A stretch of DNA of 44,748 nt from Bacteroidota bacterium (GTDB lineage: Bacteria; Bacteroidota; Bacteroidia; Chitinophagales; LD1). The notes under the pieces are model-generated. The model saw only the letters and a program-made list of their open reading frames with translations. It had not been told where the DNA came from and searched no databases. Where the stretch lies: positions 1 to 44,748 of the forward strand of contig CANJRM010000018.1 of the NCBI GenBank assembly GCA_947476645.1, in the 5' to 3' direction. A program made the position numbers and the translations under genes. This document shows, in pieces, positions 1 to 44,748 of the stretch. Every line of letters begins with the position of its first letter. The stretch's first letter is position 1.

Positions 1-1145
1 ACTATAATAGTAAGGTCTTTAATGGGACGAATATCAATACGGCCTTCAGCTGAATATTTACGGATAAAAAAATCTTTGTGGAATCTTCTGATATCTAAAT
101 GAGCGGAATCAAGATAAGTAACACCTGCTGAGTCGTGCGTAAATGATTGTAGCGTATCAGGTGAAAACACTAATCCATTATGTGCCGAACCGAAAAGCAT
201 GCTATCTCCTTCATATGGTTCGCGCGAATCAATTACAGGATAATCCTGTCCCTGAAAATAACTTCCCGAAATTTTATACCCGAACTTACCATCAAACAGT
301 TTTCCTGAATGACGAAATTCAGGATTGATGATATTGCCGGAAATTGTTTTGCCGTTGTTATACTGTTTAAGTGATTTATCGAGCACTGTAAAACCACCCG
401 TCATAGCAATGGTGGTCATAAATTTCTTTTCCTGGTCGAGAGGAGATTTGGTCATAATATGTACCACACCACTCGAAGCATTTGGCCCATACAGTGCCGA
501 AGCAGGACCACGAACTACTTCTATTCTTTCCATATCTAAGCTACTAGTTGGAACCAACTGATATGCATTGATTCGCAACGAAGGCACCGAGCCAATGCGA
601 TTATCAACCACATTCAATACCGAACCTGAAAAGATATTGTTGAAACCCCGCACCACCACGTTACTACTCACCAAACCTGTGCGCATAATATCAACACCCG
701 GAGTAGTTTTTAATTGCTCCACAGGTGTGGTAACAATATTGCGTTCCAGTTTTTCCTGACCAATAACGGAAATAGAAGCAGGAGCATCAAGAATTTTTTC
801 TTTCTTTTTAGAAGCAGAAACCACCACTTGATTTAAGCCAACATCTGTAGTTGCCAAATCTACATTGAGCACATAATTTCCCTGATTGGTTTTTATTTCA
901 AACTCCTTGTTGTCATACCCAAGATAGCTTACAACTAGTGTCTTTGAATCTTTCGGAACTTTGAGGGTGTAGTTACCTGCATCATCGGTAGTAGTTCCAA
1001 CAGTAGTTCCTTTCACGAGCACATTGGCTCCGGGCATTGGTCTCTTTTTTTCATCCTGCACATTGCCGTTTATGGTAATGTCCTGAGCAAAGATGCACAC
1101 AGAAATGAAGAAGAAAATTGCGCTGAGTAAAATTCTTTTGTTCAT
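1..1145 (-). CDS. TonB-dependent receptor, N-terminal part (cut by window edge)
   Basis: The frame is open on the minus strand from an ATG at 1143-1145 to the window edge, about 381 codons. It starts with a signal peptide (MNKRILLSAIFFF..., ending at about FAQ, residue 22). A carboxypeptidase-regulatory-like beta-sandwich follows at about residues 24-105 (motifs VKGTTVGTTTD, VSYLGY). After a short SASKKKEK linker comes the plug domain, about 125-235, with the typical strings VRGFNN and VVRGPASALYGPNASSGVV. Receptors of this class sit in the outer membrane and import substrates using TonB energy. The beta-barrel starts but most of it lies outside the window, so the substrate cannot be named. 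No SusD-like partner is visible on this side. Family confidence is high. Confidence 0.93.
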   Translation of the reverse strand, partial: MNKRILLSAIFFFISVCIFAQDITINGNVQDEKKRPMPGANVLVKGTTVGTTTDDAGNYTLKVPKDSKTLVVSYLGYDNKEFEIKTNQGNYVLNVDLATTDVGLNQVVVSASKKKEKILDAPASISVIGQEKLERNIVTTPVEQLKTTPGVDIMRTGLVSSNVVVRGFNNIFSGSVLNVVDNRIGSVPSLRINAYQLVPTSSLDMERIEVVRGPASALYGPNASSGVVHIMTKSPLDQEKKFMTTIAMTGGFTVLDKSLKQYNNGKTISGNIINPEFRHSGKLFDGKFGYKISGSYFQGQDYPVIDSREPYEGDSMLFGSAHNGLVFSPDTLQSFTHDSAGVTYLDSAHLDIRRFHKDFFIRKYSAEGRIDIRPIKDLTII

Positions 1146-1257
1146 AGTAAGGGTTTTGGTTAGCGGGTTCAATATAGAATTATTTGGTTTAGTTAAAATG
1201 GAGTTTTACACTATCCTGTTGATGAAAAACTTAAACTCAATCAAAAATAAATTCAAT

Positions 1258-1282
1258 AAAAAAAGCCGCACGAATGGCGGCT
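1258..1282 (-). terminator. Rho-independent terminator after the WYL gene
   Basis: Read on the minus strand, this is a perfect 6-bp GC-rich stem (AGCCGC / GCGGCT) around a 7-nt loop, followed by a run of seven T. It lies about 28 bp past the stop codon of the WYL gene and upstream of the TonB receptor start, so it should separate the two transcripts. Confidence 0.7.
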
Positions 1283-1309
1283 CTTTCCTTAGTTAGTGTA
1301 TGTAAAAGT

Positions 1310-1675
1310 TTAATTTTCTTCTTCGTATTCGTCTGCGACATTTCCTGAATCATCCTGAAAATTTTCAATCTGAAAATCCTGTCTGCGCGCAAATTCCTCC
1401 TGTTTCAGTTTAATACAATTCAAACGGTCTAAGCGAAACGCACGGTAGTCGTTTCTCAATCTGCACCATGCCACCAAATTACGTTTGCGGTCTTTATATA
1501 CTATAGCCATTGGCTCCACTTCGCGAACAGTAACTCCCTTTTCATGCGACTCATATTCGATGGTTGCTACCTTACAGTTGTCTATTGAATTATTTACTGT
1601 GCTGAGCAGATTAGGAGAATAATGCATTTGCTTTTTCTGCTGTGCCGAACGCGGATGCGTGTAAATATCATTCAT
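1310..1675 (-). CDS. Small stand-alone WYL-domain protein
   Basis: A protein of about 121 residues. The central part (TIEYESHEKG, REVEPMAIVYKDRKRNLVAWC, RLRNDYRAFRLDRL) matches the WYL domain pattern: an R-x-x-x-P strand, a strand with the W-C pair, then the terminal R-x-F-R-L-D-R-L segment. WYL domains bind ligands or nucleic acid and usually follow a winged-helix DNA-binding domain in YafY/PafBC-type regulators. No HTH is visible here, and the tail is acidic (DEYEEEN). The frame extends upstream to a TTG at 1720; I prefer the ATG at 1675. It lies 162 bp downstream of valS on the same strand. Function unknown, possibly ligand sensing. Confidence 0.72.
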   Translation of the reverse strand: MNDIYTHPRSAQQKKQMHYSPNLLSTVNNSIDNCKVATIEYESHEKGVTVREVEPMAIVYKDRKRNLVAWCRLRNDYRAFRLDRLNCIKLKQEEFARRQDFQIENFQDDSGNVADEYEEEN

Positions 1676-1837
1676 GTGTGGGTTGTTTTGGGATGACGAA
1701 TATATACGTTCAATAACCAAAACAAAATTTTATGCAAGAAAAAAACAGTGCGTAGTTTCCGCCAAAGGCACGACAGCAAAGGGATTCGGAAACTTTGTAA
1801 CAAGTTTAAGTTTCCGCGTTACAACATCTACATGATT

Positions 1838-4444
1838 TTAATTTGCAAGCGATTGTTCGAGCATTGCAATTTTAGAAAGAGCATCGTCACGCTTCTTCTT
1901 TTCATTGTCGAGAACGTTTGCAGGTGCAGAAGAAACAAATTTTTCATTGGAGAGTTTCTTGTCAACTGAAGCGAGGAAACCCTTAGTGTATTCCAATTCT
2001 TTCAACAGCTTTTCGCGCTCCTCTCCTTCGTTGGCGACCTCACCAGTAATAATGAAGAACTTATATCCTTTAGAAATGAAAGTCTTTGAACCGGTTACAT
2101 CTTCCTTTACGTTTTCTAATTTGCCAAGACGCGCAAGTTTTAGAATCTTTTCGTTGAATGAATTGAATACGATTGCATCTGCTCCGTTGTAGAAAGCATC
2201 CACCGTTTCGGTATTCTTCTTATTTGCTTTTGCGCGTATCTCACGGATGTTAGTGATGATTTCGAAAGTGAGTTCGGCTTGTGCAATTAGTGCATCGTTT
2301 ACTTTTCCTGCTTTCGGATATTCCGCAATGCAGATGCTTGCGCCTTCAGCTCTTGTGTTAAGCAAGTGCCAGATTTCTTCGGTAACAAATGGCATTACCG
2401 GATGCAGTAATTTCAGCAGCGTTTCAAACAACTCAACTGTTTTATCGTACGTATATTTATCAATCGGCTTTTGATAGTCGGGCTTAATTAATTCGAGATA
2501 CCACGAACAGAAATCGTCCCAAATCAGTTTATACAAAGTCATCAGGGCTTCGCTTAAGCGGAAATCTTTGTATGAGGAATCCAACTCAAGAATGGTTTTG
2601 TTGATTTTGCTTTCGAGCCATTCGATGGCTACTTTGTTGTCTTTGTTTTCGCCTTCATAAACTTCCCAGCCTTTTACCAAACGCAAAGCGTTCCAGAGTT
2701 TGTTACTGAAGTTTCTTCCTTGCTCACATAGTTTCTCATCAAATAAAATATCGTTACCTGCCGGTGAGCATAACAACATCCCTAAGCGAACTCCATCGGC
2801 TCCGTATTGTTCAATTAAATCCAACGGGTCTGGTGAGTTGCCGAGGGACTTGCTCATTTTTCTGCGCTGTTTATCTCGAACTATACCGGTGTAGTAAACA
2901 TTCTTGAACGGCTTCTCTCCGCGCCATTCGTAGCCAGCCATAATCATACGCATGACCCAGAAGAACATAATCTCGGGTGCAGTTACTAAGTCGTTGGTCG
3001 GGTAGTAGTAGTTAATGTCTTTGTTGTTCGGATTTTCAAATCCATCAAAAACAGAGATTGGCCAGAGCCATGAAGAGAACCAAGTATCGAGAACATCTTC
3101 ATCCTGTTTTAAATGCTGAATTTTGAGTGCTGATTGCTGAATGGCTTCCGCTTCTGTTTTTGCAACAGCAACTAAATTTCCTTCGCCATCATACCATGCA
3201 GGAATACGTTGCCCCCACCAAAGCTGGCGACTGATGCACCAGTCGCGCACATTGTCTATCCAGTGCTTGTAACTGTTCTTGAATTTTGACGGATAGAAAA
3301 CCAAATCATCATTCATTACATCGTTCAATACCTGCGGGTTCTTTTCGAAGAACTTCTTCATATCAACGAACCACTGTAAACTCAAACGCGGCTCTATGAT
3401 AGCGTTGGTTCTTTCGCTTCTTCCTACTTTGTTTAAGTAGTCCTGTTTCTTAATCAACAAACCATCGGCTTCTAATTTTTCAGCGGCAAGTTTGCGCGCT
3501 TTGAATCTATCTTCGCCAATGAATATTTGTGCGGCTTCGGCAATGGTGCCGTCTTCGTTGAAACAATCTATTACGGGTAAGTTGTATTTCTTTCCAATCT
3601 CGTAATCATTTACATCGTGTGCCGGTGTAATCTTTAATGCACCGGTTCCGAATTCTATATCTACATAGTCATCGGCTATTATCGCAACTTCGCGATTTAC
3701 CAATGGAACTATCACCGTTTTGCCAACTAAACTTTTGTAACGTTCATCATTCGGGTTTACACAGACTGCTACGTCACCCATAATAGTTTCGGGGCGAACG
3801 GTAGCAACAGCAATAAATTCATCGCTTCCCTTTACCATATACTTTACAAAGTATAGCTGACTGTTTTCTTCGCTATGCAAAACTTCTTCGTTGCTCAAAG
3901 TAGTTTTTGCCGAAGGGTCCCAGTTAATCATGCGCAGACCGCGGTAGATGAGTCCTTTTTTGTAGAGGTCGATGAAGACTTCGATTACTGCATCACTTAA
4001 CTTCTCTTCCATAGTGAAACGCGTGCGCTGCCAATCGCAACTTGCACCGAGTTTCTTCAACTGCTCGAGTATGATACCTCCGTATTTTTCTTTCCACTCC
4101 CAGGCGTATTTCAAAAACTCATCGCGGCTTAAATCACTTTTCTTGATTCCGCGTTCGCGAAGCATCTGCACCACCTTCGCTTCTGTGGCAATACTCGCAT
4201 GATCAGTTCCGGGAACCCAGCACGCATTCTTTCCTTCCATGCGCGCTTTGCGAATCAGGATATCCTGAATGGTATTGTTGAGCATGTGCCCCATGTGCAA
4301 CACACCGGTAACGTTTGGCGGAGGAATGACGATGGTGAACGGCTCGCGCTCATCGGGTTCGCTATGAAATAAATTTAAATCAAGCCAGTATTTATACCAC
4401 TTGTCTTCGGTTAGTTTGGGGTCGTACGTTTTGTTCAATTCCAT
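1838..4444 (-). CDS. valS: Valine--tRNA ligase
   Basis: Class I aminoacyl-tRNA synthetase that charges tRNA-Val with valine in the cytoplasm. The HIGH-type motif is HMGH at residues 50-53, after PPPNVTGVL. The KMSKS motif is intact at 529-533 (RRKMSKSLGNSPDPLDL). Between them lies the editing domain (for example GTGALKITPAHDVNDYEIG), which clears mischarged threonine. The anticodon-binding domain follows, and the last roughly 60 residues form the charged coiled coil typical of ValRS. At 868 residues it is full length for the Bacteroidota form. The ATG at 4444 sits just ahead of the conserved KTYDPKLTEDKWYKYW segment. No T-box-like leader was seen upstream. Confidence 0.98.
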   Translation of the reverse strand: MELNKTYDPKLTEDKWYKYWLDLNLFHSEPDEREPFTIVIPPPNVTGVLHMGHMLNNTIQDILIRKARMEGKNACWVPGTDHASIATEAKVVQMLRERGIKKSDLSRDEFLKYAWEWKEKYGGIILEQLKKLGASCDWQRTRFTMEEKLSDAVIEVFIDLYKKGLIYRGLRMINWDPSAKTTLSNEEVLHSEENSQLYFVKYMVKGSDEFIAVATVRPETIMGDVAVCVNPNDERYKSLVGKTVIVPLVNREVAIIADDYVDIEFGTGALKITPAHDVNDYEIGKKYNLPVIDCFNEDGTIAEAAQIFIGEDRFKARKLAAEKLEADGLLIKKQDYLNKVGRSERTNAIIEPRLSLQWFVDMKKFFEKNPQVLNDVMNDDLVFYPSKFKNSYKHWIDNVRDWCISRQLWWGQRIPAWYDGEGNLVAVAKTEAEAIQQSALKIQHLKQDEDVLDTWFSSWLWPISVFDGFENPNNKDINYYYPTNDLVTAPEIMFFWVMRMIMAGYEWRGEKPFKNVYYTGIVRDKQRRKMSKSLGNSPDPLDLIEQYGADGVRLGMLLCSPAGNDILFDEKLCEQGRNFSNKLWNALRLVKGWEVYEGENKDNKVAIEWLESKINKTILELDSSYKDFRLSEALMTLYKLIWDDFCSWYLELIKPDYQKPIDKYTYDKTVELFETLLKLLHPVMPFVTEEIWHLLNTRAEGASICIAEYPKAGKVNDALIAQAELTFEIITNIREIRAKANKKNTETVDAFYNGADAIVFNSFNEKILKLARLGKLENVKEDVTGSKTFISKGYKFFIITGEVANEGEEREKLLKELEYTKGFLASVDKKLSNEKFVSSAPANVLDNEKKKRDDALSKIAMLEQSLAN

Positions 4445-4552
4445 TTATAGAGAATAGTAAATAAGTGAATGGTGAAAAAGTTCACTTGCGCTAAAATAAA
4501 AAGCCCTGTGAGGAAATATAGTTGTTCAATGATTTAACGCAATTGAACTAAA

Positions 4553-5491
4553 TCAATTCACGATAATCTTGTGTGTGATGTTCTTGAGGTGATGCGGATA
4601 TGAAATCAAATACATACCTGCTGTTTGAATGGTTACACTTTGGTTAGATGCAGATTCAACTCTACCGGTTTGTATCAGTCGCCCTATAATGTCTGTAATA
4701 CTATAAACAATAACTGCGTCACTATCGTTTTGCAAAATAACTTGACCGTTACTTGCAGGGTTATTGTAAATTTTCAGCGCGTTTAAATTTTCCTGTGCTT
4801 CTTCTACACTTGAGGTAATACACAAAGGAAACTGCTGTGTGCCGTTAATATTTGAGTCAGTTAATAAGGGAATTCCTGATTCAGTAATTACATCATCGAG
4901 TACATCCGTTACACGAAAAGTATAAGGTCCGTTACCTAAACCAAGAGAAGCTATAAAATAATTGTAATCAGCCCGAGGCAGTTCAACGAATTGTGAGCCA
5001 TTATCGTATTCCACTTTCTTAACTGCATAGCGGTGATTTCTTATTTGCACTTCCGTATAAAAAGGGTTGGAACCGCTGCTGAAATAAAATTTTAATCCAC
5101 CTGTTACCGGACAGCCTGTATAGTGCCATTGAACATTTACCGGAGTATCAACATTGGTAAGAAAAACTTTTGCATCATCGCTTATGTCCATATTGTTTAT
5201 GGCACAACTCGGACATCTGTCTTCTACCGAAAGTGTCACACTTCCTTTGACACTGGTAACTAAAATACATGCACCGCATGTAGCAGCGGTGTCGTATTGA
5301 AAAGGATTGAGCGCTACGGTCATAGCAGGTGTATCAGGAATGGGGAAACTGCAATTACCTATACTAGTAGCGAAATAGAATGTGCTTGTGCCATTGAATA
5401 TTTGCGATGGACACACTTGACCTTTTACTTGATTTAAATAGCCGGCAGCAAACAAAAAAAATGCGTAAATGATGATGTAGTTGTGTTTCAT
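4553..5491 (-). CDS. Secreted bacterial expansin with T9SS C-terminal signal
   Basis: Signal peptide 1-24, then a six-stranded double-psi beta-barrel like RlpA/GH45 (about 27-128) and a CBM63-like domain (about 130-210). The barrel keeps two acidic residues, D91 (VEDRC) and D102 (NNMDIS), 11 residues apart, the same spacing as Asp71 and Asp82 of Bacillus EXLX1. The second domain has VQIRNHRYAVKKVEY, matching the EXLX1 core. Its aromatic cellulose-binding platform appears as F144, Y145 and Y176 in place of W125, W126 and Y157. Expansins loosen cellulose networks without hydrolysis. Residues about 237-312 form a type A T9SS sorting domain (NPASNGQV..., ending in KIIVN), so the protein should be exported across the outer membrane. 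It appears to be monocistronic. Confidence 0.88.
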   Translation of the reverse strand: MKHNYIIIYAFFLFAAGYLNQVKGQVCPSQIFNGTSTFYFATSIGNCSFPIPDTPAMTVALNPFQYDTAATCGACILVTSVKGSVTLSVEDRCPSCAINNMDISDDAKVFLTNVDTPVNVQWHYTGCPVTGGLKFYFSSGSNPFYTEVQIRNHRYAVKKVEYDNGSQFVELPRADYNYFIASLGLGNGPYTFRVTDVLDDVITESGIPLLTDSNINGTQQFPLCITSSVEEAQENLNALKIYNNPASNGQVILQNDSDAVIVYSITDIIGRLIQTGRVESASNQSVTIQTAGMYLISYPHHLKNITHKIIVN

Positions 5492-5679
5492 TACTTATGA
5501 AGTTTGTTGAATAACTTTATTGTAAAAATATTTCCAGAGGTTTTGCCTGATGAATATATAATCGCAATATAGACGATTTAAGAAAAAGGAGCTCAAGCAA
5601 ATGAAGAGCAACTTTGCTCAGCCGAAAAAAGAAATAGTTTTGAAAACTTTTTCTTTAACCCTCTCATCCTGTTTCTACT

Positions 5680-6834
5680 TTGAAAGACGGTAAAGTTTTT
5701 TTTCATGGATTAAACTCTTTAAGAGCCATGGGTGCGTTTACGGTTTTTGTAGGTCACGTTGAGTTGCTTCGTCAGGATTTTGGTTTGCGCAACCACATGG
5801 ATATTCCTTTTTACACCACCACCTCGGGTCATCTTGGTGTCATCCTCTTTTTTGTGCTCAGCGGTTTCTTAATCACTTATCTTTTGCTGGAAGAGAAAAG
5901 CCGTTTCCGGAATATTTCTTTACCCAAGTTTTACATCCGCAGAATATTGCGGATATGGCCCATCTACTACCTGATGTTGTTACTCTCATTTTTCATTTTC
6001 CCCGCGCTCTTTCCTGAATATCCCGGCAAAAACGATTTTCATTTTCTACCTAAACTTTTGTTATGCATTTTCTTTCTGCCCAATCTCAGTTTAGTGATGT
6101 TTGGCGGAATGCCGGGGGCAAGCCACTTGTGGTCGATAGGTGTGGAAGAACAGTTTTATTTTTTGTGGCCCGCTATTCTTGAGAAGTTTCAAACGAAGCT
6201 GTTGTTCGTGTTGATTGTAATTTTTGTTGGCGTGTCATTAATGCCGCATTTTATGGATTGGCTTTTCATCCATTATTTAAAATCTCCCGAGCAGGCATCT
6301 ATGCATAAAGCCGCCAGAGATTTCTTTGCCGGATTTAAAATAAACTCAATGGCATTAGGCGCTATTTGCGCGCTGATGTGTCATCAAAAAAAAGAAAGTG
6401 TTCTGGGGTTGATTTATCATCCTGTAGTGGAGGTCGTAATCTTCGTCAGCACTTTTGCTTTATGGTTTTCCGGTTTTCATCTTCATGCTTTTAATGATGA
6501 GTTCTATTCCATACTGTTTGCCCTCATCATTGTAAACGTAGCCACCAATCCTAAACCCATCATTGGTTTGAAAAGCAAATTGCTCGACTTTTTCGGAACT
6601 ATTTCTTACGGCTTTTATGTTTACCACTGGCTTATCATTTTAGCCTGCTTTACATTACTCAAGAAAATAAGCAATACGAATTTTGAAAACAGTTTGCTGT
6701 TCGATGTGGTTGCTTATGTGTTTCCATTTGTAGTTACTACGGGTGTTTCATACATCTCCTTTCATTATTTCGAGCAACGTGTGCTGAAATACAAGACCCG
6801 GTTTACCAGAGTGGTGAGTGGCTCTGAGGAATAA
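5680..6834 (+). CDS. Acyltransferase 3 family membrane protein (OafA/YrhL-like)
   Basis: Integral inner-membrane protein of 384 residues with about ten hydrophobic segments. The N-terminus matches the acyltransferase-3 signature: GLNSLRAMGAFTVFVGHVELL, with the conserved R and the GH catalytic-type histidine. Also present are HLGVILFFVLSGFLITYLL, the RRILRIWPIYYLML segment and HLWSIGVEEQFYFLWP. The family moves acetyl or other acyl groups onto periplasmic glycans, LPS or peptidoglycan. There is no ATG ahead of the conserved start; an in-frame stop at 5656-5658 leaves TTG at 5680 as the only start that keeps the first helix. It lies between divergent and convergent neighbours, so it is probably transcribed alone. 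The acceptor is unknown. Confidence 0.9.
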   Translation: MKDGKVFFHGLNSLRAMGAFTVFVGHVELLRQDFGLRNHMDIPFYTTTSGHLGVILFFVLSGFLITYLLLEEKSRFRNISLPKFYIRRILRIWPIYYLMLLLSFFIFPALFPEYPGKNDFHFLPKLLLCIFFLPNLSLVMFGGMPGASHLWSIGVEEQFYFLWPAILEKFQTKLLFVLIVIFVGVSLMPHFMDWLFIHYLKSPEQASMHKAARDFFAGFKINSMALGAICALMCHQKKESVLGLIYHPVVEVVIFVSTFALWFSGFHLHAFNDEFYSILFALIIVNVATNPKPIIGLKSKLLDFFGTISYGFYVYHWLIILACFTLLKKISNTNFENSLLFDVVAYVFPFVVTTGVSYISFHYFEQRVLKYKTRFTRVVSGSEE

Positions 6835-6844
6835 CTAAATCATG

Positions 6845-6877
6845 AAAAGCAGAAGATTTTTGTCTGCTTCTTAGTTT
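6845..6877. terminator. Probable bidirectional terminator
   Basis: A 7-bp perfect stem, AAGCAGA (6847-6853) and TCTGCTT (6863-6869), with a 9-nt loop. It sits between the convergent acyltransferase and pseudouridine synthase genes. The flanking T and A runs are short and interrupted, so it is weaker than the 21.27 kb terminator. Confidence 0.5.
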
Positions 6878-7941
6878 TCATTTTCGGCATTCGGGCTTAT
6901 CCAATACCTCTTCCATTTATCTACCACTGCCTGAAAGTCGGGAGGAAGAGGTGATTCGAAAAACATTTCTTTTCCTGTAACAGGATGAACGAAACCGAGT
7001 GTAGCCGCATGAAGCGCTTGACGTGGTAAAAGCTCAAAACAGTTTTCGATAAACTGTTTGTATTTGGAATAGATAGTTCCTTTTAAAATTCTATCGCCAC
7101 CATAGCGCGCATCGTTGAACAAGGTGTGCCCTATGTGTTTCATGTGCACACGAATTTGATGTGTGCGCCCCGTTTCTAATTTGCATTCTACGAGTGTTAC
7201 ATAATTCAAACGCTCCACTACTTTGTAATGTGTAATGGCATGTTTACCAAAATCTCCATCAGGAAAAACATCAAACTGCATGCGCTCGCGCGAATGACGA
7301 CCGATATGTCCTTCCACCGTTCCTTCGTCATTTTCCATACTTCCCCAAACGAGCGCGAGGTATTTTCTTTTGGTTGTTCGCTGAAAAAACTGTTTAGCTA
7401 AATGCGAAAGCGCGTGGTCGGTTTTTGCCAATACAATTAAACCGCTGGTGCCTTTATCTAAACGATGCACCAAGCCCGGACGAAACTCTTCTTTCCCTTT
7501 CGGCAGACTGTTGAAATGCCAAAGCACCGCATTGATTAATGTGCCGCGATAATTTCCCAAGCCGGGATGCACCACTATTTCAGGCGCTTTGTTGATGACG
7601 ATGACGTCATCATCTTCATACACAATATCGAGCGGAATATTTTCGGCAACTAAATCGTAGTTCTGTTCGTGTTTAGGAAGCAGCAGCACCACTTCATCGA
7701 GCGGACGGATTTTGTAATTCGATTTAACGGGCTTGCCGTTTACGAAAATACTTCCTGCTGTTGCAGCAGTTTGAATTTTTGTTCGGCTGACGTTATTACC
7801 CAGATGCGCCTGAATATATTTGTCAATACGAATGGCGCCTTGTCCTTTATCAACGGTAAACTTTACCTCTTCCGCCAACACATCACCGGTTTCTGTTGCG
7901 GCAATGCTTAGTTCATCATCTTCTTCAATTTCTTTTTTCAT
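6871..7941 (-). CDS. rluD: RluD-family 23S rRNA pseudouridine synthase
   Basis: RluA/RluD family enzyme of 356 residues that isomerises uridines in large-subunit rRNA (RluD acts on helix 69). It has an acidic N-terminal extension, an S4 RNA-binding domain (about 30-100: IRIDKYIQAHLG, SRTKIQTAATAGSIFVNGKPVKSNYKIRPLD), then the catalytic domain. The signature HRLDKGTSGL carries the nucleophile D162. The later motifs LETGRTHQIRVHMKHIGHTLFND and PRQALHA are also present. The frame runs 10 codons further up to a TTG, but I chose the ATG at 7941 because it directly precedes the acidic segment. RluC-like specificity cannot be excluded from sequence alone. Confidence 0.93.
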   Translation of the reverse strand: MKKEIEEDDELSIAATETGDVLAEEVKFTVDKGQGAIRIDKYIQAHLGNNVSRTKIQTAATAGSIFVNGKPVKSNYKIRPLDEVVLLLPKHEQNYDLVAENIPLDIVYEDDDVIVINKAPEIVVHPGLGNYRGTLINAVLWHFNSLPKGKEEFRPGLVHRLDKGTSGLIVLAKTDHALSHLAKQFFQRTTKRKYLALVWGSMENDEGTVEGHIGRHSRERMQFDVFPDGDFGKHAITHYKVVERLNYVTLVECKLETGRTHQIRVHMKHIGHTLFNDARYGGDRILKGTIYSKYKQFIENCFELLPRQALHAATLGFVHPVTGKEMFFESPLPPDFQAVVDKWKRYWISPNAENEN

Positions 7942-7984
7942 AGGGAACAGGTGCCGGGTGGCGTGTGACAAGTGAATGGTTTTT

Positions 7985-8014
7985 ACTTCGGACTTCCAAC
8001 CTCTGACTTCTAAC
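7985..8014. repeat. Degenerate ACTTC-GAC short tandem repeat
   Basis: The 30-bp spacer between the pseudouridine synthase and isomerase genes is made of degenerate copies of an ACTTCnnAC / ACTTCTAAC-type unit, three to four copies. A related run occurs at 12181-12220 inside a coding region. Confidence 0.5.
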
Positions 8015-9003
8015 TATTTAATAGCACCCATGTGCCCTTTCAGTTTGTTGAGCACGTCAATTTCGGTGGGGTCGTAACCCTGCAACACAGCCAGGTGATA
8101 AGAAAGCCAGTCGCCAAAGTGAATGAAGTAGAAATGTTTTTCGAAACTGTTTGAACCCTTGGCATGAATTTCAAAAACGTTTTTCGAAATACCTTCAATA
8201 ACATCTTTCTTGAAAAGAATGCGGTGTGTGTTTCTTTCGTATTCATCATCGGCTCTGAAAATAAGCACCGCTATAATATCGTTCTCTTCGCGCCAGCCCA
8301 CGAGCTCGTTGTGATTCATCTCCGGTATTACATTATACCAGCAATGCAGTTTTGAGTTCTCGTTGATTTGCTGTTTCAAACGCAGCAAAGTGCTTTCGTA
8401 TTTATCTTCGCTGTAAAGCACAATTATTTTTCGTGCGAGCTTTGCTGAAAGAAACTCCGTGTCGTCCAATATAGTTTGCTGTTCGGCTTGCAGCAATGCC
8501 GAAGCATTACGCACCGATGCTTTGAACGAATCGTTGATTAAACCGAAGTGATTAGCAATAAAGAAAAGCTGAATGGTAGAGTAACCCAAACAAGTGCGCG
8601 GAGGAAAACCCGCGGGAATAGTAATAAGGTCAAGATTGTTTTGTTTGGCAAACGCTTCGAGTTTACCGCCTGAGGTAACGCAGATAGGTCGCAATCCTTT
8701 TTCTATTGCCTGCTTTGCGCACGAAATAGTTTCTTCGGTATTGCCCGAGTAAGAAGAAAGAACAAGCAGGGTTGACGAATCAACAAAAGCAGGAAGGAAA
8801 TAGCTTTTGTTCACCACCACCGGCACTTGCAACTCTTCACGAAAAAGTTCAGCCAGAATATTTCCGCCAAAGCCCGAAGCACCTAAGCCCGCCACTACCA
8901 CATTCTTGATGGGTGTGTTGAAGGTGGTATTAAAACGAGCCCCCTCTCCTATTTCGAGGGCTTTAATCAATTGTTCGGGAAATGTCTTAATCAATTCATA
9001 CAT
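8014..9003 (-). CDS. Bifunctional phosphoglucose/phosphomannose isomerase
   Basis: SIS-domain sugar isomerase of 329 residues. It interconverts glucose-6-phosphate or mannose-6-phosphate with fructose-6-phosphate in the cytoplasm. The first SIS domain shows NVVVAGLGASGFGGNILAEL (phosphosugar-binding glycine loop, slightly changed from the usual GxGGSxIGG) and VLSSYSGNTEET, the classic Ser/Thr phosphate-binding loop. PRTCLGYS and the C-terminal MNHNELVGW with the catalytic glutamate are characteristic of the PGI/PMI subgroup rather than the large eukaryote-type PGI. Length fits the subgroup. It may serve glycolysis or feed mannose-derived sugar nucleotides for surface glycans. It runs in the same direction as the neighbouring rRNA-modifying genes, but gaps and repeats between them argue against tight coupling. 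Confidence 0.88.
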   Translation of the reverse strand: MYELIKTFPEQLIKALEIGEGARFNTTFNTPIKNVVVAGLGASGFGGNILAELFREELQVPVVVNKSYFLPAFVDSSTLLVLSSYSGNTEETISCAKQAIEKGLRPICVTSGGKLEAFAKQNNLDLITIPAGFPPRTCLGYSTIQLFFIANHFGLINDSFKASVRNASALLQAEQQTILDDTEFLSAKLARKIIVLYSEDKYESTLLRLKQQINENSKLHCWYNVIPEMNHNELVGWREENDIIAVLIFRADDEYERNTHRILFKKDVIEGISKNVFEIHAKGSNSFEKHFYFIHFGDWLSYHLAVLQGYDPTEIDVLNKLKGHMGAIK

Positions 9004-9060
9004 AAGGGCGGCAAATATAGAAGACTTGAGAAGTTTTAGAGGGGGCTATGAAAAGACAGT

Positions 9061-9121
9061 TGTCACCCTGAGCCTGCCGAAGGGTATTCAGAGGAAATGC
9101 TTCGACAAGCTCAGCATGACA
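9061..9121. repeat. REP-like imperfect inverted repeat
   Basis: Left arm 9061-9083 (TGTCACCCTGAGCCTGCCGAAGG) and right arm 9099-9121 pair with 18 of 23 matches across a 15-nt spacer. It fills most of the gap between two minus-strand genes. The sequence type (CCCTGAGC...CGAAGG) resembles dispersed extragenic palindromes in Bacteroidota. Only one copy is in the window, so its dispersed nature is inferred. It could act as a transcript-stabilising hairpin. Confidence 0.6.
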
Positions 9122-9138
9122 TAACGCTATTGATTGGT

Positions 9139-10392
9139 CTACTCCACATGCAAAACCAATCCTTTGAGGTAAAGCCCTTCGGGATTGAAAATGCTAACGG
9201 GGTGGTCGGCAGGTTGAGTGAGGTGGTGCAGCACACGAATGTTTCTGCCCGATTCAATAGCCGCAGAAGTAACCGCGCCAATGAACATTTCCTGATTAAC
9301 CACTTGCGAACAAGAGAAGGTAAACACAATTCCACCGGGCTTAATCTTTTTGAAAGCCGCAGCATTCAAGCGTGTGTATGCCTGTATAGCATGGTGGCGT
9401 GCCGACTGCGCTTTGGCAAATGCAGGCGGGTCGAGCACGATGAGGTCGTATTGATTAGTTGATGCTTTTATAAAGTCAAACACATCGGCAGCAAATGCTT
9501 CGTGGCTGCCGGTAGTGCTATTGAGTTTTACATTTTCGTTGGTCCAGTCAATGGCTTTGGCACTGCTGTCAACCGAGTGAACGAGCGTAGCTCCTGCCTT
9601 TAACGCATACACCGAAAAACCGCCCGAGTAACAAAACGTATTCAAGACAGTTTTGCCCTGCGCGTAACGCGCCAGCAAATTTCGGTTATCGCGCTGGTCA
9701 ATGAAGAAACCGGTTTTTTGACCAAGCGCCCAATCAACACTAAAGCGATGACCGTTTTCTAAAACAATCTTTTCCGATTCGCTGCCGAATAAATAACCGT
9801 CATTAGATTTTTGAGCGTTGATGGCTGCCTGCTGCGTTTCATCTTCCGCTTTCTCCGCTTCAAACTTATGATTAAGCGTAGCCGCGCTTTTATCATACAC
9901 CGCAACTAATCTATCGGCATATCCTTCTTTGAGCACCTGCACAAAATTTTCTTTTTCGGCATTCATACCTTTACTGTGGCATTGTATAACCGCAGTGCCG
10001 TTATACCAGTCTATAATCAAACCGGGCATGCCGTCACCTTCGGCATTTATTAAACGATAGGCGTTGGTGGTTTTGCTCTCGGTCAATCCCAAACTTCTGC
10101 GCAGGGCAAAAGCGGTTTTAAATCGTTCGCGCCATAAATCCTGCAGGTTGCTCACCTTTTTAAAACTGAAAAGGCGCGCGCTCACACTGCCGGTGCCAAA
10201 GTGCCCCATACCGAGGAACTCACCATCTTCAGAAAATATTTCGACAATATCGCCCTGGTCGGGGTTGCCGTTTTTGCTTTTAACCGCGCCCGAAAACACC
10301 CACGGATGAAACCGCTTAACCGCATGGGTTTTGCCGCGATGGAGAATAAGTGCAGGATAAGTTTGTTTGGTTGCAGCCGGAGTTTCGTTCAT
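9139..10392 (-). CDS. rlmI: Class I SAM-dependent rRNA methyltransferase, RlmI family
   Basis: A protein of 417 residues with an N-terminal PUA domain (about 14-90: LILHRGKTHAVKRFHPWVF, DIVEIFSEDGEFLGMGHFG), a central linking domain and a C-terminal Rossmann methyltransferase. SAM-binding and catalytic motifs are TVLNTFCYSGGFSVYA, HSVDSS, LIVLDPPAFAKAQ and GGIVFTFSCSQ, in which C361 is the likely catalytic cysteine of the m5C type. The E. coli relative RlmI methylates C1962 of 23S rRNA. The middle part (about 165-215) holds a polar insert rich in K, E and Q that may be a lineage-specific loop. The ATG at 10392 is the natural start. Confidence 0.9.
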   Translation of the reverse strand: MNETPAATKQTYPALILHRGKTHAVKRFHPWVFSGAVKSKNGNPDQGDIVEIFSEDGEFLGMGHFGTGSVSARLFSFKKVSNLQDLWRERFKTAFALRRSLGLTESKTTNAYRLINAEGDGMPGLIIDWYNGTAVIQCHSKGMNAEKENFVQVLKEGYADRLVAVYDKSAATLNHKFEAEKAEDETQQAAINAQKSNDGYLFGSESEKIVLENGHRFSVDWALGQKTGFFIDQRDNRNLLARYAQGKTVLNTFCYSGGFSVYALKAGATLVHSVDSSAKAIDWTNENVKLNSTTGSHEAFAADVFDFIKASTNQYDLIVLDPPAFAKAQSARHHAIQAYTRLNAAAFKKIKPGGIVFTFSCSQVVNQEMFIGAVTSAAIESGRNIRVLHHLTQPADHPVSIFNPEGLYLKGLVLHVE

Positions 10393-10569
10393 GTTCGTGT
10401 GGTTGCGCTTTTATTGAGCGGTATAAAAATATTAAAAGGCGGGGAATGGATAACAGTTGGCATTTGTTAGTCGAAGGTTAATATCCAAACACATAACGCA
10501 GTATCCTCTCTCGTTTTTGCACTCTTTCACTCGGTTTTTCCCGATTAAATCTTTCGAATAAATTTCTTG

Positions 10570-10834
10570 GTGACAGTCTTTGCTCCCTTAGTGACAGTCT
10601 TTGCTCTCCCAGTTACAATCTTTGCTCCCTCAGTGACAGTCTTTACTCTCTCAGTGACAGTCTTTGCTCCCTCAGTGACAGTCTTTGCTCTCCCTGTGAC
10701 CGTCTTTGCTCCCTCAGTGACAGTCTTTACTCGCTCAGTGACAGTCTTTGCTCTCTCAGTGACAGTCTTTACTCGCTCAGTGACAGTCTTTGCTCTCTCA
10801 GTGACAGTCTTTAGTCTCATCGTGACTTGAAATC
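10570..10834. repeat. 21-bp minisatellite, 12 full units plus a partial one
   Basis: Twelve contiguous 21-bp units (typical unit GTGACAGTCTTTGCTCCCTCA) fill 10570-10821, with a broken thirteenth at 10822-10834. Units differ mainly in a few positions (TTTGCT or TTTACT; TCCCTCA, TCTCTCA or TCGCTCA), and A/G versions partly alternate. Since 21 is a multiple of 3 there are no stops, and long frames are open on both strands. On the minus strand an ATG at 10820 opens a 91-codon frame of KTVTERA/V heptads ending at 10545. On the plus strand the frame reads SVTVFAP/L. The rest of 10393-10972 holds no other recognisable gene. Expression of either frame is unproven. Confidence 0.9.
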
Positions 10835-10972
10835 ATCTCCCTGTGCCTCGAAACCGACTGTTCCTGCCTTTCATCCCGCGTTTCTTCGCGGAGGCTCTGC
10901 GGTGCATTTGAAAAATTTATTTCTCTTAATGAAAAAGAGAAGGTATTTTTAGGGAGTAATAAATAAAACACT

Positions 10973-12295
10973 ATGAACAAACATCTACTCCGCACTGTTG
11001 TATTGTCTTGTGTCCTATGTCTAATGTTTGTTGTTTCAAAGGCGCAGTGGGTGAGTATACCGGATAGTAATTTTGGAACGTGGTTGGATACAAATGGCTA
11101 TACTTCGTGTATGCAAGGAAGTAATGCATTGGGTTGGCAGATGGATACAACTTGTTCTGCTATTGTAAATGCGGCTAACGTTAATTGCGGTTATAGAGGC
11201 ATTAGAGATTTAACCGGGATTCAATACTTCGATAATCTTAAAGTGTTAATTTGTTCTTACAATCACTTAGATAGCGTTCCATTATTGCCTTATACTTTGC
11301 AAACCCTTAATTGCTCCGCAAATCAACTAAGCATTTTACCCGCTCTATCTAATTCGTTAACTGTCCTTGATTGTTCTGTCAACTTGCTCAACAGTTTAAC
11401 TGACTTACCTGATTCGTTGACTAGCCTGACTTGTTATAACAACCAACTCAACAGTTTACCTGCATTACCAAATTTGCTATTTTATCTTCAATGTAGTGTT
11501 AACCTTTTCGACAGTTTACCAACCTTACCCAATTCATTGACTTACCTTGATTGCACAGGCAACCAACTTAGCAGTTTACCTACACTTCCCAATTCGTTGA
11601 CTTTTCTTGGTTGTAATGGTAATCAACTAAGCAGTTTACCTTCCTTACCCGATTCATTGACATTGCTAAGTTGCTATAACAACCAATTAAGCAGTTTGCC
11701 AATTTTACCCAATTTGTTGATGAATCTTAATTGCGAAGATAACCAACTAAGCAGTTTACCGATCTTACCTAATTCATTGACTCAACTCCGTTGTGGTGGC
11801 AATCAATTAAGCGGTTTGCCCGAACTACCAGACTCTTTATTTTTTTTTGAATGCACTAATAATCTCAATCTTCTCTGTTTACCACAACTAAAAAAAATTT
11901 CGGAGTTCTATTTCTATAGTACAAGTATTACTTGCTTACCTAACTACCCTGAATCGAATTCATTAAGTAATCCTTCACTTAATACTGTCCCACTCTGCAG
12001 TTTTTTTAATCCCAATGGATGTGCATTCAATGTAATTATAGAATCGGCTAGGGAAAGCGCGCAATTCTCCATCTCCCCCAACCCTGCCACCAACTCCGTT
12101 ACCATAACCGTTGATGAAACAATGCTCAACAGCACCCTCACAGTTTACGACATCACCGGCAAGAAAATGACGGCTGTTCAACTTCGGACATCCGACACCC
12201 GACTTCCGACATCGGACTTCTCTAACGGCATTTACTTCGTAACTATTGAAAACGAAAACGGAAGAACCACTAAGAAACTTGTGATAGAGAAATAA
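10973..12295 (+). CDS. Secreted leucine-rich-repeat protein (IpaH/YopM-type LRR) with T9SS signal
   Basis: A protein of 440 residues. The signal peptide covers 1-24. A lead-in IPDSNFGTWL segment with DLTGIQYFDNL, common at the front of Bacteroidota LRR proteins, comes next. Residues about 85-310 are about eleven 20-residue repeats of the form LTxLxCxxNQLSSLPxLPNS; in DNA the repeat is exactly 60 bp. The LPxLPxSL spacing is that of the bacterial LRR_BAC class seen in IpaH and YopM, but no E3-ligase domain follows. Instead a T9SS type A sorting domain occupies about 360-440 (FSISPNPATNSVTI..., KKLVIEK). It is probably a surface-exposed or released binding protein with an unknown ligand. The sorting domain contains a short DNA repeat (12181-12220). 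Confidence 0.85.
   Translation: MNKHLLRTVVLSCVLCLMFVVSKAQWVSIPDSNFGTWLDTNGYTSCMQGSNALGWQMDTTCSAIVNAANVNCGYRGIRDLTGIQYFDNLKVLICSYNHLDSVPLLPYTLQTLNCSANQLSILPALSNSLTVLDCSVNLLNSLTDLPDSLTSLTCYNNQLNSLPALPNLLFYLQCSVNLFDSLPTLPNSLTYLDCTGNQLSSLPTLPNSLTFLGCNGNQLSSLPSLPDSLTLLSCYNNQLSSLPILPNLLMNLNCEDNQLSSLPILPNSLTQLRCGGNQLSGLPELPDSLFFFECTNNLNLLCLPQLKKISEFYFYSTSITCLPNYPESNSLSNPSLNTVPLCSFFNPNGCAFNVIIESARESAQFSISPNPATNSVTITVDETMLNSTLTVYDITGKKMTAVQLRTSDTRLPTSDFSNGIYFVTIENENGRTTKKLVIEK
12181..12220. repeat. ACTTCnGAC-type repeat inside coding sequence
   Basis: Two 16-bp near-copies (ACTTCGGACATCCGAC and ACTTCCGACATCGGAC) separated by 5 bp, followed by a third start. They encode the loop LRTSDTRLPTSDFS within the T9SS sorting domain of the LRR protein. 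The motif resembles the intergenic run at 7985-8014. Confidence 0.6.
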
Positions 12296-12391
12296 AAAAC
12301 ATAAGCACGCTTCCATAACTTGTTTATATTTATTTCTGAAAATTTCGAACAAAATTCTTTGTATCGTAACCGAATAATTAAACACTAAAGG

Positions 12392-15300
12392 TTGAAGAAA
12401 TTTTATTCTCTCTTTATTTGCTTCGTGCTGGCATCGACTGCATTTGCGCAACCGATAGTTGTTTTACACAAAGTAACTTTCGATGACGGCAACATCCCTT
12501 TCGATTTCGCTACGGGTGGTGTAGGAACAAACACCGGCAGTAATAACTGGGTGGTCAACAATATTTACAATGGTGCGGGTGTTTATCCCGACACCCCTTC
12601 CGAAGACAGTGTGGCACTCGTAGGCAGTCAGATAGATTACGCGCCTTATTCCAACTACTTACACATTAACGATTCGGTTTCGGTAGTAAACAATTGCAGT
12701 TGGAATACGAACAACGCCAGCGATAGATTTACTTTTCTCGGCAATTCGTTTTGCACCCTCGGCATGACCGATGTGGTGTTTACATTCTTTTGGGTAAGCG
12801 AAGGCGACACCAATGCTTATGGCGAAGTGTATTACAAAAAAGATGGAGGCCCTTGGACAAAAACAGGGCAAACAAAATATTACAACCAGTCGAAGTGGAA
12901 ATACGAAATTATTCAGGACCCTGCATTTGAAAACGTGCAGAACCTTCAATTAGGTTTTCGTTGGGTAAATCCACCGAGTGGTGTGGCATCGAATGTAGCG
13001 TTTGGTATTGACGATATTATTGCGGTAGGCACTTACGATAATATCAATCATCCCGTTTCACTCGATATCACGTCTATCAGTCCGCTCACGGTTTGTCAGG
13101 GCGATTACTTAATCATCAATTATGCTTTAAGCGCTCCGCTTTGCGAAGGCACTTACCGTATTGAAATGAGTGACCACACCGGAAGTTTTGCGAACCCTGC
13201 TAATGGTGGTGTGTTCAGTATTTTTGCACCCGACACTTCGGGCGGCATCGGCTTTCAGGTACCGGCTGACAGTGCTGGTTCGTGTTTCAGAATACGTATT
13301 GTAAGAACCGAACCGCCTTTTATTACCACCAATGCATCGGTATGCTTTATTATTCAGGATTGCCCCGAATCTATTTTTACCAGTGCCGCTCCCGTAATGA
13401 CCGATATTGACACGGCTTGTATTCTCAGTGAAATAGATGTGAAGTTTTATTCGTTTGGCGTTTTTGGTCCCGGTAGTTTAGCTAATACTTATACCGCACA
13501 GCTTTCAGATACCAACGGAAGTTTTGCCACACCTTTTACACTCGGCACTTTACCTTCCGACCTTTCGTATGGCGGCCCTCCGGGAAACATTAGCGGTCTT
13601 ATTCCGCAGGGCGTTCCACCGGGTTGCGGTTATTACATTCGTGTAGTTTCAAATCATCCGAGCACCATAGGCACTTTGATTGGTCCTTTTTGTTTAGTGC
13701 GTTGCGATGAACTCACCAACAATCACAGCGATATTCATTTCTGTATTCATTCGGGTCCTTACGATTTGTGTGAACCCTTGGTCATTCATCCCAATCAATG
13801 GACAAATCAAGCCGACTACGATACCTGCAACGACTGGACGATTGAGTTGCGAAGCATGATGGATTTTAGTTTGGTCAATAGCGGTGGGCTGGGTGTTTAT
13901 CACGATAGCACAGGCGGTAATTTTACGCTGTGTGTGCCAAGTGAAAAAGATTCTTTGCCTGTAGCACCCGGTGCTTACTACATGCGCATGGTGAGCGATT
14001 GCTCTAATTTGGCATGGAACCAAACCGGAAGTGTAATACGCGTAACCATTGGTGCGCCTGATACTATTCCACCGGTAATTATTTTGCCCGATAGCGTTGC
14101 CTGCAACGTAGGCATTGTTCCTATTTATGTAAATCCATTCAATCATCCGCCATCCGATTACGAATGGGGATGCAGCGGTATCAATAACGGCAATCCTTTT
14201 ATATGGGCTTACAATCCTTTGCTCGTTGATTTCACAGGAGCTAACGTAGATGATTACTTCTTTACCGTGCGCGAAATAAATTTCGGTTGCTACGGTCCGT
14301 TTTCCGATAGAGCAGCATTGGCAATTATCACCGTGCCTTCGGTGAGTATAAAAGGCGATACCACTATTTGTTTAGGCGATACCGTTCCGTTCAAAGTAGG
14401 TTACCTCAAAGATACTTACTACAACTGGGATGCCCCTGAAGGTGTGCAGATGCTCGATGAATCGAACAGCCAGGCTTTAATGATTTTTGATTCGGTGGGA
14501 ACCTTTACTATCAGTAATTTCTCGTTGAACGATTGCGGAAGCGACAGCAATACGTATACCGTGCATGTAAGAACACTTTATGCCGTTGACTTGGGTGCCG
14601 ATAAAACAAACTGCAATGGAGAACCTATAAACATAAACGCACAGGTAGACCCCGTTGATAAAGTATTTACCACTAAAGACAGTACCACCACTGCCGGAAA
14701 TCAGGGAGCTATGTTCAATATTATTGCACACTACGATGTAACTATTGAGTCGTTTGCCGTGCGGTACATGACTACCACCCAAACCGTGCATGAAGAAATC
14801 TACGGCAAAAACGGAAGCTACCGAACCTTTGAGCAGCAACCTTTAATGTGGAATCTTATGGGTTCTTATTTTGGTGATACTGCGCGACCTGCATCGCAGT
14901 TTACCATGCTTCCTATCAGCGTTAATAAATCTATTGCAGCTAACGACACGTTTGCATTCTATGTAACCACCGCTAATCCTACACCCGTAAAAATGCAATA
15001 CAGCCCCGGTCAGGGACCTTTACAGGGAACGGTTTATAAAACCGATGGTGTTATTGATTTTGTTCAGGGTACTGTGAATGCTTATCCGTTTGGTGCATTC
15101 ATTGGACCTCGTGTGTTGAACGTGCGCATTTACTACACCACTAAAGCAGGAATAAAATATTTATGGAACACGGGCGATTCTACCGCTACTATTATCACTA
15201 ACCCTACTACCGATAGTGTTTACTCGGTGCTTGTTTTTGATACCAGCGGTTGTAAGAATTTTGATACAGTCTTAGTTACTCTTAAACCTGTTCCTTCTGT

Positions 15301-16279
15301 ATCTGCAGGAAACGATGCAGCTATGTGTTTAGGCGAAACACGACAACTGAACGGCTCTTCTTCTATTACACATATTACATGGACTCCTTCTACAGGCTTG
15401 AGCAACGATACGATTCCGAATCCTGTTTTCAATTACAATCAAAGTGTGCAGTATCAACTTATAGCTACCGATACCAACGGTTGCAGTAAGCGCGATACCG
15501 TTGATGTAACGGTTCATCCTTTACCTACCGCTGATGCAGGATTAGATTCTGCTTTCTGTGCCGGCACACCGTTTAATCTTTCAGGAACTTCAAATGCCGA
15601 TACTGTTCTTTGGATTCCTGCCAGTGGCATTGATAATCCGAATATTCTGAATCCTGTATTCACTTCGTTAGTTACTGTTCAATATACTTTGTATGTAACC
15701 GATAGTTTCAATTGCAAAAATCAGGATGATGTTTTAATAAAAGTAGGAAGACCACCTTTTGTTTATGCAGGACCCGATACACTTTTGTGTAACGATGATG
15801 AATACATCTTCCCTGCTACTACCGATGGACAAAACTATAGCTGGACTTATGTTGACGGTCAGTCTTACTCGGCCAATCTTAATCCTGTAATCGTAGGTAA
15901 CGACAGCGGTGAGTTTGTAATTATTGCTTTTGATACGATTGGCTGCAATGCATCTGACACCGTTCTCATCACCCGCCACAATTGCGAAATCTATTTGAAA
16001 ATTGCGCAGGCATTTACACCCAATGGTGATGGACACAATGACCACTTCACTATCTTCGGACAGAACCTTACCGAGTTTGAAATTAAAATCTACAACCGTT
16101 GGGGAGAACTGGTTTACAGTTCTTCTGACTTAGCTGAACTCAACGATTTGAGCCGCGGTTGGGATGGAACTTACAAAGGCAAGGTGCAGGAGCTGGGCAC
16201 TTTTGTTTACTACGCACACGCTATAGATATTCACGGTAAAAACATTGACCGCAAGGGAAATATTACGCTGGTGAGATAA
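12392..16279 (+). CDS. Giant secreted protein with CHU_C / T9SS type B sorting domain
   Basis: A protein of 1295 residues. The signal peptide MKKFYSLFICFVLASTAFAQ starts at a TTG codon (12392); no ATG lies close enough to keep it. The N-terminal 220 residues look like a jelly-roll or reelin-like binding module (HKVTFDDGN...DIIAVG). The middle contains several Ig/PKD-like modules. At about 960-1190 there are three clear repeats of the form (A)GxDxxxCxGxxxxLxGxS...W.P..GxxxxxxxNPVF. The C-terminal roughly 95 residues are the gliding-motility-associated CHU_C domain (AFTPNGDGHNDHF, IYNRWGELVYSS, GWDGTYKG, GTFVYY), a T9SS type B signal that usually leaves the protein on the cell surface. It is probably an adhesin. 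No catalytic domain is recognised. Confidence 0.88.
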   Translation: MKKFYSLFICFVLASTAFAQPIVVLHKVTFDDGNIPFDFATGGVGTNTGSNNWVVNNIYNGAGVYPDTPSEDSVALVGSQIDYAPYSNYLHINDSVSVVNNCSWNTNNASDRFTFLGNSFCTLGMTDVVFTFFWVSEGDTNAYGEVYYKKDGGPWTKTGQTKYYNQSKWKYEIIQDPAFENVQNLQLGFRWVNPPSGVASNVAFGIDDIIAVGTYDNINHPVSLDITSISPLTVCQGDYLIINYALSAPLCEGTYRIEMSDHTGSFANPANGGVFSIFAPDTSGGIGFQVPADSAGSCFRIRIVRTEPPFITTNASVCFIIQDCPESIFTSAAPVMTDIDTACILSEIDVKFYSFGVFGPGSLANTYTAQLSDTNGSFATPFTLGTLPSDLSYGGPPGNISGLIPQGVPPGCGYYIRVVSNHPSTIGTLIGPFCLVRCDELTNNHSDIHFCIHSGPYDLCEPLVIHPNQWTNQADYDTCNDWTIELRSMMDFSLVNSGGLGVYHDSTGGNFTLCVPSEKDSLPVAPGAYYMRMVSDCSNLAWNQTGSVIRVTIGAPDTIPPVIILPDSVACNVGIVPIYVNPFNHPPSDYEWGCSGINNGNPFIWAYNPLLVDFTGANVDDYFFTVREINFGCYGPFSDRAALAIITVPSVSIKGDTTICLGDTVPFKVGYLKDTYYNWDAPEGVQMLDESNSQALMIFDSVGTFTISNFSLNDCGSDSNTYTVHVRTLYAVDLGADKTNCNGEPININAQVDPVDKVFTTKDSTTTAGNQGAMFNIIAHYDVTIESFAVRYMTTTQTVHEEIYGKNGSYRTFEQQPLMWNLMGSYFGDTARPASQFTMLPISVNKSIAANDTFAFYVTTANPTPVKMQYSPGQGPLQGTVYKTDGVIDFVQGTVNAYPFGAFIGPRVLNVRIYYTTKAGIKYLWNTGDSTATIITNPTTDSVYSVLVFDTSGCKNFDTVLVTLKPVPSVSAGNDAAMCLGETRQLNGSSSITHITWTPSTGLSNDTIPNPVFNYNQSVQYQLIATDTNGCSKRDTVDVTVHPLPTADAGLDSAFCAGTPFNLSGTSNADTVLWIPASGIDNPNILNPVFTSLVTVQYTLYVTDSFNCKNQDDVLIKVGRPPFVYAGPDTLLCNDDEYIFPATTDGQNYSWTYVDGQSYSANLNPVIVGNDSGEFVIIAFDTIGCNASDTVLITRHNCEIYLKIAQAFTPNGDGHNDHFTIFGQNLTEFEIKIYNRWGELVYSSSDLAELNDLSRGWDGTYKGKVQELGTFVYYAHAIDIHGKNIDRKGNITLVR

Positions 16280-16291
16280 GACCTTAAATTT

Positions 16292-17404
16292 TTACAACAC
16301 ACTTAAAAGCGTTTGCGCTTTAATTTCGGTTTCCTTCCATTCGTCTTCGGCTTTTGAATGCGCGGTAATACCGCAACCTACATGAAGGGTTAGTTTTTTA
16401 TCTAACACCTGCATACAACGCAGATTGACATAAAGATTTATTTGCGAGTCCATATTCACAGGACCTAAATAACCACAGTAAAATCCCCGCGGAGCTTTTT
16501 CATTAGCGGCAATAAATTTTAGTGCTGCTGCTTTAGGTAAACCTGCCACTGCAGGGGTAGGATGTAACTCTTCGACCAGTTTTTGCCAACGAGCGGGTGT
16601 TTCGGCTTCAAAAGAAAAGGTGGTACGCAAATGCAGAATATTTCCTGCAGCAATCGTATCGGTCTTTTGCGTTACTTCTGTTTTCTTCATTACTTTTTTC
16701 AGGCACTCAGAAATATATTCGGTAACTATTTGCTGTTCTTCAATCTCTTTCTTTCCCCAAGGCGTTTGCTTGTTGGCAGGTGTATTGGCTTTAGTTCCTG
16801 CAAGCGAATAGGTTTTAAATTCATCGCCACTGTGTTCTAATAAAATTTCGGGCGAAGCACCAATCCACAAACCATATTGTTTTGTATAAACTAACGAAAT
16901 AAAAGCACGAGGATATTTTTTGCACAACGCACGAAAAAACGCAAGGTCATTAAATCCTTCAGGTTTGTTTTTTGTAATAGTTCGTGCAGCAACAACTTTT
17001 TTATGCTTACCTGCTTCAATACTTTTTTGAATACTGTTTACCAATTGCATATACGCTTTCTTTTCAGGCGTATCCTTTACAGGTTCATCGTCATCATCAT
17101 CGCTCTTATGTTTAAACACATGCGGCTTGGCAGGACCGAACTGCGGCAAATATTTTTCGCTCCAAAAAATTTCGGGCTCAATAATAAACGGTGCTGCTTT
17201 TGTATTGGCTACAAAGGGTGCTACTACAAAGCCTTCGCGCTTCGAATAATCGGTGCCTGATTTTAGTTTGTGCAAAGTAGTGGTTTGCTGTGCCAGCACT
17301 TTTACAATCTCGGTTCCGGGCAGACGATAAAAGGCAAACGGAAACGAATGCGAGATGCAGTATTTGTAAAAATGCGCTAAGGATTCTGGTGCGTGTTTAC
17401 TCAA
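16292..17404 (-). CDS. menF: Isochorismate synthase (MenF/EntC family)
   Basis: Chorismate-binding enzyme that converts chorismate to isochorismate, the entry step to menaquinone (or a siderophore). Family motifs are all visible: KHKKVVAARTI, ISLVYTKQYGLWIGASPEILL, SLAGTKA, KEIEEQQIVTEYI, the HLRTTF strand, HPTPAVAGLPK and RGFYCGYLGPV, ending with CGITAHSKAEDEWKETEIKAQTLL. The frame extends to a GTG at 17500, inside the divergent phosphatase gene. Homology begins near LAHFYKYCISHSFPFAFYRLPG, so I set the start at the TTG at 17404 (TTG 17425 is the alternative). About 370 residues is normal. No other men or siderophore genes are in the window, so menaquinone is only the likelier pathway. Confidence 0.88.
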   Translation of the reverse strand: MSKHAPESLAHFYKYCISHSFPFAFYRLPGTEIVKVLAQQTTTLHKLKSGTDYSKREGFVVAPFVANTKAAPFIIEPEIFWSEKYLPQFGPAKPHVFKHKSDDDDDEPVKDTPEKKAYMQLVNSIQKSIEAGKHKKVVAARTITKNKPEGFNDLAFFRALCKKYPRAFISLVYTKQYGLWIGASPEILLEHSGDEFKTYSLAGTKANTPANKQTPWGKKEIEEQQIVTEYISECLKKVMKKTEVTQKTDTIAAGNILHLRTTFSFEAETPARWQKLVEELHPTPAVAGLPKAAALKFIAANEKAPRGFYCGYLGPVNMDSQINLYVNLRCMQVLDKKLTLHVGCGITAHSKAEDEWKETEIKAQTLLSVL

Positions 17405-17422
17405 TGGCTTTTGTGTATGCCG

Positions 17423-17430
17423 CAAAACTA
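17423..17430 (-). promoter_or_regulatory. Candidate -7 element (TAnnTTTG) for isochorismate synthase
   Basis: On the minus strand the sequence TAGTTTTG fits the Bacteroidota -7 consensus TAnnTTTG exactly and lies 18 bp ahead of the chosen TTG start, which supports that start. No convincing -33 TTG was found. A weaker TACTTTTA at 17431-17438 on the plus strand could serve the divergent phosphatase gene. Confidence 0.35.
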
Positions 17431-17452
17431 TACTTTTATGCGCAACATAATC

Positions 17453-18079
17453 ATGATTAAGAAAGAGATTTACATCATCCGCCACGGACAGACCGACCAC
17501 AACGCTAAAGGAATAGTGCAGGGCAAGGGAATTAATTTATCGCTCAACCACAAAGGACGCCAGCAGGCAGAAGCATTTTATAAGGCGTATAAGCATGTTC
17601 CTTTTGAAGTGGTTTACACTTCTTCGTTAATACGCACACAGGAAAGTGCCGCTCCTTTTATTAAGCAAGGTATTGATCACAAAATATTTTCAGAGCTTGA
17701 TGAAATAAGCTGGGGCGATTTTGAAGGTACCATTGGAACGATGGAAAGCGATACACAGTTTCAGCAGTTACTCGCAAAATGGAAAGCAGGAGATATTCAT
17801 GCAAAGCCTGCCAACACCGGTGAAAGTCCTTTTGAATTACAGGAGAGGCAAAAACGCTTTGTTGAACATTTACTCAGCACCCATCATTCCAAGATTTTGA
17901 TTGCTACCCACGGGCGTTTCATTCGCGCGTTTATGTGTACACTTACGGGCGCACCGCTAAGTGAAATGGATAATTTCCACCACGTTAATCTTTGCCTTTA
18001 CAAAGTAAACCTGCACAGCAGCGGCAAATTTGAAATTGAATTGAACTGCGACCAGAGCCATTTGGAAGAGATAGAATAA
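17453..18079 (+). CDS. Histidine phosphatase family protein (phosphoglycerate mutase-like)
   Basis: A protein of 208 residues with the histidine phosphatase core. The phospho-accepting histidine is in IYIIRHGQTDHN near the N-terminus, the second basic residue in YTSSLIRTQESA, the acidic LDEISWGDFEG follows, and the second catalytic histidine is in ILIATHGRFIRAF. Such enzymes include cofactor-dependent mutases, alpha-ribazole phosphatase (CobC) and broad phosphatases; sequence alone does not decide. The ATG at 17453 is directly before KKEIYIIRHG. Upstream in-frame codons exist but overlap the divergent isochorismate synthase. No cobalamin genes are near, so I do not assign cobC. A real glycolytic mutase (gpmI) is present at 21.3 kb. 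Confidence 0.87.
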   Translation: MIKKEIYIIRHGQTDHNAKGIVQGKGINLSLNHKGRQQAEAFYKAYKHVPFEVVYTSSLIRTQESAAPFIKQGIDHKIFSELDEISWGDFEGTIGTMESDTQFQQLLAKWKAGDIHAKPANTGESPFELQERQKRFVEHLLSTHHSKILIATHGRFIRAFMCTLTGAPLSEMDNFHHVNLCLYKVNLHSSGKFEIELNCDQSHLEEIE

Positions 18080-18126
18080 CCTTCTGTTAGCGTTTTTGCC
18101 TCTACTGTTTTCTTATTTTTATACGC

Positions 18127-19503
18127 ATGAGTTATTTGCTCGACCTTGTAAAATCATTCGATGAAAAGGAGATGCAGCAGTTTCGCCAGTTAGATTTAAT
18201 TGGTAAAGAAGAATTGCTGCGCGATGAATATGCGGTGCATGCCACGCAGAAGAATTTTGATGAAGCTACTCTTCCATCAAAATTAAAACTCACGCCAAGC
18301 CATTTCGATAAAATCAATTCGGTCTTGCTTAAAAAAATCATCTTCCAGTTGTTTGGTGATGATTACAAAAAAATATTCAACGCCATTTTAGTTCGTGGTA
18401 AAAGTGCCTTGCTATTGCATGAATTAAAAATTATGCAGCGCCATGTTTTGAAAGAAAAAGACAAGGCACAGGAAATCAGTTTTTATCGTGCCGCTTTCGA
18501 TACCCTCTCACGCATGTTTCATCCTAATTACAATTCGAAACTAACGCACGAATACGGCAAAAAATATCTTTCTGCTCTTGGAAAAAACAAAACTATTGAA
18601 CACGAAGCATACGTAGCTTTGTTTGCGCATTACGGAGATATGATTGCCGAGTTCAACGCAGGCAATGAACTAACGTATCAGAAAAAGGCATGGGCTGTTT
18701 TAGAAAACTGGAACAAGAAACTTGATAGCATTACTAATTCTAGAGTTCATGCTTACTATCATTTTATACTGGGCAACTACTACAAGTATTACAGCAATAG
18801 TATTGAGCTTTTTATTAAAGCACAGGAAGACGGATTGAAAGCTTTAGAAAACGCTCCTGTAGAAACTAACAATATGCTGCGCGGAAGATTTCTTTGCGAA
18901 AACGGTGCGGGCTATATGGAGAAGAATGAATTTGACCGCGCACAAAGTTTTTATGAAAAGGCATTTGCGTTGAGCAATGAACAGTTTGTCAAAACAAACT
19001 TTCATGCAGGTAATTACTTTTTCGTTTGCCTGTGTAATGCGCAGCCCCAAAAGGCAAAGACCATTTTCGATACTTATTTACAACCGTTTTTGCAGGAGAG
19101 TGTTAACCGCTCGGTGCGGTTTGATATGATGAACAACAAGTTTATACTGTCGCTGCATTTGAAAGATTATGAAATGGCTTATGAGTATCTAAATAAAATG
19201 CGCAGCTATAAAAAAAATGAGGTAACGCATTACGGCAATATTCTGATTCGTTTCAGCGAAACACTTTATTACTATCTGCAAAAAGATTATCGCTTAGCTG
19301 CTTCACTCGCCAAAAAGAATTTAAAGTTTCTGCATTTACCCGAAAACAAAAGCCCGCAGTTTAATTACCACCGCCAGTATATTGACTGTATTGACAAGCT
19401 GATAAAAAAGAAAGAAGGCAAACTTCGCTTTCCCGAAAAGTTAGATGAAGAAATTGCCACGCTTCAGCAGGGCATATTTTGCATTTATAATTTGTTGCTG
19501 TAA
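18127..19503 (+). CDS. TPR-like all-helical protein of unknown function
   Basis: A 458-residue, highly charged, helical protein without signal peptide or membrane segment. The N-terminus (LLDLVKSFDEKEMQQFRQL...) is followed by regular helical hairpins. Some match the TPR pattern, for example the segment around GAGYMEKNEFDRAQSFYEKAFAL and the repeats containing LKDYEMAYEYLNKM. Similar long TPR-like cytosolic proteins are frequent in Bacteroidota and lack a defined role. It stands 47 bp after the histidine phosphatase gene on the same strand, and the gap is AT-rich and could hold its own promoter. No function is proposed beyond protein-protein interaction. Confidence 0.75.
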   Translation: MSYLLDLVKSFDEKEMQQFRQLDLIGKEELLRDEYAVHATQKNFDEATLPSKLKLTPSHFDKINSVLLKKIIFQLFGDDYKKIFNAILVRGKSALLLHELKIMQRHVLKEKDKAQEISFYRAAFDTLSRMFHPNYNSKLTHEYGKKYLSALGKNKTIEHEAYVALFAHYGDMIAEFNAGNELTYQKKAWAVLENWNKKLDSITNSRVHAYYHFILGNYYKYYSNSIELFIKAQEDGLKALENAPVETNNMLRGRFLCENGAGYMEKNEFDRAQSFYEKAFALSNEQFVKTNFHAGNYFFVCLCNAQPQKAKTIFDTYLQPFLQESVNRSVRFDMMNNKFILSLHLKDYEMAYEYLNKMRSYKKNEVTHYGNILIRFSETLYYYLQKDYRLAASLAKKNLKFLHLPENKSPQFNYHRQYIDCIDKLIKKKEGKLRFPEKLDEEIATLQQGIFCIYNLLL

Positions 19504-19615
19504 GCAAAATCCAAGCTCCCTGGTTTTTACTGTTTCTTACTAATTCCCGTTTACGGGGGTGGTGCCGCTGCATGTTTGCGCTGTAATTATTTTATAACAC
19601 AAAACATTTAGCAAA

Positions 19616-20177
19616 ATGAAAACAAAGTTTCACGAACTCATCTTTCTTAAAATCAGAAATGTGAGTAAAAACAAATTTACACTCGCAGTGTTGCTCTTCG
19701 CAGCACAAATCGTACTGGCACAAATTCCTTCAAACGGTTTAATCGCTTATTTCCCTTTCAACGGAAATGCCAACGACCAAAGCGGCAACGGCAATAACGG
19801 CACTCCGTCTTCGGGGTATATTTATGCCAATACTCCGCCTGTATTAACAGCTGACCGAAACAGCGTAGCCAACAGTGCTTACGATTTTCAACCCGGTGTA
19901 TTATGCTACAATGGATAACGGCACCTGTCAGTTTACTGGTCGCGCAGTGTTTTGGTTCGATAGCCCTCGCGAGTTCACAACCGTTTACCTCAACAACGCA
20001 CAGAGTTACATTACACAATACTATCCCGCAGCTTTGCCATCATGTGGTTCAAACGGCTGTGCAAATTTTACAGTGCCCTCAGGCACTTATACTTATCATG
20101 CTGAATCAACCATAAGTACCTGGGATGGCACAATGACTGTTTATGCGGGTGAATGCTCGCTTATTCTTTTGAATTGA
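19616..20177 (+). pseudogene. Broken secreted LamG-type protein joined to a beta-rich C-terminal domain
   Basis: The first frame (19616-19918) has a signal peptide ending near LAQ and then the opening of a LamG/concanavalin-like domain (GLIAYFPFNGNANDQSGNGNNG, later NSVANSAYDF). It stops at a TAA right after LCYNG. A second frame, shifted by one, covers 19875-20177 and encodes an about 85-residue domain (FTGRAVFWFDS, SCGSNGCANFTVPSGTYTYHA, WDGTMTVYAGECSLILL) of a type found at the C-terminus of Bacteroidota exported proteins. Most of the LamG domain (about 130-150 residues normally) is missing. The simplest reading is an internal deletion that fused two ends out of frame. Real frameshift or sequencing error should both be considered. 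Confidence 0.65.
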
Positions 20178-20181
20178 ACCT

Positions 20182-20283
20182 TTACTTCTTCTTCCTCTCG
20201 CGTTTAAAAATGCGATACACAAAAACACCTAAACCAATTACAAAGGCAAGCATTACTATAAGCATTGGATACAGAACAATCAT
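20182..20283 (-). CDS. 33-residue single-span membrane microprotein
   Basis: An ATG at 20281-20283 opens a 33-codon frame (MIVLYPMLIVMLAFVIGLGV, then FVYRIFKRERKKK) ending in TAA. It has one hydrophobic helix of about 23 residues and a strongly basic tail, as in a single-pass inner-membrane protein with the tail in the cytosol (positive-inside rule). It starts 10 bp after the stop codon of the GNAT gene on the same strand, which suggests cotranscription. Function unknown. Confidence 0.6.
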   Translation of the reverse strand: MIVLYPMLIVMLAFVIGLGVFVYRIFKRERKKK

Positions 20284-20293
20284 GGAAAGGTCC

Positions 20294-20755
20294 TTAGTTT
20301 TTGTTGGTGTTATCGACTACTAGCTTCTTCTCCATGGTATAATGTGCAATGTTCACCTCGACAAACTCATCGCTTACAATTTGGTATCCCATGCTTTCAT
20401 AAAAAGGCACAGCCGTTTTGCGGGCATTGCAAAACATAATTTCAAAACCGTTTTCCAAAGCATACTTCTCTCCTGCTGCTGATAATTTTCTGCCTAATCC
20501 TTTTCCTTGTTCTGCTTCTTCCACCGCCACCTGACGCATCTTCATTCGTTTGTTTTCGCTACGGGTTAGTGTAATACAGGCAAGTATTTTATCGTTTTCA
20601 AACAGTCCTAAATGAACATCCTGTTTATCTTTTTCTAATTCATCGGTAGTAAATTCTAAACCCAATGGCACGCGAAGAATTCGATAACGTAATTGCAATG
20701 CTTTAGTGTATTCGGGCGAAGGGCAAGAGAGTATTTTAATGCGTCTATTTAGCAT
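20294..20755 (-). CDS. GNAT family N-acetyltransferase
   Basis: A protein of 153 residues. The acetyl-CoA-binding motif A is visible as MRQVAVEEAEQGKGLGRKLSAAGEKYALENG, fitting the (Q/R)xxGxG/A pattern. Motif B follows with IMFCNARKTAVPFYESMGYQIV, where the tyrosine and the FYExxGY segment are typical. The N-terminal part (RYRILRVPLGLEF) resembles the ElaA/YjdJ-type small GNATs. The substrate is not predictable. The ATG lies inside an 18-bp perfect palindrome (20748-20765). It appears to be cotranscribed with the downstream microprotein. Confidence 0.88.
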   Translation of the reverse strand: MLNRRIKILSCPSPEYTKALQLRYRILRVPLGLEFTTDELEKDKQDVHLGLFENDKILACITLTRSENKRMKMRQVAVEEAEQGKGLGRKLSAAGEKYALENGFEIMFCNARKTAVPFYESMGYQIVSDEFVEVNIAHYTMEKKLVVDNTNKN

Positions 20756-20765
20756 GCATGCTAAA
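20748..20765. promoter_or_regulatory. 18-bp perfect palindrome over the GNAT start codon
   Basis: TTTAGCATGCATGCTAAA reads identically on both strands and covers the GNAT start codon (20753-20755). Such a site could be an operator for a dimeric repressor or an RNA hairpin hiding the start. Only one copy was noticed in the window, so the role is speculative. Confidence 0.4.
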
Positions 20766-20790
20766 AAAGTAAAATTGCAATAAACCAGGG

Positions 20791-20820
20791 TTGGAAATAG
20801 AAAGATTTATTTTACTTTCG
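20791..20820 (+). promoter_or_regulatory. Candidate Bacteroidota promoter for the 133-aa exported protein
   Basis: TTG at 20791-20793 and TACTTTCG at 20813-20820 are separated by 19 bp, matching the -33 TTG / -7 TAnnTTTG arrangement with one mismatch. The predicted transcript would begin about 17 bp ahead of the ATG at 20844. Confidence 0.5.
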
Positions 20821-20843
20821 AACACACAAAAAATAAAACAATC

Positions 20844-21245
20844 ATGAAAAAATTATTCATCGCAATGGCTGTAGTAGTATCTTTTTTGGGAATGGTAAAC
20901 GCTCAAGCCGCACAAACAACAAGAACAGGAGCTACTGAAAAACTTCCAGAAGTAAGAGCTAAAGAGATGGTATCTAAAATCAATACTGCCGTTAGTCTTA
21001 CAGGCAATCAATTTGGTACAGTAAACAATCTTTACATCGAATTCTTTAAAAAGCAAGATGCTTTAAGAGCACAAAAAACTACATTAGGTGCACAGGTATT
21101 TGAAGAAAAAATGGATGCCTTAAAGAGCGAACGCGATGCACAATTGAGCAAACTATTAACTGCTGAGCAAAACAAAAAATTTGAAGTAGCTAAGGCTGAG
21201 CAAAAAGCAGAAAAAGAAACTAGAGCAAAAACTACCACCAAGTAA
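20844..21245 (+). CDS. Small exported helical protein, Spy/CpxP-like appearance
   Basis: A protein of 133 residues. The signal peptide MKKLFIAMAVVVSFLGMVNAQA is followed by a charged, all-helical mature part with two LTxxQ-like places: VSLTGNQFGTVNNL and LLTAEQNKKFE. That arrangement is reminiscent of periplasmic chaperone-like Spy/CpxP proteins and of short Bacteroidota DUF4890-type proteins, but similarity is low, so the name is tentative. It ends in a lysine- and threonine-rich tail. It has its own promoter-like site and a strong terminator, so it is a single-gene unit. Confidence 0.72.
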   Translation: MKKLFIAMAVVVSFLGMVNAQAAQTTRTGATEKLPEVRAKEMVSKINTAVSLTGNQFGTVNNLYIEFFKKQDALRAQKTTLGAQVFEEKMDALKSERDAQLSKLLTAEQNKKFEVAKAEQKAEKETRAKTTTK

Positions 21246-21264
21246 TTTTAACTCCTGAACAACA

Positions 21265-21301
21265 TAAAAAAAGCGAAGTGGTTAATCACTTCGCTTTTTT
21301 T
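21265..21301. terminator. Strong bidirectional rho-independent terminator
   Basis: A 10-bp perfect stem (AAGCGAAGTG at 21271-21280, CACTTCGCTT at 21287-21296) with a 6-nt loop, flanked by an A run on the left and a T run on the right. It works for the small exported protein gene and for the convergent gpmI gene. Confidence 0.88.
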
Positions 21302-21323
21302 ATGTGCGTATGCTAACTATTCT

Positions 21324-22838
21324 CTAAAACAAACTCACTCCCGTCATTTCTTTCGGCTGTTCAATCTCCATCAATTTCAAAATTGTCGGTGCAATATCTG
21401 CCAGTTTACCCTGATGCAATGCGGGCTTAAAATCCTTGTCAATTAAAAAGAAAGGAACAGGATTCATAGTGTGTGCCGTGTTAGGAGAGCCGTCATCATT
21501 AATCATGTAATCGGCATTACCATGGTCGGCAGTAATTAGAATGGTGTAATCGTTGGCTAAAGCGAGTTCACTGATTCGTTGCGCGCAACTGTCAACTGTT
21601 TCTGCAGCTTTTATGGCGGCAGAAAAAACTCCGGTGTGACCAACCATATCGGTGTTTGCAAAATTAATGCAGACAAAATCGGGAAGGTTAGTTTTAATTT
21701 CTTCGAGAATCATTTCTGTAAGTGGAAACGCGCTCATCTCGGGTTGCAAATCATAGGTGGCAACTTTAGCTGATGGAGCCATCAACCGTTTCTCTCCTTT
21801 AAATTCTTTTTCTCTTCCTCCGCTAAAGAAAAAAGTAACGTGGGGATACTTTTCTGTTTCAGCTGCACGAACTTGTGTTTTGTTGTTTTGCTCCAGCACT
21901 TCACCCAAGGTCATGGTTAAATCATCGTTCGAAAAAATATTGGCAACACCTTTAAATGAGTGGTCATAAATCGTCATCGTAGTATAATGAAGGTTCAGCT
22001 TTTTCATTCCAAAATCAGGAAAATCCTCTTGTGTTAATGCTTTGGTTATTTCGCGACAACGGTCAGTTCTGAAATTAAAACACACAACGGCATCATCGTC
22101 TTGAATTGGCGCAAAATTTTGTTCCACTACAATCGGCTTAATAAATTCATCGGTTACATTTTCACTGTAACTTTGTTGAATGGCAGCGGCTGCATCGTTT
22201 GTTTTTTCACCAACTCCTTTGGTCAATAAATCATACGCCAGTTTCACACGCTCCCAACGATTATCTCTATCCATCGCATAATATCTTCCGCATACACTTG
22301 CAACTCTTCCAACAGAATTTTTCAAATGCTCATTCAACTCATTGATAAAACCCAAACCGCTTTTAGGGTCGCAATCTCTTCCATCGGTAAATGCATGAAT
22401 GAAAACTTTATCGCTCTGCAAACCATTCTCTTTTGCTATGTCGCACAATGCTTTCAGGTGATTAATATGCGAATGCACACCACCATCCGAAACCAAGCCA
22501 ATAAAATGAAGCGGTTTATTTTTCTGCTTTGCATAACGAATAGCATCAAGCAGCTTTTCGTTCTTCGCCAAGTCTCCGTTCCTGATAGCTACATTAATTC
22601 GCTGCAACTCCTGATACACAATTCTTCCCGCACCAATATTCAAATGCCCCACCTCACTGTTTCCCATTTGTCCATCGGGCAAACCAACAGCTTCGCTGTG
22701 CGTAGTCAATTCAGTGTTTGGATAATTCTTGTAAAGGGAATCAACAAAAGGAGTTTTTGCTTGTGCAATTGCACTGCGTTTCGGGTCGGGTCCGTGTCCC
22801 CAGCCATCTAGTATTATGAGGATAACTTTTTTAGTCAT
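21324..22838 (-). CDS. gpmI: 2,3-bisphosphoglycerate-independent phosphoglycerate mutase
   Basis: Glycolytic enzyme of 504 residues converting 3-phosphoglycerate to 2-phosphoglycerate; it belongs to the alkaline phosphatase superfamily and binds two Mn ions. N-terminal metal site KVILIILDGWGHG; serine nucleophile in QMGNSEVGHLNIGAGR; phosphoglycerate-binding residues in GLVSDGGVHSH and FTDGRD; C-terminal metal ligands in ICINFANTDMVGHTG-type and ITADHGNADYM motifs. Length is normal. The start is the ATG at 22838, directly before TKKVILIILDGWG; a TTG three codons up is in frame. A TAACTTTG box lies immediately upstream. Confidence 0.97.
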   Translation of the reverse strand: MTKKVILIILDGWGHGPDPKRSAIAQAKTPFVDSLYKNYPNTELTTHSEAVGLPDGQMGNSEVGHLNIGAGRIVYQELQRINVAIRNGDLAKNEKLLDAIRYAKQKNKPLHFIGLVSDGGVHSHINHLKALCDIAKENGLQSDKVFIHAFTDGRDCDPKSGLGFINELNEHLKNSVGRVASVCGRYYAMDRDNRWERVKLAYDLLTKGVGEKTNDAAAAIQQSYSENVTDEFIKPIVVEQNFAPIQDDDAVVCFNFRTDRCREITKALTQEDFPDFGMKKLNLHYTTMTIYDHSFKGVANIFSNDDLTMTLGEVLEQNNKTQVRAAETEKYPHVTFFFSGGREKEFKGEKRLMAPSAKVATYDLQPEMSAFPLTEMILEEIKTNLPDFVCINFANTDMVGHTGVFSAAIKAAETVDSCAQRISELALANDYTILITADHGNADYMINDDGSPNTAHTMNPVPFFLIDKDFKPALHQGKLADIAPTILKLMEIEQPKEMTGVSLF

Positions 22839-22844
22839 GGAGCG

Positions 22845-22852
22845 CAAAGTTA
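22845..22852 (-). promoter_or_regulatory. Candidate -7 element for gpmI
   Basis: The minus strand reads TAACTTTG, an exact fit to TAnnTTTG, ending only 6 bp before the gpmI ATG. That would give an almost leaderless transcript. No matching -33 TTG was found, so support is partial. Confidence 0.3.
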
Positions 22853-22932
22853 TTCGAGTTTCTTACTTTTAACATACGATTTGTATTTCCATTGGCATGA
22901 TATTCGACAGTCTACCCTACGAAAATTCAGTT

Positions 22933-23331
22933 ATGAAAAAGAATGTTTTAAAAATGCTCGCTGTAATCCTTGTTACAGTTGTTTTAAGTAACAATCAGGC
23001 AAAAGCACAGAGTTTTGAAGGAATTGCATCAAGCATACGCACTGGAAATGCTTCTGCCCTTTCGGCAAACTTTCAGAGCAATGTGGAAATAACTGTTAAA
23101 GATGCGGGTAATTCGTATAGTAAGAGCCAGGGCGAAATGGTATTGAAGAATTTTTTCAGCACACATCAACCAAAGAGTTTTGCGATAGCGCATGAAGGAA
23201 CATCGCCAGAAGGCTCGAAATATTTTATCGGTAATCTTTCTACTTCAGCGGGGAACTACCGCACTTACGTTTACGCAAAAACTTCGAACGGCACTTTGAT
23301 TATTCAGGAGATACGATTTGAAGAGCAGTAA
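22933..23331 (+). CDS. DUF4783 family exported protein
   Basis: A protein of 132 residues counted from the ATG at 22933, which begins the signal peptide (MKKNVLKMLAVILVTVVLS...KAQS). An upstream in-frame ATG at 22897 would add 12 polar residues in front and is less likely. The mature part (SFEGIASSIRTGNASALSANF, VEITVKDAGNSYSKSQGEMVLKNFF, FAIAHEGTSPEGSKYFIGNL, YRTYVYAKTSNGTLIIQEIRFE) matches DUF4783, an NTF2-like periplasmic fold. In Bacteroidota this family commonly precedes nadC, as here. Its function is not known; the fold suggests small-ligand binding. Confidence 0.88.
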   Translation: MKKNVLKMLAVILVTVVLSNNQAKAQSFEGIASSIRTGNASALSANFQSNVEITVKDAGNSYSKSQGEMVLKNFFSTHQPKSFAIAHEGTSPEGSKYFIGNLSTSAGNYRTYVYAKTSNGTLIIQEIRFEEQ

Positions 23332-23361
23332 AATCTCCATCGTAATTTCAAACCAAAATAT

Positions 23362-23389
23362 AAGCGAGTCGGCAACGGCTCGCTTTTTT
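23362..23389 (+). terminator. Rho-independent terminator after the DUF4783 gene
   Basis: A stem AAGCGAGTCG / CGGCTCGCTT with a GCAA tetraloop (one G-T pair), followed by a T run. It stands between the DUF4783 gene and nadC, so nadC is likely to have some independent expression. Confidence 0.78.
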
Positions 23390-23417
23390 GTTTCCCAAAA
23401 ATCTATTTTCACGCCTT

Positions 23418-24278
23418 ATGAGTTATAGCATTGTAAAATTTATTGACGAAGCCTTAGCCGAAGATATAGTAGATGCCAACGGGATAATCACTACGGGTGA
23501 CCATTCTTCCTTGGCTTGCATTCAAGGCGACAAAACAGGAGCAGCACAATTGCTTTGCAAGGCAGAAGGAATTTTAGCAGGAGTCGAACTGGCAGAAATG
23601 ATTTGCGGAAGAGTAGATATTGAATTGCGTTTCGAAAAAATATTGCAAGATGGAACAGCTATTAAGAAAGGAGATATTGCTTTCAAGATTTATGGGGAAG
23701 TAAAATCCATTCTTCGTGCCGAAAGAATCATTCTGAACTTTATGCAGCGCATGAGCGGCATTGCTACTAACACCTCAATGTTTGTAAAGGCAGTTGAAGG
23801 AACTAACTCAAAAATTCTTGATACCCGAAAAACAACTCCCAACTTCCGTTACTTCGAAAAATGGGCGGTGCGCATTGGAGGTGGACACAATCATCGCTTC
23901 GGACTGTATGATATGATTATGCTCAAAGACAACCATATTGATTTTTGTGGAGGAATTACAAAAGCCATTGAAGCGGTGAAAGATTATCAGCTAAAAAATA
24001 AGTTGAACCTTCCTGTTGAAATTGAAACCAGAACGTTGAAAGATGTAGAAGAAGTTTTAAAAGCAGGAGAAGTTACACGTATCATGTTCGACAACTTTAC
24101 TCCTGAAATAATGAAGCAGGCAGTACAGTTGGTCAACCATAAATTTGAAACAGAGGCGAGCGGAGGAATTACTTTGGACACAGTTCGTTCATTTGCTGAA
24201 ACTGGAGTTGATTTTATTTCAGTGGGAGCATTGACACACTCTTCACCATCACTTGATTTAAGTTTGAAAGCGATTTAA
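23418..24278 (+). CDS. nadC: Nicotinate-nucleotide diphosphorylase (carboxylating)
   Basis: Quinolinate phosphoribosyltransferase, the NAD de novo step that converts quinolinate and PRPP to nicotinate mononucleotide. Core motifs: GDHSSLACIQGDKTGAAQLLCKAEGILAG, ILNFMQRMSGIAT, ILDTRKTTPNFRYFEKWAVRIGGGHNHRFGLYDMIMLKDNH (split here by description: the DTRKTTP loop, the GGxxNHR loop and the LKDNH strand), the EIETRTL glutamate and the terminal GGITLDTVRSFAETGVDFISVGALTHS. 286 residues is normal. The ATG at 23418 was chosen over a TTG at 23388 that overlaps the upstream terminator. It is 1 bp from the lipid kinase gene. Confidence 0.96.
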   Translation: MSYSIVKFIDEALAEDIVDANGIITTGDHSSLACIQGDKTGAAQLLCKAEGILAGVELAEMICGRVDIELRFEKILQDGTAIKKGDIAFKIYGEVKSILRAERIILNFMQRMSGIATNTSMFVKAVEGTNSKILDTRKTTPNFRYFEKWAVRIGGGHNHRFGLYDMIMLKDNHIDFCGGITKAIEAVKDYQLKNKLNLPVEIETRTLKDVEEVLKAGEVTRIMFDNFTPEIMKQAVQLVNHKFETEASGGITLDTVRSFAETGVDFISVGALTHSSPSLDLSLKAI

Positions 24279-24279
24279 A

Positions 24280-25191
24280 ATGGAACCTACAGAAAAGAAA
24301 AAAATCATTTTCATCATCAATCCTATTTCAGGCGTTTACAGCAAGAGTAATATTCCTGAAAAAATTGCACGTTACATTGATTATGTAAAATATGATTACA
24401 CCATTCGCTTTACACAATATGCCGGTCACGCTACTTTGATTGCGCAGCAAGCGGTTGAAGAAGGCTACCATGTTTGTGTAGCTATTGGTGGTGACGGCAG
24501 CATTAACGATGTGGCTCAAAGTTTAATAGGAACCAAAACTGCGTTGGGGGTTATTCCATTCGGCTCCGGCAATGGATTTGCTACCCATTTAAAAATCCCT
24601 CCGCGCAATGCTGAAGGAGCGCTTCATGTATTGAACACCGGCAAAACAGTAAAACTCGATTTAGTAAAATCAAACCTTCGCTACTTTGTAAGTAATGCGG
24701 GTTTCGGTCTTGATTCATCAGTGGCAAGAAGGTTTCACCATCATAAAGTCCGCGGACTGAGTTCGTATGCATGGGCGGGACTGAAAGAATTATTTTTTTA
24801 CTTCCAGCCCTATCATACCACCGTTGAAATTGATGACATTACTATTGAACGCGATTTCTTTCTATTCACTGCGTTTAACGCTAACCAGTATGGTTACGAT
24901 TTTGCCGTGTTCCCTTTTACCAGTTTAAAAGATGGAGTGATGGATGTAATTGTGCTGAACAAATTTCGGCTTTCAAAATTGCTTTACATTGTGGGTTGTC
25001 TGTTACTTAAAAGACCTGACCTGATTAAGGAGGCAGAACAATACCGCGCCAAAAAAGTGCGTATTCACGGTAACAAAAAAATGTGTTATCAGTTCGATGG
25101 AGACTCTCTCATCTATCACGATGATGTTACTTTTGAAATAGTGCCGCAATGCATTGACGTAATCGTTCCCGAAGACTTAAATGCGTATTAA
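24280..25191 (+). CDS. Diacylglycerol/lipid kinase family protein (DgkB/YegS-like)
   Basis: A protein of 303 residues with the DAGK catalytic domain. The N-terminal nucleotide-binding strand is IIFIINPISG; the family loop is VAIGGDGSINDVAQSL, with the GGDGT-type signature changed to GGDGS; substrate loop IPFGSGNGFATHLKIP. The C-terminal sandwich domain includes CYQFDGDSLIYHDDVTFEIVPQ. Such kinases phosphorylate diacylglycerol, undecaprenol, sphingoid bases or related lipids at the inner membrane. The exact lipid cannot be told. It directly follows nadC with a 1-bp gap, so the two are probably translated from one message, although no functional link is obvious. Confidence 0.9.
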   Translation: MEPTEKKKIIFIINPISGVYSKSNIPEKIARYIDYVKYDYTIRFTQYAGHATLIAQQAVEEGYHVCVAIGGDGSINDVAQSLIGTKTALGVIPFGSGNGFATHLKIPPRNAEGALHVLNTGKTVKLDLVKSNLRYFVSNAGFGLDSSVARRFHHHKVRGLSSYAWAGLKELFFYFQPYHTTVEIDDITIERDFFLFTAFNANQYGYDFAVFPFTSLKDGVMDVIVLNKFRLSKLLYIVGCLLLKRPDLIKEAEQYRAKKVRIHGNKKMCYQFDGDSLIYHDDVTFEIVPQCIDVIVPEDLNAY

Positions 25192-25248
25192 AGGAACACC
25201 AATACGCCAACTCCGCTTTTATATCTTAGCGCACTTAAATTTTTCAGC

Positions 25249-28044
25249 ATGAAGATTTCACGGACTCCTGTCTTGTGTTTTGCATTGGCTTTATCAGCAA
25301 CGCTTTTTGTTTCGCGCACTCACTTTAAAAATGAGCTAAACGAAAAAACAGAAAACGAAGAAGAAGGAGGCGCTTTATACGGCAATGAGTTTGATGACCC
25401 AGCCGAAGGAGGAAGCTATGATTTCATGCGTTTGCGCAATCCAATCACCAATGAAATTCCACGCGGTATAAGAAAAAATGAATTGGCTTTTGCAGCCACA
25501 CTTCCTAAAGCCGATAACAGCAGAAGCATTCAATGGCAAAACCGAGGACCTTATAATTTAGGTGGAAGAACGCGCGCACTTGCATTAGACGTTACCGATG
25601 AAAACATCATTCTTGCAGGGCAAGCAAGCGGAGGAATGTGGCGCAGCACAAACGCTGGCGCTGGTTTTACACAATGCACGCAACCACAACAATTGCATTC
25701 CACTACTTGTGTTGTGCAAGATAAACGCGCGGGACATACCAACGTTTGGTATTACGGCACTGGTGAACAATACGGAATAGTAAACGCTGCCGGTTTTTCA
25801 TCTCAGTTTAGTGGCGATGGGATTTTCAAATCTACCGATGGCGGAATTACATGGGCTCCTCTCGCATCTACGCAATCAAACACACCAACTACAACAGGTC
25901 AAAAACGCGATTTCGATTTTATATGGGACATGGTTACCAATCACACCAATGCCAATCAGGATGAAGTTTACGCGGCTTCTGTCAATGGAATATGGAGGAG
26001 TATAGATGGCGGAACTTCTTGGAATCCTGCGCTTGGTTTAGATACCGCTTCTGCTCTCAGCATTTCGCAATACAGCGATATTGCTATTTCGCCAACAGGA
26101 GTTCTGTATGCAACAATCAGCAGCGAAACACCAAGCAAAGGAATTTACCGCAGCACCGATGGAATTACCTGGGCAAAAATTACACCTTCAGGTTTTGCCA
26201 CTACTTACAGACGCATTGAAATAGGCATTGCACCAAGCGATGAAACACAGGTTTACTTTATTGCAGAAACTCCTGGAAGTGGTTCAACAGGTCATCAACT
26301 ATGGCACTATCAATATCTTTCGGGCGATGGAACAGGTGCCGGTGGTTCTTGGGCAAACAGAAGCACGAATATTCCCGATGACCACTGCCTCGGTTATTTC
26401 AACTTCGATTTCCGCAAATACAATTCGCAGAATTCATACGATATGTATTTCGTAGTTCATCCAACAAATCCTGATATTGTTTTTCTTGGAGGAACAGATA
26501 TCTATCGCTCTACCGATGGATTCACTACTGCGGCTTACGAATGGATTGGCGGTTATCAATGCGACAGCAGTCACATTTCGCACTACGTTTATCCGGGTCA
26601 TCATCCTGACCAACATAAACTTATTTTCCCTCCTTCCAATCCAAACAAAGCCTATTCATCAAACGATGGAGGTGTAATGCAAACCGACAACATTCTTGCA
26701 ACGCCTGTTGTCTGGCAACTGATGAACAATGGCTACAACACGGGGCAATTTTATACCTGTGCCATGGAGCCGGGCAATACCACCAACGAAATTATTATTG
26801 GTGGTTTGCAGGATAACGGAACCTATTTCACCAACACCATTGATTACACCCGTGACTGGCCTAAAACATTTTATGGCGATGGTTCTTATTGCTCCATTAC
26901 ACACGGAAGAAACTTTTACTACCTCAGTATTCAACAAGGAAAAATTTACAAGCATCGCGTAGCCGATAATGGCGATGTAGATACACTCTACACCCGAATG
27001 GATCCAACAGGCGGTGGTGGCTATCAGTTCATCAATCCATTTATTCTCGACCCGCTTAATGACGACATTATGTATATGGCTGGTGGAAGAATAATGTGGC
27101 GCAACGATTCCCTTTCTGTAATTCCAATGACAGGCGATGAATACGCCACCGTTTCAAAAGGCTGGTCAAAACTTACAGGAACATCGCTCGGTATCAGTAG
27201 CACTGCACCTTACTTCACTGCACTTGACATGAGCGAAGCAAATACCAACATACTTTACATAGGCACCGACAATGGGAAAGTTTATCGCGTAGATAGTTGC
27301 CGAACGAGCAACAGCACCCTTAAGAAAAACATTACAGGAACAAATTTTCCTGCAACCGGATACATAAGTTGTATTGAAGTTGACCGCCTCAACGTGGCAA
27401 ATGTGATGGCTACCTTTTCAAATTACGGAGTGAAAAGCATTTTTTATTCAACCGACTCGGGTAGCACTTGGACAGACGTAAGCGGAAATCTTGAAGAGCA
27501 CCCTTACGGCAGCGGAAACGGTCCTTCAGTTACTTGGGCAAATATTTACAACGATGGCACTGCTACAAAATATTATGTAGGTACCAGCATCGGTCTTTTC
27601 TCTACCGAACAACTCAACGGATCAAACACCATTTGGGCACAGGAAGGCGCCAGCACCATTGGCAACGTAGTTATCAATATGATTCAGTCGCGCACGTTCG
27701 ACAACACTATCATAATAGCCACTCATGGTAATGGCATGTATTCAAACAAATTTTTCACACCTTCTGCTATCAGCAAAATTCCGGTTACTGAATTAAAAGC
27801 AACAGCATATCCAAATCCGTTTTCAAATTCGGTTACTATTGAATTAGAAGAATTAAAAACCGAAACTGAGTTTGAAGTATTTGATATTAACGGACGATTG
27901 ATTCGTAAATGGAAAGAGAAAAATTCTTTAAAAACCATTTGGGACGGAAAAGATTTTTCCATGAACAACGTTCCTTCGGGTTCATATTTATTGAAGATAA
28001 GTGGAAATGGAAAATCAACTGTAAAGAAGTTGGTGAGGTTGTAA
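25249..28044 (+). CDS. Large secreted BNR/sialidase-fold repeat protein with T9SS signal
   Basis: A protein of 931 residues. A hydrophobic N-terminal signal (residues about 5-23) is followed by an acidic linker. Residues about 95-830 form a double beta-propeller-like region with many Asp-box-type motifs, for example SGGMWRSTNAG, DGIFKSTDGGITW, GIWRSIDGGTSW, GIYRSTDGITW, DIYRSTDGF and IFYSTDSGSTW. These SxDGGxxW boxes are those of sialidases, Vps10 domains and cellulases of family GH74, but no catalytic residues could be assigned. The C-terminal about 80 residues (LKATAYPNPFSNSVTI..., STVKKLVRL) are a T9SS type A sorting domain. Probably an exported binding or hydrolytic surface protein. The function is open. 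Confidence 0.86.
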   Translation: MKISRTPVLCFALALSATLFVSRTHFKNELNEKTENEEEGGALYGNEFDDPAEGGSYDFMRLRNPITNEIPRGIRKNELAFAATLPKADNSRSIQWQNRGPYNLGGRTRALALDVTDENIILAGQASGGMWRSTNAGAGFTQCTQPQQLHSTTCVVQDKRAGHTNVWYYGTGEQYGIVNAAGFSSQFSGDGIFKSTDGGITWAPLASTQSNTPTTTGQKRDFDFIWDMVTNHTNANQDEVYAASVNGIWRSIDGGTSWNPALGLDTASALSISQYSDIAISPTGVLYATISSETPSKGIYRSTDGITWAKITPSGFATTYRRIEIGIAPSDETQVYFIAETPGSGSTGHQLWHYQYLSGDGTGAGGSWANRSTNIPDDHCLGYFNFDFRKYNSQNSYDMYFVVHPTNPDIVFLGGTDIYRSTDGFTTAAYEWIGGYQCDSSHISHYVYPGHHPDQHKLIFPPSNPNKAYSSNDGGVMQTDNILATPVVWQLMNNGYNTGQFYTCAMEPGNTTNEIIIGGLQDNGTYFTNTIDYTRDWPKTFYGDGSYCSITHGRNFYYLSIQQGKIYKHRVADNGDVDTLYTRMDPTGGGGYQFINPFILDPLNDDIMYMAGGRIMWRNDSLSVIPMTGDEYATVSKGWSKLTGTSLGISSTAPYFTALDMSEANTNILYIGTDNGKVYRVDSCRTSNSTLKKNITGTNFPATGYISCIEVDRLNVANVMATFSNYGVKSIFYSTDSGSTWTDVSGNLEEHPYGSGNGPSVTWANIYNDGTATKYYVGTSIGLFSTEQLNGSNTIWAQEGASTIGNVVINMIQSRTFDNTIIIATHGNGMYSNKFFTPSAISKIPVTELKATAYPNPFSNSVTIELEELKTETEFEVFDINGRLIRKWKEKNSLKTIWDGKDFSMNNVPSGSYLLKISGNGKSTVKKLVRL

Positions 28045-28097
28045 AACGTATTCTAAAATCATTAACCCTTTTATATTCGCACACAAAATTTTTATAG

Positions 28098-28637
28098 ATG
28101 AAAAGAGTATTCGTAGCCATTCTCGCTCTCATGTTATTTGCCGCCTGCAATCCTAAACAGGCATGGAAAAGGAACTCCATTGAAAGTGCCGAGAAAATTT
28201 TAATGGAACAGGCAAAAGTAGGCAAAGTAGATACCGCTATGGTTGATGATTTACTGGCAGATTATGAAGGTTACGCGGCAAAATACCCTGATGATACCTT
28301 GGGCGCTGCATACCTCTTTAAAGCAGCCGATTTTTATCGCTATATGCACAAACCATTAAAGAGCATTGGTCTTTATCAAAAAATTTACGACAACTATCCC
28401 ACCATTCCTAAGCAGCCTTATGCACTCTTTTTACAGGGCTTTATTTTCGAAAATGAAGTGGGCAACACCGCCACAGCAAAAACTATCTACGAAAAATTCC
28501 TGACTGAATTCCCGAACCATCCCATTGCAAAAGATGTTCGCGTTACACTCAACAATTTAGGCAAAACACCTGAGCAGTTAATTCAGGAATTTGAAGCGCG
28601 CAACCAGCAGGATTCATTGGCAAAAGCAGCAAAATAA
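28098..28637 (+). CDS. TPR-containing lipoprotein
   Basis: A protein of 179 residues. The lipoprotein signal ends in the lipobox LFAAC (Cys at about residue 17). The mature part contains tetratricopeptide-like helices: LGAAYLFKAADFYRYMHKPLKSIGLYQKI, YALFLQGFIFENEVGNTATAKTIYEKFLTEFPNHPIAKD. The pattern resembles the BamD/YbgF-style TPR lipoproteins of the periplasm but is shorter, so no assignment to the BAM complex is made. Its stop codon is 1 bp before the GTG of the first KASIII gene. It may therefore be the first gene of the cluster transcript or simply the tail of an older unit. Confidence 0.82.
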   Translation: MKRVFVAILALMLFAACNPKQAWKRNSIESAEKILMEQAKVGKVDTAMVDDLLADYEGYAAKYPDDTLGAAYLFKAADFYRYMHKPLKSIGLYQKIYDNYPTIPKQPYALFLQGFIFENEVGNTATAKTIYEKFLTEFPNHPIAKDVRVTLNNLGKTPEQLIQEFEARNQQDSLAKAAK

Positions 28638-28638
28638 A

Positions 28639-29658
28639 GTGAACGCACGCGCCTGTATACAAGCCATTAGCTTTTACGTTCCTCCAAAAGTAGAAACGAA
28701 TGAAATGCTCATGCAGGAGTTTGGCGATAAAGTATCACCAACTGTTTTTGAAAAAGTTGGCGTTAAAGAACGTCACATTTCAGACACTGCTCAACCCGGT
28801 TCATTATTGGCTTTACAAGCCGCTGAAAAATTATTTGCCGAACACAGCATTGAGCGCAATGAAATTGATGCGCTTATTTATTGTTCGTTCCACCACGACT
28901 ATATTATTCCATCCACCTCCTGTGTACTCCAACACAAACTTGGTTTGAATGAAAACATTGCCACTTACGATTTAACCTTTGGCTGTAGCGGTTATGTATA
29001 TGCACTCAGTCTTGCAAAAAGCATAATTCAATCGCTGGGATTTAAAAAAGTAATGTTGCTTACCTCTACAGCCCTCACCAAATTTATTCACCCGCATGAC
29101 CACGCTTCGCGCATTATTTTTGGCGATGCCGGTTCAGCTACTTTAGTTGGACAAGAAGAGAATACGGAAAAAGGAATTCGCGATTTTGTTTTCGGAACAG
29201 ACGGTTCGGGTTTTGAAAAAATAATTATTCGCCATGGGGCAGATTCCAAAAAGGTATCAGAAGAATCGCTGCTGGAAAAGAAAGATGAATACGGAAACGT
29301 TTATTCCGATGCGCATTTGTTTATGGACGGACAGGGAGTACTTACCTTCACAATGAAAAAAATACCCGTACTCATTGACGATACGCTGAGGAAAAACAAC
29401 CTCAGCAAAAGCGATATTGATTTATTTGTATTGCATCAGGCAAACAATTTTATGAATGAACAGGTGCGTAAAATAGCGGGAATTGAGAAAGAAAAATTTT
29501 ATTCGCATATAGAAAACTACGGTAACACTGTGCAGGCTTCCATTCCTATTGCGTTGAAAGCCGCAATAGCTGAAGGGAAAATTAAAAGTGGTTCTAAAAT
29601 TTTTGTTGCAGGTTTTGGAGTAGGATTAAGTTGGTGTGCCACCGTAATTAATTTTTAA
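28639..29658 (+). CDS. 3-oxoacyl-ACP synthase III-like enzyme (first of a pair)
   Basis: KASIII/FabH-fold thiolase of 339 residues counted from the GTG at 28639, which follows the lipoprotein stop by 1 bp. An in-frame upstream ATG (28591) lies inside that lipoprotein and is not preferred. The complete catalytic triad of decarboxylating condensing enzymes is visible: C116 (TFGCSGYVYALSLA), H266 (LHQANNFM) and N296 (NYGNTVQASIPI). It should join an acyl-CoA or acyl-ACP starter to malonyl-ACP, giving a 3-oxoacyl-ACP. It is one gene away from a second KASIII, with a carrier protein between, so it is likely a specialised enzyme rather than the housekeeping FabH. Confidence 0.9.
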   Translation: MNARACIQAISFYVPPKVETNEMLMQEFGDKVSPTVFEKVGVKERHISDTAQPGSLLALQAAEKLFAEHSIERNEIDALIYCSFHHDYIIPSTSCVLQHKLGLNENIATYDLTFGCSGYVYALSLAKSIIQSLGFKKVMLLTSTALTKFIHPHDHASRIIFGDAGSATLVGQEENTEKGIRDFVFGTDGSGFEKIIIRHGADSKKVSEESLLEKKDEYGNVYSDAHLFMDGQGVLTFTMKKIPVLIDDTLRKNNLSKSDIDLFVLHQANNFMNEQVRKIAGIEKEKFYSHIENYGNTVQASIPIALKAAIAEGKIKSGSKIFVAGFGVGLSWCATVINF

Positions 29659-29662
29659 GAAA

Positions 29663-29887
29663 ATGACAATAGAAGAATTTATATCCAGGATTGAATCGGT
29701 TTTTGAAGATGAACAACCGGGTTCACTCCAACCCGATACGGAGTTCAGAAATCTGGAATCGTGGAGTTCTATGTATGCACTTATCATAGTAGCTTTGTTT
29801 GAAACAGATTTTAAAACAACAGTCACAGGCGACCAGCTTCGCAAGTGTAACACTGTGCAGGACTTGTATCAACTTCTACCTAAATAA
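29663..29887 (+). CDS. Acyl carrier protein
   Basis: A 74-residue acidic four-helix carrier protein (TIEEFISRIESVFEDEQ... QLRKCNTVQDLYQLL). The 4'-phosphopantetheine site is W34-S35-S36-M37, with S36 the likely modified serine. The usual Asp before it is Ser here, while the W before and the Met after match cluster-type ACPs. It is 4 bp downstream of the first KASIII gene and 4 bp upstream of the second. It is therefore the probable thioester carrier for both and for the SDR reductase. Confidence 0.82.
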   Translation: MTIEEFISRIESVFEDEQPGSLQPDTEFRNLESWSSMYALIIVALFETDFKTTVTGDQLRKCNTVQDLYQLLPK

Positions 29888-29891
29888 ACCC

Positions 29892-30947
29892 ATGGCACTT
29901 TTTACGGTAAACAATATTGCTTTGCGTGGTTTGGCCGCAGCTGTTCCTCTCCAAACGGAAAGCAACCGCAACTATGATTGGATTACAGAAAAGGAAAGAA
30001 ACCTGCTCATTAAAACTACTGGTGTAGAAAACAGAAGAAAAGCACCCGATGGGGTATGCACCTCCGATTATTGTTTAGAGGCAGCAAAGAAATTGTTGCA
30101 AGATTTAAACTGGAAAGCCGATGAAATTGAACTCCTGATTTTTGTTTCGCAATCACCCGATTACTACCTTCCTGCTACCGCTATTATCCTTCAGGATAAA
30201 TTAGGTTTACCTCAAACTTCATTGGCATTTGATATTTGTTTAGGTTGTTCAGGATTTGTTTACGGTTTATCAGTAGTAGCAAACATGCTGAGTAATTCAG
30301 GTATAAAAAAAGCATTGCTGCTTACCGGTGATGTTTCTACGGTATCCGTTTCTTATCAGGACAAAAGCACCTATCCTCTTTTCGGTGATGGTGGCGCAGT
30401 GGCTGCTTTAGAACGAACCGAAGATGCTTCTCCAATCTATTTTAATTTACAAAGCGATGGCAGCGGCTATGAATCTATTATCATACAGGACGGTGGTTGC
30501 CGTAATCCCATAAATGCAGCAAGTGAAACTATGGAGGAAACTGAAAAGGGAGTGATAAGAAGAAGAAGAGATTTAACGCTGAACGGAATGGATGTGTTTA
30601 ATTTTTCGGTTACACGTGTGCCGCCCAATGTGAATGAATTACTGAATTACGCAGGAGTGAATAAAACCGAGCTTGATTTTTTTGTGATGCACCAGGCAAA
30701 TCTTCTTTTAAATGAAACGGTGCGAAAAGTAATTGGCATTGACGCTGCAAAAGTTCCTTATTCCTTAAAAGGTTTTGGCAATACAAGTTCTGCTTCTATT
30801 CCTTTAACCATAGTCACTCAAATAGCAGAAACACTTCAAACAACTAAGAAAAAATTATTACTCTGTGGCTTTGGTGTGGGATTGTCGTGGGGAAGTGTTA
30901 TTCTCGAAACAGAAAATTTAGTAGTTTCTGATTTAATTGAAATATGA
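29892..30947 (+). CDS. 3-oxoacyl-ACP synthase III-like enzyme (second of a pair)
   Basis: A 351-residue KASIII-fold protein with its own full triad: C119 (CLGCSGFVYGLS), H267 (VMHQANLLLNE) and N297 (FGNTSSASIPL). It is therefore not a Cys-less chain-length factor as in type II polyketide synthases. The ATG at 29892 was chosen; an upstream ATG (29799) sits inside the ACP gene. The stop codon overlaps the SDR start by 4 nt (ATGA). Compared with the first copy, the substrate-lining loops differ, so the pair may carry out two different condensations or accept different acyl groups. Confidence 0.9.
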   Translation: MALFTVNNIALRGLAAAVPLQTESNRNYDWITEKERNLLIKTTGVENRRKAPDGVCTSDYCLEAAKKLLQDLNWKADEIELLIFVSQSPDYYLPATAIILQDKLGLPQTSLAFDICLGCSGFVYGLSVVANMLSNSGIKKALLLTGDVSTVSVSYQDKSTYPLFGDGGAVAALERTEDASPIYFNLQSDGSGYESIIIQDGGCRNPINAASETMEETEKGVIRRRRDLTLNGMDVFNFSVTRVPPNVNELLNYAGVNKTELDFFVMHQANLLLNETVRKVIGIDAAKVPYSLKGFGNTSSASIPLTIVTQIAETLQTTKKKLLLCGFGVGLSWGSVILETENLVVSDLIEI

Positions 30948-31696
30948 GCAACACAGCTTTTCATCTTACAGGAAAAACTATTTTAGTTACCGGTGCATCA
31001 TCGGGCATTGGTAGGCAAACAGCTATTGAATGCGCTGCTATGGGAGCCAAAATAATGCTCACAGCACGCAATGAAGAAAAACTCAATCAGGTTTTAAAAG
31101 AGCTTCCCGGTAATGGGCATCAACTCCTACTTTGCGATTTATTGAATACAGAACAAACTTTTTCATTGGCAAATTCAATTTCACATCTGGATGGTGTAGT
31201 GCATTGTGCGGGATTAGTAAAACCATTTCCCGTTTCCTTTTTAAATCGCGAAAAAATTGATGAAACCCTTCACACAAATTTTTACACAGTGGTAGAACTA
31301 ACCACTGCTTTATTCAAAGCGAAAAAAATAAATAAGGAAGCTTCTTTCGTTTTCCTTTCTTCTTTATCCGGTCAGCATCCGCACAAAGGTGGCTCAATGT
31401 ATGCAGCTAGCAAAGCCGCAGTGGAAGCGTTCTGTAAAACCGTAGCTTTGGAATATGCAGCCAAAGGAATTCGCGCCAATTGCATTTCTCCTGCCATGGT
31501 AAAAACACCTATGTTTGACGAAGCGGCAGAAGGAATGTCAACACAAGCAATGGAAGAGCATGTAGCAAAATACCCTTTAGGAGTTGGCTATCCTGAAGAT
31601 GTGGCGAGAGCGGTTGTATTTTTACTTTCACCTGCATCGCGCTGGATTACCGGAACAAATTTATTGATGGACGGAGGTTTATTATTGGAATACTAA
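30944..31696 (+). CDS. SDR family oxidoreductase (FabG-like)
   Basis: A 250-residue classical short-chain dehydrogenase/reductase. The nucleotide-binding motif TGASSGIG is at 16-23, followed by the NAG-like region (HCAGLVKP). Catalytic residues: serine in VFLSSLSG, Y153 and K157 (MYAASKAAV). The C-terminal INLLMDGG-type end (GTNLLMDGGLLLEY) is standard. With two KASIII enzymes and an ACP directly upstream, the likely job is reduction of a 3-oxoacyl-ACP to the 3-hydroxyacyl form. The gene overlaps the KASIII stop by 4 nt and its stop codon abuts the glycosyltransferase ATG. Confidence 0.9.
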   Translation: MSNTAFHLTGKTILVTGASSGIGRQTAIECAAMGAKIMLTARNEEKLNQVLKELPGNGHQLLLCDLLNTEQTFSLANSISHLDGVVHCAGLVKPFPVSFLNREKIDETLHTNFYTVVELTTALFKAKKINKEASFVFLSSLSGQHPHKGGSMYAASKAAVEAFCKTVALEYAAKGIRANCISPAMVKTPMFDEAAEGMSTQAMEEHVAKYPLGVGYPEDVARAVVFLLSPASRWITGTNLLMDGGLLLEY

Positions 31697-32623
31697 ATGG
31701 GAGAAGCAAAAAAATATTCAATTGTAATTCCTGTTTACAACAGTGCAGAATCGCTACACGAATTGTGTTCTCGAATTGACGTAGCTATGTCAAATTTTGC
31801 TTACGAAATTATTTTAGTTGATGACGGAAGCAAAGACGAAAGCTGGAATGTAATCAGTCAGTTGCAGGATTCTTCTAACGGAAAAATAAGCGGCATTCGC
31901 TTTAGCCGAAACTATGGCCAGCACTCCGCACTACTTTGCGGATTTACTTTTAGCACCGGAGATTTTGTAATTACCATGGATGATGACCTACAACATCCGC
32001 CAGAAGAAATTTCAAAACTTATTCACAAGCAAACCGAAACAAATGCCGATGTGGTTTACGGAATATATATCACCAAACAACATTCTGCCGCGCGTAATGC
32101 AGGAAGTTTTTACGTGCGCAAATCGGCAGAAGTAACAGGTGGCAATACAGGTTATGGTTCTTCATTTCGCCTTATCAAAAAATTTATTGTAGATAAAATT
32201 GCCGCCAATCAGGCAAGTTCGTTTTACTACCTCGATGAATTGTTTTATTGGTACACCACTACATTTTCCCGCGTTGATGTTGAACATCATCCGCGCAAGT
32301 TTGGTGTATCAGGTTATTCATTTAGCAAATTATTGAAGTTGTATGGCGATATTGTTTTCACCTACTCTTCATTTCCACTTCGATTGATGACTTATGCAGG
32401 TTTTATCTTTTCGGTATTTACTTTTTCAGGCGCTGCATTTTTCGCCATTCGCAAACTATTTTTCAGAGGGCATATTGGCTTTACGGCAGTTATGGTAACC
32501 GTTCTCTTCACTGCGAGTGTCCTTATGTTCTGCATGGGCATCATCGGGCAATATCTTTTCAAGATTTATCAATCGCAGCATAGCAAACCGCTGTATTCCA
32601 TCCGCGAAATAAAAAGACAATGA
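31697..32623 (+). CDS. Membrane glycosyltransferase family 2 (GtrB/DPM-like)
   Basis: A 308-residue GT-A enzyme. The nucleotide-sugar site is seen in YSIVIPVYNSAESL and IILVDDGSKDESW; the metal-binding DxD-like motif is in TMDDDLQHPPEE, the form typical for polyprenyl-phosphate sugar transferases. Two C-terminal transmembrane helices (about 230-252 and 264-290) anchor it in the inner membrane. GtrB, ArnC and DPM synthase of this subgroup transfer a sugar from a nucleotide donor to undecaprenyl or dolichyl phosphate. The product is then flipped and used in the periplasm. No flippase or polymerase is in the window. It overlaps the next gene by 4 nt. Confidence 0.9.
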   Translation: MGEAKKYSIVIPVYNSAESLHELCSRIDVAMSNFAYEIILVDDGSKDESWNVISQLQDSSNGKISGIRFSRNYGQHSALLCGFTFSTGDFVITMDDDLQHPPEEISKLIHKQTETNADVVYGIYITKQHSAARNAGSFYVRKSAEVTGGNTGYGSSFRLIKKFIVDKIAANQASSFYYLDELFYWYTTTFSRVDVEHHPRKFGVSGYSFSKLLKLYGDIVFTYSSFPLRLMTYAGFIFSVFTFSGAAFFAIRKLFFRGHIGFTAVMVTVLFTASVLMFCMGIIGQYLFKIYQSQHSKPLYSIREIKRQ

Positions 32624-33273
32624 TTGTTGAAGCGTATGGAATTAAACTCAAACGCTTAACAGCCGATGAGATTGAACTTGTTCGTACGCACCGAAACAGC
32701 GAAGCTATACGCAACACGATGGAATACCGCGAAATAATTACTGCTGAAATGCAGCGAAATTGGTTTAGGTCTATTGATAACGAGCACAACAACTACATGT
32801 TGATATACGTTGACGAAAAACCAATTGGTTTAATCAGCGGCACACAAATTAATTGGGAAGAAATGATTACAGGCAATGGTGGTATTTTTATTTGGGATAA
32901 AGATTTTATAGAAACAGTTTTCCCCGCACGTGCTGCTGTGCTCATGACCGATATTGGTTTTTATCTCGGCATTAAAAAGAATTACGTAAAAATTTTACAC
33001 GACAACCTCAAGTCAATTTCTTTCAACGCTTCCTTGGGTTATCAATTGCTGCCTAACCAAAATAAAGTTTACAACCAGCAATATGAATTGACTGCTGATC
33101 GTTATTTTTCTTCGGTGCAAAAGCTTAGAAAAATTTTAGGTGTTGATGGCGGCATTCATTTTATTCTTGATGATGCCTCACACCCATCAGCAATTCGAAT
33201 TGCTGAAACGTTGAAAAATATTGCTGAAGAGAAGAAACAAAAACTATCGCTCACTATTATTGCAGGCACATGA
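32620..33273 (+). CDS. GNAT family N-acetyltransferase (RimL/PseH-like) with extra C-terminus
   Basis: A 217-residue protein. The N-terminal 170 residues match the RimJ/RimL-type GNAT fold: IKLKRLTADEIELVRTHRNS, a trp-rich EMQRNWF segment, YMLIYVDEKPIGLISGTQIN and an LGIKKNYVKILHDN strand with conserved NxxSISFN-like tail. Similar enzymes acetylate 4-amino sugars such as PseH in pseudaminic acid synthesis. The last about 45 residues (GGIHFILDDASHPSAIRIAETL...TIIAGT) are not part of the core fold and are unexplained. It overlaps the glycosyltransferase and oxygenase genes by 4 nt each, so it should act on the same product, probably an amino sugar. Confidence 0.75.
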   Translation: MIVEAYGIKLKRLTADEIELVRTHRNSEAIRNTMEYREIITAEMQRNWFRSIDNEHNNYMLIYVDEKPIGLISGTQINWEEMITGNGGIFIWDKDFIETVFPARAAVLMTDIGFYLGIKKNYVKILHDNLKSISFNASLGYQLLPNQNKVYNQQYELTADRYFSSVQKLRKILGVDGGIHFILDDASHPSAIRIAETLKNIAEEKKQKLSLTIIAGT

Positions 33274-33980
33274 TTTGGTATTCATACAAAGGTCTTCCTT
33301 ATAAAGGTGATTGTCCTGCTTATTATGATTTAAGCAGCAGAAATTGGTTTGCTGAATTAGAAATGAAGCAAGTTCAAATACAAAATTTAGTTCTTGATTA
33401 TCTCAAACAGGAAGGCATTGAAGTAGAAAAATATTTCAACGAATCGTTGGTAACAGGAAAAGAAAATTGGAAAGTTTCACCTTTCCTTTTTTGGGGGAAG
33501 CAAAACAAAAAGAACATTTCAAAAGGTAAAGAACTTTACTCCTTGTTGGAAAACATTCCCGGATTAACAGGATTATCCATTAGCATTCTACCACCGCAAA
33601 CATCCGTAAAACCACATTACGGAGATACCGATGCCATTTACAGAATTCATATTCCCGTAAAAATTCCATCGCAGTTGCCTGTATGTGGTTTGAGAGTAAA
33701 CGGTATTGAAAAAAGTTGGGGAGAAATTAAAGCACTCGCATTCTGCGATGCTCATCTACACGAAGCATGGAATCATTCCAACGAAACAAGAATTGTTTTG
33801 ATTGCAGATATTTTGCGTGAAGAATGTGTGCATCAGCAAAAGAATATTTGCAAAAATGTATTGTCGCTTCTTTGGCTTCAACAATTAACTGCAAAATACC
33901 ACTGGTTAAATTCGTTTCCGACATTCAGCCGTGGCATACTTAGGCTAATTTTAAAAACGGGTTTATATTTTACAGCATGA
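33270..33980 (+). CDS. Aspartyl/asparaginyl beta-hydroxylase-like 2-oxoglutarate oxygenase
   Basis: A 236-residue protein of the Asp/Asn/Pro hydroxylase family (Fe(II)/2-oxoglutarate cupin fold). The core around 100-180 shows ISILPPQTSVKPHYGDTD with the iron-binding H116, an RIHIPV strand for 2-oxoglutarate, and FCDAHLHEAWNHSNETRIVLIADI with H164 as the second ligand. These enzymes usually hydroxylate a beta carbon of Asp/Asn in peptides, but small-molecule and lipid hydroxylases of the LpxO type share the fold. LpxO is a useful precedent because it hydroxylates an acyl chain of lipid A. Here an acyl or aminoacyl group of the cluster product is a possible substrate. It overlaps both neighbours by 4 nt. 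Confidence 0.82.
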   Translation: MIWYSYKGLPYKGDCPAYYDLSSRNWFAELEMKQVQIQNLVLDYLKQEGIEVEKYFNESLVTGKENWKVSPFLFWGKQNKKNISKGKELYSLLENIPGLTGLSISILPPQTSVKPHYGDTDAIYRIHIPVKIPSQLPVCGLRVNGIEKSWGEIKALAFCDAHLHEAWNHSNETRIVLIADILREECVHQQKNICKNVLSLLWLQQLTAKYHWLNSFPTFSRGILRLILKTGLYFTA

Positions 33981-34807
33981 GTCAATTGAAACAACCACGT
34001 TTTGTTTTTCTGCACATTCACAAAACAGGAGGAATGTCCTTACGGCATCTCATCTACAGACAATTTTCGGGGGGCAAGGTGTTTACGATTGCTAAAGTAA
34101 AAGACACCAATTATTTTTTGGAGTTACCTGAACAACAGCGAAATGCTCAACAACTTATTTTCGGGCATTTTCAATTTTCTGATTCCTTTATTTTCCCTGA
34201 CAAAACGAACTACTTTACCATGTTGCGCGAACCTGTCAGTCGTATCATTTCACAGTTCAACTACATTTATTTCAATCCGAAGCACCCGTTCCATAATACA
34301 ATGCTCAAAAAGCAATTTACGCTTTACGACATGCTTACTAAGGGCTTCATAAAGAATTTTGATAACTGTTTAGTGCGCATGCTTTCAGGAAATGTATTCA
34401 AGGATTTTGGTGCCATTGATGAAGCAGATTATAAAAAGGCACTCGAAAATTTCGACCGTTACTTTTCTCACTTTGGCATTAATGAGTATTTTGACGAAAG
34501 CATCTTAATGTTGAGTTACGAGTTAAATTGGGAATTCCCTTATTATGCAAACACGAATGTCACAAAGCATAAAAAAATTGACAAAGTGGTGGCTGAAAAA
34601 ACCTTAGCCGCTTTAGAAAGATGCTCCCGCTACGACCAATTGCTTTACAAACACGCCCTCGAAAAATTCAAACAAAAGTTGGAAATTTATGGCGCTCGTT
34701 TAAAGACAGATAAAGACAAATTAAAAGCAGGAAATGCGAAGCGGAAACTCTTTTTAAAACTTCATTATTTGCTTCACGAAAACAAAATAATTGGAAAGCA
34801 TATCTAA
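33977..34807 (+). CDS. Sulfotransferase family 2 protein (first of a tandem pair)
   Basis: A 276-residue cytosolic-type PAPS-dependent sulfotransferase of the carbohydrate sulfotransferase fold. The 5'-phosphosulfate loop is HIHKTGG at 13-19, where the usual proline at position 15 is His. The 3'-phosphate region is TMLREPVSRIISQFNYI. It also shares FDNCLVRMLSGN and YFSHFGINEYFDESILML with the next gene, which is clearly a paralogue. No signal peptide. Carbohydrate or glycolipid hydroxyls are the most common acceptors. Its start overlaps the oxygenase stop by 4 nt. Confidence 0.85.
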   Translation: MSQLKQPRFVFLHIHKTGGMSLRHLIYRQFSGGKVFTIAKVKDTNYFLELPEQQRNAQQLIFGHFQFSDSFIFPDKTNYFTMLREPVSRIISQFNYIYFNPKHPFHNTMLKKQFTLYDMLTKGFIKNFDNCLVRMLSGNVFKDFGAIDEADYKKALENFDRYFSHFGINEYFDESILMLSYELNWEFPYYANTNVTKHKKIDKVVAEKTLAALERCSRYDQLLYKHALEKFKQKLEIYGARLKTDKDKLKAGNAKRKLFLKLHYLLHENKIIGKHI

Positions 34808-34821
34808 AAACATTAGTAGTC

Positions 34822-35643
34822 ATGAAAAAAAATGAACGACCGCCCTTTTGCTTTTTACATATTCCTAAAACAGGAGGTGTAACTTTTCACAATATTTTAA
34901 TAGACCAATACAGTGGTGAAAAACGAATGTCCTTGGTATCAAAAGAGCAATCAAAAGTATTTTTTGATTTACCTGCCGAAGAAAAGAAGGACTATAAATT
35001 AGTGAAAGGACATTTTTGGTTTGACTTTGAACATTTTTCTCCCACTCCCGATTCCGTTTATTTTACTTTTTTGCGCAAACCCATTTCACGTACAGTTTCT
35101 CATTACTGGTTTCTTTTTCAAAACCCTCGGCATTGGTTCTATAAAGAAATGATGGCGAATAATTACTCGTTACTTGAATTGTATAAAAACGGAAAGGTTC
35201 TCAACTTAGATAACTGTATGGTGCGTTTTCTTTGTGGAAATATTTTCAAACCATGGGGAGAAATTGACGAAACGGATTTGGCGGTAGCAAAAAATAATTT
35301 CGATAAACATTTTCAACACTTCGGTATTAATGAATACTACGATGAAAGCCTTTTAATTCTTGCCAATCAACTTGGATGGAAACCTCCCTACTATGCCCGC
35401 TTAAACCAGGGAACTAAAAAAAAGAAAGAGCCGTTTGATATAGAAACACAGGAACTAATGGTTCGATACAACGCAATGGATGAGAAGTTGTATGCGTATG
35501 CACTTGAAAAATTCAAGATTAAGTTGAAAGAGAATTCCGCTTTGCTCGAGAAGCAGTTACCTGCTTTTAGAGAGAAGAATAAAACCTACTGGACATGGAG
35601 AGTATGGCTTTATAAGTATGTGGGCTCCGATATTTTTAAGTAA
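34822..35643 (+). CDS. Sulfotransferase family 2 protein (second of a tandem pair)
   Basis: A 273-residue paralogue of the preceding gene. It has the canonical HIPKTGG loop at 13-19 and the TFLRKPISRTVSHYWF 3'-phosphate region. Shared segments with its neighbour include NLDNCMVRFLCGN and HFQHFGINEYYDESLLIL. The start is 14 bp downstream of the neighbour. It is likely the same reaction type at a different position or on a different sugar. Its stop codon (35641-35643) directly abuts the stop codon of the convergent gene on the other strand. Confidence 0.85.
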   Translation: MKKNERPPFCFLHIPKTGGVTFHNILIDQYSGEKRMSLVSKEQSKVFFDLPAEEKKDYKLVKGHFWFDFEHFSPTPDSVYFTFLRKPISRTVSHYWFLFQNPRHWFYKEMMANNYSLLELYKNGKVLNLDNCMVRFLCGNIFKPWGEIDETDLAVAKNNFDKHFQHFGINEYYDESLLILANQLGWKPPYYARLNQGTKKKKEPFDIETQELMVRYNAMDEKLYAYALEKFKIKLKENSALLEKQLPAFREKNKTYWTWRVWLYKYVGSDIFK

Positions 35644-36630
35644 TCAATCCTTGAAATTAATTACCCGCACCAGCCATTCTAAGTAACGCTGTTTGCGGCT
35701 ATAAACAAATTCCGATCTGCTTTTAACCCTGGTTTTCTTAAATCCTCTCTTGAGGTCTAACTGAAACATTGTGCGATAATCGAAAGTGGGATTCATCAGC
35801 CATTTAAAATGACGTTTGAAAATATTCAAATCAGCACCGGGAAAATTGTCAGCTTTCATTACAGGCAATAATTCACGCATCAACTGTTGAAATTCTTTCG
35901 CGTTGTGGTTGCGCGTAACTTCATCGCCCCAATTTTTAAACAGTTCTAAACCGATATGAAAAGTGAGATGCTTTTCAGTTAACAGGATAGGATTTTCAGC
36001 AAAGGCAAAAATATTGTAGAACAAATCGTTTCCCACTGCCGGTACACCAAGACAAATATCTTTGAAAATGAATTTACCGACCAATGATTTTTTAAATACA
36101 AAGCAATCGTAGCCTGTGTGCACACCTCCGTTTTCGGCAAAAAGTATGTTGAGATTTTTTTCATCCACAAATCTGTTGTGCACTCGTCTGCGGTTTATAA
36201 CCAGCGCATCGTGTCCTTTGTTTATATAAGCTGAAACAGTTTCGTAGAAAAAAGGCATTACAGCAATATCGAGGTTCGAGTAAACTAAATAATCAGCAGC
36301 GGTAGATTGCGCATGTTGAAGAATAATGTCATTGAGGAAAGGATAGGTCTTTGTGGTTTTAACCAAATCGCGAATATCGCGATGAAGAGGAGCTAAAACG
36401 TTAAAGCCTTGCGGAACAAAATCCTTTTCTCCCGAACGATTGATAACACACAATTCAATTTCATTTTCACCATCGGAATACTTCTTAGCCTTCAGCATAC
36501 TCTCAAAAGTTATTTGCTGAACCTGAAACAACTCTTCATTTTCAGAAGAACTAACCGGGTTGATGATATGCGAAAGTGAAATCATGTAGTTTGAGTCAAT
36601 CAAATTTATTTTATCGTTTGAGAATATCAT
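35644..36630 (-). CDS. Glycosyltransferase-like protein of unknown family
   Basis: A 328-residue cytosolic protein. Visible features: an N-terminal ISLSHIINPV strand, a GT-A-like core with YLVYSNLDIAVMPFFYETV (an N-x-D motif that could replace DxD), HDALVINRRRV, ENGGVHTGYDCFVFKK and LGVPAVGNDLFYN. It ends with a basic segment (KRGFKKTRVKSRSEFVYSRKQ). The pattern looks like a nucleotide-sugar transferase, but no family was recognised with confidence. It is the only minus-strand gene inside the cluster: zero gap to the upstream sulfotransferase stop, 24 bp to the divergent sulfotransferase 1 start. Confidence 0.6.
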   Translation of the reverse strand: MIFSNDKINLIDSNYMISLSHIINPVSSSENEELFQVQQITFESMLKAKKYSDGENEIELCVINRSGEKDFVPQGFNVLAPLHRDIRDLVKTTKTYPFLNDIILQHAQSTAADYLVYSNLDIAVMPFFYETVSAYINKGHDALVINRRRVHNRFVDEKNLNILFAENGGVHTGYDCFVFKKSLVGKFIFKDICLGVPAVGNDLFYNIFAFAENPILLTEKHLTFHIGLELFKNWGDEVTRNHNAKEFQQLMRELLPVMKADNFPGADLNIFKRHFKWLMNPTFDYRTMFQLDLKRGFKKTRVKSRSEFVYSRKQRYLEWLVRVINFKD

Positions 36631-36654
36631 ATTTGTTGGAAAGAATTTCCACTC

Positions 36655-37485
36655 ATGCCATCGATTGCTCCACCCATTTCACGTTCAAGATTGCTAAAAC
36701 AATATCTACGATGGCTGCCTGATAAGCTCGGACTAATCAATCGCGGAGCTTTTCATTTGCAACTCAATAAAATCCTTGCTGACGACACTTTCATCGTTTC
36801 TTATCCGAAATCGGGAAATACGTGGATACGTTTTGTATTAGCTTATATGATTACAGGCAGTAAAGGGAAATTGAGTTTTCAGCAAGTAGAAAAACTTGTT
36901 CCCGATGTTTATGTGTCAAAAGATTTAATTGACGAAATGCCATCTGCCCGTTTTATAAAAACACACGATACGCTCCTCTCCTATTTTCCAAAATCAATTT
37001 ACATCGTGCGCGATTACCGCGATGTGCTGGTGTCGTTCTATCATTATAAAATTGTGTTGAAAGAATTTGAAGGTGATTTTTCTGCGTTCATTCGCAGTAA
37101 AGAAATAACTGAACCCTTCGGTTCGTGGAAAGAGCATGTTTCAAAAGCGCTACAATTTTCACAAGACTATTCAAATCGAATTTTGTTTCTGCGATATGAA
37201 GACATGAAAAGGAATTTTGACCAAACTCTTCAACAGCTCTCTTCTTTTACAGGATTGGAAAATTTTGAACCAAGCATTATAAAAGAGCTAACAGGTTTTG
37301 AAAATTTGCAGCAAATTGAAACCGAAAACGGAAGCGAGTTTATGAACCGAAGCGGAAGAAATTTTTTCCGCGAAGGCAAAACGGGAAGTTGGAAGGAATT
37401 TATTTCAGCCAATGATTTGAAATTTATTTATGCCGATGCAGAACTTGTTTCGCTGATGAACGAACTCGATTATAAAACAGAATAG
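36655..37485 (+). CDS. Sulfotransferase family 1 protein
   Basis: A 276-residue PAPS-dependent sulfotransferase of the cytosolic SULT-like family. The 5'-phosphosulfate loop YPKSGNTW is at 50-57, the 3'-phosphate-binding segment is SIYIVRDYRDVLVSFYHY, and the C-terminal RxGKxGxW motif is visible (FFREGKTGSWKEF). It is of a different family from the two upstream sulfotransferases. With them, it gives three sulfotransferases in a span of about 3.5 kb. The next gene starts 1 bp after its stop codon. Confidence 0.88.
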   Translation: MPSIAPPISRSRLLKQYLRWLPDKLGLINRGAFHLQLNKILADDTFIVSYPKSGNTWIRFVLAYMITGSKGKLSFQQVEKLVPDVYVSKDLIDEMPSARFIKTHDTLLSYFPKSIYIVRDYRDVLVSFYHYKIVLKEFEGDFSAFIRSKEITEPFGSWKEHVSKALQFSQDYSNRILFLRYEDMKRNFDQTLQQLSSFTGLENFEPSIIKELTGFENLQQIETENGSEFMNRSGRNFFREGKTGSWKEFISANDLKFIYADAELVSLMNELDYKTE

Positions 37486-37486
37486 A

Positions 37487-39970
37487 TTGAATCCATTTTT
37501 TCAAAAAATATTTCCTGAAATTAAAACAGAAGAACCACCACACAACAAGTGGTATTTTCTGAACCTCCTTTTCTATTCACTTGTTCTCGCATCAGCCGGT
37601 TTTATCACACATGTATTGCACGTTGACTCTTTAGAAAGAATAACCGAACTACTTCCCATAATTATCACTTCGTTTGTTCTGCATGCCATCGTGCGCATTC
37701 GTTTTCGTCCTGCTCTGTTTGTCCTAACTTTTGTTATAGCCGTGTATTACGCTTTTGGTTTTTTCTCCGGCTTCATTTTGCTCGGGCTAATTCTATTGCC
37801 CTTCTTACTACTGAATTTGAAAATCTCTGGTTCATTTCGGTTGCTACTGATTGTTGCATTCCTTGTGACTTTGGGGTGTTTCAGTTTCGGTTTTTCATAC
37901 ATGCCACGATTGCAATTAGTAATTCCTTATGCAGCCGCGCTCCTTATGTTTCGTTCGGTGATTTGTCTATATGAAGCAAAGCACCATCCGATGAATGAAA
38001 ATTTTTGGCTTAGGCTGAGTTACTTTTTTTGTGTTCCTAATCTTGCCTTTCTATTTTTTCCCATTGTTGATTATCGCACTCACATCAACTCTTATTACAA
38101 CACTTCCGTGAATTTAATCTGGAAAAGAGGCAGTATTTACATTTTGTTTGGCATTGCTCAGTTTCTTCTTTATCGAATTATTCATAACAAATTCAGCATT
38201 TCAACCAATGCGGTGCATGATGCTTTTACGCTTTCTCAATTGATCGTGGTTAATTATTTTTCACTGCTTAAAATTTCGGGTACGCTGACAGCAGGTGCGG
38301 GCTTTGTTTGTTTCTTCGGTTATAATTTACCAGCACCTTTCGGTAATTATTTTTTCTCCGATTCATTTGGGGATTACTGGAGAAAGGTAAACATCTACTG
38401 GCGTGAGTTTATGATGAAGTTGGTTTATTACCCAGTATATTTTGCCATCCGAAAAAAAACAAAATGGAGTACAGAACTCAGCATCATCGTTGTGTTTATT
38501 TGCTCCATCTTTTTTCACTGGTATCAAAAATTTTGGATTACAGGATTACATACACTTAGCATAATCGACATTATTTTCTGGTGCAGTTTGGGCGCACTGA
38601 TTATTCTCAACCAACAATTCGATTTGCTTTTCACCAAGCAGAAAACATCACCCGGTTTCTTTAAAACACATCTTTCAAAAGCGGCAAAAACTTCGTTGGT
38701 GTTCCTTGTAATGTCAATCCTCATTTGGCTTTGGGAATCGAATTCGTGGAGCGAAATGCGTTTTATTATTTCTAAATCACTTTCAAGTGAAAAATTCATT
38801 TATCAGTTAGCCTTAGTTATTTCAACATTATTTGTTGCAAACCTTCTCTTCTCTTTCTTAAATGATTTTGCAAATTCTTTTACCAATAGAGCCAACACTC
38901 AATTCAAATTACTTGTTGCAGGATTTCTATTGCTACTTTTTACAAGCAGCATTGTTTTTCTGAAAGGAGAAGAAAATTCAGTTTACAAACTGCTTGGTGC
39001 TGAAACCAAAACAAGTTCAGAAACAGAAAAAGACGAAGCCGATTATTACGAAACTATTTTTCAGGCATCTACTTCTAAATGGCAAACAAAAATAGTTCGT
39101 AACAATCCTGAAAGAGCATTTCGTTCTGTTACAAGTAAAACAGGTGATTTGTTGATGCGCGTGCTACGTCCATCGGCTGTAACGCATGAGGATGGTTATT
39201 TACTTTCCACAAATTCCTACGGAATGCGTGACAAAGAATATTCCCTAAACAAATCGGATAGTGTTTTCAGAGGAATGCTCCTAGGCACTTCATACGAAAT
39301 GGGTTCAGGTGTTGAAGATTCCTGTGTGTTTGAAAATATTACAGAGAGGGCGTTAAACAATTCAGGAGAAAATATTGAGTTACTGAATTACTCCATGGGC
39401 TTGTATTCCTCGGCACAGCATGTTTATTTAATGGATAAAAAGGTTTCTCCTTTTCATCCCGATGTTGTTTTTATTTTTTCACACACTGGTGAACTCGAAC
39501 GCTTTCCTAATTTTTTCACTCGCTATATCCGTTCGGGTGTTGACTTGTGTTACGCTTATTTGAATCAAGTGAAAGAACGCTCGGGGGTTAATCAAACACA
39601 AAGCGAATTGGAAATTAAAGAGCGGCTTCGTCCTTATACCACTGAAATGGTGCAATGGTGTTACGATACAATTGCAAAAATGTGTAAGGAGCAAAACATT
39701 GAACCTATTTGGTTTTTTGTTCCGACTACAAATGGAAAAATTACCGAAGAGGCATTCAATCGTCAGTTGAGTATGGCGCAGCAAGCGGGCTTTATCTGTT
39801 ATTCTTTAGCCGATGCCTTTAAGGGATATAATCCCAATGATATTCAGGTATCTGAAACAGATAGTCATCCGAATTGTTTGGGACATCATTTACTCTCTGA
39901 GAAATTTTCAGATATTTTGCAGCACAAGATTTTAAAACAATGGAAAGAGAAGCACTCAAAGATTCAGTAA
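37487..39970 (+). CDS. MBOAT acyltransferase fused to an SGNH hydrolase (DltB-DltD-like fusion)
   Basis: An 827-residue two-part protein. Residues about 20-480 have some 13 membrane helices and the MBOAT pattern: SDSFGDYWRKVNIYW (D296, W298; the usual RWH is KVN here), LVYYPVYF, and the proposed catalytic H344 in FFHWYQKFW. After a last helix (about 470-490) comes a periplasmic SGNH hydrolase-like domain: block I is GTSYEMGSG (G600, S602) and the last block is DSHPNCLGHHL (D792, H794). MBOAT enzymes move acyl groups from the cytosolic to the outer face of the membrane; DltB does so from DltC, and DltD is its SGNH-fold partner. The TTG at 37487, 1 bp after the upstream stop, is the only plausible start. 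The carrier protein gene overlaps its end. Confidence 0.82.
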   Translation: MNPFFQKIFPEIKTEEPPHNKWYFLNLLFYSLVLASAGFITHVLHVDSLERITELLPIIITSFVLHAIVRIRFRPALFVLTFVIAVYYAFGFFSGFILLGLILLPFLLLNLKISGSFRLLLIVAFLVTLGCFSFGFSYMPRLQLVIPYAAALLMFRSVICLYEAKHHPMNENFWLRLSYFFCVPNLAFLFFPIVDYRTHINSYYNTSVNLIWKRGSIYILFGIAQFLLYRIIHNKFSISTNAVHDAFTLSQLIVVNYFSLLKISGTLTAGAGFVCFFGYNLPAPFGNYFFSDSFGDYWRKVNIYWREFMMKLVYYPVYFAIRKKTKWSTELSIIVVFICSIFFHWYQKFWITGLHTLSIIDIIFWCSLGALIILNQQFDLLFTKQKTSPGFFKTHLSKAAKTSLVFLVMSILIWLWESNSWSEMRFIISKSLSSEKFIYQLALVISTLFVANLLFSFLNDFANSFTNRANTQFKLLVAGFLLLLFTSSIVFLKGEENSVYKLLGAETKTSSETEKDEADYYETIFQASTSKWQTKIVRNNPERAFRSVTSKTGDLLMRVLRPSAVTHEDGYLLSTNSYGMRDKEYSLNKSDSVFRGMLLGTSYEMGSGVEDSCVFENITERALNNSGENIELLNYSMGLYSSAQHVYLMDKKVSPFHPDVVFIFSHTGELERFPNFFTRYIRSGVDLCYAYLNQVKERSGVNQTQSELEIKERLRPYTTEMVQWCYDTIAKMCKEQNIEPIWFFVPTTNGKITEEAFNRQLSMAQQAGFICYSLADAFKGYNPNDIQVSETDSHPNCLGHHLLSEKFSDILQHKILKQWKEKHSKIQ

Positions 39971-40197
39971 GAAATTATGTAAGCGAAAATATTTTCGGCA
40001 ATGAACTGCCGAAAGATTTCAATGACGATACACCGTTAGTAAGCAGTCGACTGCTCGATTCTATTATGACCTTGAAAATGATAAGTCATTTTGAAGATGA
40101 ATTGAACGTAGAATGCAAAGCGCATGAAGTAACTGCTGACAATCTTGATTCGGTAAATATTTTTACTGCCTTCTTATGGAAAAAATTGGGGAACTAA
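39940..40197 (+). CDS. Small carrier protein (DltC-like)
   Basis: An 85-residue carrier protein. The phosphopantetheine site is in RLLDSIMTLKM with S41 preceded by Asp and followed by Ile, as in DltC and peptidyl carriers. The context fits DltC: it is encoded between the MBOAT-SGNH fusion, which it overlaps by 31 nt, and the adenylation enzyme, which it overlaps by 22 nt. It would receive an amino acid or acyl group from the adenylating enzyme as a thioester and deliver it to the MBOAT protein. Confidence 0.85.
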   Translation: MEREALKDSVRNYVSENIFGNELPKDFNDDTPLVSSRLLDSIMTLKMISHFEDELNVECKAHEVTADNLDSVNIFTAFLWKKLGN

Positions 40198-41693
40198 ACT
40201 GGCGTTCAAACTTTGAAGAGAACATGCGCGAGTGGTTCAAGGTATCAGCGCGCGATAAAACGTTTTTGCATAACACTGCCAGAGAAAAAATAAACTATTC
40301 GGAAGCGAAAAAGAAAATTCGTTCGCAACTTAAAACACTACAACAAAACATTCCTGACTTTGCAAGTTTGGTAGGTATCTACGCTGAAAAAAGCATTGCT
40401 TCTACCCTTTTCATCTATAGCATTATATTGAATGAAAAGGGATATCTACCTCTCGATGTTCAATCGCCATTTAGCCGGGTTGTTTCCATCCTAAAAGATG
40501 CAAAGCCTACTGCATTGATAGTAGAAAAAAAATTTTCAGAATTACTAACCCTTGCTTTAGAAGAAAATTCTATTCATTTTCAGGTAAAAAAATTTCAAAG
40601 CGGATTTCAACTTTTTGTATTTGAGAAACCGAAAAAATATCCGGCAGATGTGTTGAATGTGCTTTATACATCGGGCTCAACCGGAGTGCCCAAGGGAATT
40701 ATTCAAACTGGTCTGTGTGCCTGGCATTTTATGATACAGAATCATATTCTGTTGAACTCTTTTAAAATTAAGTCTTACCTATCCATTGCACCTTATCACT
40801 TTGATATATCAGTTTTCGATTTGTTTGTGCCGTTAAGCGAATCAGGTAGATTACTTGTTCCTAAGCAACAGGAAATGAACAATAGCCGCTTAATGGCTGA
40901 AATGATTGCCGTAAAAAAAATAGAGTTGATTTATTCCACACCTTCTTTTTTTAATTGGTTGATGGAAACAGGAAGATTAGAAAAACACGATTTTTCGAAA
41001 GTAAAAGTAATTCTGATTGCAGGTGAAGTGCTGCGATGGGACATCGTAAAACGATTAAAAAAATATTTTTCAAACGCGGTGATGTTCAATTTTTACGGAC
41101 CTACTGAAACCAATGTTTGCCTCCATTACAGAATTGACTTTGACGATGAAAAGCGATACGCTGCATCTGTTCCCATTGGTAAAACATGTATTGGCAGCAC
41201 AATTAAATTACTAAAAACAAAAAATGGAAAGGAACTGATAGTAGCCGGAACTTGTGTGATGTATAACTACGTAAATGGTGATAAAAGCCGCTTTAAAACA
41301 ATTGAAAAACACAGATACTACAAAACCGGAGATATAGTTGAAGAAGCATTTGACGGCAATTATGCCTTTGTATCTCGTGCCGACAGAATGATTAAACGAA
41401 ACGGTTACCGAATTGAGCCTGCAGAAATAGAGCGTGGCTTGAAAAATTTAGAGGGAGTAAAGCAAGTAGCCATAATTACTACGAATGAAAATTCAACTAT
41501 AAAAATTCACGCTTTTTTAGTTTCAGACAAAAAATATGAAACAGTTTTTCTAAAAAATTATAGCGCTGATAAAATCCATTACTCCATGGTGCCCGATACT
41601 TTTACTTTTGTAGAAAGCATGCCGCTGAACAGAAACCATAAAACGGATGAGGGAAAACTTTTGCAAACTCTACCTAACTCGCTAACCCATTGA
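40176..41693 (+). CDS. DltA-like adenylation enzyme (amino acid or carboxylic acid-carrier protein ligase)
   Basis: A 505-residue ANL-family enzyme. Motifs in order: A3 YTSGSTGVPKG at 164-174; APYHFDISVFDLF and YSTPSFF; IAGEVL with A282; A5 NFYGPTETN; A7 YYKTGD; A8 SRADRMIKRNGYRIEP; the catalytic lysine K489 in NRNHKTD (the common NGK is NHK). The order and wording of these strings closely resemble DltA (FDLSVMD, STPSF, CGEVL). The cysteine of Bacillus DltA's CGEVL motif is replaced by A282, so the substrate may differ from D-alanine. It adenylates its substrate with ATP and loads the adjacent carrier protein. It overlaps that gene by 22 nt and ends the cluster. Confidence 0.85.
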   Translation: MEKIGELNWRSNFEENMREWFKVSARDKTFLHNTAREKINYSEAKKKIRSQLKTLQQNIPDFASLVGIYAEKSIASTLFIYSIILNEKGYLPLDVQSPFSRVVSILKDAKPTALIVEKKFSELLTLALEENSIHFQVKKFQSGFQLFVFEKPKKYPADVLNVLYTSGSTGVPKGIIQTGLCAWHFMIQNHILLNSFKIKSYLSIAPYHFDISVFDLFVPLSESGRLLVPKQQEMNNSRLMAEMIAVKKIELIYSTPSFFNWLMETGRLEKHDFSKVKVILIAGEVLRWDIVKRLKKYFSNAVMFNFYGPTETNVCLHYRIDFDDEKRYAASVPIGKTCIGSTIKLLKTKNGKELIVAGTCVMYNYVNGDKSRFKTIEKHRYYKTGDIVEEAFDGNYAFVSRADRMIKRNGYRIEPAEIERGLKNLEGVKQVAIITTNENSTIKIHAFLVSDKKYETVFLKNYSADKIHYSMVPDTFTFVESMPLNRNHKTDEGKLLQTLPNSLTH

Positions 41694-41738
41694 AAAATCA
41701 TCTTAAAGTTTGGCTGTCGAAGATCATCAATAACCACC

Positions 41739-43580
41739 TTACTCAGGCGAAAGAATGGTGGGCTCAAACAAATTGTCTTCCTGTATAGCTCTGCGATTGG
41801 TATAATCGCTGATAATGGTATAAGGTTTCAAACCCGGAATATTCAAGCTCGGGTAATAAGCAAAGGCGAGTTCAAAATAACCAATACCGAATTTAAGATT
41901 GCGCAAACGCACACCCGCCCCATAACCCTGACTTAACGAATGCCCTGTGGTGGAACCTTGTATTACCGCAAGGTCGGCAAACATAAATGCACAGGAAGAA
42001 AACCCGAGAATTTTAAAAGTTGGGTAAACAACCGTTTCAAAACCGAACACATAACTGCGCGCCCCGCGAATGTAATTGACAAACACACCGCGCAATCCGC
42101 TGCTGTTATTCACCACTAACTCTCTTCCAATAGGGCGATTGAACCCAAGGTTAATATCAGCCGAAATTATTTGGCGCATCATAAACTTCTTACCCAACTT
42201 AACAGGTGCCGAATAAAACTTCTCGCTTATTTTAAACAGCAACTGTTGGTAAGAATCCTTCTTAGTAAAACCTCCATAAGTAACGCGCGAATTGAGATAG
42301 CCAAACTTGGGAATAAACTTTCCATAGTCTAATTGAATACCCGAGTAAAAGCGCTTGTTCAATTCTTCATCGTAATCAAAACCTAAGATAAGCGCACCAT
42401 TCAATCCTTTATTAAAATACTCTGCCTGCCCCAGAAAATACACCGAGTGGTCTATGTAGTAATCCCAGTTAGCAAAACCAAGGCTGCCTAAAAAATAAGT
42501 ATGGTCAATAAAAGTTTGCGCGCCATCGGGACTGCGCAAATAAGGTCGGCTGATATAATCCATGCGTTTCATTCTTGCCGAAAGAATCATACGCACTAAA
42601 TCGTAACGCGTCTTTTTAAGACCCGGCATTTTGATGGAAGTTGCCAGCCACACATCCTGCATATTACAAAACGTGTTGGTTGGAATAGATGAAGCCAGTT
42701 GATTAGGCACACTCGCTGCTTCGCGGTACAACGAAGTCTTAATATGCCCTGCCCATTTACTATTGGCAGAAAAGAAATCGCGCGTAATACTCAATCTGCC
42801 TCCCTTATCTAAAGGGCTGTAATCACCCGCAATTTTTATGTCAATGTGCGAACGCTTGATGTTATCGTATTTATAAACTCCGTAAACACTGTAAAAATTA
42901 TCCTTGCGGTAATTAAGCGAAGCACCAATGGCTATAGATTGCGGCAAGCCCATAAAATTCTGAAACGTAATACCGCCCGTTACTTTATTAAACTGAACGC
43001 TGAAGTTCAAACTCCAGCTCCATTTATCCTGTACCATTATAACCACATCCACTAAGTTATCGGTGCCTTCAACAGGAACAATAAAAAGTTTTACATCCTT
43101 AAAAGTTTGTCGCTCCCACAAATTCTTTTCGGTATCGGCAAATAAAATAGGGTCGACTGCATCACCACTTTTAAAAAGTAAATCGTTGCGCACCACCCAG
43201 TCCTTCGTCTTAATCTGAATGCCGTTGGCAAATTTTTGAAACTTCGAAAAACGGTCGGCTTCGGGCTTTTCTATTGTTACACCATAAGGAGCAATTACTT
43301 TCACCTCCACATTGCGAATGTATTTTCCGCGATGCGGTTCAAACTCATCTTTACCGGTAATAATTCGGTCAACGGTGCGGTCGCTGTAATTTAAATACGA
43401 AGCATAAATCAATGTTTTGCTCATGCCTGCCGCCAGCTTTTGCTTCTGCTCTTCTTTGCGCAGTTGCCTCACTGTTTTATCCAGACACACCTCGTCATCA
43501 TAAGGCGATTGCGCCTGCACTAAAAAAGTGCAGCACATACCGGCTATAAAAAATAAAAAAAGCAGGTAACGCTTTTTCAT
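41739..43580 (-). CDS. BamA/TamA-like outer-membrane protein
   Basis: A 613-residue protein with a signal peptide (MKKRYLLFLFFIAGMC...VQAQS). Residues about 80-185 contain a POTRA-type region (YIRNVEVKVIAPYG, NDLLFKSGDAVDPILFADTEKNLWERQTFKDVKLFIVP, VVIMVQDKWSW). The rest is rich in alternating strands of a 16-stranded barrel (for example SINPL-like and FGYLNSRVTYGGF). It should lie in the outer membrane as a member of the Omp85 superfamily. It is shorter than BamA, and its substrate is unknown. It is convergent with the cluster's last gene (45 bp apart), so it is not part of that transcript. Confidence 0.85.
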   Translation of the reverse strand: MKKRYLLFLFFIAGMCCTFLVQAQSPYDDEVCLDKTVRQLRKEEQKQKLAAGMSKTLIYASYLNYSDRTVDRIITGKDEFEPHRGKYIRNVEVKVIAPYGVTIEKPEADRFSKFQKFANGIQIKTKDWVVRNDLLFKSGDAVDPILFADTEKNLWERQTFKDVKLFIVPVEGTDNLVDVVIMVQDKWSWSLNFSVQFNKVTGGITFQNFMGLPQSIAIGASLNYRKDNFYSVYGVYKYDNIKRSHIDIKIAGDYSPLDKGGRLSITRDFFSANSKWAGHIKTSLYREAASVPNQLASSIPTNTFCNMQDVWLATSIKMPGLKKTRYDLVRMILSARMKRMDYISRPYLRSPDGAQTFIDHTYFLGSLGFANWDYYIDHSVYFLGQAEYFNKGLNGALILGFDYDEELNKRFYSGIQLDYGKFIPKFGYLNSRVTYGGFTKKDSYQQLLFKISEKFYSAPVKLGKKFMMRQIISADINLGFNRPIGRELVVNNSSGLRGVFVNYIRGARSYVFGFETVVYPTFKILGFSSCAFMFADLAVIQGSTTGHSLSQGYGAGVRLRNLKFGIGYFELAFAYYPSLNIPGLKPYTIISDYTNRRAIQEDNLFEPTILSPE

Positions 43581-43647
43581 TCAATCCAATTTTTAAAAAC
43601 GAATGCGGAAATTAAAAAAGAAACGGAAAACGATTTCGCAAACAAAT

Positions 43648-43678
43648 TTGACATACAATTTAAATCTGATTACATTGC
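43648..43678 (+). promoter_or_regulatory. Weak promoter-like site ahead of the leader ORF
   Basis: TTG at 43648-43650 and TACATTGC at 43671-43678 are 20 bp apart, an approximate fit to the -33 TTG / -7 TAnnTTTG pattern. The ATG of the short ORF follows within 3 bp, so a transcript would be nearly leaderless. Confidence 0.3.
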
Positions 43679-43680
43679 TC

Positions 43681-43752
43681 ATGAAACAAAGTTCCCTGTT
43701 TATTATCACGCTACTTTTACCTTTTTGTTACATGAATACTAAAATGACATAG
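43681..43752 (+). CDS. 23-residue lipoprotein-signal-like leader ORF
   Basis: An ATG opens 23 codons (MKQSSLFIITLLLPFCYMN..., stop TAG). The peptide is basically a signal sequence with a lipobox-like LPFC. It ends 2 bp before the start of the following lipoprotein gene, whose own N-terminus also begins MKQ. It may be a remnant of a duplicated gene start or a translated leader; expression is unproven. Confidence 0.35.
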   Translation: MKQSSLFIITLLLPFCYMNTKMT

Positions 43753-43754
43753 GT

Positions 43755-44612
43755 ATGAAACAGTTTTTCCGCTTCGCTACATTTATTGCCTTGTTGCTTA
43801 CTATCCATTCGTGTAAAAAAGATTCGGGTGTAAAAGAATACAGTGCAGAAGATAACACCGCTATTGAAACCGAATACGCGCAGATATTTGATGTGGTAGC
43901 TGATTATTTAAGCAGCGATTCCACTACCCGCAAAACCGATAACAATATTCTGCCTGAAGGTATTGCCGTTTCGTTTATTGACAAAACCTATGCTGATTCC
44001 GATGGCATTGTTTGCTTCATTGACTACGGCTCGCTTGACCACGGTTCATCTTACAAAGGAATACCCTGCCGCGATGGTCGCTATCGTGCGGGTAAAATAA
44101 GTGTGGCCATGAGCAAACATTGGACAGACATAGGCACCGTAGCCATAGTTACTGTTTCTTCTTCCAATGAATATTATGTGGGTGATGGCACAAAAATGTA
44201 TAAGGTATCCGGATGGGAAACCATTACACGAACAGGCGATTCCACGTTCACCATTGAAATTGAAAATGCTGCTATGCAACGCGAAAACGGAAATATGAGC
44301 TGGAGCGCCAGTCAAACAATAAGATTGTTGAACGGCAATAATTATGGCTGGTGGAATACTTCTTATGAAGTCAGTGGAACTGCCCAGGGAATAAATAAAA
44401 ACGGAGATGCATTCAACGCTGAAATTCTGCGCCCCTTAAAAAAGAATTTAATCCTTGGATGTTTAGGCACGTATGTATTGGGTAACGTGCGAATAATCAA
44501 TACCGTTAACAGCGATGACAATAAATTCGCGATTGATTATGGCGATGAAACCTGCGACAACAACGTTATACTCATCTCCAAAAATGGAACTAGAACGATA
44601 CAAGTTTGGTAA
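43755..44612 (+). CDS. Lipoprotein of unknown function
   Basis: A 285-residue protein. The signal peptide MKQFFRFATFIALLLTIHSC ends with a lipobox-type cysteine (residue 20), followed by KKDSG, a serine-free lipid-anchor leader common in Bacteroidota. The mature part is rich in beta strands with Asp, Gly and Thr turns and has three conserved-looking cysteines (GIVCFIDYG, GIPCRDGRY, ILGCLGTYVL, ETCDNN). No catalytic signature. It resembles many Bacteroidota lipoproteins annotated only as hypothetical. The 136 bp to the window end contain a weak hairpin (44626-44660) and nothing else recognisable. Confidence 0.78.
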   Translation: MKQFFRFATFIALLLTIHSCKKDSGVKEYSAEDNTAIETEYAQIFDVVADYLSSDSTTRKTDNNILPEGIAVSFIDKTYADSDGIVCFIDYGSLDHGSSYKGIPCRDGRYRAGKISVAMSKHWTDIGTVAIVTVSSSNEYYVGDGTKMYKVSGWETITRTGDSTFTIEIENAAMQRENGNMSWSASQTIRLLNGNNYGWWNTSYEVSGTAQGINKNGDAFNAEILRPLKKNLILGCLGTYVLGNVRIINTVNSDDNKFAIDYGDETCDNNVILISKNGTRTIQVW

Positions 44613-44748
44613 TACTATAAAAGCGAAAATCCTCCCCGCAAGCGCGAAGAGGAATTTTCATTGGAACCGAGATTGAAGGACTCTTTCGTGAACGTTTACC
44701 GTTCCCTTATCTGTTTAGCTGTTATTCTACGTATGCTCTGAGTAAACT

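Follow-up and report, generated by a model that had tools for sequence, protein, structure and literature searches.

A fused MBOAT-SGNH protein with a small carrier and a prolyl-type ligase, candidate transfer half of a proline-derived envelope acylation pathway in Bacteroidota

Three plus-strand genes at positions 37487-41693 of the window, the 44,748-nt stretch of Bacteroidota contig CANJRM010000018.1 analysed here, encode a membrane protein with joined MBOAT and SGNH domains, a small carrier and an adenylating ligase. This triad probably provides the transfer steps of a pathway by which an envelope glycan receives an acyl group derived from proline, pyrrole-2-carboxyl being the likeliest. 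The specificity residues of the ligase are, as read from its sequence, those of L-proline ligases. The recurrence of the triad and the occurrence of fusion homologues across the order and many phyla are not due to chance.

The preliminary description of this DNA had placed three overlapping genes here, and all three ORFs were found at these positions: the transacylase of 827 aa (37487..39970; recognized from its ORF, alignments, AlphaFold model, fold matches and homologues), the 85-aa carrier with its DSI serine (39940..40197) and the 505-aa prolyl-type carrier-protein ligase (40176..41693; recognized by profile searches and pocket code). The fusion and carrier genes overlap by 31 bases, the carrier and ligase genes by 22 bases. 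Translation of the fusion starts at a TTG codon immediately past the stop of the upstream gene, and its two closest homologues have GTG at the equivalent position. The strings FDISVFDL, STPSF and GEVL, reported earlier for the ligase, were confirmed. Of the earlier Dlt reading, the unit of MBOAT/SGNH protein, carrier and ligase and the non-teichoic acceptor stand, whereas D-alanylation and a true DltA or DltD identity find no support.

Profile searches, including those for MBOAT and DltD, gave no Pfam or NCBIfam match for the 827-aa fusion. Of the Pfam families proposed earlier for recognizing its parts, PF03062 (MBOAT) matched 0 of 18 fusion family members at E 1, PF04914 (DltD) found nothing in the fusion, and PF13472 was detected in 7 of the 18 homologues but not in the protein itself. 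The presence of both domains in one polypeptide, as initially suggested, was nevertheless borne out by fold matches of the AlphaFold model (mean pLDDT 89.8, pTM 0.87) and by conserved catalytic residues. In the MBOAT domain (residues 47-426, 37625..38764), the best match was DltB (8jem/6bug, Z 20.8/20.4, VIA-align), with the reservation that these are the best Foldseek/VIA matches and a closer solved relative may exist. An hhalign comparison of this part with Staphylococcus aureus DltB gave E 7.5e-6 and aligned the region of the catalytic histidine, His344 (codon 38516-38518), which is invariant in 78 aligned homologues from many phyla. The SGNH domain (residues 593-821, 39263..39949; the fold match spans about 533-821), supported by alignments and by PF13472 in homologues, matched SGNH esterases with Z 14-20. 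Its half of the protein has no detectable sequence relation to S. aureus DltD (hhalign probability 2%). Its catalytic residues Ser602 (39290-39292), Asp792 and His794 are, like His344 and a tandem tyrosine pair in the interdomain linker, invariant or nearly so in the 78 homologues.

The tyrosine pair, Y520-Y521 in a ‘GYYE’ motif (39044..39049), is invariant in these 78 sequences, and the motif occurs in nearly all of 101 homologous ORFs. It lies where a DltX-like acyl-tyrosine shuttle would be needed, in a stretch (residues 520-540) that is of low confidence or flexible in the model. There is no room for a DltX microprotein between the overlapping triad genes. By analogy with DltX and other acyl-tyrosine precedents, the linker motif may take the place of DltX and serve as the acyl carrier.

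The carrier, whose homologues adjoin the transacylase, scored 20.7 bits with PF00550, just short of the cut-off of 20.8. It stayed below the cut-offs of the DltC model NF003464 (19.5 vs 68 bits) and of the NCBIfam model ‘ornithine lipid ACP’ (57.6 vs 130; compare the OlsHI route, PMC12493201). The ligase is an adenylation enzyme by PF00501, as had been supposed (1.4e-42), and its pocket code, DIFYLAFVCK, is identical to that of PltF (DLLYLALVC, read from the 6o6e alignment) at 7 of 10 positions and to that of S. aureus DltA (DLMVFCTVAK) at 3 of 10. Almost all homologous ligases have the code DL[FL]YLALVCK, many being 9-10/10 identical to PltF; this code also prevails among the ligases encoded beside PigA-type dehydrogenases, and the ligase of a prodigiosin cluster has DLFYIAWVCK. 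In PDB searches with the pocket region of the window ligase, PltF was the top match (85.0 bits), the best DltA-type chain reached 80.4 bits and other DltA chains at most 65; a homologous ligase from Mesorhizobium matched PltF with 207.5 bits vs at most 123 for DltA chains.

True Dlt-like D-alanylation of a non-teichoic acceptor would agree with DltB as the closest fold of the MBOAT part, with a donor held on a carrier protein, with the D-alanine ligase chain 7vhv as the second PDB match of the pocket region and with the resemblance of the full-length ligase to DltA models (190-206 bits). These scores, however, miss the DltA cut-offs by far (TIGR01734, 190 vs 559.85 bits; NF003417, 205.7 vs 476), as does the carrier that of DltC, and the pocket sides with PltF. 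Homologous loci moreover contain putative prolyl dehydrogenases and halogenase-like flavoproteins, for which D-alanylation has no use, and in the ligase tree the prolyl-type and triad ligases form a clade (99/94) that excludes S. aureus DltA, the one DltA reference, on a long branch. D-alanylation therefore appears very improbable, and the initial assignment of a DltA-type enzyme is not upheld. The ligase groups instead with NRPS-type ligases, a placement that the preliminary description had said would speak against its reading; the MBOAT/SGNH part of that reading is left standing.

Evidence for oxidation of the loaded proline comes from the genes next to the triad. About half of the homologous loci that are well sampled, from many phyla, have next to the triad a putative L-prolyl-carrier dehydrogenase of the PigA/RedW type, often together with a putative flavin halogenase. 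The ligase is present in 20 of the 32 long-flanked loci, and in 15 of them it is accompanied by the dehydrogenase. For the triad-linked dehydrogenases the PigA/RedW family ranks first (e.g., 420-457 bits vs 303-325 for the next family), and they form one clade separate from housekeeping acyl-CoA dehydrogenases (100/100). The window genome encodes such an enzyme on another contig, C110 (PigA 339 vs 196 bits); all these dehydrogenases, with 339-457 bits, lie below the curated equivalog cut-off of 500. The C110 enzyme falls in the linked clade as sister to the triad-linked dehydrogenase of locus L099 (100/100), a position that matches that of the window ligase, itself sister to the L099 ligase (100/99). 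A dehydrogenase of this type occurs in exactly those 3 of 61 relatives that have the complete triad, which are closely related, so that a single event accounts for part of the gene content they have in common. An unlinked flavoprotein of the window genome, on C201, has the same distribution (3 of 18), and a further accessory gene of the window, present in 7 of 18 genus genomes, is best matched in the same two relatives, so the co-occurrence partly reflects common descent. The FDH motifs (WxWxIP and the conserved Lys region) are present in the C201 flavoprotein and in most linked halogenase-like (HAL) genes; several lack WxWxIP.

In the window and in the relatives G014 and G015 no dehydrogenase adjoins the triad, and the pocket of the window ligase shows two deviations from the consensus code (L to I and L to F), so that a proline analogue is a possible substrate. 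The missing neighbour and these small pocket changes would suit a transfer of unoxidised L-proline itself in this lineage. We regard such a prolylation as unlikely, since each of the three genomes has, away from the triad, a dehydrogenase that belongs to the right clade and mirrors the ligase in its tree position. An earlier idea of ours, the loss of the oxidation step in the window lineage, was dropped once the C110 enzyme had been found.

Of 299 genomes in the order, 14 encode full-length fusion homologues (one of them as fragments). While a single-sequence scan of genome contigs with the fusion gave no match, an alignment-based scan yielded 260 candidate stretches from many phyla that encode fusion relatives. 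The proposal that the DltC-sized carrier, the adenylation enzyme and the fusion form a conserved unit was confirmed by this genome search, as the same three genes recur together. A general O-acyltransferase working on acyl-CoA or ordinary acyl-ACP (e.g., acetyl), with carrier, ligase and dehydrogenase belonging to a separate pathway, might be read from the 8 of 32 well-flanked loci without these genes or a halogenase nearby, and acetyl-CoA is the donor of characterised MBOAT-SGNH pairs such as PatAB. Yet the fusion is overlapped or directly followed by carrier and ligase in many loci and phyla, which makes this extremely unlikely. Because of the 8 loci, some fusion homologues may use other donors. 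Several lineages possess two to five fusion-type proteins with one donor set; on the broader view given below, the group would go on several positions of the same glycan.

The genes upstream of the triad suggest what the acceptor might be. By profile searches, the window encodes two KAS III-like synthases (28591..29658 and 29892..30947, plus strand; the ATG at 29892 was chosen by homologue length), a 3-oxoacyl reductase-like SDR (30944..31696, +), a GT2 glycosyltransferase of the ArnC/PgfS type, probably polyprenyl-phosphate linked (31697..32623, +), a PseH-like GNAT N-acyltransferase (32620..33273, +), an OlsC/LpxO-like member of the aspartyl hydroxylase family (33270..33980, +) and two Gal-3-O-sulfotransferase-like proteins (33977..34807 and 34822..35643, +). 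Between the synthases lies a second small putative carrier of 74 aa with a WSSM motif (29663..29887, +), which had no NCBIfam match at E 1e-6 and has a counterpart in locus L078 (2085-2330). A 328-aa protein without Pfam match follows on the minus strand (35644..36630), with its cluster position conserved in L047-L049 and L078, and a sulfotransferase (PF00685; 36655..37485, +) directly precedes the triad, as in G014, G015 and L078. L078, whose synteny with the window extends from the KAS III genes through the triad, has a dehydrogenase and a halogenase-like flavoprotein directly behind the latter.

As the donor enzymes are all known from natural products (PltF/E, PigI/A, CloN) and a flexirubin FlxY-like ligase adjoins the genes at L059, the fusion could acylate a small molecule or lipid, yielding a secreted or membrane-bound pyrrole pigment or antibiotic, and not a surface glycan. 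This appears improbable, given that sulfotransferases, glycosyltransferases and an ABC-2 exporter are the conserved neighbours around the Bacteroidota loci and that known pairs of MBOAT and periplasmic SGNH proteins act on envelope polymers. Teichoic acid is not expected here, in line with the earlier view that the acceptor must be something else.

The pathway that we favour, acylation of an envelope glycan with a proline-derived group, would then proceed as follows. Judging from its pocket residues, the ligase would use ATP to load L-proline on the carrier's phosphopantetheine arm, and the unlinked PigA/RedW-type dehydrogenase on C110 would, according to the trees and co-occurrence, oxidise the bound proline to pyrrole-2-carboxyl. 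Halogenation would come next in some relatives and possibly here, via the C201 flavoprotein. On the cytoplasmic side, the carrier would hand the acyl group to the MBOAT domain at His344, and this domain would pass it to Tyr520/521, as suggested by DltX and PatA, and Ser602/Asp792/His794 would move it on to form an ester with a hydroxyl of the periplasmic acceptor. Based on gene neighbourhood, this acceptor is probably the product of the adjoining glycosyltransferase and sulfotransferase genes, a sulfated glycan or glycolipid. A single polypeptide would thereby replace DltB, DltX and DltD, with a donor branch borrowed from pyrrole synthesis of the prodigiosin/pyoluteorin/clorobiocin type.

The triad shares with Dlt (DltA, DltB, DltC, DltD, DltX) the DltB-type fold and, presumably, a ligase-loaded small carrier, MBOAT uptake from the carrier and the relay over a tyrosine and an SGNH serine to an extracytoplasmic acceptor; for PatAB and Dlt, transfer from MBOAT through tyrosine to SGNH is an established mechanism (PMC12148441). 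It differs in having one polypeptide for DltB/DltX/DltD, the order BD-C-A, a proline-type instead of a D-Ala-type ligase, associated putative dehydrogenases and halogenases, an SGNH part that is not DltD by sequence and an acceptor presumably other than teichoic acid. PatA/PatB and AlgI/AlgX-J likewise combine an MBOAT with a periplasmic SGNH protein and a tyrosine past the membrane domain, but as separate proteins with acetyl-CoA as donor and with neither carrier nor ligase. OatA and other AT3-SGNH fusions have a membrane transacylase, a C-terminal SGNH domain and the acyl-Tyr intermediate proposed here, yet with AT3 instead of MBOAT and again acetyl-CoA. With PltF/PltL/PltE/PltA, PigI/PigG/PigA and CloN4/CloN5/CloN3 the present system has in common a small carrier and the L-Pro ligase code and, putatively, a PigA-type dehydrogenase and in part a flavin halogenase; those pathways build the pyrrole into a small molecule, whereas the triad has a membrane transacylase alongside. 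In clorobiocin, a pyrrole-2-carboxyl ester made from proline by CloN4/N5/N3 sits on a sugar (PMC11218499); CloN7 also helps in this esterification, but the sugar is that of an antibiotic. Literature on MBOAT proteins with pyrrole, prolyl or SGNH fusion, including few subscription papers, gave no account of the present combination.

Many Gram-negative bacteria probably carry the proline-derived group on sulfated sugars of their surface. The chances are slightly below even for the broader view, a widespread and undescribed decoration of sulfated surface polysaccharides with pyrrole-2-carboxylate, chlorinated or brominated in some lineages, by a single MBOAT/tyrosine-shuttle/SGNH protein. If true, NRPS-type pyrrole chemistry, as in prodigiosin, pyoluteorin and clorobiocin, would be joined with Dlt-like acylation across the membrane, and the triad would offer a one-polypeptide model for studying how an MBOAT hands over its acyl group. 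As some bacteria carrying the system are cultured strains, among them Mesorhizobium muleiense (locus L129), Lewinella cohaerens and Paraglaciecola arctica, its chemistry is directly testable. DltA-like ligases of Gram-negative bacteria should have their pocket checked before they are read as signs of D-alanylation. The proposed pathway predicts a new class of surface glycan substituents in Bacteroidota, Rhodothermota, Verrucomicrobiota, Planctomycetota, Mesorhizobium and others.

The three overlapping forward-strand genes that the preliminary description read as a Dlt-like (amino)acylation system with fused DltB- and DltD-like parts were recovered by ORF analysis. They encode an 827-aa protein (37487-39970; TTG start immediately 3′ of the upstream stop, with GTG at the equivalent point in its two nearest homologues), an 85-aa carrier (39940-40197) and a 505-aa ligase (40176-41693), and successive genes share 31 and 22 bases, respectively. 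In Pfam searches, the ligase matched PF00501 and the carrier scored one tenth of a bit below the PF00550 cut-off; the 827-aa protein had no match in Pfam or NCBIfam, nor in PDB by sequence. Its AlphaFold model, for which the only input was the window protein plus related loci retrieved by homology, reached a mean pLDDT of 89.8 and a pTM of 0.87. Residues 47-426 aligned best with DltB (8jem, Z 20.8 over 360 residues), followed by PORCN and HHAT, and Foldseek gave E-values down to 5e-7 against DltB 6bug. The closest structure to the SGNH half (residues 533-811) was CgnD, from crocagin biosynthesis (8a2n, Z 20.3), which outranked ordinary esterases; residues 593-821 aligned with esterases of the SGNH/GDSL type, among them EstA and TesA. 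Profile comparison matched S. aureus DltB (E 7.5e-6), the H344 region falling on the DltB WHG motif, and gave no match to DltD. The fold and the conserved residues show MBOAT and SGNH parts in a single chain, as proposed, but the identification of the second part with DltD was not supported.

The fusion has full-length homologues within its genus (about 40% identity), in further families of the order and on one Microvirga plasmid. A wider search returned 260 stretches spread over many phyla, and 78 loci were retained from these. Residues W298, R299, N302, H344, Q347, Y520, Y521, G600, S602, N634, D792 and H794 are invariant or nearly so in the alignment (n = 78). Both tyrosines are invariant in a GYYE motif that follows the last transmembrane helix and precedes the SGNH domain. 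The motif lies at the margin of the model's one long stretch of low confidence (residues 520-540), which is probably flexible. Dlt systems have DltX, whereas the fusion family lacks a counterpart gene and carries the GYYE tyrosines in the linker instead; these would be the obvious candidates for an acyl shuttle. Two arrangements are named in work on acyl-tyrosine, an MBOAT paired with a distinct SGNH protein and an AT3-SGNH fusion (PMC12148441); no description of an MBOAT-SGNH fusion was found in the literature searched.

Alignment assigned the ten specificity residues of the ligase pocket as DIFYLAFVCK for the window enzyme; the two nearest relatives have DLHYLALVCK, and most of the remaining homologues have DLFYLALVCK or DLLYLALVCK. 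The L-proline ligase PltF, whose structure is solved, aligns as DLLYLALVC, the ligase of an annotated prodigiosin cluster has DLFYIAWVCK, and plasmid ligases adjoining PigA-type dehydrogenases have DL[FL]YLALVCK, except the Pseudohalocynthiibacter enzyme (DIFFIGSMCK). DltA from a complete S. aureus dlt operon has DLMVFCTVAK. The best PDB match of the pocket region was PltF (85.0 bits), narrowly above one D-alanine ligase chain (80.4). In the adenylation-enzyme tree envisaged in the preliminary description, the triad ligases cluster together (97/88) among ligases of proline type, and DltA, represented by one reference on a long branch, falls outside (99/94). The donor group is most likely a prolyl-derived pyrrole-2-carboxyl. 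The dlt operon of S. aureus is normally chromosomal; a record labelled as an S. aureus plasmid (L179, CP052031.1) holds a complete one, possibly an assembly or labelling oddity. On Pseudohalocynthiibacter plasmid pRR4-35_2 (L187, 13998-18175), genes for a carrier, PigA-type dehydrogenase, methyltransferase and adenylation enzyme lie beside YjbH/YjbF and genes for polysaccharide export, which may represent an independent link between pyrrole and capsule.

In many homologous loci the ligase is followed 3′ by a dehydrogenase, and in Bacteroidota also by a flavoprotein; on the Microvirga plasmid, too, a dehydrogenase adjoins the ligase. The dehydrogenases are related to the L-prolyl-carrier dehydrogenases PigA/RedW, their top-ranked families, and group together to the exclusion of housekeeping acyl-CoA dehydrogenases (100/100). 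The flavoproteins hit the Trp_halogenase and CmlS models, and most have halogenase motifs. Among 32 loci whose flanks reach at least 7 kb to each side of the fusion, 20 have the ligase nearby, 17 the dehydrogenase, 15 both and eight the halogenase type; in eight, carrier, ligase, dehydrogenase and halogenase are all absent nearby. A metagenome-assembled Bacteroidetes locus (L078) has the complete cluster of the window (two KAS III, small carrier, SDR, GT2, GNAT, hydroxylase, sulfotransferases, fusion, carrier and ligase), followed directly by dehydrogenase and halogenase-like flavoprotein. In another locus, L059, an FlxY-type flexirubin ligase (7842-9152, above cut-off) lies directly 3′ of triad, dehydrogenase and halogenase.

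No dehydrogenase adjoins the triad in the window genome or its relatives G014 and G015. A candidate of 410 aa lies on another contig (C110, 4944-6176, reverse strand), scoring 339 bits against PigA versus 196 for the best family outside PigA/RedW. It falls within the triad-dehydrogenase clade as sister of the triad-linked dehydrogenase of locus L099 (100/100), and the window ligase is sister of the L099 ligase (100/99); the two therefore have a common history. This dehydrogenase type occurs, among 61 relatives, only in the three genomes with a complete triad (the window genome, G014 and G015); in a fourth, G048, fusion and carrier are present and the ligase is broken by contig ends. A flavoprotein with halogenase motifs on contig C201, found in the same three of 18 genus members, is 48.5% identical to a Brasilonema protein clustered with a prolyl-type ligase, carrier and dehydrogenase. 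Since the three genomes are close relatives, both co-occurrences weigh less than the counts imply. Proline oxidation would be available to the window organism, and the group may be halogenated, the C201 protein being only a suggestion for the enzyme; its G015 orthologue has ORFs resembling an aromatic ammonia-lyase and a FabG-type reductase nearby and may be part of a pigment cluster.

The window cluster further encodes three sulfotransferases, an ArnC/PgfS-type glycosyltransferase, a GNAT and an OlsC/LpxO-like hydroxylase, and those of relatives include sulfotransferase-glycosyltransferase fusions, further sulfotransferases and an ABC-2 exporter pair. The genes at 28591-33980 (two KAS III-like synthases, a small carrier at 29663-29887, SDR, PseH-like GNAT and OlsC/LpxO-like hydroxylase), conserved with loci L077 and L078, resemble a pathway that would attach a short hydroxyacyl group in amide linkage to an amino sugar. 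A 328-aa protein (35644-36630, reverse strand) without a Pfam match keeps its cluster place in G014, G015 and L078, and its SNLDI stretch could be a glycosyltransferase DxD-like motif. Several genomes carry two to five MBOAT-SGNH fusions side by side (L052/L085/L118, L084, L091, L102, L110); on contig C61 of genome G169 (L052, L085, L118), up to five stand beside sulfotransferases and share one carrier-ligase-dehydrogenase-halogenase set, where each might place the group at another position. Esterification of proline-made pyrrole-2-carboxyl to a sugar hydroxyl is known chemistry from clorobiocin (PMC11218499).

The gene set is real and conserved. By the features tested, it is not a member of the Dlt family; it works like Dlt and PatAB, presumably through a tyrosine relay, and its gene neighbourhood fits an acceptor that would be a surface glycan or glycolipid, sulfated and exported.
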